DNA of 64,000 bases from Henricia sp. BOLD:AAB3569. Taxonomy: Eukaryota; Echinodermata; Asteroidea; Spinulosida; Echinasteridae. A program made the translations under genes and the position numbers. The stretch spans positions 1,803,001-1,867,000 of the forward strand of contig JBBELK010000095.1 in assembly GCA_037783545.1 (NCBI GenBank), read 5' to 3'. A model generated the notes under the pieces. That model saw only the letters and a program-made list of their open reading frames with translations, was not told the DNA's origin and ran no database searches. Position 1 is the stretch's first letter; each line of letters opens with the position of its first letter. Below are positions 1-64,000 of the stretch, piece after piece.

Positions 1-797
1 AATCTGATAAAGCCATTACTATAACTACTTAATTCTTTCCTTTAAATTTAGTCAATAATGTAAACACAAAATGTGCAACCATTCACGTCCTCAAGCAACA
101 AAGAAACTGCCCTATACAAGATGGCAGCTATTCGATACGGTCTACATGTATATGGTGGTTCCGTACAAGATGTGAATTGCTGTAATTTTGACATTGTCCC
201 TGATGGCACTCTGTGAATTTGCGAAATATTGAATGATTACCTTTATGAACATTTTAAGAAAACTTATTCAGATTTGTTCGATCTAACTTAACAAAAAAAC
301 GAGAAAAAACCCAACACATTTATATGTACCACCTTGGATAACAAAATATTTGACCACCTACAACCTGACAACAAAAATAACATCAAAAATGTTTGTTAAT
401 GTCTCATTTAAATCCTTTTAAGAAGTCTTATAGCAATATTTGATGCCATGTAAGCCATCTGATCTAATGACTATTGTCTATAAGACCAAACATGATAAAC
501 ATAATATTGAGGGCATTATGATAAGCAATACCCACGTGAGTTGAGCATTATAGTTTTATATTTTGCACTTTGCACTCTAGTTTTACAGTTTATTAGTGCT
601 ACGGCTCCCATTGCTTATATCTCATGATAATCATCAGCCCAGTTGCTGCTGAAGAGTAATGGTTTTTAATAAAACATTGTAATTCAATATTTTTTTCCAA
701 GGCTGTACCTTTCAGAAATATGCAATAATTACATTTGTGAACATTTTAAAAACCATGACTTGATAATTTTGTCTATTTTTTTCTTGACATACTATAG

Positions 798-1905
798 TGA
801 GATCCACAATATTGATGTCAAGGATACGAAGACCAAGGAGCATTACAGCATCCATTACAGCAAGTACTGTGGTCCAAGCAGCGACGGCCTCTCATGTAAT
901 GATAACGGAATCGCCACCAAGCTGCCACCGTTCCTGTTGCCGAAACCACCAAAAGCCAAGGCCAACTACATCTCCCACTTTTTCAAGAACGCACATACGT
1001 TCACATCTACATTTATGCCTCGATATGAGGGCAACTTGACCGGTGTACGGCACGTCACCTGTCTGTTTGCCTGCATGAGTTACCCCATGCTTGCAGTGCA
1101 GTGGATATCAAAGCCACTGTTGGCTCCATCCCTTTGGGAGTCTGTGGTGCTCAGCCCCATGGACTATGACATCACCTTGGGGATGGTCATCAAGGCAGCA
1201 GGAGTCAGTGCTGTACTCCTGCCCGTCTTCTTCGCCACTGAAGTCTTGGGACGCGTCACTCCGACGATATACTCTTTATACAGACATACTCCTCTGGGAC
1301 AGCCTGCTAAATGCAACGTCTTAAATAACAACTCTAATACTCTTACAGTAATTGAAATGCAATCCGATGAGGAGCAACCATCAACTAGTCAGGTTTTACC
1401 CGTTACGACTGATTATAATCCAATTCTTTCCACAGATTCTATAGTCATTGAAATGCCATCAGACGAGGAGCAATTATCAACTAGTCAGGTTTTACCCGTT
1501 ACAACTAATTCGAATGCAATTCTTTCTACAGATTCTAAGTTTTTATCCGGCTCTTCACATCAAACCATTGTTAACAAACCTGAGATTTTTCAAATTCCAG
1601 ATCAGATCCCTATTCCAGCAAAGTCAGCCACCGAAGCCAAAGCTGGCAGCAGACTCTGCCTTGCACTTGTTGTTTGCTTTGGTCACATCCTCCTGATTGC
1701 GTCCTGTGTCATGGCTGTCCTGTGGTCTGTTTACTCCGTCCATGGCTTCTGTTGGAGTGCCTTCTGGGAATGGGCTGCCACTTCCATCATCTCGGTGCTC
1801 ATCCAGGCTGTCATCATAGACACACTTAAGGCCATCATTGTAACTTGTTTGAAGGGGCATCGCAACAAAAGGTCTACATCTGTACCTCATGCACTCATCC
1901 ATTAA
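798..1905 (+). CDS. Compact polycystin-1-like PLAT protein, copy 1 (exon 5 only; 5' part outside window)
   Basis: This is the terminal exon of the gene described in full at 7516-11857. The exon begins at the AG ending 'gacatactatag' (acceptor 796-797, preceded by a T-rich tract) and runs to the TAA at 1903-1905. It encodes residues 210-577: the last PLAT strand ('NIDVKDTKTKEHYSIHY'), TM2-TM3, the loop with a 32-residue duplication, and TM4-TM5. The open frame extends 13 codons upstream of the acceptor, but those codons are intron and begin with TTG, so they are not a start. Exons 1-4 are expected in the preceding unit to the left of the window (inferred from the other copies). Confidence 0.75.
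1444..1539 (+). repeat. Second copy of a 96-bp in-frame duplication inside exon 5
   Basis: Positions 1348-1443 and 1444-1539 are two tandem copies of a 96-nt (32-codon) segment. They encode residues ~393-424 and ~425-456, each beginning V-I-E-M-(Q/P)-S-D-E-E-Q and ending I-L-S-T-D-S. They lie in the predicted cytosolic loop between TM3 and TM4. Both copies are present in every array unit (U2 at 11300-11491, U3 21252-21443, and so on), so the duplication predates the array. Confidence 0.9.
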
Positions 1906-2110
1906 ATTTGAACATTTCAGTTTTAAATCAGTGGCAGAATGATAGCTCATCTGGAAAAGGAGTTTTGGGATGAAGGTCATGTGACAGAAACATGCCAGGA
2001 TCTTGTATATAGTTGTAAATATTGTGAATTTTGTAAATATTGTAAATATTGTATATATTGTTTTGTTGAGAAAAAACATACAAAATATAAAAAAGGGGGT
2101 TGTGTGAAAA
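1906..2110 (+). other. Candidate 3'UTR of the polycystin-like gene with Pumilio-type sites
   Basis: Downstream of the stop, five perfect TGTANATA words occur in 54 bp: 2004-2011, 2014-2021, 2032-2039, 2041-2048 and 2050-2057. TGTANATA is the DNA form of the Pumilio/PUF recognition element. An AATATA-type variant poly(A) signal (2084-2089) is followed by a GT-rich stretch (2095-2106), so the 3' end may lie near 2100; no canonical AATAAA is close. Equivalent clusters are at 11956-12009, 21908-21961, 31842-31895, 41781-41834 and 52011-52064. UTR status is inferred. Confidence 0.5.
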
Positions 2111-3186
2111 CAAAATCACACCAACAGTTTAATCCTGCAGGATCCAAAACAGTGGAAAGGTAATCATTGATATTCCCAAAGTACGAAGACCTATTTCTAT
2201 TCAGTGCACAATGTTGATCGTCAACTTCAAATCATGGTGAAAGGAATTTTTCTTTACAAATTCAGTATGTAATCGTCATCAGTAAATAACAATAATTTGG
2301 AATTCCAACTAGGCATGCACAACATGGAAGTTTTGACAATTTCACCGAATCCAAAATAATCCGCAGTCAACACCAGCAGAATGACACCTCAGTTGCTGAA
2401 CACTTTAACTGTACTAATCACTTCATTTCTGACATGTCCATACAGAGCCCGAGGCTCTTGGTCGCCACCCAGACCCTGTTCGACTCAGCAGAGAGAAACT
2501 TTGGATTAAACGACTCGGCAGCATCCAGCCACATTGTCTCAACATCCAGGAGGAAAATGATTAATGTTTTCATTTTCTTCCTCCCATTTCAACCAACTTC
2601 CTTGATTATTTTTAACCCAAATATTCCTCATTTCTGTCTGCCCTTTTATACCCTATTTCCCCTTTCTTTCCATCCCCTCCCCAACTAACGTCACCCCATT
2701 TCCTCAACCCAAACCCCCTCATTTCCCCAACCCCCCTCTTCCAGTCCTGCTTCCCCCTAGTCCAATTGCCTCTAATGCTCACAGGCTCTTTTTTTTAAAA
2801 GAAACTTCAGCCTAGTCAACTTACCACCAATGTTAGTCTTGGATGTACCGGGAACATTACAATAATTTTTCACTTAGACTTCCGATAAACTGCTAAGACT
2901 TTGTGTTGTAAGTACACAAATTTAGCAGTTTTATACCATTTAACGTGGAATTGTTAACATCCATGCATTTAATGTGTCATAAATACCTGAATTTAATGTC
3001 AAAAACCATATTTTTGCTTCTCAGCTTGTCAAAGAATTATGTTTACTGGTCGCCACTTATTCTTCTTAATATATGACTCAGGAATCACCAAAAAGTGCTA
3101 ATAGTTTAAAGAGAAGTTTATTTACAAGTGATAACCATTAAACAATTTCCTTGAAAATACTTCAACTTTTTCTGCCAAATCCCACA
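2111..3186. other. Intergenic stretch without a recognisable gene; pyrimidine-rich tract at ~2575-2765
   Basis: I find no supported coding gene here; the open frame at 2434-2688 has no family resemblance. From ~2575 to 2765 the + strand is almost free of G and rich in C/T. On the minus strand, 2708-2736 has four G-tracts of 6, 4, 5 and 3 separated by 2-, 6- and 3-nt loops, a G-quadruplex-compatible pattern. It is conserved in all units (12660-12688, 22612-22640, 32532-32560, 42485-42513, 52715-52743). A T/A run just after it (~2789) varies between units. Confidence 0.6.
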
Positions 3187-3379
3187 GGGCGCTTTCACAG
3201 GAGGTCAAAAGGTCACGGGTCACTATTGCTCGTCTTCCACAACGGGAGAGGACAATAGAGCCAAGAGCCTTTCAGCTTGCAGCCACGTGCATTTCCCCAC
3301 GTGGCTCTATTGTTATCTGCCATTCTAGAAGACAAGCAATATAGTGACTGTGACCTTTTGACCCCCTGTGAAAGCGCCC
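3187..3379. mobile_element. Fold-back / MITE-like inverted repeat element (family A)
   Basis: The left arm (GGGCGCTTTCACAGGAGGTC...) is matched as an imperfect reverse complement by the right arm ending at 3379 (...CCTGTGAAAGCGCCC), and the inner arms also pair (CAATAGAGCCA with TGGCTCTATTG). No coding capacity, so it would be non-autonomous. Other copies: 13139-13331, 23092-23284, 33011-33203, 42964-43149, 53194-53379. The last two lack the same 7 bp in the loop. I saw no clear target-site duplication. Confidence 0.75.
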
Positions 3380-4048
3380 AATAGACTTAACAAGTCATCT
3401 CAGTGGCGACCAATGAATGGAATTCATGCCGCAACTTGCTTACACAATCTTTTTTTCCCTCAACAGGAACAGGAAACATAGAAGTCTTCTGATGATCATG
3501 GTTCACTTTTTAAATACAGAATGCCTAATAAAATTGTGCAAAATACAGCGATTTGAAGATAATTATACGCTTTATTGTATTAAAACTGAACAACAATGAG
3601 ATATGCAGAAAATCTCAATTATTGCTCATTTGATCAAGTCATGTGACCATGGATGAAAACTAATGGGGTATTTTTTAACGAAGAAGAATAAAAATGTACA
3701 TTATTGTTGTGAAGTTGGATGGCAAGATTATCAACCGTGTTGCCAGGAATCGATGGTGTTTTTTGGGATATAAACTGTTTTATTCTGCAATGTGGCACAC
3801 AAACAAATTATGAAATATAAAGCCTTTCAAAACATGCCAATAGAGATATTTCGGAAAGTGAAACACATTTGATTTTCAGAGTAAAAACATTATTTAAAGA
3901 AATGGGCACTTGGGTAAAACACTCGTTTTCTATAACCATATCAGCTGATTGTAAATAGGGGGAATTAATACTAGAAATAAATAATTGAAACGAAAAATTT
4001 GAGTGTCATGGTCTAATTTGTTTACAGCTTCTCATCGTGGCTTAATAA
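3380..4048. other. Intergenic, AT-rich, no feature seen
   Basis: No gene, inverted repeat or recognisable element. AATAAA words occur at 3527 and ~3688 but are too far from exon 5 to be an obvious poly(A) signal for it. Confidence 0.5.
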
Positions 4049-4240
4049 GGGGCAATTTCCTGTTTAGAAGAAACATTTGCTTAGTACAAAAACATTTGCT
4101 TTGCAAAAAATTGGTAAGCAGTTAAAAACGAATTATGTCTTACAATGAACACAAGTTCACATACGTTTTTAACTGCTATTCCATTTTTGCAAAGCTAGTA
4201 AATTTTGTATGCAGTAAAATGTTCTGCTATGAAATCGTCT
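4049..4240. mobile_element. MITE-like inverted repeat element (family F)
   Basis: Nested arms pair around a short centre: GCTTTGCAAAAA (4099-4110) with TTTTTGCAAAGC (4184-4195), and AGCAGTTAAAAACG (4117-4130) with its exact complement at 4164-4177. The left end, GGGGCAATTTCC, resembles the ends of element B and the fragments near 5508-5542 and 6540-6606. Other copies: 14001-14192, 23954-24145, 33873-34064, 43819-44010, 54049-54240. The right boundary is approximate. Confidence 0.6.
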
Positions 4241-4548
4241 ATTTGAATGAATAATGCAAACATCCTGGGGCAACTTGAAGTCTTATGTTTTTCTTTATTT
4301 TTCCCCTTGTGTTTTCCTGAAGTGTGATGCACCCCAAACAGTGCCCTCTTTCTGTGATTTACTGCAATGAAATCTTCAAAGTTGAAAAAGGCTACATTTT
4401 ATTGGTTTTACATCAAAACGAACAATAGTAATGTCTCAATAAACAAGTAATCCATCATATGCAGCAAAGACTAGGCATAAAGTTGTTTAGCAGTCATGGG
4501 CTCACGAAAAAAGTTCTTGCGCCAATCTATGCCATAAGTGTCATGTGA

Positions 4549-4753
4549 CCAGGGGCCAATTCTGTGATAATTAAATTTTTGCTTTGTAATATCGTTTACC
4601 AGTGAAAATTGTATCTCAAATTGTGCTTTAGAAACAGCAGAATATTAATGAACATCGCACACGATTTTGGCCGGTCACCCATTTTGGCAATATAAAGCAA
4701 ATAAATCCTGTACTAGTACTTTTAATAAGCAAATGTTTGGAATTGGCCCCAGG
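4549..4753. mobile_element. MITE-like element (family B) with CCAGGGGCCAATTC termini
   Basis: Starts CCAGGGGCCAATTC and ends GAATTGGCCCCAGG, nearly perfect terminal inverted repeats, followed on both sides by an AGCAAA/TTTGCT-rich inner arm. Non-coding. Related single ends (GGGGCCAATTTCATAA-like) occur inverted at about 5508-5542 and direct at about 6540, suggesting degraded relatives. Other copies: 14501-14705, 24434-24638, 34373-34577, 44319-44523, 54549-54753. Confidence 0.65.
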
Positions 4754-5070
4754 TGTCTAATGAGTATTTATGAAAGGAAACTCGGATTATTTTAATTCTT
4801 CATACATAGTCTTGGAATAAGCAAAAGTATGAAACTTTCATCATAAAAGAAGTGCTTATCCATAGTGACCAGTATTCAGATTGACTAGTTTCAATGTTGC
4901 TTGGCAGTGGGTCTTGATGGCAGGAGCTATTGAGTGACGTCACTTAAGGAGATCAAAAAAAACCAAGGTTGTATTGAATCAAGAAAACTGGCCATATTGG
5001 AACATTTGTCATGGTGTCTTCGTAATTTGAGCCAGAGAACCAATGATAGCAGAATCTCTAGTACATCCTT

Positions 5071-5083
5071 GTTGCTTAGCAAC
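5071..5083. promoter_or_regulatory. RFX X-box-like palindrome
   Basis: GTTGCTTAGCAAC holds two perfect RGYAAC-type half-sites in inverted orientation with a 1-nt spacer, matching the RFX-factor X-box pattern; a third AGCAAC half-site follows at 5096-5101. X-boxes control many ciliary genes, and polycystins are often ciliary. It lies ~2.4 kb upstream of the exon-1 ATG and next to element C, so a link to this gene is only inference. Present in every unit (U2 15023-15035). Confidence 0.35.
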
Positions 5084-5109
5084 TGTATTTTCCTTAGCAA
5101 CAAAGCCCA

Positions 5110-5253
5110 GCAGCCGATTTCACGAAACTTACGCAGTTGCGTAAGCCCACGTGCGCAATGTTTTATTGCGTAAGTCGCGCAACAATTTAGCGACGATAAC
5201 ACGCAAGCTGTGGGGCTTGCGCAAGCTGCGCACTCTTTCGTGAAATCGGCTGC
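5110..5253. mobile_element. MITE-like element (family C), GCAGCCGATTTCACGAAA ends
   Basis: The 18-bp terminal inverted repeats are exact (5110-5127 and 5236-5253). The interior is unusually rich in TTGCG/CGCAA words. About 144 bp, non-coding. Open frames crossing it on both strands are by-products of the inverted repeat. Other copies: 15062-15205, 24995-25138, 34934-35077, 44880-45023, 55110-55253. Confidence 0.75.
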
Positions 5254-5550
5254 AACATGAATATTGATTTCAAACAAATCTAAACCGGAAAGACCAAATG
5301 CCTGCAGGTTATACTTGGATAAGGTTCTCCATGGGGTACTCTTCCAAAATGGGCCATTATAAATGTAGGTTTTGATAACAAATACAATTAAGTGACGTCA
5401 CTAAAATAAAATAAAAGGCCGTTGCCTATACGTTGCATGACATCGAGAAACCTGGTGATGTCAAAAACTTATTTCAGATCAACTAGCAGCAGACCACCGC
5501 CCAAGCATTTTCTGCTAAACGGCGTTATGAAATTGGCCCCAGGCTGGAGT

Positions 5551-5690
5551 CTATAGTGTAATCCGAGCAACATTTGGTGAGCCCGCCCTCTTGTGATTAT
5601 TCCATTGTTACTGCGGTGTATTTCTATTGTGACGTCATGTAAATACCTTGGAGATACACCGCAGTTTTCTTTCGTCGGATTAGTCTATAG
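5551..5690. mobile_element. 140-bp TIR element (family D) with internal hairpin
   Basis: Left end CTATAGTGTAATCCGAGCAA; the right end read backwards is CTATAGACTAATCCGACGAA, so the terminal inverted repeats match at most positions. Inside, CTGCGGTGTA (5611-5620) pairs with TACACCGCAG (5655-5664), framing a TGACGTCA palindrome (5630-5637). TA or TATAG may be the target duplication. Other copies: 15503-15642, 25436-25575, 35375-35514, 45321-45460, 55551-55690. Confidence 0.65.
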
Positions 5691-6007
5691 GATCCCTGGC
5701 CCTGTGAATGTGGGAAGTTGTATATCGGCGAGACTGGAAGGGACCTATACCCACCAGACTCGAAGAACAGAGAAGACTATGACAAATCAGCCATTGTCAA
5801 GCACTCCGTACAGTACAGCGAGGACATATCATCAACTGGGAAACCGCACAACTGATAGCGCCCATCGACAGATGGCACCCAAGACGCATCAGGGAAGCCA
5901 TCGAAATACACAAGCACGACACAGTACCCCAATACATTGGCTTCGACATCAGCAATATCTGGCACTCTCCATTAACCAACCAGATCGATGGATCACCTAC
6001 ACCCTAG
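5691..6007 (+). pseudogene. Decayed Penelope-like retroelement fragment: GIY-YIG endonuclease remnant
   Basis: In the frame ending ...TAT ATC GGC the DNA reads PCECGKLYIGETGRDLY, the typical Cys-containing start of the GIY-YIG endonuclease of Penelope-like elements. After a frameshift and a stop, another frame reads RWHPRRIREAIEIHKHD and then 'IWHSPL', matching the end of that domain. The reverse-transcriptase part is absent, so this is a 5'-truncated dead copy. It abuts element D directly. Other copies: 15643-15959, 25576-25892, 35515-35831, 45746-46062, 55691-56007. Assignment is by remembered family motifs. Confidence 0.7.
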
Positions 6008-6839
6008 GTCCTCCCTCCACGACAGCCACTGCATGCCACAATGACACGTACCAGTGAGCACACCACGGCCAGGCACAGAATTAAGAGCATAACCACGCCT
6101 CCTCAACCGTACCCAAGCCATTCAGCTTGAGTGAACACATTGTACACTGAATGCCCGCAACCATACTTATGGGTGCACCCAAGTAAACAGGAAGAGATCC
6201 GTGCGCGAGCTCATGAATATTTTGTATGCCTCAAGTTCTTCTTTATTGGGGAGAGTTGCGAGCTGAATGAGGGTGGTCTTGTGTATAATATGACCATCGT
6301 CGCGATGTTGGGTATTTTTTCTTGCAACCATAAACATTGTAGGCACTGTAGCTCCTAAAAGTGGCCCTATTTTGCTAGTAGCGTATGTGCCTTTGTTCCA
6401 AAATGGATGCTGGTCTGATTAGCAAGTTTCACTGCTGCAGGGGTTGTTTTGTTTCAAGTGGAAATTAGTGAATAAAAGTGACGGATTACCCCCATGAAAT
6501 TGAACAGAATTGAAAAGATGAGACTTCAGTGAGTATTCCGGGGGCAATTTCATAAAGCTGTTTAGCAAAAATATTTGCTTAAATCAAAAATTTGTCTGCT
6601 TTATATATATGGGTTATAAAAATGGTTTAATTTCTTTTAAATACATTATTAGGGGTCGTTTAAAGTTGTCAACATTTTCAGTTCTACAAATAGTCGAAGA
6701 CGGCCTGTGCGCTGTAAAATGTTGACATTTCATGCTAGGGCTATGCCTACTATATACCGACACAAACAAAATGTTATTATAAAGTATGCCTATGGGGATC
6801 GAACTGTGACCATGGTGACTGCCCCCAATTACCAAGTTT
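6008..6839. other. Intergenic; possible 3' trailer of the Penelope remnant, then no feature
   Basis: The first ~120 bp may be the 3' end of the Penelope fragment. Near 6540-6606 there is a GGGGGCAATTTCATAAAGC end like those of elements B and F. No gene is supported. Confidence 0.4.
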
Positions 6840-7515
6840 GCAAACGTGGCATTTAATCTCTGTTCGTGTCTCAGCTCACAGTCACAGCCATGTAAACGAA
6901 ACTTGAGTTTTGACATTGAATTAATTAATCGCGATCCCAAAAGAAAAAGGAGGCGGGGCTGCCAGGGAGTCTCGGAGAGCGAAATCTGTCGATTCCAAGT
7001 CGTTGGAATGGAAAACAAAAGATCGTTCGACCGGCTGACGTCATTCCGCCCGCGCACGTAGGTACGTGGCCCGCACCCGGCCCTGTCCGTCTTCAAGGAA
7101 GTAACAAAAGGACTGCTAACCAGTCTATTCCCATAATTCCTCGCGAAAAGTATAGAAAGTCCACACTTTTTACTAGGCGTGCTCATGGAGTTCAACAAAA
7201 AGCAAAGAGAGGGTAAAGTTATCTTCACAAATTAACTAGTTTATTTGGATTTAATAGATTTAACCTAGCCCAGGAATGAAGTCTTCATGAAGCCAACGTT
7301 ATACAGAGTTTTGAACGCCGAGTATAATTTTGCCAAGGAGATGGCATTCTCGCATCACGCGTTGTCAAGCAAAAGAAAGTCGCGTTCGTCGCGCACGCGT
7401 CTTCGGCGGTAGGAAAATCGAATGTTGTTCTTACAATGTGACACTTTCGTTCATTGCTTATGCAGTGTTGCACGTGTTTGATTTGTTCCTATGAAATCTT
7501 CTACAAAGTACTAGA
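6840..7515 (+). promoter_or_regulatory. CpG-rich candidate promoter and 5'UTR of the polycystin-like gene
   Basis: This is the GC-richest, most CpG-dense part of the unit (for example 7036-7080 and 7370-7410), immediately before the exon-1 ATG. It has a perfect CRE (TGACGTCA, 7036-7043) and a GC-box-like GGAGGCGGGGC near 6950. I see no convincing TATA box. A 7-codon uORF (ATG 7491, TAG 7512-7514) ends one base before the start codon. Equivalent CREs lie at 16988, 26922, 36861, 47091 and 57036. Promoter status is inferred from position and composition. Confidence 0.45.
7491..7514 (+). promoter_or_regulatory. Upstream ORF (7 codons) directly before the gene start
   Basis: ATG AAA TCT TCT ACA AAG TAC TAG encodes MKSSTKY, and its stop sits one nucleotide before the main ATG at 7516. 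It is identical in all six units (17443, 27377, 37316, 47546, 57491). Such spacing could damp or condition translation by reinitiation, if transcription starts upstream of 7491. Confidence 0.5.
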
Positions 7516-10500
7516 ATGCGAATTTTGCTGACAATTGCGATATTTTTGGGAGCTTTGGTCATCAAGACTGCAAGGTGGGTTCTGGTTTATATTTTAAACA
7601 TATTTTTCCTTGCATTATTTTCATTAGGCCTAGGTCTACCATGATTACTAGTTAGGTTAACATGGTTAAATTAACTTTAACCTTCAGGCAAGTTAGGTTG
7701 GCAGATTCATCAAATTTTCAAATTGCTCAAATCACATGAACTTTTTTAAAATTTATTTTTACAATTGTAAAGTAAAGACTAGAGTAAACAAAAACAAACT
7801 GCAGTGATCAACACGAAACATTCTCCCAAAGAAATAGTAGGGGCCTAGGTTCTAAAACTAGTCACAATTTGGAGGCACAAAAATGAATATAAAAAGGCTC
7901 TCATTGCAGATTGTGAATCTGCCTAGCCTAGTACCAGCCTACTGAGGATTGTTAAATGTTGATGACTTGTCCCAACCACCAAGTTAACATTAATACTGGG
8001 TCTAGGCCCAGTAAGTTTTTGTTTTACTATTTTCTATATAGGCCTAGGCCTAAAATAATTCAGTTAGACCTGAACAACCAAGTTTCCAAATAAAACAAAA
8101 AGGCCTAAATATTTTAGCGACAGCCAATCCTTTGTAATGACAATTGTATCCTTCTTTGCAGTTCCCAGACCCTGAGCACCATCTCGGGTCCCTTCCAGGG
8201 CAATCCTGCCATCTCTGCCCCGACTAGTGGTGACTGCCTCTCAACTGTTGATTGGCATGATATCATCTTCATCACTGCAGTCCCGATAGCTGCTGGCTTT
8301 GGACTGCTGCTGCTTGCTGCCTTTCTCAAAGATCTCAGACAGGCTTGCAAGGTAGGCCGACAAGTCAACAAGTTTGTAAACTCACTGGCATTAAACAAAT
8401 TCAACTTGGCTTTTTTATAGTCAGGATTCATTGTATTTAGTAATAGTAATATGATTTTTCCTTATATCTTTCCTTCAAACAGAGCAATGCAGCTCCTGGG
8501 TCCATCAGAGATAATCGGGCTGAAAATGAATGCACCTATATCATAGACATAAACTACGGCGGCCGTTCAAAATGGGGTTCATTCCTGCGTTGGTGTGTCT
8601 GGCACAAATCATGTCGCAGAATCGGAAGCACGTGTTTTGTGAGACTCCAAGGAACTATTGGCTTCAGTGACTGGTAAGTTGATCAAGAAACTATTACATT
8701 CATTAAAAACAGATTACATGTTTGCACAACTTTTAAAAACAGGAACAACAGCATTACATAACTAAAGAATCATGTCGATAAACTGCTTCGTAGAAATTTC
8801 AATCACATAGATGCAGTAATACTTCAGAAAAACTGAAAAATCCATGCAAGTTTTTGTTGTGGTTGCGTACCATTGCTATACATGTATCAACACTTTTAGT
8901 CCGATTTTTCTTGTCATAATTTTGGTTAACCTGCAAATGTTGTATTGGGGCTTTAAGAGGACCCTGTTATTTTGTTAAGGTGATAATTGTATTTCGTTAT
9001 TGTTCGTTCTCTAGGATGATTTTTCGTCTGTTTCATGGACTGAATTCGGAACAGCAAACCCTAACAACACCTCAGTCCATCGGGGAAATTGTAACCGCGC
9101 AGGTACGCTTGGTGAAGATGCATCGACCGATTTTTGGATACCGCTTCCATACCAGTATTGGAGCCCGTCTGCGAGGAATCATCAACAGGGCATGTGATAC
9201 GTAAGTTTAGCTTCAATTTTTTCGTTTCTCCTATCTTGAACTAGGATTTCACAATCTCGTGGTTTTGACCTATAAATGGTATATTTGTCTACTTTTACTT
9301 GTGAAATAACGTGTGGGGGTTTTTCCTGAATGGTTGGCCTTGTTTAGTATATATACGCCAATCTGAGAGCTGAAGTCATGTTCCGTGTACGTCTGCCATA
9401 ACTGGGAGCCATCCAGTGCCATGAACTGTGGGTTTTGTGTTGATGATAAGCTGTTACATTATGTTGTCACTTTCAACAATTTTGTGCGTTTATTTGCTTG
9501 CGAAGCCTATACGCGTACGGTTTGTGCGCTGTTCGATTTAACAACAACACAGAGCACCAAGTTCATGGCAGTGGATTCGTCTATACATGACTCTGAAATG
9601 ACGTCACTTCCTACAAATTGTCACGTGCCTAAGGATCTTGAGTGTAATAGGCTGCGATGTATTTCGAACAAATTTCAAGCAAGATGCTCGTACTTGAATG
9701 CGTTATAGTACCATTTTCCCCGATACAAAGATGGCATCTGTGAGAGTGGTCAATAGACACCGTCTCGAATAGCGGCCACCTTGTGGGGTAACTTTTTATA
9801 TTTAAATTGAAAAGTTGATATAAAATTACAGATTTATAAGAAGTACAGATTTGATAAAATAAAACCTCAAATTTTGAAGCGGGAAAGATTAAAGATTTTC
9901 CTAGAAAATACTTATAAAAATGTTCAGACAGTCTCATGTGTTTTGTGCTCAAAATCTGATAAAGCCATTACTATAACTACTTAATTCTTTCCTTTAAATT
10001 TAGTCAATAATATAAACACAAAATGTGCAACCATTCACGTCCTCAAGCAACAAAGAAACTGCCCTATACAAGATGGCAGCTATTCGATACGGTCTACATG
10101 TATATGGTGGTTCCGTACAAGATGTGAATTGCTGTAATTTTGACATTGTCCCTGATGGCACTCTGTGAATTTGCGAAATATTGAATGATTACCTTTATGA
10201 ACATTTTAAGAAAACTTATTCAGATTTGTTCGATCTAACTTAACAAAAAAACGAGAAAAAACCCAACACATTTATATGTACCACCTTGGATAACAAAATA
10301 TTTGACCACCTACAACCTGACAACAAAAATAACATCAAAAATGTTTGTTAATGTCTCATTTAAATCCTTTTAAGAAGTCTTATAGCAATATTTGATGCCA
10401 TGTAAGCCATCTGATCTAATGACTATTGTCTATAAGACCAAACATGATAAACATAATATTGAGGGCATTATGATAAGCAATACCCACGTGAGTTGAGCAT

Positions 10501-11857
10501 TATAGTTTTATATTTTGCACTTTGCACTCTAGTTTTACAGTTTATTAGTGCTACGGCTCCCATTGCTTATATCTCATGATAATCATCAGCCCAGTTGCTG
10601 CTGAAGAGTAATGGTTTTTAATAAAACATTGTAATTCAATATTTTTTTCCAAGGCTGTACCTTTCAGAAATATGCAATAATTACATTTGTGAACATTTTA
10701 AAAACCATGACTTGATAATTTTGTCTATTTTTTTCTTGACATACTATAGTGAGATCCACAATATTGATGTCAAGGATACGAAGACCAAGGAGCATTACAG
10801 CATCCATTACAGCAAGTACTGTGGTCCAAGCAGCGACGGCCTCTCATGTAATGATAACGGAATCGCCACCAAGCTGCCACCGTTCCTGTTGCCGAAACCA
10901 CCAAAAGCCAAGGCCAACTACATCTCCCACTTTTTCAAGAACGCACATACGTTCACATCTACATTTATGCCTCGATATGAGGGCAACTTGACCGGTGTAC
11001 GGCACGTCACCTGTCTGTTTGCCTGCATGAGTTACCCCATGCTTGCAGTGCAGTGGATATCAAAGCCACTGTTGGCTCCATCCCTTTGGGAGTCTGTGGT
11101 GCTCAGCCCCATGGACTATGACATCACCTTGGGGATGGTCATCAAGGCAGCAGGAGTCAGTGCTGTACTCCTGCCCGTCTTCTTCGCCACTGAAGTCTTG
11201 GGACGCGTCACTCCGACGATATACTCTTTATACAGACATACTCCTCTGGGACAGCCTGCTAAATGCAACGTCTTAAATAACAACTCTAATACTCTTACAG
11301 TAATTGAAATGCAATCCGATGAGGAGCAACCATCAACTAGTCAGGTTTTACCCGTTACGACTGATTATAATCCAATTCTTTCCACAGATTCTATAGTCAT
11401 TGAAATGCCATCAGACGAGGAGCAATTATCAACTAGTCAGGTTTTACCCGTTACAACTAATTCGAATGCAATTCTTTCTACAGATTCTAAGTTTTTATCC
11501 GGCTCTTCACATCAAACCATTGTTAACAAACCTGAGATTTTTCAAATTCCAGATCAGATCCCTATTCCAGCAAAGTCAGCCACCGAAGCCAAAGCTGGCA
11601 GCAGACTCTGCCTTGCACTTGTTGTTTGCTTTGGTCACATCCTCCTGATTGCGTCCTGTGTCATGGCTGTCCTGTGGTCTGTTTACTCCGTCCATGGCTT
11701 CTGTTGGAGTGCCTTCTGGGAATGGGCTGCCACTTCCATCATCTCGGTGCTCATCCAGGCTGTCATCATAGACACACTTAAGGCCATCATTGTAACTTGT
11801 TTGAAGGGGCATCGCAACAAAAGGTCTACATCTGTACCTCATGCACTCATCCATTAA
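7516..11857 (+). CDS. Compact polycystin-1-like PLAT/multi-pass membrane protein, copy 2 (5 exons, 577 aa)
   Basis: Coding exons: 7516-7574, 8162-8351, 8483-8673, 9015-9200, 10750-11857. All introns have GT/AG ends with T-rich acceptors, and the phases join exactly (1734 nt). Residues 1-20 form a signal peptide (MRILLTIAIFLGALVIKTA). TM1 is at ~54-75. A PLAT-like domain spans ~102-228, with the strands 'TYIIDINYGG', 'GSTCFVRLQG' and 'NIDVKDTKTKEHYSIHY'. TM2 is at ~293-313, TM3 ~335-356, TM4 ~495-520 and TM5 ~535-560. The 'RHVTCLFACM' start of TM2 and the W..TSI.S...QA....LK spacing at TM5 resemble polycystin-1/REJ proteins, where the PLAT lies in the cytosol between TM1 and TM2. It lacks REJ/GAIN/GPS and the TM6-11 channel half, so it is probably not a channel by itself. 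Its role is unknown; membrane scaffold or partner of a polycystin-2-like channel is inference. Family assignment is by eye. Leu14 is private to this copy (Ser14 in the others). Confidence 0.75.
9352..9585 (-). mobile_element. Resident, internally deleted copy of the TIR element family E, in intron 4
   Basis: The segment starts TATACGCCAATCTGAGAGC and ends GGATTCGTCTATA. In reverse complement it matches the 285-bp U5 insertion over most of its length but lacks most of one inner inverted repeat, jumping from 'gcagtgga' to the terminal 'ttcgtctata'. The open frame at 9385-9708 is created by this element and is not a gene. Other copies: 19304-19537, 29238-29471, 39177-39410, 49407-49640, 59352-59585. 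Confidence 0.7.
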
Positions 11858-14800
11858 ATTTGAACATTTCAGTTTTAAATCAGTGGCAGAATGATAGCTC
11901 ATCTGGAAAAGGAGTTTTGGGATGAAGGTCATGTGACAGAAACATGCCAGGATCTTGTATATAGTTGTAAATATTGTGAATTTTGTAAATATTGTAAATA
12001 TTGTATATATTGTTTTGTTGAGAAAAAACATACAAAATATAAAAAAGGGGGTTGTGTGAAAACAAAATCACACCAACAGTTTAATCCTGCAGGATCCAAA
12101 ACAGTGGAAAGGTAATCATTGATATTCCCAAAGTACGAAGACCTATTTCTATTCAGTGCACAATGTTGATCGTCAACTTCAAATCATGGTGAAAGGAATT
12201 TTTCTTTACAAATTCAGTATGTAATCGTCATCAGTAAATAACAATAATTTGGAATTCCAACTAGGCATGCACAACATGGAAGTTTTGACAATTTCACCGA
12301 ATCCAAAATAATCCGCAGTCAACACCAGCAGAATGACACCTCAGTTGCTGAACACTTTAACTGTACTAATCACTTCATTTCTAACATGTCCATACAGAGC
12401 CCGAGGCTCTTGGTCGCCACCCAGACCCTGTTCGACTCAGCAGAGAGAAACTTTGGATTAAACGACTCGGCAGCATCCAGCCACATTGTCTCAACATCCA
12501 GGAGGAAAATGATTAATGTTTTCATTTTCTTCCTCCCATTTCAACCAACTTCCTTGATTATTTTTAACCCAAATATTCCTCATTTCTGTCTGCCCTTTTA
12601 TACCCTATTTCCCCTTTCTTTCCATCCCCTCCCCAACTAACGTCACCCCATTTCCTCAACCCAAACCCCCTCATTTCCCCAACCCCCCTCTTCCAGTCCT
12701 GCTTCCCCCTAGTCCAATTGCCTCTAATGCTCACAGGCTCTTTTTTTAAAAAGAAACTTCAGCCTAGTCAACTTACCACCAATGTTAGTCTTGGATGTAC
12801 CGGGAACATTACAATAATTTTTCACTTAGACTTCCGATAAACTGCTAAGACTTTGTGTTGTAAGTACACAAATTTAGCAGTTTTATACCATTTAACGTGG
12901 AATTGTTAACATCCATGCATTTAATGTGTCATAAATACCTGAATTTAATGTCAAAAACCATATTTTTGCTTCTCAGCTTGTCAAAGAATTATGTTTACTG
13001 GTCGCCACTTATTCTTCTTAATATATGACTCAGGAATCACCAAAAAGTGCTAATAGTTTAAAGAGAAGTTTATTTACAAGTGATAACCATTAAACAATTT
13101 CCTTGAAAATACTTCAACTTTTTCTGCCAAATCCCACAGGGCGCTTTCACAGGAGGTCAAAAGGTCACGGGTCACTATTGCTCGTCTTCCACAACGGGAG
13201 AGGACAATAGAGCCAAGAGCCTTTCAGCTTGCAGCCACGTGCATTTCCCCACGTGGCTCTATTGTTATCTGCCATTCTAGAAGACAAGCAATATAGTGAC
13301 TGTGACCTTTTGACCCCCTGTGAAAGCGCCCAATAGACTTAACAAGTCATCTCAGTGGCGACCAATGAATGGAATTCATGCCGCAACTTGCTTACACAAT
13401 CTTTTTTTCCCTCAACAGGAACAGGAAACATAGAAGCCTTCTGATGATCATGGTTCACTTTTTAAATACAGAATGCCTAATAAAATTGTGCAAAATACAG
13501 CGATTTGAAGATAATTATACGCTTTATTGTATTAAAACTGAACAACAATGAGATATGCAGAAAATCTCAATTATTGCTCATTTGATCAAGTCATGTGACC
13601 ATGGATGAAAACTAATGGGGTATTTTTTAACGAAGAAGAATAAAAATGTACATTATTGTTGTGAAGTTGGATGGCAAGATTATCAACCGTGTTGCCAGGA
13701 ATCGATGGTGTTTTTTGGGATATAAACTGTTTTATTCTGCAATGTGGCACACAAACAAATTATGAAATATAAAGCCTTTCAAAACATGCCAATAGAGATA
13801 TTTCGGAAAGTGAAACACATTTGATTTTCAGAGTAAAAACATTATTTAAAGAAATGGGCACTTGGGTAAAACACTCGTTTTCTATAACCATATCAGCTGA
13901 TTGTAAATAGGGGGAATTAATACTAGAAATAAATAATTGAAACGAAACATTTGAGTGTCATGGTCTAATTTGTTTACAGCTTCTCATCGTGGCTTAATAA
14001 GGGGCAATTTCCTGTTTAGAAGAAACATTTGCTTAGTACAAAAACATTTGCTTTGCAAAAAATTGGTAAGCAGTTAAAAACGAATTATGTCTTACAATGA
14101 ACACAAGTTCACATACGTTTTTAACTGCTATTCCATTTTTGCAAAGCTAGTAAATTTTGTATGCAGTAAAATGTTCTGCTATGAAATCGTCTATTTGAAT
14201 GAATAATGCAAACATCCTGGGGCAACTTGAAGTCTTATGTTTTTCTTTATTTTTCCCCTTGTGTTTTCCTGAAGTGTGATGCACCCCAAACAGTGCCCTC
14301 TTTCTGTGATTTACTGCAATGAAATCTTCAAAGTTGAAAAAGGCTACATTTTATTGGTTTTACATCAAAACGAACAATAGTAATGTCTCAATAAACAAGT
14401 AATCCATCATATGCAGCAAAGACTAGGCATAAAGTAGTTTAGCAGTCATGGGCTCACGAAAAAAGTTCTTGCGCCAATCTATGCCATAAGTGTCATGTGA
14501 CCAGGGGCCAATTCTGTGATAATTAAATTTTTGCTTTGTAATATCGTTTACCAGTGAAAATTGTATCTCAAATTGTGCTTTAGAAACAGCAGAATATTAA
14601 TGAACATCGCACACGATTTTGGCCGGTCACCCATTTTGGCAATATAAAGCAAATAAATCCTGTACTAGTACTTTTAATAAGCAAATGTTTGGAATTGGCC
14701 CCAGGTGTCTAATGAGTATTTATGAAAGGAAACTCGGATTATTTTAATTCTTCATACATAGTCTTGGAATAAGCAAAAGTATGAAACTTTCATCATAAAA

Positions 14801-17800
14801 GAAGTGCTTATCCATAGTGACCAGTATTCAGATTGACTAGTTTCAATGTTGCTTGGCAGTGGGTCTTGATGGCAGGAGCTATTGAGTGACGTCACTTAAG
14901 GAGATAAAAAAAAACCAAGGTTGTATTGAATCAAGAAAACTGGCCATATTGGAACATTTGTCATGGTGTCTTCGTAATTTAAGCCAGAGAACCAATGATA
15001 GCAGAATCTCTAGTACATCCTTGTTGCTTAGCAACTGTATTTTCCTTAGCAACAAAGCCCAGCAGCCGATTTCACGAAACTTACGCAGTTGCGTAAGCCC
15101 ACGTGCGCAATGTTTTATTGCGTAAGTCGCGCAACAATTTAGCGACGATAACACGCAAGCTGTGGGGCTTGCGCAAGCTGCGCACTCTTTCGTGAAATCG
15201 GCTGCAACATGAATATTTATTTCAAACAAATCTAAACCGGAAAGACCAAATGCCTGCAGGTTATACTTGGATAAGGTTCTCCATGGGGTACTATTCCAAA
15301 ATGGGCCATTATCAATGTAGGTTTTGATAACAAATACAATTAAGTGACGTCACTAAAATAAAATAAAAGGCCGTTGCCTATACGTTGCATGACATCGAGA
15401 AACCTGGTGATGTCAAAAACTTATTTCAGATCAACTAGCAGCAGACCACCGCCCAAGCATTTTCTGCTAAACGGCGTTATGAAATTGGCCCCAGGCTGGA
15501 GTCTATAGTGTAATCCGAGCAACATTTGGTGAGCCCGCCCTCTTGTGATTATTCCATTGTTACTGCGGTGTATTTCTATTGTGACGTCATGTAAATACCT
15601 TGGAGATACACCGCAGTTTTCTTTCGTCGGATTAGTCTATAGGATCCCTGGCCCTGTGAATGTGGGAAGTTGTATATCGGCGAGACTGGAAGGGACCTAT
15701 ACCCACCAGACTCGAAGAACAGAGAAGACTATGACAAATCAGCCATTGTCAAGCACTCCGTACAGTACAGCGAGGACATATCATCAACTGGGAAACCGCA
15801 CAACTGATAGCGCCCATCGACAGATGGCACCCAAGACGCATCAGGGAAGCCATCGAAATACACAAGCACGACACAGTACCCCAATACATTGGCTTCGACA
15901 TCAGCAATATCTGGCACTCTCCATTAACCAACCAGATCGATGGATCACCTACACCCTAGGTCCTCCCCCCACGACAGCCACTGCATGCCACAATGACACG
16001 TACCAGTGAGCACACCACGGCCAGGCACAGAATTAAGAGCATAACCACGCCTCCTCAACCGTACCCAAGCCATTCAGCTTGAGTGAACACATTGTACACT
16101 GAATGCCCGCAACCATACTTATGGGTGCACCCAAGTAAACAGGAAGAGATCCGTGCGCGAGCTCATGAATATTTTGTATGCCTCAAGTTCTTCTTTATTG
16201 GGGAGAGTTGCGAGCTGAATGAGGGTGGTCTTGTGTATAATATGACCATCGTCGCGATGTTGGGTATTTTTTCTTGCAACCATAAACATTGTAGGCACTG
16301 TAGCTCCTAAAAGTGGCCCTATTTTGCTAGTAGCGTATGTGCCTTTGTTCCAAAATGGATGCTGGTCTGATTAGCAAGTTTCACTGCTGCAGGGGTTGTT
16401 TTGTTTCAAGTGGAAATTAGTGAATAAAAGTGACGGATTACCCCCATGAAATTGAACAGAATTGAAAAGATGAGACTTCAGTGAGTATTCCGGGGGCAAT
16501 TTCATAAAGCTGTTTAGCAAAAATATTTGCTTAAATCAAAAATTTGTCTGCTTTATATATATGGGTTATAAAAATGGTTTAATTTCTTTTAAATACATTA
16601 TTAGGGGTCGTTTAAAGTTGTCAACATTTTCAGTTCTACAAATAGTCGAAGACGGCCTGTGCGCTGTAAAATGTTGACATTTCATGCTAGGGCTATGCCT
16701 ACTATATACCGACACAAACAAAATTTTATTATAAAGTATGCCTATGGGGATCGAACTGTGACCATGGTGACTGCCCCCAATTACCAAGTTTGCAAACGTG
16801 GCATTTAATCTCTGTTCGTGTCTCAGCTCACAGTCACAGCCATGTAAACGAAACTTGAGTTTTGACATTGAATTAATTAATCGCGATCCCAAAAGAAAAC
16901 GGAGGCGGGGCTGCCAGGGAGTCTCGGAGAGCGAAATCTGTCGATTCCAAGTCGTTGGAATGGAAAACAAAAGATCGTTCGACCGGCTGACGTCATTCCG
17001 CCCGCGCACGTAGGTACGTGGCCCGCACCCGGCCCTGTCCGTCTTCAAGGAAGTAACAAAAGGACTGCTAACCAGTCTATTCCCATAATTCCTCGCGAAA
17101 AGTATAGAAAGTCCACACTTTTTACTAGGCGTGCTCATGGAGTTCAACAAAAAGCAAAGAGAGGGTAAAGTTATCTTCACAAATTAACTAGTTTATTTGG
17201 ATTTAATAGATTTAACCTAGCCCAGGAATGAAGTCTTCATGAAGCCAACGTTATACAGAGTTTTGAACGCCGAGTATAATTTTGCCAAGGAGATGGCATT
17301 CTCGCATCACGCGTTGTCAAGCAAAAGAAAGTCGCGTTCGTCGCGCACGCGTCTTCGGCGGTAGGAAAATCGAATGTTGTTCTTACAATGTGACACTTTC
17401 GTTCATTGCTTATGCAGTGTTGCACGTGTTTGATTTGTTCCTATGAAATCTTCTACAAAGTACTAGAATGCGAATTTTGCTGACAATTGCGATATTTTTG
17501 GGAGCTTCGGTCATCAAGACTGCAAGGTGGGTTCTGGTTTATATTTTTAACATATTTTTCCTTGCATTATTTTCATTAGGCCTAGGTCTACCATGATTAC
17601 TAGTTAGGTTAACATGGTTAAATTAACTTTAACCTTCAGGCAAGTTAGGTTGGCAGATTCATCAAATTTTCAAATTGCTCAAATCACATGAACTTTTTTA
17701 AAATTTATTTTTACAATTGTAAAGTAAAGACTAGAGTAAACAAAAACAAACTGCAGTGATCAACACGAAACATTCTCCCAAAGAAATAGTAGGGGCCTAG

Positions 17801-19904
17801 GTTCTAAAACTAGTCACAATTTGGAGGCACAAAAATGAATATAAAAAGGCTCTCATTGCAGATTGTGAATCTGCCTAGCCTAGTACCAGCCTACTGAGGA
17901 TTGTTAAATGTTGATGACTTGTCCCAACCACCAAGTTAACATTAATACTGGGTCTAGGCCCAGTAAGTTTTTGTTTTACTATTTTCTATATAGGCCTAGG
18001 CCTAAAATAATTCAGTTAGACCTGAACAACCAAGTTTCCAAATAAAACAAAAAGGCCTAAATATTTTAGCGACAGCCAATCCTTTGTAATGACAATTGTA
18101 TCCTTCTTTGCAGTTCCCAGACCCTGAGCACCATCTCGGGTCCCTTCCAGGGCAATCCTGCCATCTCTGCCCCGACTAGTGGTGACTGCCTCTCAACTGT
18201 TGATTGGCATGATATCATCTTCATCACTGCAGTCCCGATAGCTGCTGGCTTTGGACTGCTGCTGCTTGCTGCCTTTCTCAAAGATCTCAGACAGGCTTGC
18301 AAGGTAGGCCGACAAGTCAACAAGTTTGTAAACTCACTGGCATTAAACAAATTCAACTTGGCTTTTTTATAGTCAGGATTCATTGTATTTAGTAATAGTA
18401 ATATGATTTTTCCTTATATCTTTCCTTCAAACAGAGCAATGCAGCTCCTGGGTCCATCAGAGATAATCGGGCTGAAAATGAATGCACCTATATCATAGAC
18501 ATAAACTACGGCGGCCGTTCAAAATGGGGTTCATTCCTGCGTTGGTGTGTCTGGCACAAATCATGTCGCAGAATCGGAAGCACGTGTTTTGTGAGACTCC
18601 AAGGAACTATTGGCTTCAGTGACTGGTAAGTTGATCAAGAAACTATTACATTCATTAAAAACAGATTACATGTTTGCACAACTTTTAAAAACAGGAACAA
18701 CAGCATTACATAACTAAAGAATCATGTCGATAAACTGCTTCGTATAAATTTCAATCACATAGATGCAGTAATACTTCAGAAAAACTGAAAAATCCATGCA
18801 AGTTTTTGTTGTGGTTGCGTACCATTGCTATACATGTATCAACACTTTTAGTCCGATTTTTCTTGTCATAATTTTGGTTAACCTGCAAATGTTGTATTGG
18901 GGCTTTAAGAGGACCCTGTTATTTTGTTAAGGTGATAATTGTATTTCGTTATTGTTCGTTCTCTAGGATGATTTTTCGTCTGTTTCATGGACTGAATTCG
19001 GAACAGCAAACCCTAACAACACCTCAGTCCATCGGGGAAATTGTAACCGCGCAGGTACGCTTGGTGAAGATGCTTCGACCGATTTTTGGATACCGCTTCC
19101 ATACCAGTATTGGAGCCCGTCTGCGAGGAATCATCAACAGGGCATGTGATACGTAAGTTTAGCTTCAATTTTTTCGTTTCTCCTATCTTGAACTAGGATT
19201 TCACAATCTCGTGGTTTTGACCTATAAATGGTATATTTGTCTACTTTTACTTGTGAAATAACGTGTGGGGGTTTTTCCTGAATGGTTGGCCTTGTTTAGT
19301 ATATATACGCCAATCTGAGAGCTGAAGTCATGTTCCGTGTACGTCTGCCATAACTGGGAGCCATCCAGTGCCATGAACTGTGGGTTTTGTGTTGATGATA
19401 AGCTGTTACATTATGTTGTCACTTTCAACAATTTTGTGCGTTTATTTGCTTGCGAAGCCTATACGCGTACGGTTTGTGCGCTGTTCGATTTAACAACAAC
19501 ACAGAGCACCAAGTTCATGGCAGTGGATTCGTCTATACATGACTCTGAAATGACGTCACTTCCTACAAATTGTCACGTGCCTAAGGATCTTGAGTGTAAT
19601 AGGCTGCGATGTATTTCGAACAAATTTCAAGCAAGATGCTCGTACTTGAATGCGTTATAGTACCATTTTCCCCGATACAAAGATGGCATCTGTGAGAGTG
19701 GTCAATAGACACCGTCTCGAATAGCGGCCACCTTGTGGGGTAACTTTTTATATTTAAATTGAAAAGTTGATATAAAATTACAGATTTATAAGAAGTACAG
19801 ATTTGATAAAATAAAACCTCAAATTTTGAAGCGGGAAAGATTAAAGATTTTCCTAGAAAATACTTATAAAAATGTTCAGACAGTCTCATGTGTTTTGTGC
19901 TCAA
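9953..19904. repeat. Array unit U2
   Basis: Same length as U1; add 9952 to U1 positions. Carries exon 5 of copy 2 and exons 1-4 of copy 3. Shares with U6 the variants 'aagtagttt' (14436) and 'gaaaacggagg' (about 16896), and with U4 the T7A5 form of the T/A run near 12741. Exon 4 has a private A-to-T change (His183Leu). Confidence 0.95.
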
Positions 19905-21809
19905 AATCTGATAAAGCCATTACTATAACTACTTAATTCTTTCCTTTAAATTTAGTCAATAATGTAAACACAAAATGTGCAACCATTCACGTCCTCAAGC
20001 AACAAAGAAACTGCCCTATACAAGATGGCAGCTATTCGATACGGTCTACATGTATATGGTGGTTCCGTACAAGATGTGAATTGCTGTAATTTTGACATTG
20101 TCCCTGATGGCACTCTGTGAATTTGCGAAATATTGAATGATTACCTTTATGAACATTTTAAGAAAACTTATTCAGATTTTTTCGATCTAACTTAACAAAA
20201 AAACGAGAAAAAACCCAACACATTTATATGTACCACCTTGGATAACAAAATATTTGACCACCTACAACCTGACAACAAAAATAACATCAAAAATGTTTGT
20301 TAATGTCTCATTTAAATCCTTTTAAGAAGTCTTATAGCAATATTTGATGCCATGTAAGCCATCTGATCTAATGACTATTGTCTATAAGACCAAACATGAT
20401 AAACATAATATTGAGGGCATTATGATAAGCAATACCCACGTGAGTTGAGCATTATAGTTTTATATTTTGCACTTTGCACTCTAGTTTTACAGTTTATTAG
20501 TGCTACGGCTCCCATTGCTTATATCTCATGATAATCATCAGCCCAGTTGCTGCTGAAGAGTAATGGTTTTTAATAAAACATTGTAATTCAATATTTTTTT
20601 CCAAGGCTGTACCTTTCAGAAATATGCAATAATTACATTTGTGAACATTTTAAAAACCATGACTTGATAATTTTGTCTATTTTTTTCTTGACATACTATA
20701 GTGAGATCCACAATATTGATGTCAAGGATACGAAGACCAAGGAGCATTACAGCATCCATTACAGCAAGTACTGTGGTCCAAGCAGCGACGGCCTCTCATG
20801 TAATGATAACGGAATCGCCACCAAGCTGCCACCGTTCCTGTTGCCGAAACCACCAAAAGCCAAGGCCAACTACATCTCCCACTTTTTCAAGAACGCACAT
20901 ACGTTCACATCTACATTTATGCCTCGATATGAGGGCAACTTGACCGGTGTACGGCACGTCACCTGTCTGTTTGCCTGCATGAGTTACCCCATGCTTGCAG
21001 TGCAGTGGATATCAAAGCCACTGTTGGCTCCATCCCTTTGGGAGTCTGTGGTGCTCAGCCCCATGGACTATGACATCACCTTGGGGATGGTCATCAAGGC
21101 AGCAGGAGTCAGTGCTGTACTCCTGCCCGTCTTCTTCGCCACTGAAGTCTTGGGACGCGTCACTCCGACGATATACTCTTTATACAGACATACTCCTCTG
21201 GGACAGCCTGCTAAATGCAACGTCTTAAATAACAACTCTAATACTCTTACAGTAATTGAAATGCAATCCGATGAGGAGCAACCATCAACTAGTCAGGTTT
21301 TACCCGTTACGACTGATTATAATCCAATTCTTTCCACAGATTCTATAGTCATTGAAATGCCATCAGACGAGGAGCAATTATCAACTAGTCAGGTTTTACC
21401 CGTTACAACTAATTCGAATGCAATTCTTTCTACAGATTCTAAGTTTTTATCCGGCTCTTCACATCAAACTATTGTTAACAAACCTGAGATTTTTCAAATT
21501 CCAGATCAGATCCCTATTCCAGCAAAGTCAGCCACCGAAGCCAAAGCTGGCAGCAGACTCTGCCTTGCACTTGTTGTTTGCTTTGGTCACATCCTCCTGA
21601 TTGCGTCCTGTGTCATGGCTGTCCTGTGGTCTGTTTACTCCGTCCATGGCTTCTGTTGGAGTGCCTTCTGGGAATGGGCTGCCACTTCCATCATCTCGGT
21701 GCTCATCCAGGCTGTCATCATAGACACACTTAAGGCCATCATTGTAACTTGTTTGAAGGGGCATCGCAACAAAAGGTCTACATCTGTACCTCATGCACTC
21801 GTCCATTAA
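17468..21809 (+). CDS. Compact polycystin-1-like PLAT protein, copy 3
   Basis: Exons 17468-17526, 18114-18303, 18435-18625, 18967-19152 and 20702-21809, with splice sites and phases identical to copy 2. All frames are open. It differs from the consensus copy at His183Leu (exon 4, in the PLAT-like domain) and Ile576Val (next to the C-terminus). Both are single-base changes in an otherwise identical frame, so the copy looks functional. Confidence 0.74.
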
Positions 21810-24800
21810 ATTTGAACATTTCAGTTTTAAATCAGTGGCAGAATGATAGCTCATCTGGAAAAGGAGTTTTGGGATGAAGGTCATGTGACAGAAACATGCC
21901 AGGATCTTGTATATAGTTGTAAATATTGTGAATTTTGTAAATATTGTAAATATTGTATATATTGTTTTGTTGAGAAAAAACATACAAAATATAAAAAAGG
22001 GGGTTGTGTGAAAACAAAATCACACCAACAGTTTAATCCTGCAGGATCCAAAACAGTGGAAAGGTAATCATTGATATTCCCAAAGTACGAAGACCTATTT
22101 CTATTCAGTGCACAATGTTGATCGTCAACTTCAAATCATGGTGAAAGGAATTTTTCTTTACAAATTCAGTATGTAATCGTCATCAGTAAATAACAATAAT
22201 TTGGAATTCCAACTAGGCATGCACAACATGGAAGTTTTGACAATTTCACCGAATCCAAAATAATCCGCAGTCAACACCAGCAGAATGACACCTCAGTTGC
22301 TGAACACTTTAACTGTACTAATCACTTCATTTCTGACATGTCCATACAGAGCCCGAGGCTCTTGGTCGCCACCCAGACCCTGTTCGACTCAGCAGAGAGA
22401 AACTTTGGATTAAACGACTCGGCAGCATCCAGCCACATTGTCTCAACATCCAGGAGGAAAATGATTAATGTTTTCATTTTCTTCCTCCCATTTCAACCAA
22501 CTTCCTTGATTATTTTTAACCCAAATATTCCTCATTTCTGTCTGCCCTTTTATACCCTATTTCCCCTTTCTTTCCATCCCCTCCCCAACTAACGTCACCC
22601 CATTTCCTCAACCCAAACCCCCTCATTTCCCCAACCCCCCTCTTCCAGTCCTGCTTCCCCCTAGTCCAATTGCCTCTAATGCTCACAGGCTCTTTTTTTT
22701 TAAAAGAAACTTCAGCCTAGTCAACTTACCACCAATGTTAGTCTTGGATGTACCGGGAACATTACAATAATTTTTCACTTAGACTTCCGATAAACTGCTA
22801 AGACTTTGTGTTGTAAGTACACAAATTTAGCAGTTTTATACCATTTAACGTGGAATTGTTAACATCCATGCATTTAATGTGTCATAAATACCTGAATTTA
22901 ATGTCAAAAACCATATTTTTGCTTCTCAGCTTGTCAAAGAATTATGTTTACTGGTCGCCACTTATTCTTCTTAATATATGACTCAGGAATCACCAAAAAG
23001 TGCTAATAGTTTAAAGAGAAGTTTATTTACAAGTGATAACCATTAAACAATTTCCTTGAAAATACTTCAACTTTTTCTGCCAAATCCCACAGGGCGCTTT
23101 CACAGGAGGTCAAAAGGTCACGGGTCACTATTGCTCGTCTTCCACAACGGGAGAGGACAATAGAGCCAAGAGCCTTTCAGCTTGCAGCCACGTGCATTTC
23201 CCCACGTGGCTCTATTGTTATCTGCCATTCTAGAAGACAAGCAATATAGTGACTGTGACCTTTTGACCCCCTGTGAAAGCGCCCAATAGACTTAACAAGT
23301 CATCTCAGTGGCGACCAATGAATGGAATTCATGCCGCAACTTGCTTACACAATCTTTTTTTCCCTCAACAGGTACAGGAAACATAGAAGTCTTCTGATGA
23401 TCATGGTTCACTTTTTAAATACAGAATGCCTAATAAAATTGTGCAAAATACAGCGATTTGAAGATAATTATACGCTTTATTGTATTAAAACTGAACAACA
23501 ATGAGATATGCAGAAAATCTCAATTATTGCTCATTTGATCAAGTCATGTGACCATGGATGAAAACTAATGGGGTATTTTTTAACGAAGAAGAATAAAAAT
23601 GTACATTATTGTTGTGAAGTTGGATGGCAAGATTATCAACCGTGTTGCCAGGAATCGATGGTGTTTTTTGGGATATAAACTGTTTTATTCTGCAATGTGG
23701 CACACAAACAAATTATGAAATATAAAGCCTTTCAAAACATGCCAATAGAGATATTTCGGAAAGTGAAACACATTTGATTTTCAGAGTAAAAACATTATTT
23801 AAAGAAATGGGCACTTGGGTAAAACACTCGTTTTCTATAACCATATCAGCTGATTGTAAATAGGGGGAATTAATACTAGAAATAAATAATTGAAACGAAA
23901 AATTTGAGTGTCATGGTCTAATTTGTTTACAGCTTCTCATCGTGGCTTAATAGGGGGCAATTTCCTGTTTAGAAGAAACATTTGCTTAGTACAAAAACAT
24001 TTGCTTTGCAAAAAATTGGTAAGCAGTTAAAAACGAATTATGTCTTACAATGAACACAAGTTCACATACGTTTTTAACTGCTATTCCATTTTTGCAAAGC
24101 TAGTAAATTTGGTATGCAGTAAAATGTTCTGCTATGAAATCGTCTATTTGAATGAATAATGCAAACATCCTGGGGCAACTTGAAGTCTTATGTTTTTCTT
24201 TATTTTTCCCCTTGTGTTTTCCTGAAGTGTGATGCACCCCAAACAGTGCCCTCTTTCTGTGATTTACTGCAATGAAATCTTCAAAGTTGAAAAAGGCTAC
24301 ATTTTATTGGTTTTACATCAAAACGAACAATAGTAATGTCTCAATAAACAAGTAATCCATCATATGCAGCAAAGACTAGGCATAAAGTTGTTTAGCAGTT
24401 CTTGCGCCAATCTATGCCATAAGTGTCATGTGACCAGGGGCCAATTCTGTGATAATTAAATTTTTGCTTTGTAATATCGTTTACCAGTGAAAATTGTATC
24501 TCAAATTGTGCTTTAGAAACAGCAGAATATTAATGAACATCGCACACGATTTTGGCCGGTCACCCATTTTGGCAATATAAAGCAAATAAATCCTGTACTA
24601 GTACTTTTAATAAGCAAATGTTTGGAATTGGCCCCAGGTGTCTAATGAGTATTTATGAAAGGAAACTCGGATTATTTTAATTCTTCATACATAGTCTTGG
24701 AATAAGCAAAAGTATGAAACTTTCATCATAAAAGAAGTGCTTATCCATAGTGACCAGTATTCAGATTGACTAGTTTCAATGTTGCTTGGCAGTGGGTCTT

Positions 24801-27800
24801 GATGGCAGGAGCTATTGAGTGACGTCACTTAAGGAGATCAAAAAAAACCAAGGTTGTATTGAATCAAGAAAACTGGCCATATTGGAACATTTGTCATGGT
24901 GTCTTCGTAATTTGAGCCAGAGAACCAATGATAGCAGAATCTCTAGTACATCCTTGTTGCTTAGCAACTGTATTTTCCTTAGCAACAAAGCCCAGCAGCC
25001 GATTTCACGAAACTTACGCAGTTGCGTAAGCCCACGTGCGCAATGTTTTATTGCGTAAGTCGCGCAACAATTTAGCGACGATAACACGCAAGCTGTGGGG
25101 CTTGCGCAAGCTGCGCACTCTTTCGTGAAATCGGCTGCAACATGAATATTTATTTCAAACAAATCTAAACCGGAAAGACCAAATGCCTGCAGGTTATACT
25201 TGGATAAGGTTCTCCATGGGGTACTATTCCAAAATGGGCCATTATCAATGTAGGTTTTGATAACAAATACAATTAAGTGACGTCACTAAAATAAAATAAA
25301 AGGCCGTTGCCTATACGTTGCATGACATCGAGAAACCTGGTGATGTCAAAAACTTATTTCAGATCAACTAGCAGCAGACCACCGCCCAAGCATTTTCTGC
25401 TAAACGGCGTTATGAAATTGGCCCCAGGCTGGAGTCTATAGTGTAATCCGAGCAACATTTGGTGAGCCCGCCCTCTTGTGATTATTCCATTGTTACTGCG
25501 GTGTATTTCTATTGTGACGTCATGTAAATACCTTGGAGATACACCGCAGTTTTCTTTCGTCGGATTAGTCTATAGGATCCCTGGCCCTGTGAATGTGGGA
25601 AGTTGTATATCGGCGAGACTGGAAGGGACCTATACCCACCAGACTCGAAGAACAGAGAAGACTATGACAAATCAGCCATTGTCAAGCACTCCGTACAGTA
25701 CAGCGAGGACATATCATCAACTGGGAAACCGCACAACTGATAGCGCCCATCGACAGATGGCACCCAAGACGCATCAGGGAAGCCATCGAAATACACAAGC
25801 ACGACACAGTACCCCAATACATTGGCTTCGACATCAGCAATATCTGGCACTCTCCATTAACCAACCAGATCGATGGATCACCTACACCCTAGGTCCTCAC
25901 CCCACGACAGCCACTGCATGCCACAATGACACGTACCAGTGAGCACACCACGGCCAGGCACAGAATTAAGAGCATAACCACGCCTCCTCAACCGTACCCA
26001 AGCCATTCAGCTTGAGTGAACACATTGTACACTGAATGCCCGCAACCATACTTATGGGTGCACCCAAGTAAACAGGAAGAGATCCGTGCGCGAGCTCATG
26101 AATATTTTGTATGCCTCAAGTTCTTCTTTATTTGGGGAGAGTTGCGAGCTGAATGAGGGTGGTCTTGTGTATAATATGACCATCGTCGCGATGTTGGGTA
26201 TTTTTTCTTGCAACCATAAACATTGTAGGCACTGTAGCTCCTAAAAGTGGCCCTATTTTGCTAGTAGCGTATGTGCCTTTGTTCCAAAATGGATGCTGGT
26301 CTGATTAGCAAGTTTCACTGCTGCAGGGGTTGTTTTGTTTCAAGTGGAAATTAGTGAATAAAAGTGACGGATTACCCCCATGAAATTGAACAGAATTGAA
26401 AAGATGAGACTTCAGTGAGTATTCCGGGGGCAATTTCATAAAGCTGTTTAGCAAAAATATTTGCTTAAATCAAAAATTTGTCTGCTTTATATATATGGGT
26501 TATAAAAATGGTTTAATTTCTTTTAAATACATTATTAGGGGTCGTTTAAAGTTGTCAACATTTTCAGTTCTACAAATAGTCGAAGACGGCCTGTGCGCTG
26601 TAAAATGTTGACATTTCATGCTAGGGCTATGCCTACTATATACCGACACAAACAAAATTTTATTATAAAGTATGCCTATGGGGATCGAACTGTGACCATG
26701 GTGACTGCCCCCAATTACCAAGTTTGCAAACGTGGCATTTAATCTCTGTTCGTGTCTCAGCTCACAGTCACAGCCATGTAAACGAAACTTGAGTTTTGAC
26801 ATTGAATTAATTAATCGCGATCCCAAAAGAAAAAGGAGGCGGGGCTGCCAGGGAGTCTCGGAGAGCGAAATCTGTCGATTCCAAGTCGTTGGAATGGAAA
26901 ACAAAAGATCGTTCGACCGGCTGACGTCATTCCGCCCGCGCACGTAGGTACGTGGCCCGCACCCGGCCCTGTCCGTCTTCAAGGAAGTAACAAAAGGACT
27001 GCTAACCAGTCTATTCCCATAATTCCTCGCGAAAAGTATAGAAAGTCCACACTTTTTACTAGGCGTGCTCATGGAGTTCAACAAAAAGCAAAGAGAGGGT
27101 AAAGTTATCTTCACAAATTAACTAGTTTATTTGGATTTAATAGATTTAACCTAGCCCAGGAATGAAGTCTTCATGAAGCCAACGTTATACAGAGTTTTGA
27201 ACGCCGAGTATAATTTTGCCAAGGAGATGGCATTCTCGCATCACGCGTTGTCAAGCAAAAGAAAGTCGCGTTCGTCGCGCACGCGTCTTCGGCGGTAGGA
27301 AAATCGAATGTTGTTCTTACAATGTGACACTTTCGTTCATTGCTTATGCAGTGTTGCACGTGTTTGATTTGTTCCTATGAAATCTTCTACAAAGTACTAG
27401 AATGCGAATTTTGCTGACAATTGCGATATTTTTGGGAGCTTCGGTCATCAAGACTGCAAGGTGGGTTCTGGTTTATATTTTTAACATATTTTTCCTTGCA
27501 TTATTTTCATTAGGCCTAGGTCTACCATGATTACTAGTTAGGTTAACATGGTTAAATTAACTTTAACCTTCAGGCAAGTTAGGTTGGCAGATTCATCAAA
27601 TTTTCAAATTGCTCAAATCACATGAACTTTTTTAAAATTTATTTTTACAATTGTAAAATAAAGACTAGAGTAAACAAAAACAAACTGCAGTGATCAACAC
27701 GAAACATTCTCCCAAAGAAATAGTAGGGGCCTAGGTTCTAAAACTAGTCACAATTTGGAGGCACAAAAATGAATATAAAAAGGCTCTCATTGCAGATTGT

Positions 27801-29838
27801 GAATCTGCCTAGCCTAGTACCAGCCTACTGAGGATTGTTAAATGTTGATGACTTGTCCCAACCACCAAGTTAACATTAATACTGGGTCTAGGCCCAGTAA
27901 GTTTTTGTTTTACTATTTTCTATATAGGCCTAGGCCTAAAATAATTCAGTTAGACCTGAACAACCAAGTTTCCAAATAAAACAAAAAGGCCTAAATATTT
28001 TAGCGACAGCCAATCCTTTGTAATGACAATTGTATCCTTCTTTGCAGTTCCCAGACCCTGAGCACCATCTCGGGTCCCTTCCAGGGCAATCCTGCCATCT
28101 CTGCCCCGACTAGTGGTGACTGCCTCTCAACTGTTGATTGGCATGATATCATCTTCATCACTGCAGTCCCGATAGCTGCTGGCTTTGGACTGCTGCTGCT
28201 TGCTGCCTTTCTCAAAGATCTCAGACAGGCTTGCAAGGTAGGCCGACAAGTCAACAAGTTTGTAAACTCACTGGCATTAAACAAATTCAACTTGGCTTTT
28301 TTATAGTCAGGATTCATTGTATTTAGTAATAGTAATATGATTTTTCCTTATATCTTTCCTTCAAACAGAGCAATGCAGCTCCTGGGTCCATCAGAGATAA
28401 TCGGGCTGAAAATGAATGCACCTATATCATAGACATAAACTACGGCGGCCGTTCAAAATGGGGTTCATTCCTGCGTTGGTGTGTCTGGCACAAATCATGT
28501 CGCAGAATCGGAAGCACGTGTTTTGTGAGACTCCAAGGAACTATTGGCTTCAGTGACTGGTAAGTTGATCAAGAAACTATTACATTCATTAAAAACAGAT
28601 TACATGTTTGCACAACTTTTAAAAACAGGAACAACAGCATTACATAACTAAAGAATCATGTCGATAAGCTGCTTCGTAGAAATTTCAATCACATAGATGC
28701 AGTAATACTTCAGAAAAACTGAAAAATCCATGCAAGTTTTTGTTGTGGTTGCGTACTATTGCTATACATGTATCAACACTTTTAGTCCGATTTTTCTTGT
28801 CATAATTTTGGTTAACCTGCAAATGTTGTATTGGGGCTTTAAGAGGACCCTGTTATTTTGTTAAGGTGATAATTGTATTTCGTTATTGTTCGTTCTCTAG
28901 GATGATTTTTCGTCTGTTTCATGGACTGAATTCGGAACAGCAAACCCTAACAACACCTCAGTCCATCGGGGAAATTGTAACCGCGCAGGTACGCTTGGTG
29001 AAGATGCATCGACCGATTTTTGGATACCGCTTCCATACCAGTATTGGAGCCCGTCTGCGAGGAATCATCAACAGGGCATGTGATACGTAAGTTTAGCTTC
29101 AATTTTTTCGTTTCTCCTATCTTGAACTAGGATTTCACAATCTCGTGGTTTTGACCTATAAATGGTATATTTGTCTACTTTTACTTGTGAAATAACGTGT
29201 GGGGGTTTTTCCTGAATGGTTGGCCTTGTTTAGTATATATACGCCAATCTGAGAGCTGAAGTCATGTTCCGTGTACGTCTGCCATAACTGGGAGCCATCC
29301 AGTGCCATGAACTGTGGGTTTTGTGTTGATGATAAGCTGTTACATTATGTTGTCACTTTCAACAATTTTGTGCGTTTATTTGCTTGCGAAGCCTATACGC
29401 GTACGGTTTGTGCGCTGTTCGATTTAACAACAACACAGAGCACCAAGTTCATGGCAGTGGATTCGTCTATACATGACTCTGAAATGACGTCACTTCCTAC
29501 AAATTGTCACGTGCCTAAGGATCTTGAGTGTAATAGGCTGCGATGTATTTCGAACAAATTTCAAGCAAGATGCTCGTACTTGAATGCGTTATAGTACCAT
29601 TTTCCCCGATACAAAGATGGCATCTGTGAGAGTGGTCAATAGACACCGTCTCGAATAGCGGCCACCTTGTGGGGTAACTTTTTATATTTAAATTGAAAAG
29701 TTGATATAAAATTACAGATTTATAAGAAGTACAGATTTGATAAAATAAAACCTCAAATTTTGAAGCGGGAAAGATTAAAGATTTTCCTAGAAAATACTTA
29801 TAAAAATGTTCAGACAGTCTCATGTGTTTTGTGCTCAA
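19905..29838. repeat. Array unit U3
   Basis: Carries exon 5 of copy 3 and exons 1-4 of copy 4. It has a private 20-bp deletion at about 24399 between two 'agt' triplets, the pattern expected of slippage or end-joining at microhomology. One extra T near 26132 is shared only with U4. Confidence 0.95.
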
Positions 29839-31743
29839 AATCTGATAAAGCCATTACTATAACTACTTAATTCTTTCCTTTAAATTTAGTCAATAATGTA
29901 AACACAAAATGTGCAACCATTCACGTCCTCAAGCAACAAAGAAACTGCCCTATACAAGATGGCAGCTATTCGATACGGTCTACATGTATATGGTGGTTCC
30001 GTACAAGATGTGAATTGCTGTAATTTTGACATTGTCCCTGATGGCACTCTGTGAATTTGCGAAATATTGAATGATTACCTTTATGAACATTTTAAGAAAA
30101 CTTATTCAGATTTTTTCGATCTAACTTAACAAAAAAACGAGAAAAAACCCAACACATTTATATGTACCACCTTGGATAACAAAATATTTGACCACCTACA
30201 ACCTGACAACAAAAATAACATCAAAAATGTTTGTTAATGTCTCATTTAAATCCTTTTAAGAAGTCTTATAGCAATATTTGATGCCATGTAAGCCATCTGA
30301 TCTAATGACTATTGTCTATAAGACCAAACATGATAAACATAATATTGAGGGCATTATGATAAGCAATACCCACGTGAGTTGAGCATTATAGTTTTATATT
30401 TTGCACTTTGCACTCTAGTTTTACAGTTTATTAGTGCTACGGCTCCCATTGCTTATATCTCATGATAATCATCAGCCCAGTTGCTGCTGAAGAGTAATGG
30501 TTTTTAATAAAACATTGTAATTCAATATTTTTTTCCAAGGCTGTACCTTTCAGAAATATGCAATAATTACATTTGTGAACATTTTAAAAACCATGACTTG
30601 ATAATTTTGTCTATTTTTTTCTTGACATACTATAGTGAGATCCACAATATTGATGTCAAGGATACGAAGACCAAGGAGCATTACAGCATCCATTACAGCA
30701 AGTACTGTGGTCCAAGCAGCGACGGCCTTTCATGTAATGATAACGGAATCGCCACCAAGCTGCCACCGTTCCTGTTGCCGAAACCACCAAAAGCCAAGGC
30801 CAACTACATCTCCCACTTTTTCAAGAACGCACATACGTTCACATCTACATTTATGCCTCGATATGAGGGCAACTTGACCGGTGTACGGCACGTCACCTGT
30901 CTGTTTGCCTGCATGAGTTACCCCATGCTTGCAGTGCAGTGGATATCAAAGCCACTGTTGGCTCCATCCCTTTGGGAGTCTGTGGTGCTCAGCCCCATGG
31001 ACTATGACATCACCTTGGGGATGGTCATCAAGGCAGCAGGAGTCAGTGCTGTACTCCTGCCCGTCTTCTTCGCCACTGAAGTCTTGGGACGCGTCACTCC
31101 GACGATATACTCTTTATACAGACATACTCCTCTGGGACAGCCTGCTAAATGCAACGTCTTAAATAACAACTCTAATACTCTTACAGTAATTGAAATGCAA
31201 TCCGATGAGGAGCAACCATCAACTAGTCAGGTTTTACCCGTTACGACTGATTATAATCCAATTCTTTCCACAGATTCTATAGTCATTGAAATGCCATCAG
31301 ACGAGGAGCAATTATCAACTAGTCAGGTTTTACCCGTTACAACTAATTCGAATGCAATTCTTTCTACAGATTCTAAGTTTTTATCCGGCTCTTCACATCA
31401 AACCATTGTTAACAAACCTGAGATTTTTCAAATTCCAGATCAGATCCCTATTCCAGCAAAGTCAGCCACCGAAGCCAAAGCTGGCAGCAGACTCTGCCTT
31501 GCACTTGTTGTTTGCTTTGGTCACATCCTCCTGATTGCGTCCTGTGTCATGGCTGTCCTGTGGTCTGTTTACTCCGTCCATGGCTTCTGTTGGAGTGCCT
31601 TCTGGGAATGGGCTGCCACTTCCATCATCTCGGTGCTCATCCAGGCTGTCATCATAGACACACTTAAGGCCATCATTGTAACTTGTTTGAAGGGGCATCG
31701 CAACAAAAGGTCTACATCTGTACCTCATGCACTCATCCATTAA
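27402..31743 (+). CDS. Compact polycystin-1-like PLAT protein, copy 4
   Basis: Exons 27402-27460, 28048-28237, 28369-28559, 28901-29086 and 30636-31743. The predicted 577-aa product has no amino-acid difference from the array consensus that I could see. Exon 5 (U4) has one synonymous change (CTC to CTT in the Leu codon at ~30728). Confidence 0.74.
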
Positions 31744-34700
31744 ATTTGAACATTTCAGTTTTAAATCAGTGGCAGAATGATAGCTCATCTGGAAAAGGAG
31801 TTTTGGGATGAAGGTCATGTGACAGAAACATGCCAGGATCTTGTATATAGTTGTAAATATTGTGAATTTTGTAAATATTGTAAATATTGTATATATTGTT
31901 TTGTTGAGAAAAAACATACAAAATATAAAAAAGGGGGTTGTGTGAAAACAAAATCACACCAACAGTTTAATCCTGCAGGATCCAAAATCATTGATATTCC
32001 CAAAGTACGAAGACCTATTTCTATTCAGTGCACAATGTTGATCGTCAACTTCAAATCATGGTGAAAGGAATTTTTCTTTACAAATTCAGTATGTAATCGT
32101 CATCAGTAAATAACAATAATTTGGAATTCCAACTAGGCATGCACAACATGGAAGTTTTGACAATTTCACCGAATCCAAAATAATCCGCAGTCAACACCAG
32201 CAGAATGACACCTCAGTTGCTGAACACTTTAACTGTACTAATCACTTCATTTCTGACATGTCCATACAGAGCCCGAGGCTCTTGGTCGCCACCCAGACCC
32301 TGTTCGACTCAGCAGAGAGAAACTTTGGATTAAACGACTCGGCAGCATCCAGCCACATTGTCTCAACATCCAGGAGGAAAATGATTAATGTTTTCATTTT
32401 CTTCCTCCCATTTCAACCAACTTCCTTGATTATTTTTAACCCAAATATTCCTCATTTCTGTCTGCCCTTTTATACCCTATTTCCCCTTTCTTTCCATCCC
32501 CTCCCCAACTAACGTCACCCCATTTCCTCAACCCAAACCCCCTCATTTCCCCAACCCCCCTCTTCCAGTCCTGCTTCCCCCTAGTCCAATTGCCTCTAAT
32601 GCTCACAGGTTCTTTTTTTAAAAAGAAACTTCAGCCTAGTCAACTTACCACCAATGTTAGTCTTGGATGTACCGGGAACATTACAATAATTTTTCACTTA
32701 GACTTCCGATAAACTGCTAAGACTTTGTGTTGTAAGTACACAAATTTAGCAGTTTTATACCATTTAACGTGGAATTGTTAACATCCATGCATTTAATGTG
32801 TCATAAATACCTGAATTTAATGTCAAAAACCATATTTTTGCTTCTCAGCTTGTCAAAGAATTATGTTTACTGGTCGCCACTTATTCTTCTTAATATATGA
32901 CTCAGGAATCACCAAAAAGTGCTAATAGTTTAAAGAGAAGTTTATTTACAAGTGATAACCATTAAACAATTTCCTTGAAAATACTTCAACTTTTTCTGCC
33001 AAATCCCACAGGGCGCTTTCACAGGAGGTCAAAAGGTCACGGGTCACTATTGCTCGTCTTCCACAACGGGAGAGGACAATAGAGCCAAGAGCCTTTCAGC
33101 TTGCAGCCACGTGCATTTCCCCACGTGGCTCTATTGTTATCTGCCATTCTAGAAGACAAGCAATATAGTGACTGTGACCTTTTGACCCCCTGTGAAAGCG
33201 CCCAATAGACTTAACAAGTCATCTCAGTGGCGACCAATGAATGGAATTCATGCCGCAACTTGCTTACACAATCTTTTTTTCCCTCAACAGGAACAGGAAA
33301 CATAGAAGTCTTCTGATGATCATGGTTCACTTTTTAAATACAGAATGCCTAATAAAATTGTGCAAAATACAGCGATTTGAAGATAATTATACGCTTTATT
33401 GTATTAAAACTGAACAACAATGAGATATGCAGAAAATCTCAATTATTGCTCATTTGATCAAGTCATGTGACCATGGATGAAAACTAATGGGGTATTTTTT
33501 AACGAAGAAGAATAAAAATGTACATTATTGTTGTGAAGTTGGATGGCAAGATTATCAACCGTGTTGCCAGGAATCGATGGTGTTTTTTGGGATATAAACT
33601 GTTTTATTCTGCAATGTGGCACACAAACAAATTATGAAATATAAAGCCTTTCAAAACATGCCAATAGAGATATTTCGGAAAGTGAAACACATTTGATTTT
33701 CAGAGTAAAAACATTATTTAAAGAAATGGGCACTTGGGTAAAACACTCGTTTTCTATAACCATATCAGCTGATTGTAAATAGGGGGAATTAATACTAGAA
33801 ATAAATAATTGAAACGAAAAATTTGAGTGTCATGGTCTAATTTGTTTACAGCTTCTCATCGTGGCTTAATAAGGGGCAATTTCCTGTTTAGAAGAAACAT
33901 TTGCTTAGTACAAAAACATTTGCTTTGCAAAAAATTGGTAAGCAGTTAAAAACGAATTATGTCTTACAATGAACACAAGTTCACATACGTTTTTAACTGC
34001 TATTCCATTTTTGCAAAGCTAGTAAATTTTGTATGCAGTAAAATGTTCTGCTATGAAATCGTCTATTTGAATGAATAATGCAAACATCCTGGGGCAACTT
34101 GAAGTCTTATGTTTTTCTTTATTTTTCCCCTTGTGTTTTCCTGAAGTGTGATGCACCCCAAACAGTGCCCTCTTTCTGTGATTTACTGCAATGAAATCTT
34201 CAAAGTTGAAAAAGGCTACATTTTATTGGTTTTACATCAAAACGAACAATAGTAATGTCTCAATAAACAAGTAATCCATCATATGCAGCAAAGACTAGGC
34301 ATAAAGTTGTTTAGCAGTCATGGGCTCACGAAAAAAGTTCTTGCGCCAATCTATGCCATAAGTGTCATGTGACCAGGGGCCAATTCTGTGATAATTAAAT
34401 TTTTGCTTTGTAATATCGTTTACCAGTGAAAATTGTATCTCAAATTGTGCTTTAGAAACAGCAGAATATTAATGAACATCGCACACGATTTTGGCCGGTC
34501 ACCCATTTTGGCAATATAAAGCAAATAAATCCTGTACTAGTACTTTTAATAAGCAAATGTTTGGAATTGGCCCCAGGTGTCTAATGAGTATTTATGAAAG
34601 GAAACTCGGATTATTTTAATTCTTCATACATAGTCTTGGAATAAGCAAAAGTATGAAACTTTCATCATAAAAGAAGTGCTTATCCATAGTGACCAGTATT

Positions 34701-37700
34701 CAGATTGACTAGTTTCAATGTTGCTTGGCAGTGGGTCTTGATGGCAGGAGCTATTGAGTGACGTCACTTAAGGAGATCAAAAAAAACCAAGGTTGTATTG
34801 AATCAAGAAAACTGGCCATATTGGAACATTTGTCATGGTGTCTTCGTAATTTGAGCCAGAGAACCAATGATAGCAGAATCTCTAGTACATCCTTGTTGCT
34901 TAGCAACTGTATTTTCCTTAGCAACAAAGCCCAGCAGCCGATTTCACGAAACTTACGCAGTTGCGTAAGCCCACGTGCGCAATGTTTTATTGCGTAAGTC
35001 GCGCAACAATTTAGCGACGATAACACGCAAGCTGTGGGGCTTGCGCAAGCTGCGCACTCTTTCGTGAAATCGGCTGCAACATGAATATTTATTTCAAACA
35101 AATCTAAACCGGAAAGACCAAATGCCTGCAGGTTATACTTGGATAAGGTTCCCCATGGGGTACTATTCCAAAATGGGCCATTATCAATGTAGGTTTTGAT
35201 AACAAATACAATTAAGTGACGTCACTAAAATAAAATAAAAGGCCGTTGCCTATACGTTGCATGACATCGAGAAACCTGGTGATGTCAAAAACTTATTTCA
35301 GATCAACTAGCAGCAGACCACCGCCCAAGCATTTTCTGCTAAACGGCGTTATGAAATTGGCCCCAGGCTGGAGTCTATAGTGTAATCCGAGCAACATTTG
35401 GTGAGCCCGCCCTCTTGTGATTATTCCATTGTTACTGCGGTGTATTTCTATTGTGACGTCATGTAAATACCTTGGAGATACACCGCAGTTTTCTTTCGTC
35501 GGATTAGTCTATAGGATCCCTGGCCCTGTGAATGTGGGAAGTTGTATATCGGCGAGACTGGAAGGGACCTATACCCACCAGACTCGAAGAACAGAGAAGA
35601 CTATGACAAATCAGCCATTGTCAAGCACTCCGTACAGTACAGCGAGGACATATCATCAACTGGGAAACCGCACAACTGATAGCGCCCATCGACAGATGGC
35701 ACCCAAGACGCATCAGGGAAGCCATCGAAATACACAAGCACGACACAGTACCCCAATACATTGGCTTCGACATCAGCAATATCTGGCACTCTCCATTAAC
35801 CAACCAGATCGATGGATCACATACACCCTAGGTCCTCCACCCACGACAGCCACTGCATGCCACAATGACACGTACCAGTGAGCACACCACGGCCAGGCAC
35901 AGAATTAAGAGCATAACCACGCCTCCTCAACCGTACCCAAGCCATTCAGCTTGAGTGAACACATTGTACACTGAATGCCCGCAACCATACTTATGGGTGC
36001 ACCCAAGTAAACAGGAAGAGATCCGTGCGCGAGCTCATGAATATTTTGTATGCCTCAAGTTCTTCTTTATTTGGGGAGAGTTGCGAGCTGAATGAGGGTG
36101 GTCTTGTGTATAATATGACCATCGTCGCGATGTTGGGTATTTTTTCTTGCAACCATAAACATTGTAGGCACTGTAGCTCCTAAAAGTGGCCCTATTTTGC
36201 TAGTAGCGTATGTGCCTTTGTTCCAAAATGGATGCTGGTCTGATTAGCAAGTTTCACTGCTGCAGGGGTTGTTTTGTTTCAAGTGGAAATTAGTGAATAA
36301 AAGTGACGGATTACCCCCATGAAATTGAACAGAATTGAAAAGATGAGACTTCAGTGAGTATTCCGGGGGCAATTTCATAAAGCTGTTTAGCAAAAATATT
36401 TGCTTAAATCAAAAATTTGTCTGCTTTATATATATGGGTTATAAAAATGGTTTAATTTCTTTTAAATACATTATTAGGGGTCGTTTAAAGTTGTCAACAT
36501 TTTCAGTTCTACAAATAGTCGAAGACGGCCTGTGCGCTGTAAAATGTTGACATTTCATGCTAGGGCTATGCCTACTATATACCGACACAAACAAAATTTT
36601 ATTATAAAGTATGCCTATGGGGATCGAACTGTGACCATGGTGACTGCCCCCAATTACCAAGTTTGCAAACGTGGCATTTAATCTCTGTTCGTGTCTCAGC
36701 TCACAGTCACAGCCATGTAAACGAAACTTGAGTTTTGACATTGAATTAATTAATCGCGATCCCAAAAGAAAAAGGAGGCGGGGCTGCCAGGGAGTCTCGG
36801 AGAGCGAAATCTGTCGATTCCAAGTCGTTGGAATGGAAAACAAAAGATCGTTCGACCGGCTGACGTCATTCCGCCCGCGCACGTAGGTACGTGGCCCGCA
36901 CCCGGCCCTGTCCGTCTTCAAGGAAGTAACAAAAGGACTGCTAACCAGTCTATTCCCATAATTCCTCGCGAAAAGTATAGAAAGTCCACACTTTTTACTA
37001 GGCGTGCTCATGGAGTTCAACAAAAAGCAAAGAGAGGGTAAAGTTATCTTCACAAATTAACTAGTTTATTTGGATTTAATAGATTTAACCTAGCCCAGGA
37101 ATGAAGTCTTCATGAAGCCAACGTTATACAGAGTTTTGAACGCCGAGTATAATTTTGCCAAGGAGATGGCATTCTCGCATCACGCGTTGTCAAGCAAAAG
37201 AAAGTCGCGTTCGTCGCGCACGCGTCTTCGGCGGTAGGAAAATCGAATGTTGTTCTTACAATGTGACACTTTCGTTCATTGCTTATGCAGTGTTGCACGT
37301 GTTTGATTTGTTCCTATGAAATCTTCTACAAAGTACTAGAATGCGAATTTTGCTGACAATTGCGATATTTTTGGGAGCTTCGGTCATCAAGACTGCAAGG
37401 TGGGTTCTGGTTTATATTTTTAACATATTTTTCCTTGCATTATTTTCATTAGGCCTAGGTCTACCATGATTACTAGTTAGGTTAACATGGTTAAATTAAC
37501 TTTAACCTTCAGGCAAGTTAGGTTGGCAGATTCATCAAATTTTCAAATTGCTCAAATCACATGAACTTTTTTAAAATTAATTTTTACAATTGTAAAGTAA
37601 AGACTAGAGTAAACAAAAACAAACTGCAGTGATCAACACGAAACATTCTCCCAAAGAAATAGTAGGGGCCTAGGTTCTAAAACTAGTCACAATTTGGAGG

Positions 37701-39777
37701 CACAAAAATGAATATAAAAAGGCTCTCATTGCAGATTGTGAATCTGCCTAGCCTAGTACCAGCCTACTGAGGATTGTTAAATGTTGATGACTTGTCCCAA
37801 CCACCAAGTTAACATTAATACTGGGTCTAGGCCCAGTAAGTTTTTGTTTTACTATTTTCTATATAGGCCTAGGCCTAAAATAATTCAGTTAGACCTGAAC
37901 AACCAAGTTTCCAAATAAAACAAAAAGGCCTAAATATTTTAGCGACAGCCAATCCTTTGTAATGACAATTGTACCCTTCTTTGCAGTTCCCAGACCCTGA
38001 GCACCATCTCGGGTCCCTTCCAGGGCAATCCTGCCATCTCTGCCCCGACTAGTGGTGACTGCCTCTCAACTGTTGATTGGCATGATATCATCTTCATCAC
38101 TGCAGTCCCGATAGCTGCTGGCTTTGGACTGCTGCTGCTTGCTGCCTTTCTCAAAGATCTCAGACAGGCTTGCAAGGTAGGCCGACAAGTCAACAAGTTT
38201 GTAAACTCACTGGCATTAAACAAATTCAACTTGGCTTTTTTATAGTCAGGATTCATTGTATTTAGTAATAGTAATATGATTTTTCCTTATATCTTTCCTT
38301 CAAACAGAGCAATGCAGCTCCTGGGTCCATCAGAGATAATCGGGCTGAAAATGAATGCACCTATATCATAGACATAAACTACGGCGGCCGTTCAAAATGG
38401 GGTTCATTCCTGCGTTGGTGTGTCTGGCACAAATCATGTCGCAGAATCGGAAGCACGTGTTTTGTGAGACTCCAAGGAACTATTGGCTTCAGTGACTGGT
38501 AAGTTGATCAAGAAACTATTACATTCATTAAAAACAGATTACATGTTTGCACAACTTTTAAAAACAGGAACAACAGCATTACATAACTAAAGAATCATGT
38601 CGATAAACTGCTTCGTAGAAATTTCAATCACATAGATGCAGTAATACTTCAGAAAAACTGAAAAATCCATGCAAGTTTTTGTTGTGGTTGCGTACCATTG
38701 CTATACATGTATCAACACTTTTAGTCCGATTTTTCTTGTCATAATTTTGGTTAACCTGCAAATGTTGTATTGGGGCTTTAAGAGGACCCTGTTATTTTGT
38801 TAAGGTGATAATTGTATTTCGTTATTGTTCGTTCTCTAGGATGATTTTTCGTCTGTTTCATGGACTGAATTCGGAACAGCAAACCCTAACAACACCTCAG
38901 TCCATCGGGGAAATTGTAACCGCGCAGGTACGCTTGGTGAAGATGCATCGACCGATTTTTGGATACCGCTTCCATACCAGTATTGGAGCCCGTCTGCGAG
39001 GAATCATCAACAGGGCATGTGATACGTAAGTTTAGCTTCAATTTTTTCGTTTCTCCTATCTTGAACTAGGATTTCACAATCTCGTGGTTTTGACCTATAA
39101 ATGGTATATTTGTCTACTTTTACTTGTGAAATAACGTGTGGGGGTTTTTCCTGAATGGTTGGCCTTGTTTAGTATATATACGCCAATCTGAGAGCTGAAG
39201 TCATGTTCCGTGTACGTCTGCCATAACTGGGAGCCATCCAGTGCCATGAACTGTGGGTTTTGTGTTGATGATAAGCTGTTACATTATGTTGTCACTTTCA
39301 ACAATTTTGTGCGTTTATTTGCTTGCGAAGCCTATACGCGTACGGTTTGTGCGCTGTTCGATTTAACAACAACACAGAGCACCAAGTTCATGGCAGTGGA
39401 TTCGTCTATACATGACTCTGAAATGACGTCACTTCCTACAAATTGTCACGTGCCTAAGGATCTTGAGTGTAATAGGCTGCGATGTATTTCGAACAAATTT
39501 CAAGCAAGATGCTCGTACTTGAATGCGTTATAGTACCATTTTCCCCGATACAAAGATGGCATCTGTGAGAGTGGTCAATAGACACCGTCTCGAATAGCGG
39601 CCACCTTGTGGGGTAACTTTTTATATTTAAATTGAAAAGTTGATATAAAATTACAGATTTATAAGAAGTACAGATTTGATAAAATAAAACCTCAAATTTT
39701 GAAGCGGGAAAGATTAAAGATTTTCCTAGAAAATACTTATAAAAATGTTCAGACAGTCTCATGTGTTTTGTGCTCAA
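29839..39777. repeat. Array unit U4
   Basis: Carries exon 5 of copy 4 and exons 1-4 of copy 5. A private 14-bp deletion at about 31987 lies just downstream of the 3'UTR-like region. Shares 'aaaattaattttt' (about 37574) only with U5. Confidence 0.95.
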
Positions 39778-41682
39778 AATCTGATAAAGCCATTACTATA
39801 ACTACTTAATTCTTTCCTTTAAATTTAGTCAATAATGTAAACACAAAATGTGCAACCATTCACGTCCTCAAGCAACAAAGAAACTGCCCTATACAAGATG
39901 GCAGCTATTCGATACGGTCTACATGTATATGGTGGTTCCGTACAAGATGTGAATTGCTGTAATTTTGACATTGTCCCTGATGGCACTCTGTGAATTTGCG
40001 AAATATTGAATGATTACCTTTATGAACATTTTAAGAAAACTTATTCAGATTTTTTCGATCTAACTTAACAAAAAAACGAGAAAAAACCCAACACATTTAT
40101 ATGTACCACCTTGGATAACAAAATATTTGACCACCTACAACCTGACAACAAAAATAACATCAAAAATGTTTGTTAATGTCTCATTTAAATCCTTTTAAGA
40201 AGTCTTATAGCAATATTTGATGCCATGTAAGCCATCTGATCTAATGACTATTGTCTATAAGACCAAACATGATAAACATAATATTGAGGGCATTATGATA
40301 AGCAATACCCACGTGAGTTGAGCATTATAGTTTTATATTTTGCACTTTGCACTCTAGTTTTACAGTTTATTAGTGCTACGGCTCCCATTGCTTATATCTC
40401 ATGATAATCATCAGCCCAGTTGCTGCTGAAGAGTAATGGTTTTTAATAAAACATTGTAATTCAATATTTTTTTCCAAGGCTGTACCTTTCAGAAATATGC
40501 AATAATTACATTTGTGAACATTTTAAAAACCATGACTTGATAATTTTGTCTATTTTTTTCTTGACATACTATAGTGAGATCCACAATATTGATGTCAAGG
40601 ATACGAAGACCAAGGAGCATTACAGCATCCATTACAGCAAGTACTGTGGTCCAAGCAGCGACGGCCTCTCATGTAATGATAACGGAATCGCCACCAAGCT
40701 GCCACCGTTCCTGTTGCCGAAACCACCAAAAGCCAAGGCCAACTACATCTCCCACTTTTTCAAGAACGCACATACGTTCACATCTACATTTATGCCTCGA
40801 TATGAGGGCAACTTGACCGGTGTACGGCACGTCACCTGTCTGTTTGCCTGCATGAGTTACCCCATGCTTGCAGTGCAGTGGATATCAAAGCCACTGTTGG
40901 CTCCATCCCTTTGGGAGTCTGTGGTGCTCAGCCCCATGGACTATGACATCACCTTGGGGATGGTCATCAAGGCAGCAGGAGTCAGTGCTGTACTCCTGCC
41001 CGTCTTCTTCGCCACTGAAGTCTTGGGACGCGTCACTCCGACGATATACTCTTTATACAGACATACTCCTCTGGGACAGCCTGCTAAATGCAACGTCTTA
41101 AATAACAACTCTAATACTCTTACAGTAATTGAAATGCAATCCGATGAGGAGCAACCATCAACTAGTCAGGTTTTACCCGTTACGACTGATTATAATCCAA
41201 TTCTTTCCACAGATTCTATAGTCATTGAAATGCCATCAGACGAGGAGCAATTATCAACTAGTCAGGTTTTACCCGTTACAACTAATTCGAATGCAATTCT
41301 TTCTACAGATTCTAAGTTTTTATCCGGCTCTTCACATCAAACCATTGTTAACAAACCTGAGATTTTTCAAATTCCAGATCAGATCCCTATTCCAGCAAAG
41401 TCAGCCACCGAAGCCAAAGCTGGCAGCAGACTCTGCCTTGCACTTGTTGTTTGCTTTGGTCACATCCTCCTGATTGCGTCCTGTGTCATGGCTGTCCTGT
41501 GGTCTGTTTACTCCGTCCATGGCTTCTGTTGGAGTGCCTTCTGGGAATGGGCTGCCACTTCCATCATCTCGGTGCTCATCCAGGCTGTCATCATAGACAC
41601 ACTTAAGGCCATCATTGTAACTTGTTTGAAGGGGCATCGCAACAAAAGGTCTACATCTGTACCTCATGCACTCATCCATTAA
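37341..41682 (+). CDS. Compact polycystin-1-like PLAT protein, copy 5
   Basis: Exons 37341-37399, 37987-38176, 38308-38498, 38840-39025 and 40575-41682. Intact in all exons and splice sites, with a product matching the array consensus. The only difference noticed close to an exon is a T-to-C change in the polypyrimidine region before exon 2 (about 37973), which leaves the acceptor strong. Confidence 0.74.
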
Positions 41683-44600
41683 ATTTGAACATTTCAGTTT
41701 TAAATCAGTGGCAGAATGATAGCTCATCTGGAAAAGGAGTTTTGGGATGAAGGTCATGTGACAGAAACATGCCAGGATCTTGTATATAGTTGTAAATATT
41801 GTGAATTTTGTAAATATTGTAAATATTGTATATATTGTTTTGTTGAGAAAAAACATACAAAATATAAAAAAGGGGGTTGTGTGAAAACAAAATCACACCA
41901 ACAGTTTAATCCTGCAGGATCCAAAACAGTGGAAAGGTAATCATTGATATTCCCAAAGTACGAAGACCTATTTCTATTCAGTGCACAATGTTGATCGTCA
42001 ACTTCAAATCATGGTGAAAGGAATTTTTCTTTACAAATTCAGTATGTAATCGTCATCAGTAAATAACAATAATTTGGAATTCCAACTAGGCATGCACAAC
42101 ATGGAAGTTTTGACAATTTCACCGAATCCAAAATAATCCGCAGTCAACACCAGCAGAATGACACCTCAGTTGCTGAACACTTTAACTGTACTAATCACTT
42201 CATTTCTGACATGTCCATACAGAGCCCGAGGCTCTTGGTCGCCACCCAGACCCTGTTCGACTCAGCAGAGAGAAACTTTGGATTAAACGACTCGGCAGCA
42301 TCCAGCCACATTGTCTCAACATCCAGGAGGAAAATGATTAATGTTTTCATTTTCTTCCTCCCATTTCAACCAACTTCCTTGATTATTTTTAACCCAAATA
42401 TTCCTCATTTCTGTCTGCCCTTTTATACCCTATTTCCCCTTTCTTTCCATCCCCTCCCCAACTAACGTCACCCCATTTCCTCAACCCAAACCCCCTCATT
42501 TCCCCAACCCCCCTCTTCCAGTCCTGCTTCCCCCTAGTCCAATTGCCTCTAATGCTCACAGGCTCTTTTTTTTTAAAGAAACTTCAGCCTAGTCAACTTA
42601 CCACCAATGTTAGTCTTGGATGTACCGGGAACATTACAATAATTTTTCACTTAGACTTCCGATAAACTGCTAAGACTTTGTGTTGTAAGTACACAAATTT
42701 AGCAGTTTTATACCATTTAACGTGGAATTGTTAACATCCATGCATTTAATGTGTCATAAATACCTGAATTTAATGTCAAAAACCATATTTTTGCTTCTCA
42801 GCTTGTCAAAGAATTATGTTTACTGGTCGCCACTTATTCTTCTTAATATATGACTCAGGAATCACCAAAAAGTGCTAATAGTTTAAAGAGAAGTTTATTT
42901 ACAAGTGATAACCATTAAACAATTTCCTTGAAAATACTTCAACTTTTTCTGCCAAATCCCACAGGGCGCTTTCACAGGAGGTCAAAAGGTCACGGGTCAC
43001 TATTGCTCGTCTTCCACAACGGGAGAGGACAATAGAGCCAAGAGCCTTTCAGCCACGTGCATTTCCCCACGTGGCTCTATTGTTATCTGCCATTCTAGAA
43101 GACAAGCAATATAGTGACTGTGACCTTTTGACCCCCTGTGAAAGCGCCCAATAGACTTAACAAGTCATCTCAGTGGCGACCAATGAATGGAATTCATGCC
43201 GCAACTTGCTTACACAATCTTTTTTTCCCTCAACAGGAACAGGAAACATAGAAGTCTTCTGATGATCATGGTTCACTTTTTAAATACAGAATGCCTAATA
43301 AAATTGTGCAAAATACAGCGATTTGAAGATAATTATACGCTTTATTGTATTAAAACTGAACAACAATGAGATATGCAGAAAATCTCAATTATTGCTCATT
43401 TGATCAAGTCATGTGACCATGGATGAAAACTAATGGGGTATTTTTTAACGAAGAAGAATAAAAATGTACATTATTGTTGTGAAGTTGGATGGCAAGATTA
43501 TCAACCGTGTTGCCAGGAATCGATGGTGTTTTTTGGGATATAAACTGTTTTATTCTGCAATGTGGCACACAAACAAATTATGAAATATAAAGCCTTTCAA
43601 AACATGCCAATAGAGATATTTCGGAAAGTGAAACACATTTGATTTTCAGAGTAAAAACATTATTTAAAGAAATGGGCACTTGGGTAAAACACTCGTTTTC
43701 TATAACCATATCAGCTGATTGTAAATAGGGGGAATTAATACTAGAAATAAATAATTGAAACGAAAAATTTGAGTGTCATGGTCTAATTTGTTTACAGCTT
43801 CTCATCGTGGCTTAATAAGGGGCAATTTCCTGTTTAGAAGAAACATTTGCTTAGTACAAAAACATTTGCTTTGCAAAAAATTGGTAAGCAGTTAAAAACG
43901 AATTATGTATTACAATGAACACAAGTTCACATACGTTTTTAACTGCTATTCCATTTTTGCAAAGCTAGTAAATTTTGTATGCAGTAAAATGTTCTGCTAT
44001 GAAATCGTCTATTTGAATGAATAATGCAAACATCCTGGGGCAACTTGAAGTCTTATGTTTTTCTTTATTTTTCCCCTTGTGTTTTCCTGAAGTGTGATGC
44101 ACCCCAAACAGTGCCCTCTTTCTGTGATTTACTGCAATGAAATCTTCAAAGTTGAAAAAGGCTACATTTTATTGGTTTTACATCAAAACGAACAATAGTA
44201 ATGTCTCAATAAACAAGTAATCCATCATATGCAGCAAAGACTAGGCATAAAGTTGTTTAGCAGTCATGGGCTCACGAAAAAAGTTCTTGCGCCAATCTAT
44301 GCCATAAGTGTCATGTGACCAGGGGCCAATTCTGTGATAATTAAATTTTTGCTTTGTAATATCGTTTACCAGTGAAAATTGTATCTCAAATTGTGCTTTA
44401 GAAACAGCAGAATATTAATGAACATCGCACACGATTTTGGCCGGTCACCCATTTTGGCAATATAAAGCAAATAAATCCTGTACTAGTACTTTTAATAAGC
44501 AAATGTTTGGAATTGGCCCCAGGTGTCTAATGAGTATTTATGAAAGGAAACTCGGATTATTTTAATTCTTCATACATAGTCTTGGAATAAGCAAAAGTAT

Positions 44601-47600
44601 GAAACTTTCATCATAAAAGAAGTGCTTATCCATAGTGACCAGTATTCAGATTGACTAGTTTCAATGTTGCTTGGCAGTGGGTCTTGATGGCAGGAGCTAT
44701 TGAGTGACGTCACTTAAGGAGATCAAAAAAAACCAAGGTTGTATTGAATCAAGAAAACTGGCCATATTGGAACATTTGTCATGGTGTCTTCGTAATTTGA
44801 GCCAGAGAACCAATGATAGCAGAATCTCTAGTACATCCTTGTTGCTTAGCAACTGTATTTTCCTTAGCAACAAAGCCCAGCAGCCGATTTCACGAAACTT
44901 ACGCAGTTGCGTAAGCCCACGTGCGCAATGTTTTATTGCGTAAGTCGCGCAACAATTTAGCGACGATAACACGCAAGCTGTGGGGCTTGCGCAAGCTGCG
45001 CACTCTTTCGTGAAATCGGCTGCAACATGAATATTGATTTCAAACAAATCTAAACCGGAAAGACCAAATGCCTGCAGGTTATACTTGGATAAGGTTCTCC
45101 ATGGGGTACTATTCCAAAATGGGCCATTATCAATGTAGGTTTTGATAACAAATACAATTAAGTGACGTCACTAAAATAAAATAAAAGGCCGTTGCCTATA
45201 CGTTGCATGACATCGAGAAACCTGGTGATGTCAAAAACTTATTTCAGATCAACTAGCAGCAGACCACCGCCCAAGCATTTTCTGCTAAACGGCGTTATGA
45301 AATTGGCCCCAGGCTGGAGTCTATAGTGTAATCCGAGCAACATTTGGTGAGCCCGCCCTCTTGTGATTATTCCATTGTTACTGCGGTGTATTTCTATTGT
45401 GACGTCATGTAAATACCTTGGAGATACACCGCAGTTTTCTTTCGTCGGATTAGTCTATAGACGAATCCGGTTGCTAAGGACTCCTTCCCTGCAAGTCCGC
45501 CATAGCTGGGGGCCATCCACTGCCATGGACTGGGCGCTTTGTCTTGTTGTTAAATCGAACAGCGCACAACGCGTAGTACGCGTACACAGGCTTCGCAAGC
45601 AAATAAACGCGCAAAATTGTTCGAAGTGACAACATAATGTAACAGCATATCATCAACACAAAACCCTCAGTTCATGGCACTGGATGGCCCCCAGCTATGG
45701 CGGACGTACACGGACCATGACTTTGCTCCTCGGATTGGTGTATAGGATCCCTGGCCCTGTGAATGTGGGAAGTTGTATATCGGCGAGACTGGAAGGGACC
45801 TATACCCACCAGACTCGAAGAACAGAGAAGACTATGACAAATCAGCCATTGTCAAGCACTCCGTACAGTACAGCGAGGACATATCATCAACTGGGAAACC
45901 GCACAACTGATAGCGCCCATCGACAGATGGCACCCAAGACGCATCAGGGAAGCCATCGAAATACACAAGCACGACACAGTACCCCAATACATTGGCTTCG
46001 ACATCAGCAATATCTGGCACTCTCCATTAACCAACCAGATCGATGGATCACCTACACCCTAGGTCCTCCCTCCACGACAGCCACTGCATGCCACAATGAC
46101 ACGTACCAGTGAGCACACCACGGCCAGGCACAGAATTAAGAGCATAACCACGCCTCCTCAACCGTACCCAAGCCATTCAGCTTGAGTGAACACATTGTAC
46201 ACTGAATGCCCGCAACCATACTTATGGGTGCACCCAAGTAAACAGGAAGAGATCCGTGCGCGAGCTCATGAATATTTTGTATGCCTCAAGTTCTTCTTTA
46301 TTGGGGAGAGTTGCGAGCTGAATAAGGGTGGTCTTGTGTATAATATGACCATCGTCGCGATGTTGGGTATTTTTTCTTGCAACCATAAACATTGTAGGCA
46401 CTGTAGCTCCTAAAAGTGGCCCTATTTTGCTAGTAGCGTATGTGCCTTTGTTCCAAAATGGATGCTGGTCTGATTAGCAAGTTTCACTGCTGCAGGGGTT
46501 GTTTTGTTTCAAGTGGAAATTAGTGAATAAAAGTGACGGATTACCCCCATGAAATTGAACAGAATTGAAAAGATGAGACTTCAGTGAGTATTCCGGGGGC
46601 AATTTCATAAAGCTGTTTAGCAAAAATATTTGCTTAAATCAAAAATTTGTCTGCTTTATATATATGGGTTATAAAAATGGTTTAATTTCTTTTAAATACA
46701 TTATTAGGGGTCGTTTAAAGTTGTCAACATTTTCAGTTCTACAAATAGTCGAAGACGGCCTGTGCGCTGTAAAATGTTGACATTTCATGCTAGGGCTATG
46801 CCTACTATATACCGACACAAACAAAATTTTATTATAAAGTATGCCTATGGGGATCGAACTGTGACCATGGTGACTGCCCCCAATTACCAAGTTTGCAAAC
46901 GTGGCATTTAATCTCTGTTCGTGTCTCAGCTCACAGTCACAGCCATGTAAACGAAACTTGAGTTTTGACATTGAATTAATTAATCGCGATCCCAAAAGAA
47001 AAAGGAGGCGGGGCTGCCAGGGAGTCTCGGAGAGCGAAATCTGTCGATTCCAAGTCGTTGGAATGGAAAACAAAAGATCGTTCGACCGGCTGACGTCATT
47101 CCGCCCGCGCACGTAGGTACGTGGCCCGCACCCGGCCCTGTCCGTCTTCAAGGAAGTAACAAAAGGACTGCTAACCAGTCTATTCCCATAATTCCTCGCG
47201 AAAAGTATAGAAAGTCCACACTTTTTACTAGGCGTGCTCATGGAGTTCAACAAAAAGCAAAGAGAGGGTAAAGTTATCTTCACAAATTAACTAGTTTATT
47301 TGGATTTAATAGATTTAACCTAGCCCAGGAATGAAGTCTTCATGAAGCCAACGTTATACAGAGTTTTGAACGCCGAGTATAATTTTGCCAAGGAGATGGC
47401 ATTCTCGCATCACGCGTTGTCAAGCAAAAGAAAGTCGCGTTCGTCGCGCACGCGTCTTCGGCGGTAGGAAAATCGAATGTTGTTCTTACAATGTGACACT
47501 TTCGTTCATTGCTTATGCAGTGTTGCACGTGTTTGATTTGTTCCTATGAAATCTTCTACAAAGTACTAGAATGCGAATTTTGCTGACAATTGCGATATTT

Positions 47601-50007
47601 TTGGGAGCTTCGGTCATCAAGACTGCAAGGTGGGTTCTGGTTTATATTTTTAACATATTTTTCCTTGCATTATTTTCATTAGGCCTAGGTCTACCATGAT
47701 TACTAGTTAGGTTAACATGGTTAAATTAACTTTAACCTTCAGGCAAGTTAGGTTGGCAGATTCATCAAATTTTCAAATTGCTCAAATCACATGAACTTTT
47801 TTAAAATTAATTTTTACAATTGTAAAGTAAAGACTAGAGTAAACAAAAACAAACTGCAGTGATCAACACGAAACATTCTCCCAAAGAAATAGTAGGGGCC
47901 TAGGTTCTAAAACTAGTCACAATTTGGAGGCACAAAAATGAATATAAAAAGGCTCTCATTGCAGATTGTGAATCTGCCTAGCCTAGTACCAGCCTACTGA
48001 GGATTGTTAAATGTTGATGACTTGTCCCAACCACCAAGTTAACATTAATACTGGGTCTAGGCCCAGTAAGTTTTTGTTTTACTATTTTCTATATAGGCCT
48101 AGGCCTAAAATAATTCAGTTAGACCTGAACAACCAAGTTTCCAAATAAAACAAAAAGGCCTAAATATTTTAGCGACAGCCAATCCTTTGTAATGACAATT
48201 GTATCCTTCTTTGCAGTTCCCAGACCCTGAGCACCATCTCGGGTCCCTTCCAGGGCAATCCTGCCATCTCTGCCCCGACTAGTGGTGACTGCCTCTCAAC
48301 TGTTGATTGGCATGATATCATCTTCATCACTGCAGTCCCGATAGCTGCTGGCTTTGGACTGCTGCTGCTTGCTGCCTTTCTCAAAGATCTCAGACAGGCT
48401 TGCAAGGTAGGCCGACAAGTCAACAAGTTTGTAAACTCACTGGCATTAAACAAATTCAACTTGGCTTTTTTATAGTCAGGATTCATTGTATTTAGTAATA
48501 GTAATATGATTTTTCCTTATATCTTTCCTTCAAACAGAGCAATGCAGCTCCTGGGTCCATCAGAGATAATCGGGCTGAAAATGAATGCACCTATATCATA
48601 GACATAAACTACGGCGGCCGTTCAAAATGGGGTTCATTCCTGCGTTGGTGTGTCTGGCACAAATCATGTCGCAGAATCGGAAGCACGTGTTTTGTGAGAC
48701 TCCAAGGAACTATTGGCTTCAGTGACTGGTAAGTTGATCAAGAAACTATTACATTCATTAAAAACAGATTACATGTTTGCACAACTTTTAAAAACAGGAA
48801 CAACAGCATTACATAACTAAAGAATCATGTCGATAAACTGCTTCGTAGAAATTTCAATCACATAGATGCAGTAATACTTCAGAAAAACTGAAAAATCCAT
48901 GCAAGTTTTTGTTGTGGTTGCGTACCATTGCTATACATGTATCAACACTTTTAGTCCGATTTTTCTTGTCATAATTTTGGTTAACCTGCAAATGTTGTAT
49001 TGGGGCTTTAAGAGGACCCTGTTATTTTGTTAAGGTGATAATTGTATTTCGTTATTGTTCGTTCTCTAGGATGATTTTTCGTCTGTTTCATGGACTGAAT
49101 TCGGAACAGCAAACCCTAACAACACCTCAGTCCATCGGGGAAATTGTAACCGCGCAGGTACGCTTGGTGAAGATGCATCGACCGATTTTTGGATACCGCT
49201 TCCATACCAGTATTGGAGCCCGTCTGCGAGGAATCATCAACAGGGCATGTGATACGTAAGTTTAGCTTCAATTTTTTCGTTTCTCCTATCTTGAACTAGG
49301 ATTTCACAATCTCGTGGTTTTGACCTATAAATGGTATATTTGTCTACTTTTACTTGTGAAATAACGTGTGGGGGTTTTTCCTGAATGGTTGGCCTTGTTT
49401 AGTATATATACGCCAATCTGAGAGCTGAAGTCATGTTCCGTGTACGTCTGCCATAACTGGGAGCCATCCAGTGCCATGAACTGTGGGTTTTGTGTTGATG
49501 ATAAGCTGTTACATTATGTTGTCACTTTCAACAATTTTGTGCGTTTATTTGCTTGCGAAGCCTATACGCGTACGGTTTGTGCGCTGTTCGATTTAACAAC
49601 AACACAGAGCACCAAGTTCATGGCAGTGGATTCGTCTATACATGACTCTGAAATGACGTCACTTCCTACAAATTGTCACGTGCCTAAGGATCTTGAGTGT
49701 AATAGGCTGCGATGTATTTCGAACAAATTTCAAGCAAGATGCTCGTACTTGAATGCGTTATAGTACCATTTTCCCCGATACAAAGATGGCATCTGTGAGA
49801 GTGGTCAATAGACACCGTCTCGAATAGCGGCCACCTTGTGGGGTAACTTTTTATATTTAAATTGAAAAGTTGATATAAAATTACAGATTTATAAGAAGTA
49901 CAGATTTGATAAAATAAAACCTCAAATTTTGAAGCGGGAAAGATTAAAGATTTTCCTAGAAAATACTTATAAAAATGTTCAGACAGTCTCATGTGTTTTG
50001 TGCTCAA
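39778..50007. repeat. Array unit U5 (carries a 285-bp insertion)
   Basis: The longest unit (10230 bp) because of a 285-bp inverted-repeat element at 45461-45745. It also lacks 7 bp inside a fold-back element at about 43051, a deletion shared only with U6. Carries exon 5 of copy 5 and exons 1-4 of copy 6. Confidence 0.95.
45461..45745 (+). mobile_element. 285-bp TIR element (family E), insertion private to U5
   Basis: Present only in U5, between element D and the Penelope remnant; the empty site is seen in the five other units. TATAG occurs at both edges (45456-45460 and 45741-45745), consistent with a TATAG duplication or with a TA target and ends TA(G/C)AC(G/C)AATCCG. Inner inverted repeats of about 30 bp (beginning GTCCGCCATAGCTGGGGGCC) flank a non-coding centre. 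The same family is resident in intron 4 of every unit. A recent non-autonomous DNA transposon insertion is the simplest reading. Confidence 0.85.
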
Positions 50008-51912
50008 AATCTGATAAAGCCATTACTATAACTACTTAATTCTTTCCTTTAAATTTAGTCAATAATGTAAACACAAAATGTGCAACCATTCACGTCCTCA
50101 AGCAACAAAGAAACTGCCCTATACAAGATGGCAGCTATTCGATACGGTCTACATGTATATGGTGGTTCCGTACAAGATGTGAATTGCTGTAATTTTGACA
50201 TTGTCCCTGATGGCACTCTGTGAATTTGCGAAATATTGAATGATTACCTTTATGAACATTTTAAGAAAACTTATTCAGATTTTTTCGATCTAACTTAACA
50301 AAAAAACGAGAAAAAACCCAACACATTTATATGTACCACCTTGGATAACAAAATATTTGACCACCTACAACCTGACAACAAAAATAACATCAAAAATGTT
50401 TGTTAATGTCTCATTTAAATCCTTTTAAGAAGTCTTATAGCAATATTTGATGCCATGTAAGCCATCTGATCTAATGACTATTGTCTATAAGACCAAACAT
50501 GATAAACATAATATTGAGGGCATTATGATAAGCAATACCCACGTGAGTTGAGCATTATAGTTTTATATTTTGCACTTTGCACTCTAGTTTTACAGTTTAT
50601 TAGTGCTACGGCTCCCATTGCTTATATCTCATGATAATCATCAGCCCAGTTGCTGCTGAAGAGTAATGGTTTTTAATAAAACATTGTAATTCAATATTTT
50701 TTTCCAAGGCTGTACCTTTCAGAAATATGCAATAATTACATTTGTGAACATTTTAAAAACCATGACTTGATAATTTTGTCTATTTTTTTCTTGACATACT
50801 ATAGTGAGATCCACAATATTGATGTCAAGGATACGAAGACCAAGGAGCATTACAGCATCCATTACAGCAAGTACTGTGGTCCAAGCAGCGACGGCCTCTC
50901 ATGTAATGATAACGGAATCGCCACCAAGCTGCCACCGTTCCTGTTGCCGAAACCATCAAAAGCCAAGGCCAACTACATCTCCCACTTTTTCAAGAACGCA
51001 CATACGTTCACATCTACATTTATGCCTCGATATGAGGGCAACTTGACCGGTGTACGGCACGTCACCTGTCTGTTTGCCTGCATGAGTTACCCCATGCTTG
51101 CAGTGCAGTGGATATCAAAGCCACTGTTGGCTCCATCCCTTTGGGAGTCTGTGGTGCTCAGCCCCATGGACTATGACATCACCTTGGGGATGGTCATCAA
51201 GGCAGCAGGAGTCAGTGCTGTACTCCTGCCCGTCTTCTTCGCCACTGAAGTCTTGGGACGCGTCACTCCGACGATATACTCTTTATACAGACATACTCCT
51301 CTGGGACAGCCTGCTAAATGCAACGTCTTAAATAACAACTCTAATACTCTTACAGTAATTGAAATGCAATCCGATGAGGAGCAACCATCAACTAGTCAGG
51401 TTTTACCCGTTACGACTGATTATAATCCAATTCTTTCCACAGATTCTATAGTCATTGAAATGCCATCAGACGAGGAGCAATTATCAACTAGTCAGGTTTT
51501 ACCCGTTACAACTAATTCGAATGCAATTCTTTCTACAGATTCTAAGTTTTTATCCGGCTCTTCACATCAAACCATTGTTAACAAACCTGAGATTTTTCAA
51601 ATTCCAGATCAGATCCCTATTCCAGCAAAGTCAGCCACCGAAGCCAAAGCTGGCAGCAGACTCTGCCTTGCACTTGTTGTTTGCTTTGGTCACATCCTCC
51701 TGATTGCGTCCTGTGTCATGGCTGTCCTGTGGTCTGTTTACTCCGTCCATGGCTTCTGTTGGAGTGCCTTCTGGGAATGGGCTGCCACTTCCATCATCTC
51801 GGTGCTCATCCAGGCTGTCATCATAGACACACTTAAGGCCATCATTGTAACTTGTTTGAAGGGGCATCGCAACAAAAGGTCTACATCTGTACCTCATGCA
51901 CTCATCCATTAA
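47571..51912 (+). CDS. Compact polycystin-1-like PLAT protein, copy 6
   Basis: Exons 47571-47629, 48217-48406, 48538-48728, 49070-49255 and 50805-51912. All frames are open. Exon 5 (U6) carries Pro260Ser in the Pro/Lys-rich stretch between the PLAT-like domain and TM2. Its upstream region is the only one in the array interrupted by the 285-bp inverted-repeat insertion (45461-45745), about 1.8 kb before the start codon. Confidence 0.74.
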
Positions 51913-54900
51913 ATTTGAACATTTCAGTTTTAAATCAGTGGCAGAATGATAGCTCATCTGGAAAAGGAGTTTTGGGATGAAGGTCATGTGACAGAAACAT
52001 GCCAGGATCTTGTATATAGTTGTAAATATTGTGAATTTTGTAAATATTGTAAATATTGTATATATTGTTTTGTTGAGAAAAAACATACAAAATATAAAAA
52101 AGGGGGTTGTGTGAAAACAAAATCACACCAACAGTTTAATCCTGCAGGATCCAAAACAGTGGAAAGGTAATCATTGATATTCCCAAAGTACGAAGACCTA
52201 TTTCTATTCAGTGCACAATGTTGATCGTCAACTTCAAATCATGGTGAAAGGAATTTTTCTTTACAAATTCAGTATGTAATCGTCATCAGTAAATAACAAT
52301 AATTTGGAATTCCAACTAGGCATGCACAACATGGAAGTTTTGACAATTTCACCGAATCCAAAATAATCCGCAGTCAACACCAGCAGAATGACACCTCAGT
52401 TGCTGAACACTTTAACTGTACTAATCACTTCATTTCTGACATGTCCATACAGAGCCCGAGGCTCTTGGTCGCCACCCAGACCCTGTTCGACTCAGCAGAG
52501 AGAAACTTTGGATTAAACGACTCGGCAGCATCCAGCCACATTGTCTCAACATCCAGGAGGAAAATGATTAATGTTTTCATTTTCTTCCTCCCATTTCAAC
52601 CAACTTCCTTGATTATTTTTAACCCAAATATTCCTCATTTCTGTCTGCCCTTTTATACCCTATTTCCCCTTTCTTTCCATCCCCTCCCCAACTAACGTCA
52701 CCCCATTTCCTCAACCCAAACCCCCTCATTTCCCCAACCCCCCTCTTCCAGTCCTGCTTCCCCCTAGTCCAATTGCCTCTAATGCTCACAGGCTCTTTTT
52801 TTTTAAAGAAACTTCAGCCTAGTCAACTTACCACCAATGTTAGTCTTGGATGTACCGGGAACATTACAATAATTTTTCACTTAGACTTCCGATAAACTGC
52901 TAAGACTTTGTGTTGTAAGTACACAAATTTAGCAGTTTTATACCATTTAACGTGGAATTGTTAACATCCATGCATTTAATGTGTCATAAATACCTGAATT
53001 TAATGTCAAAAACCATATTTTTGCTTCTCAGCTTGTCAAAGAATTATGTTTACTGGTCGCCACTTATTCTTCTTAATATATGACTCAGGAATCACCAAAA
53101 AGTGCTAATAGTTTAAAGAGAAGTTTATTTACAAGTGATAACCATTAAACAATTTCCTTGAAAATACTTCAACTTTTTCTGCCAAATCCCACAGGGCGCT
53201 TTCACAGGAGGTCAAAAGGTCACGGGTCACTATTGCTCGTCTTCCACAACGGGAGAGGACAATAGAGCCAAGAGCCTTTCAGCCACGTGCATTTCCCCAC
53301 GTGGCTCTATTGTTATCTGCCATTCTAGAAGACAAGCAATATAGTGACTGTGACCTTTTGACCCCCTGTGAAAGCGCCCAATAGACTTAACAAGTCATCT
53401 CAGTGGCGACCAATGAATGGAATTCATGCCGCAACTTGCTTACACAATCTTTTTTTCCCTCAACAGGAACAGGAAACATAGAAGTCTTCTGATGATCATG
53501 GTTCACTTTTTAAATACAGAATGCCTAATAAAATTGTGCAAAATACAGCGATTTGAAGATAATTATACGCTTTATTGTATTAAAACTGAACAACAATGAG
53601 ATATGCAGAAAATCTCAATTATTGCTCATTTGATCAAGTCATGTGACCATGGATGAAAACTAATGGGGTATTTTTTAACGAAGAAGAATAAAAATGTACA
53701 TTATTGTTGTGAAGTTGGATGGCAAGATTATCAACCGTGTTGCCAGGAATCGATGGTGTTTTTTGGGATATAAACTGTTTTATTCTGCAATGTGGCACAC
53801 AAACAAATTATGAAATATAAAGCCTTTCAAAACATGCCAATAGAGATATTTCGGAAAGTGAAACACATTTGATTTTCAGAGTAAAAACATTATTTAAAGA
53901 AATGGGCACTTGGGTAAAACACTCGTTTTCTATAACCATATCAGCTGATTGTAAATAGGGGGAATTAATACTAGAAATAAATAATTGAAACGAAAAATTT
54001 GAGTGTCATGGTCTAATTTGTTTACAGCTTCTCATCGTGGCTTAATAAGGGGCAATTTCCTGTTTAGAAGAAACATTTGCTTAGTACAAAAACATTTGCT
54101 TTGCAAAAAATTGGTAAGCAGTTAAAAACGAATTATGTCTTACAATGAACACAAGTTCACATACGTTTTTAACTGCTATTCCATTTTTGCAAAGCTAGTA
54201 AATTTTGTATGCAGTAAAATGTTCTGCTATGAAATCGTCTATTTGAATGAATAATGCAAACATCCTGGGGCAACTTGAAGTCTTATGTTTTTCTTTATTT
54301 TTCCCCTTGTGTTTTCCTGAAGTGTGATGCACCCCAAACAGTGCCCTCTTTCTGTGATTTACTGCAATGAAATCTTCAAAGTTGAAAAAGGCTACATTTT
54401 ATTGGTTTTACATCAAAACGAACAATAGTAATGTCTCAATAAACAAGTAATCCATCATATGCAGCAAAGACTAGGCATAAAGTAGTTTAGCAGTCATGGG
54501 CTCACGAAAAAAGTTCTTGCGCCAATCTATGCCATAAGTGTCATGTGACCAGGGGCCAATTCTGTGATAATTAAATTTTTGCTTTGTAATATCGTTTACC
54601 AGTGAAAATTGTATCTCAAATTGTGCTTTAGAAACAGCAGAATATTAATGAACATCGCACACGATTTTGGCCGGTCACCCATTTTGGCAATATAAAGCAA
54701 ATAAATCCTGTACTAGTACTTTTAATAAGCAAATGTTTGGAATTGGCCCCAGGTGTCTAATGAGTATTTATGAAAGGAAACTCGGATTATTTTAATTCTT
54801 CATACATAGTCTTGGAATAAGCAAAAGTATGAAACTTTCATCATAAAAGAAGTGCTTATCCATAGTGACCAGTATTCAGATTGACTAGTTTCAATGTTGC

Positions 54901-57900
54901 TTGGCAGTGGGTCTTGATGGCAGGAGCTATTGAGTGACGTCACTTAAGGAGATCAAAAAAAACCAAGGTTGTATTGAATCAAGAAAACTGGCCATATTGG
55001 AACATTTGTCATGGTGTCTTCGTAATTTGAGCCAGAGAACCAATGATAGCAGAATCTCTAGTACATCCTTGTTGCTTAGCAACTGTATTTTCCTTAGCAA
55101 CAAAGCCCAGCAGCCGATTTCACGAAACTTACGCAGTTGCGTAAGCCCACGTGCGCAATGTTTTATTGCGTAAGTCGCGCAACAATTTAGCGACGATAAC
55201 ACGCAAGCTGTGGGGCTTGCGCAAGCTGCGCACTCTTTCGTGAAATCGGCTGCAACATGAATATTTATTTCAAACAAATCTAAACCGGAAAGACCAAATG
55301 CCTGCAGGTTATACTTGGATAAGGTTCTCCATGGGGTACTATTCCAAAATGGGCCATTATCAATGTAGGTTTTGATAACAAATACAATTAAGTGACGTCA
55401 CTAAAATAAAATAAAAGGCCGTTGCCTATACGTTGCATGACATCGAGAAACCTGGTGATGTCAAAAACTTATTTCAGATCAACTAGCAGCAGACCACCGC
55501 CCAAGCATTTTCTGCTAAACGGCGTTATGAAATTGGCCCCAGGCTGGAGTCTATAGTGTAATCCGAGCAACATTTGGTGAGCCCGCCCTCTTGTGATTAT
55601 TCCATTGTTACTGCGGTGTATTTCTATTGTGACGTCATGTAAATACCTTGGAGATACACCGCAGTTTTCTTTCGTCGGATTAGTCTATAGGATCCCTGGC
55701 CCTGTGAATGTGGGAAGTTGTATATCGGCGAGACTGGAAGGGACCTATACCCACCAGACTCGAAGAACAGAGAAGACTATGACAAATCAGCCATTGTCAA
55801 GCACACCGTACAGTACAGCGAGGACATATCATCAACTGGGAAACCGCACAACTGATAGCGCCCATCGACAGATGGCACCCAAGACGCATCAGGGAAGCCA
55901 TCGAAATACACAAGCACGACACAGTACCCCAATACATTGGCTTCGACATCAGCAATATCTGGCACTCTCCATTAACCAACCAGATCGATGGATCACCTAC
56001 ACCCTAGGTCCTCCCCCCACGACAGCCACTGCATGCCACAATGACACGTACCAGTGAGCACACCACGGCCAGGCACAGAATTAAGAGCATAACCACGCCT
56101 CCTCAACCGTACCCAAGCCATTCAGCTTGAGTGAACACATTGTACACTGAATGCCCGCAACCATACTTATGGGTGCACCCAAGTAAACAGGAAGAGATCC
56201 GTGCGCGAGCTCATGAATATTTTGTATGCCTCAAGTTCTTCTTTATTGGGGAGAGTTGCGAGCTGAATGAGGGTGGTCTTGTGTATAATATGACCATCGT
56301 CGCGATGTTGGGTATTTTTTCTTGCAACCATAAACATTGTAGGCACTGTAGCTCCTAAAAGTGGCCCTATTTTGCTAGTAGCGTATGTGCCTTTGTTCCA
56401 AAATGGATGCTGGTCTGATTAGCAAGTTTCACTGCTGCAGGGGTTGTTTTGTTTCAAGTGGAAATTAGTGAATAAAAGTGACGGATTACCCCCATGAAAT
56501 TGAACAGAATTGAAAAGATGAGACTTCAGTGAGTATTCCGGGGGCAATTTCATAAAGCTGTTTAGCAAAAATATTTGCTTAAATCAAAAATTTGTCTGCT
56601 TTATATATATGGGTTATAAAAATGGTTTAATTTCTTTTAAATACATTATTAGGGGTCGTTTAAAGTTGTCAACATTTTCAGTTCTACAAATAGTCGAAGA
56701 CGGCCTGTGCGCTGTAAAATGTTGACATTTCATGCTAGGGCTATGCCTACTATATACCGACACAAACAAAATTTTATTATAAAGTATGCCTATGGGGATC
56801 GAACTGTGACCATGGTGACTGCCCCCAATTACCAAGTTTGCAAACGTGGCATTTAATCTCTGTTCGTGTCTCAGCTCACAGTCACAGCCATGTAAACGAA
56901 ACTTGAGTTTTGACATTGAATTAATTAATCGCGATCCCAAAAGAAAACGGAGGCGGGGCTGCCAGGGAGTCTCGGAGAGCGAAATCTGTCGATTCCAAGT
57001 CGTTGGAATGGAAAACAAAAGATCGTTCGACCGGCTGACGTCATTCCGCCCGCGCACGTAGGTACGTGGCCCGCACCCGGCCCTGTCCGTCTTCAAGGAA
57101 GTAACAAAAGGACTGCTAACCAGTCTATTCCCATAATTCCTCGCGAAAAGTATAGAAAGTCCACACTTTTTACTAGGCGTGCTCATGGAGTTCAACAAAA
57201 AGCAAAGAGAGGGTAAAGTTATCTTCACAAATTAACTAGTTTATTTGGATTTAATAGATTTAACCTAGCCCAGGAATGAAGTCTTCATGAAGCCAACGTT
57301 ATACAGAGTTTTGAACGCCGAGTATAATTTTGCCAAGGAGATGGCATTCTCGCATCACGCGTTGTCAAGCAAAAGAAAGTCGCGTTCGTCGCGCACGCGT
57401 CTTCGGCGGTAGGAAAATCGAATGTTGTTCTTACAATGTGACACTTTCGTTCATTGCTTATGCAGTGTTGCACGTGTTTGATTTGTTCCTATGAAATCTT
57501 CTACAAAGTACTAGAATGCGAATTTTGCTGACAATTGCGATATTTTTGGGAGCTTCGGTCATCAAGACTGCAAGGTGGGTTCTGGTTTATATTTTTAACA
57601 TATTTTTCCTTGCATTATTTTCATTAGGCCTAGGTCTACCATGATTACTAGTTAGGTTAACATGGTTAAATTAACTTTAACCTTCAGGCAAGTTAGGTTG
57701 GCAGATTCATCAAATTTTCAAATTGCTCAAATCACATGAACTTTTTTAAAATTTATTTTTACAATTGTAAAGTAAAGACTAGAGTAAACAAAAACAAACT
57801 GCAGTGATCAACACGAAACATTCTCCCAAAGAAATAGTAGGGGCCTAGGTTCTAAAACTAGTCACAATTTGGAGGCACAAAAATGAATATAAAAAGGCTC

Positions 57901-59695
57901 TCATTGCAGATTGTGAATCTGCCTAGCCTAGTACCAGCCTACTGAGGATTGTTAAATGTTGATGACTTGTCCCAACCACCAAGTTAACATTAATACTGGG
58001 TCTAGGCCCAGTAAGTTTTTGTTTTACTATTTTCTATATAGGCCTAGGCCTAAAATAATTCAGTTAGACCTGAACAACCAAGTTTCCAAATAAAACAAAA
58101 AGGCCTAAATATTTTAGCGACAGCCAATCCTTTGTAATGACAATTGTATCCTTCTTTGCAGTTCCCAGACCCTGAGCACCATCTCGGGTCCCTTCCAGGG
58201 CAATCCTGCCATCTCTGCCCCGACTAGTGGTGACTGCCTCTCAACTGTTGATTGGCATGATATCATCTTCATCACTGCAGTCCCGATAGCTGCTGGCTTT
58301 GGACTGCTGCTGCTTGCTGCCTTTCTCAAAGATCTCAGACAGGCTTGCAAGGTAGGCCGACAAGTCAACAAGTTTGTAAACTCACTGGCATTAAACAAAT
58401 TCAACTTGGCTTTTTTATAGTCAGGATTCATTGTATTTAGTAATAGTAATATGATTTTTCCTTATATCTTTCCTTCAAACAGAGCAATGCAGCTCCTGGG
58501 TCCATCAGAGATAATCGGGCTGAAAATGAATGCACCTATATCATAGACATAAACTACGGCGGCCGTTCAAAATGGGGTTCATTCCTGCGTTGGTGTGTCT
58601 GGCACAAATCATGTCGCAGAATCGGAAGCACGTGTTTTGTGAGACTCCAAGGAACTATTGGCTTCAGTGACTGGTAAGTTGATCAAGAAACTATTACATT
58701 CATTAAAAACAGATTACATGTTTGCACAACTTTTAAAAACAGGAACAACAGCATTACATAACTAAAGAATCATGTCGATAAACTGCTTCGTAGAAATTTC
58801 AATCACATAGATGCAGTAATACTTCAGAAAAACTGAAAAATCCATGCAAGTTTTTGTTGTGGTTGCGTACCATTGCTATACATGTATCAACACTTTTAGT
58901 CCGATTTTTCTTGTCATAATTTTGGTTAACCTGCAAATGTTGTATTGGGGCTTTAAGAGGACCCTGTTATTTTGTTAAGGTGATAATTGTATTTCGTTAT
59001 TGTTCGTTCTCTAGGATGATTTTTCGTCTGTTTCATGGACTGAATTCGGAACAGCAAACCCTAACAACACCTCAGTCCATCGGGGAAATTGTAACCGCGC
59101 AGGTACGCTTGGTGAAGATGCATCGACCGATTTTTGGATACCGCTTCCATACCAGTATTGGAGCCCGTCTGCGAGGAATCATCAACAGGGCATGTGATAC
59201 GTAAGTTTAGCTTCAATTTTTTCGTTTCTCCTATCTTGAACTAGGATTTCACAATCTCGTGGTTTTGACCTATAAATGGTATATTTGTCTACTTTTACTT
59301 GTGAAATAACGTGTGGGGGTTTTTCCTGAATGGTTGGCCTTGTTTAGTATATATACGCCAATCTGAGAGCTGAAGTCATGTTCCGTGTACGTCTGCCATA
59401 ACTGGGAGCCATCCAGTGCCATGAACTGTGGGTTTTGTGTTGATGATAAGCTGTTACATTATGTTGTCACTTTCAACAATTTTGTGCGTTTATTTGCTTG
59501 CGAAGCCTATACGCGTACGGTTTGTGCGCTGTTCGATTTAACAACAACACAGAGCACCAAGTTCATGGCAGTGGATTCGTCTATACATGACTCTGAAATG
59601 ACGTCACTTCCTACAAATTGTCACGTGCCTAAGGATCTTGAGTGTAATAGGCTGCGATGTATTTCGAACAAATTTCAAGCAAGATGCTCGTACTT
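50008..59695. repeat. Array unit U6 (truncated at 59695)
   Basis: Identity with the other units ends after 'gctcgtactt' at 59695, equivalent to U1 position 9695, so the last ~257 bp of the unit as phased here, and everything after it, are missing. Carries exon 5 of copy 6 and exons 1-4 of copy 7. Confidence 0.95.
57516..59200 (+). pseudogene. Compact polycystin-1-like PLAT protein, copy 7, lacking exon 5
   Basis: Exons 1-4 are intact at 57516-57574, 58162-58351, 58483-58673 and 59015-59200, with good donors including the one after exon 4. The array ends at 59695, about 500 bp into intron 4, where an antisense LINE begins, and no exon 5 follows within the window. A transcript could encode only the signal peptide, TM1 and most of the PLAT-like domain unless it splices to an unseen exon beyond 64000. 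It is therefore treated as a truncated copy. Confidence 0.7.
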
Positions 59696-62600
59696 CAGTT
59701 CACTTTATTTCCATACTCAAAATGAATTACAATTTTACTAATACACTGTAGTATAATGAGGTAGTATGGGGGGAGCTCACAAAAAGCAAAGCTTATCGAG
59801 TGTGAGCTTCCTCAGAAATAAATATTAAGTTATAAAGTTAACCAAATTAATTAATAGTGCAAATAAATGTAATATGAGCCAGACTTTTATTATAAGAAAA
59901 TAAAACCAAGCCAGCAAATCAATATAAATAAATCAGAAGCGCAGTAATGGTCAGTATTAAAATGAAATAAAGCAACCAAGTTGAGCTGTGTGTGAGTTCA
60001 ACCAACAAAGCAGCAAAACGAGTTAAGGTAAGTAGATTAAGCAAATATGGCAAGTAGGTTTAGTTAACACAATGCAGAGCTGGGCAGGAAAAAAAAATGC
60101 CATTCATACATAGTTAAGGAATCATAATTTTGTTGATTGTTTATATATAATAAAAATAACAAAACATTTTAATCGGCATATTTAGTAAGGAGGAAAGTTT
60201 TAAATTCTGTTTTAAATGCTGGTAACTTTTCTTGACTTTTCAAATTAGGATCAAGAGAATTCCATAGCTTTGGACCTTCGAATGTGACACATTTCTTCCC
60301 AAGATTTGTACGAATTGCTTGCAGATGGTAGTGATGGACCTGCCTGGTGTAATGACTATGGAGGTGTTCGTTTTTTATAAAGGGCAATTGTAAATACTTT
60401 GGAACATTATTTTTTGATAATTGAAACATGAATATGCCTAGTTGGTAAAGATAAATATCATTCACTTTTAGTAATTCGTAATGTTTAAAAAGAGGGTCAG
60501 TGTGAGCTCGATAGTCAGAATGAGAAATAATGCGTATAACTCTTTTTTGAAGTAGTAGTATTCGAGAGACATATTGATTACAAGCATTTCCCCACGCTAA
60601 TATACCATAGTTAATGTAAGATAATATCAAACTGTTGTACAACATGATGCAAATATCATTCGGAAGTAAATGCTTTAGGCGATTAATCACACCAATATTT
60701 TTGGAAACTACTTTACATGTGTAATCTATATGTGTTTTCCACGAGAGTTTATTATCTATAAAGATACCTAGAAACTTCGTGGAATTTGTTTCATTAATCT
60801 TAAAATTATTAATGCAAATATCATTTGGCAGTTTATTAAGGGAATTGCTAAATAACATGCACGAAGTTTTACTTAGATTTAAGGAGAGTTTATTTGCCCT
60901 TATCCAGTCAGTTATGCTGTTCAACTCTGAATTAACAGTATCAACAAGGGTGAGAATATTTTTATGGCTATAAAATATATTGGAATCATCAGCGAAGAGA
61001 ATGAATGATAAGATATCCGATGATTTAGTAATGTCATTTATATAAAGGAGAAAGAGAAGGGGACCAAGGATTGAACCTTGGGGGACTCCGCAAGTCAGGG
61101 TTCTGGAAGTGGATGCACATCCATTAATAAATACATGTTGTTTTCTCTGGTTAAGATAACTTCGAAACCAGGCTAATGGAGTACCCCTGATGCCATAATG
61201 GTTTAATTTATTAAGAAGTATGTCATGGTCCAAAGTATCGAATGCCTTTGAAAAATCAAGGAAAATACCAAGTGTGTGCTGGGAATTTTCAAAACCTTCT
61301 ATTATGGTATTACAAAGATGTAATATTGCATGAGTTGTTGAATGCTTAGCCCTAAATCCAAATTGCGAGTTAGATAAAGTGTTATTTTGCTGTAAAAAAG
61401 CAAATGTACGTTTATAAACAATTTTCTCAAGGATTTTTGAGAATTGAGACAAAATTGATATTGGTCTATAGTTATTAACAAGATCAGATTCACCACTTTT
61501 ATAAATAGGAATAACCTTTGCAACTTTCAAGTCAGATGGAAAAATTCCCGATAATAATGACATATTGATAATATGTGTAAGAGGGTCTATAATGCTATCA
61601 ATTACTTTTTTTATAACAGACACACTGATATCATCTAAACCTGTGCTTTTTTTATTAGGAAGATCGTCAATGATATCTTTAACCTCATATTTAGTGGCAG
61701 GAGTAAAAAACACACAGTTTTGGCTGGGTTCAGAGAGGTAGTCAAAAAAAGAAGTGCTAGACTGGGGAATCTTCTGGGCAAGGTTTGGTCCAATATTTGC
61801 AAAGTAACTATTAAAATGTTCGGCCATTGCTGTAGCGTCATTAATTAACTTGCCATTCTCGTTAATTGCTGTTAGCTTTTGAGATGGGTTTGTTTTGTTT
61901 AATAAGGCATTAATGATTTTCCAAGTATTGCTGATATTATTCCTTTCTCTGTTGAATTCAGAAGAGTAATATTTCTTCTTAGCATTTCTTAAAACATTAG
62001 TTAAAATATTTTTATATCTAGTATAGTTAGAGTGATTTTCTTCATTTGGTTTACAAATAAATTTACGGTACAATTTATTTTTAACATTAATTGATTTAAG
62101 AAGAGACTCGGTTATCCATGGAGCGTTTGATTTGATTTTCTTGGCCCGAGTTTTTTTCTGTGGGATATTCTTGTCGTAGTATCCTATTAATATACGATAA
62201 AAATTGCTATATGCGTCATTTACATTGTCCGATTCATGGACTGAAGACCAGTCTGCATGATGTAAGTCGGCATTCAATCTATCAATCCCTTCATTAGAGT
62301 AATTACGCACAGATTGTACAATTTTTCTCGAAATTTTGTTTTTAATAGGTATTGATGTCGATACTGGCAAATGATCGCTTAGATCTGATATTAATATCAC
62401 TGATTTGGGTACTGGTAAGATATTCGAAAATATATTATCAATTAAGGTTGCCGAGTTTTTGGTAATTCTTGTTGGTTTATCTACAAGAGGAACAAAGGAA
62501 TGAGAATACATTGTTTCTAAGAAATCTTGAGTGTTGTTATTTTCGGAATTCAAAAGATTTATGTTAAGATCACCACAGATTAACCCCTTTTTATCGTTTG

Positions 62601-63755
62601 AGGATAAATATCTCATAACATTTTGTAATTTGTCGGCAAAGTCAGTATAATTAGCTTTAGGGGGTTTGTAAATGACACCAGCTACAATGTTTTTAGCATT
62701 ATCATTTTTAACTTCTATAAAAATTGATTCCATTGCGGTAGTAGAAATGCAAAATTCACTTTTGATTTCGTAAGTAATATCATTTTTGATGTAAACGGCA
62801 ACACCGCCGCCACTTGTATAATTTCTATTTACTGTTTCGAGATTATAACCAGGAAGTGAAAATTGAGTTAGATTGTGGGATTCCTTAAGCCAAGTCTCTG
62901 TTAGGGCAATTATGGAAAATTCCGAGAGAGACTGGAGAAGAGTTCGCAAACTTTCAAAGTTTTTTGAGAGGCTTCTGATGTTAAAATGTATTAAACTGAG
63001 ATTGGTGTCAAATGGACAATGGCTATGTTGGAGATTAAGGAACTCTTCAGGGCTGGCATATACACAATTTTGAAGTAAACTAACGGTGTTATCTGAATCA
63101 TGTATATCTTCATCTGTTAATGAGGGGGGATCGAGAATCAGTGAATCTATATAGTCTCGAAAGGGGGTTTGGTGAAGATTGATGCGGTCATTCATGACAT
63201 GTTGGAATTCCAGATTATCTAAATTATTAAAAGGCAAGTTTTCAGCTAGACACATGGGGCATATCCAAATGTCATCACTATTTGTCAGGTCAGTATAATC
63301 TCTGTGTGTCAGGTTTGTACATTTTAAGTGGATCCAAGTATTACAGATATCGCATAGTATTCCATTCTGGTTAGATTTTACCGGTTTTTTACAAAAAGAA
63401 CATGGACATTTAACTGGCATAATTGAGTAGGTATAAATAAATTAAATATAAAACGAAAATACGTTGAAATCGTACACAAACTACATGCAATGAGACAAGA
63501 AACGAAAAACCACAGACAAAAAAACATAAGGCTCCGTCAATAATAATTGGATGAAAATCCATAATGGGGGCAAAATAAATAAATAAAAAGCGAATATTGT
63601 TATAATAACGAAAAGTACTAGTAAAGAATCACATAACTGTACGCCACTGCAATTTAAAAAGTAGCCTAAGCCACACAATAATATCCAAACAAGAGATGAG
63701 GGCACAAGGCCCGGTGGCGTCTCTCATGGGACTCTTTATTAGGGTTATTTATAAG
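59696..63755 (-). mobile_element. LINE retrotransposon, CR1/L2/Jockey superfamily, full-length or nearly so
   Basis: Encloses the intact minus-strand ORF at 60169-63420. The 3'UTR runs from 60168 down to about 59696. Its last bases on the minus strand include AATAAA followed by GTGAACTG, directly at the end of the tandem array. The 5'UTR lies to the right of 63420; its limit is uncertain, and a (TCAAA)4 run at 63756-63775 is used as a provisional edge. I could not identify a target-site duplication because the two flanks are unrelated. Confidence 0.7.
60169..63420 (-). CDS. LINE ORF: PHD finger - AP-like endonuclease - reverse transcriptase (1083 aa)
   Basis: Single uninterrupted frame beginning at ATG 63420-63418, with an in-frame TAA shortly upstream supporting this start. 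Residues 7-57 form a PHD-type zinc finger with C4HC3 spacing (Cys7, 10, 23, 26, His31, Cys34, 54, 57). An exonuclease-endonuclease-phosphatase domain spans ~140-355 (N147, E175, the GDLN motif near 283-286, SDH at 348-350). Reverse transcriptase spans ~630-890: 'YRPISI' ~651, 'DFSKAFDTLDH' ~722, 'GVPQGSILGPLLF' ~778, and the catalytic FADD at 809-812. The C-terminal region resembles CR1/L2-type LINEs. It would copy its own RNA by target-primed reverse transcription. All catalytic motifs are intact, so the copy is young. I do not assign a clade. Confidence 0.9.
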   Translation of the reverse strand: MPVKCPCSFCKKPVKSNQNGILCDICNTWIHLKCTNLTHRDYTDLTNSDDIWICPMCLAENLPFNNLDNLEFQHVMNDRINLHQTPFRDYIDSLILDPPSLTDEDIHDSDNTVSLLQNCVYASPEEFLNLQHSHCPFDTNLSLIHFNIRSLSKNFESLRTLLQSLSEFSIIALTETWLKESHNLTQFSLPGYNLETVNRNYTSGGGVAVYIKNDITYEIKSEFCISTTAMESIFIEVKNDNAKNIVAGVIYKPPKANYTDFADKLQNVMRYLSSNDKKGLICGDLNINLLNSENNNTQDFLETMYSHSFVPLVDKPTRITKNSATLIDNIFSNILPVPKSVILISDLSDHLPVSTSIPIKNKISRKIVQSVRNYSNEGIDRLNADLHHADWSSVHESDNVNDAYSNFYRILIGYYDKNIPQKKTRAKKIKSNAPWITESLLKSINVKNKLYRKFICKPNEENHSNYTRYKNILTNVLRNAKKKYYSSEFNRERNNISNTWKIINALLNKTNPSQKLTAINENGKLINDATAMAEHFNSYFANIGPNLAQKIPQSSTSFFDYLSEPSQNCVFFTPATKYEVKDIIDDLPNKKSTGLDDISVSVIKKVIDSIIDPLTHIINMSLLSGIFPSDLKVAKVIPIYKSGESDLVNNYRPISILSQFSKILEKIVYKRTFAFLQQNNTLSNSQFGFRAKHSTTHAILHLCNTIIEGFENSQHTLGIFLDFSKAFDTLDHDILLNKLNHYGIRGTPLAWFRSYLNQRKQHVFINGCASTSRTLTCGVPQGSILGPLLFLLYINDITKSSDILSFILFADDSNIFYSHKNILTLVDTVNSELNSITDWIRANKLSLNLSKTSCMLFSNSLNKLPNDICINNFKINETNSTKFLGIFIDNKLSWKTHIDYTCKVVSKNIGVINRLKHLLPNDICIMLYNSLILSYINYGILAWGNACNQYVSRILLLQKRVIRIISHSDYRAHTDPLFKHYELLKVNDIYLYQLGIFMFQLSKNNVPKYLQLPFIKNEHLHSHYTRQVHHYHLQAIRTNLGKKCVTFEGPKLWNSLDPNLKSQEKLPAFKTEFKTFLLTKYAD

Positions 63756-64000
63756 TCAAATCAAATCAAATCAAAGGGCAAACAAAATGGCTGATGATGT
63801 CAGAAAGCAAGCAGTGAGTAGGCCTAATAGACCGGCCCGGAGCCTTACGCACACAAAGGAACTGGCACACTATAGAACACACGTGAGCATGCCAATCCAA
63901 CCGCGCGCGAAAAACCCCAAACAGGTCCATGATCAGGCAAAACAAGATAAACAAAATCAGGTTAAATTATCAAGTTGCGGAAAGTTGGTGATGGTTTGCT
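63421..64000. other. LINE 5'UTR/promoter followed by unassigned flank
   Basis: The part next to 63421 is presumably LINE 5'UTR. A CAAAATGGC word (~63784), similar to a YY1 site, lies just beyond the (TCAAA)4 run. No array sequence is recognisable here, so the tandem array does not continue on this side. I see no supported gene. Confidence 0.4.

Follow-up and report, generated by a model that had tools for sequence, protein, structure and literature searches.

The window analysed here, a 64-kb stretch of a Henricia assembly, carries a series of head-to-tail repeat units, each bearing a gene on the forward strand, which can be laid out as follows:

1..7515 (+): unit upstream of copy 1, truncated at the window edge, with exon 5 (798 onwards) encoding an identical protein
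7516..17467 (+): repeat unit 1, 9952 bp, measured from ATG to ATG
17468..27401 (+): repeat unit 2, five-exon gene intact (17468-21809)
27402..37340 (+): repeat unit 3, gene intact (27402-31743)
37341..47570 (+): repeat unit 4, gene intact (37341-41682), with 266 bp extra at 45461-45726
47571..57515 (+): repeat unit 5, gene intact (47571-51912)
57516..59695 (+): repeat unit 6, with copy 6 interrupted in intron 4 by a LINE at 59695

Relative to unit 1, units 2-5 show 99.6-99.8% identity, and the reading frame is open in all five complete copies of the window (ATG at 7516, 17468, 27402, 37341, and 47571), as had been claimed for every complete copy. Five ORFs outside the gene, a subset of the ORFs present there, gave no match in a Pfam search, and scans of the window turned up neither an Rfam match nor a tRNA.

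Copy 1 is spliced from five exons spanning 7516-11857 on the forward strand and encodes 577 amino acids followed by a TAA. All four introns are GT-AG, with phases 2/0/2/2, so that the five-exon model with matching phases put forward in the earlier note is borne out. The exons of copy 1 are:

7516..7574 (+): exon 1, ATG and signal-peptide-like leader, ending in phase 2
8162..8351 (+): exon 2, short segment free of K and R, then TM1
8483..8673 (+): exon 3, beginning of the soluble stretch that follows TM1, without a PLAT match
9015..9200 (+): exon 4, continuation of that soluble stretch
10750..11857 (+): exon 5, end of the soluble region, marginal TM2 to TM5, low-complexity loop, TAA

The loop encoded by exon 5 carries a 33-aa tandem duplication and the C-terminus is short and basic. 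At the protein level, a hydropathy scan detects a signal-peptide-like N-terminus and transmembrane segments near 54-72, 336-354, 495-513, and 539-557, which agrees with the leader, TM1 and three later TM segments described previously, whereas the proposed TM2, near 293-312, lies below the hydropathy cut-off. The stretch between leader and TM1 amounts to only about 32 residues, Pfam recognizes no GPS/GAIN-type domain in the protein ahead of TM1, and the frame ends after the TM5 region. The distribution of K and R is compatible with an N-out, C-in orientation, and the predicted topology comprises a short outside N-terminus and a short, basic, inside C-terminus. AlphaFold2, run on exon 5 alone with 10 sequences, returned a pLDDT of 36, too low to be informative about the fold.

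Numerous copies of this gene can be found elsewhere in the 740.7 Mb Henricia assembly, in which exon 5 has 118 matches, 93 of them full-length, stop-free and 95-100% identical. The assembly is probably partly diploid, and the haploid copy count may therefore be nearer half. Contig C95 alone holds 50 exon-5 copies across ~525 kb, with a usual spacing of ~9.95 kb and an array reaching near the contig end, the window being one piece of a head-to-tail array of about 50 units. With tens of near-identical copies lined up in this way in units of kilobase size, the locus constitutes a homogenised tandem array. Copies are spread over at least 11 contigs and unit length varies from contig to contig; on C159, nine successive exon-5 spacings measure 9.00-9.03 kb, an evenness of the kind that local unequal exchange would leave. 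A second subfamily of six copies, ~65% identical to the main form, retains the five-exon plan together with a full-length, stop-free exon 5. Among 20 loci taken from the genome, exons could be modelled in 16, with GT donors throughout and without internal stop in 15, the sole exception being a TGA in exon 3 of L028. Donors are the freer splice test, since acceptors were sought as AG near the homologous place. Exon 1 with its ATG is present in 12 of these 16 loci, and a complete exon 1 was not found in the other four (L025, L033, L034, L040). The loci left unmodelled are L027 (short deletion in exon 2), L035 and L036 (no good match to exon 1 or exon 2), and L042 (degenerate).

Coding constraint on the gene is evident, though moderate and uneven. 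Start, splice donors, frame, and approximate stop position are conserved in the ~65% identical subfamily, while neutral simulation to that divergence yields 7.8 stops per lineage and no stop-free lineage among 800; the complete window copies contain no stop. Because neutral drift to ~65% identity would give about eight stops per lineage, the earlier proposal of a real, stand-alone gene type as opposed to a broken fragment is supported. Across 11 copies, SNPs are less dense in exons (34/1675) than in introns (69/1958; p=0.007), although exons are as variable as introns if only the five window units are taken (3.46 v 3.45 SNP per kb). When copy 1 is compared with L026, indels are multiples of three in 4/4 cases in exons 3-4 versus 10/37 in introns (p=0.01), a test from which exon 5 was excluded, the gaps in its DNA alignment including some of 1, 2, and 7 bases. 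The dN/dS ratio is 0.64 (bootstrap 0.51-0.78) against a neutral 0.87, a value as low being reached in 1/400 simulations, but this overall ratio mixes segments with different histories, because for copy 1 and L026 dS varies along the gene, between 0.03 and 1.13, and the ratio for TM4-5 alone is 2.3 (14 N, 2 S). Exon 2 of copy 1 is 95-96% identical in nucleotides to that of the subfamily C loci L026 and L024. Comparison with five copies on C69, C293, and C708 gives dN/dS of 0.42-0.55. Among 11 copies of the main array pN/pS amounts to 0.80 (26 N, 10 S), and among subfamily C copies to 0.89, single main-array pairs, with few changes each, giving ratios of 0.9-2.2. A McDonald-Kreitman table shows no significance (NI 0.77, p=0.24). 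The downstream 900 bp, with 184 SNP per kb, were taken as misaligned and left unused.

What protein this gene encodes is a separate matter. The earlier note had read it as the middle of polycystin-1, with a PLAT domain between TM1 and TM2, and had itself named a profile search without PLAT or PKD1 match as the result that would count against this reading; such is the result obtained, and neither the PLAT domain nor the polycystin-1 mid-section was recovered in Pfam, in PDB, or by profile searches of the own genome. The Pfam PLAT profile (PF01477) matches 0/6 family members, and in the own genome, at E<=10, it matches 43 places, with none on array contigs. Likewise absent from array contigs are the 26 own-genome matches of the REJ domain (PF02010) and the 22 of the channel TM6-11 profile (PF08016), which, with a frame that stops after TM5, accords with the part of the claim concerning a missing ectodomain and channel. 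The own-genome searches also used human TM2-3. When PDB was queried with the single sequence, with a profile of the family, and with part profiles of the PLAT-like and TM2-3 regions, no PKD1-family match emerged, Pfam and PDB returning just weak and unrelated names. Pairwise shuffle tests behave differently for true relatives: two own-genome REJ paralogues reach z 8.4 and 8.8 against human PKD1, and an own-genome PLAT domain reaches 19.3 against the human PKD1 PLAT, whereas neither the array gene nor the related L026 exceeds z 2.9 against human PKD1 or 0.3 against own-genome REJ/PLAT sequences, the array protein giving z <=2.0 in the PLAT comparison (control segments in this test and in the TM2-3 HMM test being cut by eye). 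A domain diagram drawn by eye, such as PLAT plus TM1-5, needs a positive control of this kind.

A polycystin-1/REJ gene cut down to TM1-PLAT-TM2-5, which has since run away in sequence and acts as a scaffold, a decoy or a partner of a polycystin-2-like channel, nevertheless deserves consideration, although we regard it as doubtful. The order of parts does resemble polycystin-1, with a leader and one TM ahead of a soluble region and then two TM pairs on either side of a long loop, and channel-less REJ proteins exist in echinoderms, according to PMC1934368. Of the local alignments of the full-length protein to human PKD1, the best lies at the expected TM2-TM3 place (271-377 v 140-245), as does the hhalign match, but this full-length score is attained by 60-104/600 shuffles. 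With a three-sequence PKD1/REJ TM2-3 profile, hhalign gives P 0.036 over 19 columns, and region tests give p 0.022 for TM2-3 and 0.064 for PLAT, other pairings being null. The in-register similarity from pre-TM2 to TM3 has a score reached by 21-67/2000 shuffles, for a region picked after the hhalign result, and in ungapped comparison the highest-scoring 25-mer from copy 1, FHGLNSEQQTLTTPQSIGEI, pairs with human PLAT FHRNSLDIFRIATPHSLGSV. Further tests comprised block-shuffle pairwise comparison, HMMs in both directions, ordered profile alignment, and chained windows. The score with the PKD1/REJ TM2-3 HMM is reached by 169-434/2000 shuffles, with 3/7 decoys above copy 1; the ordered profile test is null, and so is the chained-window test, in which the reversed control did better at one setting. 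From TM2 to TM5 there is no signal against the two own-genome REJ paralogues, nor is there any in TM4-5. Intron positions also disagree: a hand alignment would place the introns of the array gene near PLAT 40 and 85, whereas own-genome PLAT matches are interrupted around PLAT position 48-59 at C370, C340, C15, C1059, and C152, though not at C1, C777, and C654. The signals favoring PKD1 are limited to human PKD1 and do not hold up once the many tests are allowed for; at most, the weak in-register similarity around TM2-TM3 leaves a distant PKD1 descent conceivable. The fuller version, in which a polycystin-1 derivative without ectodomain or channel was amplified about 100-fold as a gene-bearing macrosatellite and serves as a dose-dependent TM1-5 partner or decoy of polycystin-2-type channels, perhaps in gametes, is more doubtful still. 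Were PKD1 descent true, it would represent a natural split of the polycystin-1 membrane scaffold from its sensor and channel.

The reading that we prefer, with a probability of roughly 0.6, is that of a genuine, fast-evolving multi-pass membrane protein gene family, amplified into macrosatellite-like arrays of ~10 kb units, likely for dosage. Judged against Pfam and PDB, the protein is an orphan. In its main form, of 577 amino acids, a leader that looks cleavable would precede a short N-terminus on the outside, a TM helix, and ~215 mostly soluble residues; two TM hairpins on either side of a low-complexity loop would follow, and the C-terminus, short and basic, would lie inside. The gene and ~5.6 kb of flanking DNA would have been amplified into head-to-tail ~10 kb units, whose near-identity may be maintained by unequal exchange (concerted evolution). 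The many copies likely serve dosage, supplying a particular kind of cell with a membrane protein, and sequence change in the protein would be tolerated or favored.

Other origins of the array fit less well than such a gene family. A macrosatellite with a chromosomal role, in chromatin or structure, that merely carries a relic reading frame is improbable: array size, homogeneity, and the position of the C95 array recall human macrosatellites, and constraint is weak among array copies, but diverged copies outside the main array keep frame, splice donors and start, which neutral drift would have broken, and exons vary less than introns across the 11 copies. Even less probable is a mobile element bearing the gene about the genome. 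The dispersal over contigs would suit it, as would the mainly ~6.3 kb core around the gene that L029 and L031 share with the unit, and the left similarity limit near unit position 9507-9536 at L023, L024, L026-L029, L031, and L042; against it, introns are retained, arrays run head-to-tail, some loci match the unit further out too, and the five ORFs searched outside the gene lack a Pfam match. An assembly artefact, suggested by the near-identity of the repeats and by a mitochondrial genome concatenated three times in contig C955, is very unlikely, as units differ in substitutions, indels, length, and insertions, unit length is contig-dependent, and copies lie on at least 11 contigs.

To our knowledge, it is unusual for a multi-exon membrane-protein gene to form large homogenised arrays, and about 50 near-identical copies per half megabase raise the question of dosage, germline conflict or sex linkage. 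Neither the stand-alone form nor such an array turned up in searches of one open-access library, including PMC1934368, PMC3018141, and PMC13431229, and either may be described elsewhere. The array protein resembles polycystin-1 and sea-urchin REJ proteins in its succession of parts, from leader and TM1 through the soluble region to two TM pairs with a long loop between them, but it has no detectable PLAT, REJ or channel domain and no ectodomain, and its similarity is not significant. REJ proteins with fewer than 11 TM segments are described in PMC1934368 (six in SpREJ7, two in SpREJ2, one in SpREJ1/8/9, none in SpREJ10), which reports all ten SpREJ genes as single copy, with 20-52 exons, in contrast to five exons and about 100 copies here. 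As in human gene-bearing macrosatellites, which include the TAF11-Like and PRR20 arrays (PMC3018141), the units are kilobase-scale and head-to-tail, in large arrays. Unlike the human macrosatellites, the array of Henricia consists of a multi-exon membrane-protein gene in a ~10 kb unit, on at least 11 contigs, with a diverged sister subfamily and in another phylum. This comparison extends to D4Z4/DUX4 and RS447/USP17, which are also human macrosatellites that hold a gene. Among echinoderms, expanded gene families such as 185/333 and the sea-urchin SRCR receptors resemble the present family in their lineage-specific expansion, and differ from it in that the copies here are near-identical and in tandem and encode a multi-pass protein in which no Pfam domain is recognized.

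On re-examination, the five-exon structure and the 577-aa product claimed for the array gene in the earlier note proved exact: in copy 1 every intron is GT-AG and the product is followed by TAA. The features of the window are as follows, the exons being those of the five-exon model.

7516-7574: exon 1, copy 1
8162-8351: exon 2, copy 1
8483-8673: exon 3, copy 1
9015-9200: exon 4, copy 1
10750-11857: exon 5, copy 1
59696-64000, minus strand: LINE inside intron 4 of copy 6, interrupting that copy

Across positions 1-59695, units repeat head to tail every ~9.95 kb, and the pieces are 99.6-99.9% identical to unit 1. The frame, said to be intact in complete copies, is so in 5/5, and copies 2-5 each differ from copy 1 by one to four coding bases. 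The LINE has an open frame (60169-63441, 1090 aa) encoding PHD, endonuclease and reverse transcriptase. By eye, a palindromic, MITE-like stretch can be seen at 13139-13359 and at the equivalent place in other units; part of it also matches fetched loci in reverse orientation. The spacer of unit 4 alone holds an additional 266 bp (45461-45726), 89% similar, in reverse, to an intron 4 stretch (9373-9576). An ORF fragment at 5680-5980 resembles, by eye, a decayed retroelement nuclease end; a Pfam search with it gave no match.

The window (contig C95, 1803001-1867000) covers a small part of the family. When the 740.7-Mb assembly was searched with exon 5, 111 of 457 candidates were scored, giving at least 118 matches; all counts are lower bounds. 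At least 93 are stop-free with 95-100% identity over 1-368, found on C95 (at least 50), C159 (at least 28), C1094 (at least 5), C1491 (at least 3), C708, C585 and C69 (at least 2 each) and C293 (at least 1). At least six more, on C175, C886 and C667, are stop-free with 65% identity over 2-368. The remaining 19 rows comprise five partial matches, three with in-frame stops, and 14 pieces, read as seven putative copies with a shortened loop. The C95 copies span ~525 kb at spacings of mostly ~9.95 kb, and no more than 4 kb separates their array from the end of the contig; on C159, a run of nine consecutive 9.00-9.03 kb spacings is the trace of a local expansion. The assembly probably retains both haplotypes in part, judging by channel-gene loci that share 94.6% (over 2.2 kb) and 96.6% (over 3.4 kb) identity between C152 and C15, so that the haploid copy number may be about half. 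Elsewhere in the assembly, the COX1 frame is open under the echinoderm mitochondrial code, and the mitochondrial contig C2104 (16,221 bp) carries a minus-strand frame resembling nad2 by eye, a gene order that points to a sea star. Because three COX1 copies on C955 are spaced by 16,221 bases, the length of C2104, C955 is a concatemer of the mitochondrial genome.

The array is large and homogeneous and its gene is a coding gene under constraint, which bears out the earlier view of a real gene type. Among 20 loci fetched, 16 could be modelled; each modelled intron has a GT donor and 15/16 loci lack an internal stop. In subfamily C, a second group of copies ~65% identical to those of the main array, splice donors are retained and the gene ends at almost the same place; a leader exon was found in 4/5 modelled loci, and the stop lies 33 codons downstream in 4/5, that of locus L024 lying even later. 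Between copy 1 and L026 of subfamily C, dN is 0.20 and dS 0.31 (ratio 0.64, bootstrap 0.51-0.78); against five copies on C69, C293 and C708 the ratio is 0.42-0.55. Neutral simulation with the transition bias of introns gave a mean ratio of 0.87, as low as 0.64 in 1/400 runs, and 7.8 stops per lineage, with zero-stop lineages in 0/800. Across 11 copies, exons vary less than introns (34/1675 vs 69/1958, p=0.007). Of the indels in exons 3-4, 4/4 are multiples of three, vs 10/37 in introns; the comparison omits exon 5, where some gaps in the DNA alignment measure 1, 2 or 7 bases. Over the upstream 500 bp, copy 1 and L026 share 85% identity, vs 51-83% in the four introns; with L024, the intron 2 value, 88%, exceeds that of the upstream 500 bp. 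Several observations argue that constraint is not strong: pN/pS reaches 0.80 among main-array copies and 0.89 among those of subfamily C, exons and introns are equally variable among the five window units alone, dS is uneven along the gene, and TM4-5 alone gives a dN/dS of 2.3, from few changes. Single main-array pairs give 0.9-2.2. The protein is fast-evolving.

The hydropathy profile shows a leader, followed by TM1 near 54-72 and by other TM segments near 336-354, 495-513 and 539-557; the TM2 proposed near 293-312 falls outside this list at the cut-off applied. As there is no K/R between leader and TM1 and there are five at the C-terminus, an N-out, C-in topology would fit. The loop before TM4 contains a ~33-residue tandem duplication (VIEM.SDEEQ.STSQVLPVTT; a 98-nt direct repeat in exon 5, 11296-11489), missing with its surroundings in shortened-loop loci such as L032 and L033. 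Other loci with exon 1 give modelled proteins of 493-644 aa, from exon lengths.

Regarding the proposal that this protein is a mid-section polycystin-1 with a PLAT domain, distant descent from PKD1 is possible but unlikely, and family membership went unsupported in Pfam, PDB, hhalign, shuffle and HMM tests. None of six family members matched PLAT or PKD models in Pfam, weak unrelated names appearing instead, and no PKD1-family chain was found in the PDB with a single sequence, the family profile, or PLAT-like or TM2-3 profiles. With hhalign, human PKD1 aligned at the expected TM2-3 place (P 0.09), and a three-sequence TM2-3 profile gave P 0.036 over 19 columns. In a block-shuffle test, the TM2-3 comparison with human PKD1 gave z 8.4 and 8.8 for two REJ paralogues of the assembly, and a PLAT domain of the assembly gave z 19.3; copy 1 and L026 reached 2.5 and 2.9 for TM2-3, 2.0 and 0.2 for the PLAT region against human, and at most 0.3 against the assembly's own sequences. 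Lengthening the TM2-3 segment upstream, a choice made after seeing the hhalign alignment to human PKD1, gave z 2.3-3.2, with 21-67 of 2000 shuffles reaching the score. With a PKD1/REJ TM2-3 HMM, the copy 1 score was reached by 169-434 of 2000 shuffles and exceeded by 3/7 decoys; in reverse, human PKD1 ranked above 7/7 decoys, its score being reached by 69-121 of 2000 shuffles of itself. Full-length, ordered and chained tests against PKD1 gave nothing significant. This unproven descent is a premise of the proposed role as scaffold or decoy beside a polycystin-2-like channel. Unequal exchange would keep the repeat units alike, and the many copies could serve dosage of this membrane protein in a particular tissue.

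According to PMC1934368, the REJ proteins of sea urchin include, besides 11-TM forms, others whose TM segments number from zero to six, and the family, defined by its REJ domain, comprises ten single-copy genes. The present genome, too, may hold REJ genes that lack the channel, on contigs outside the arrays: at C654 (~200268-223000) and C135 (~138070-158000), 645-aa open frames accompany matches to REJ, to PLAT and, weakly, to TM2-3, and the genome search gave no match to the channel model PF08016 at either locus; the two are perhaps alleles. As a genome feature, the array is like macrosatellites (PMC3018141).
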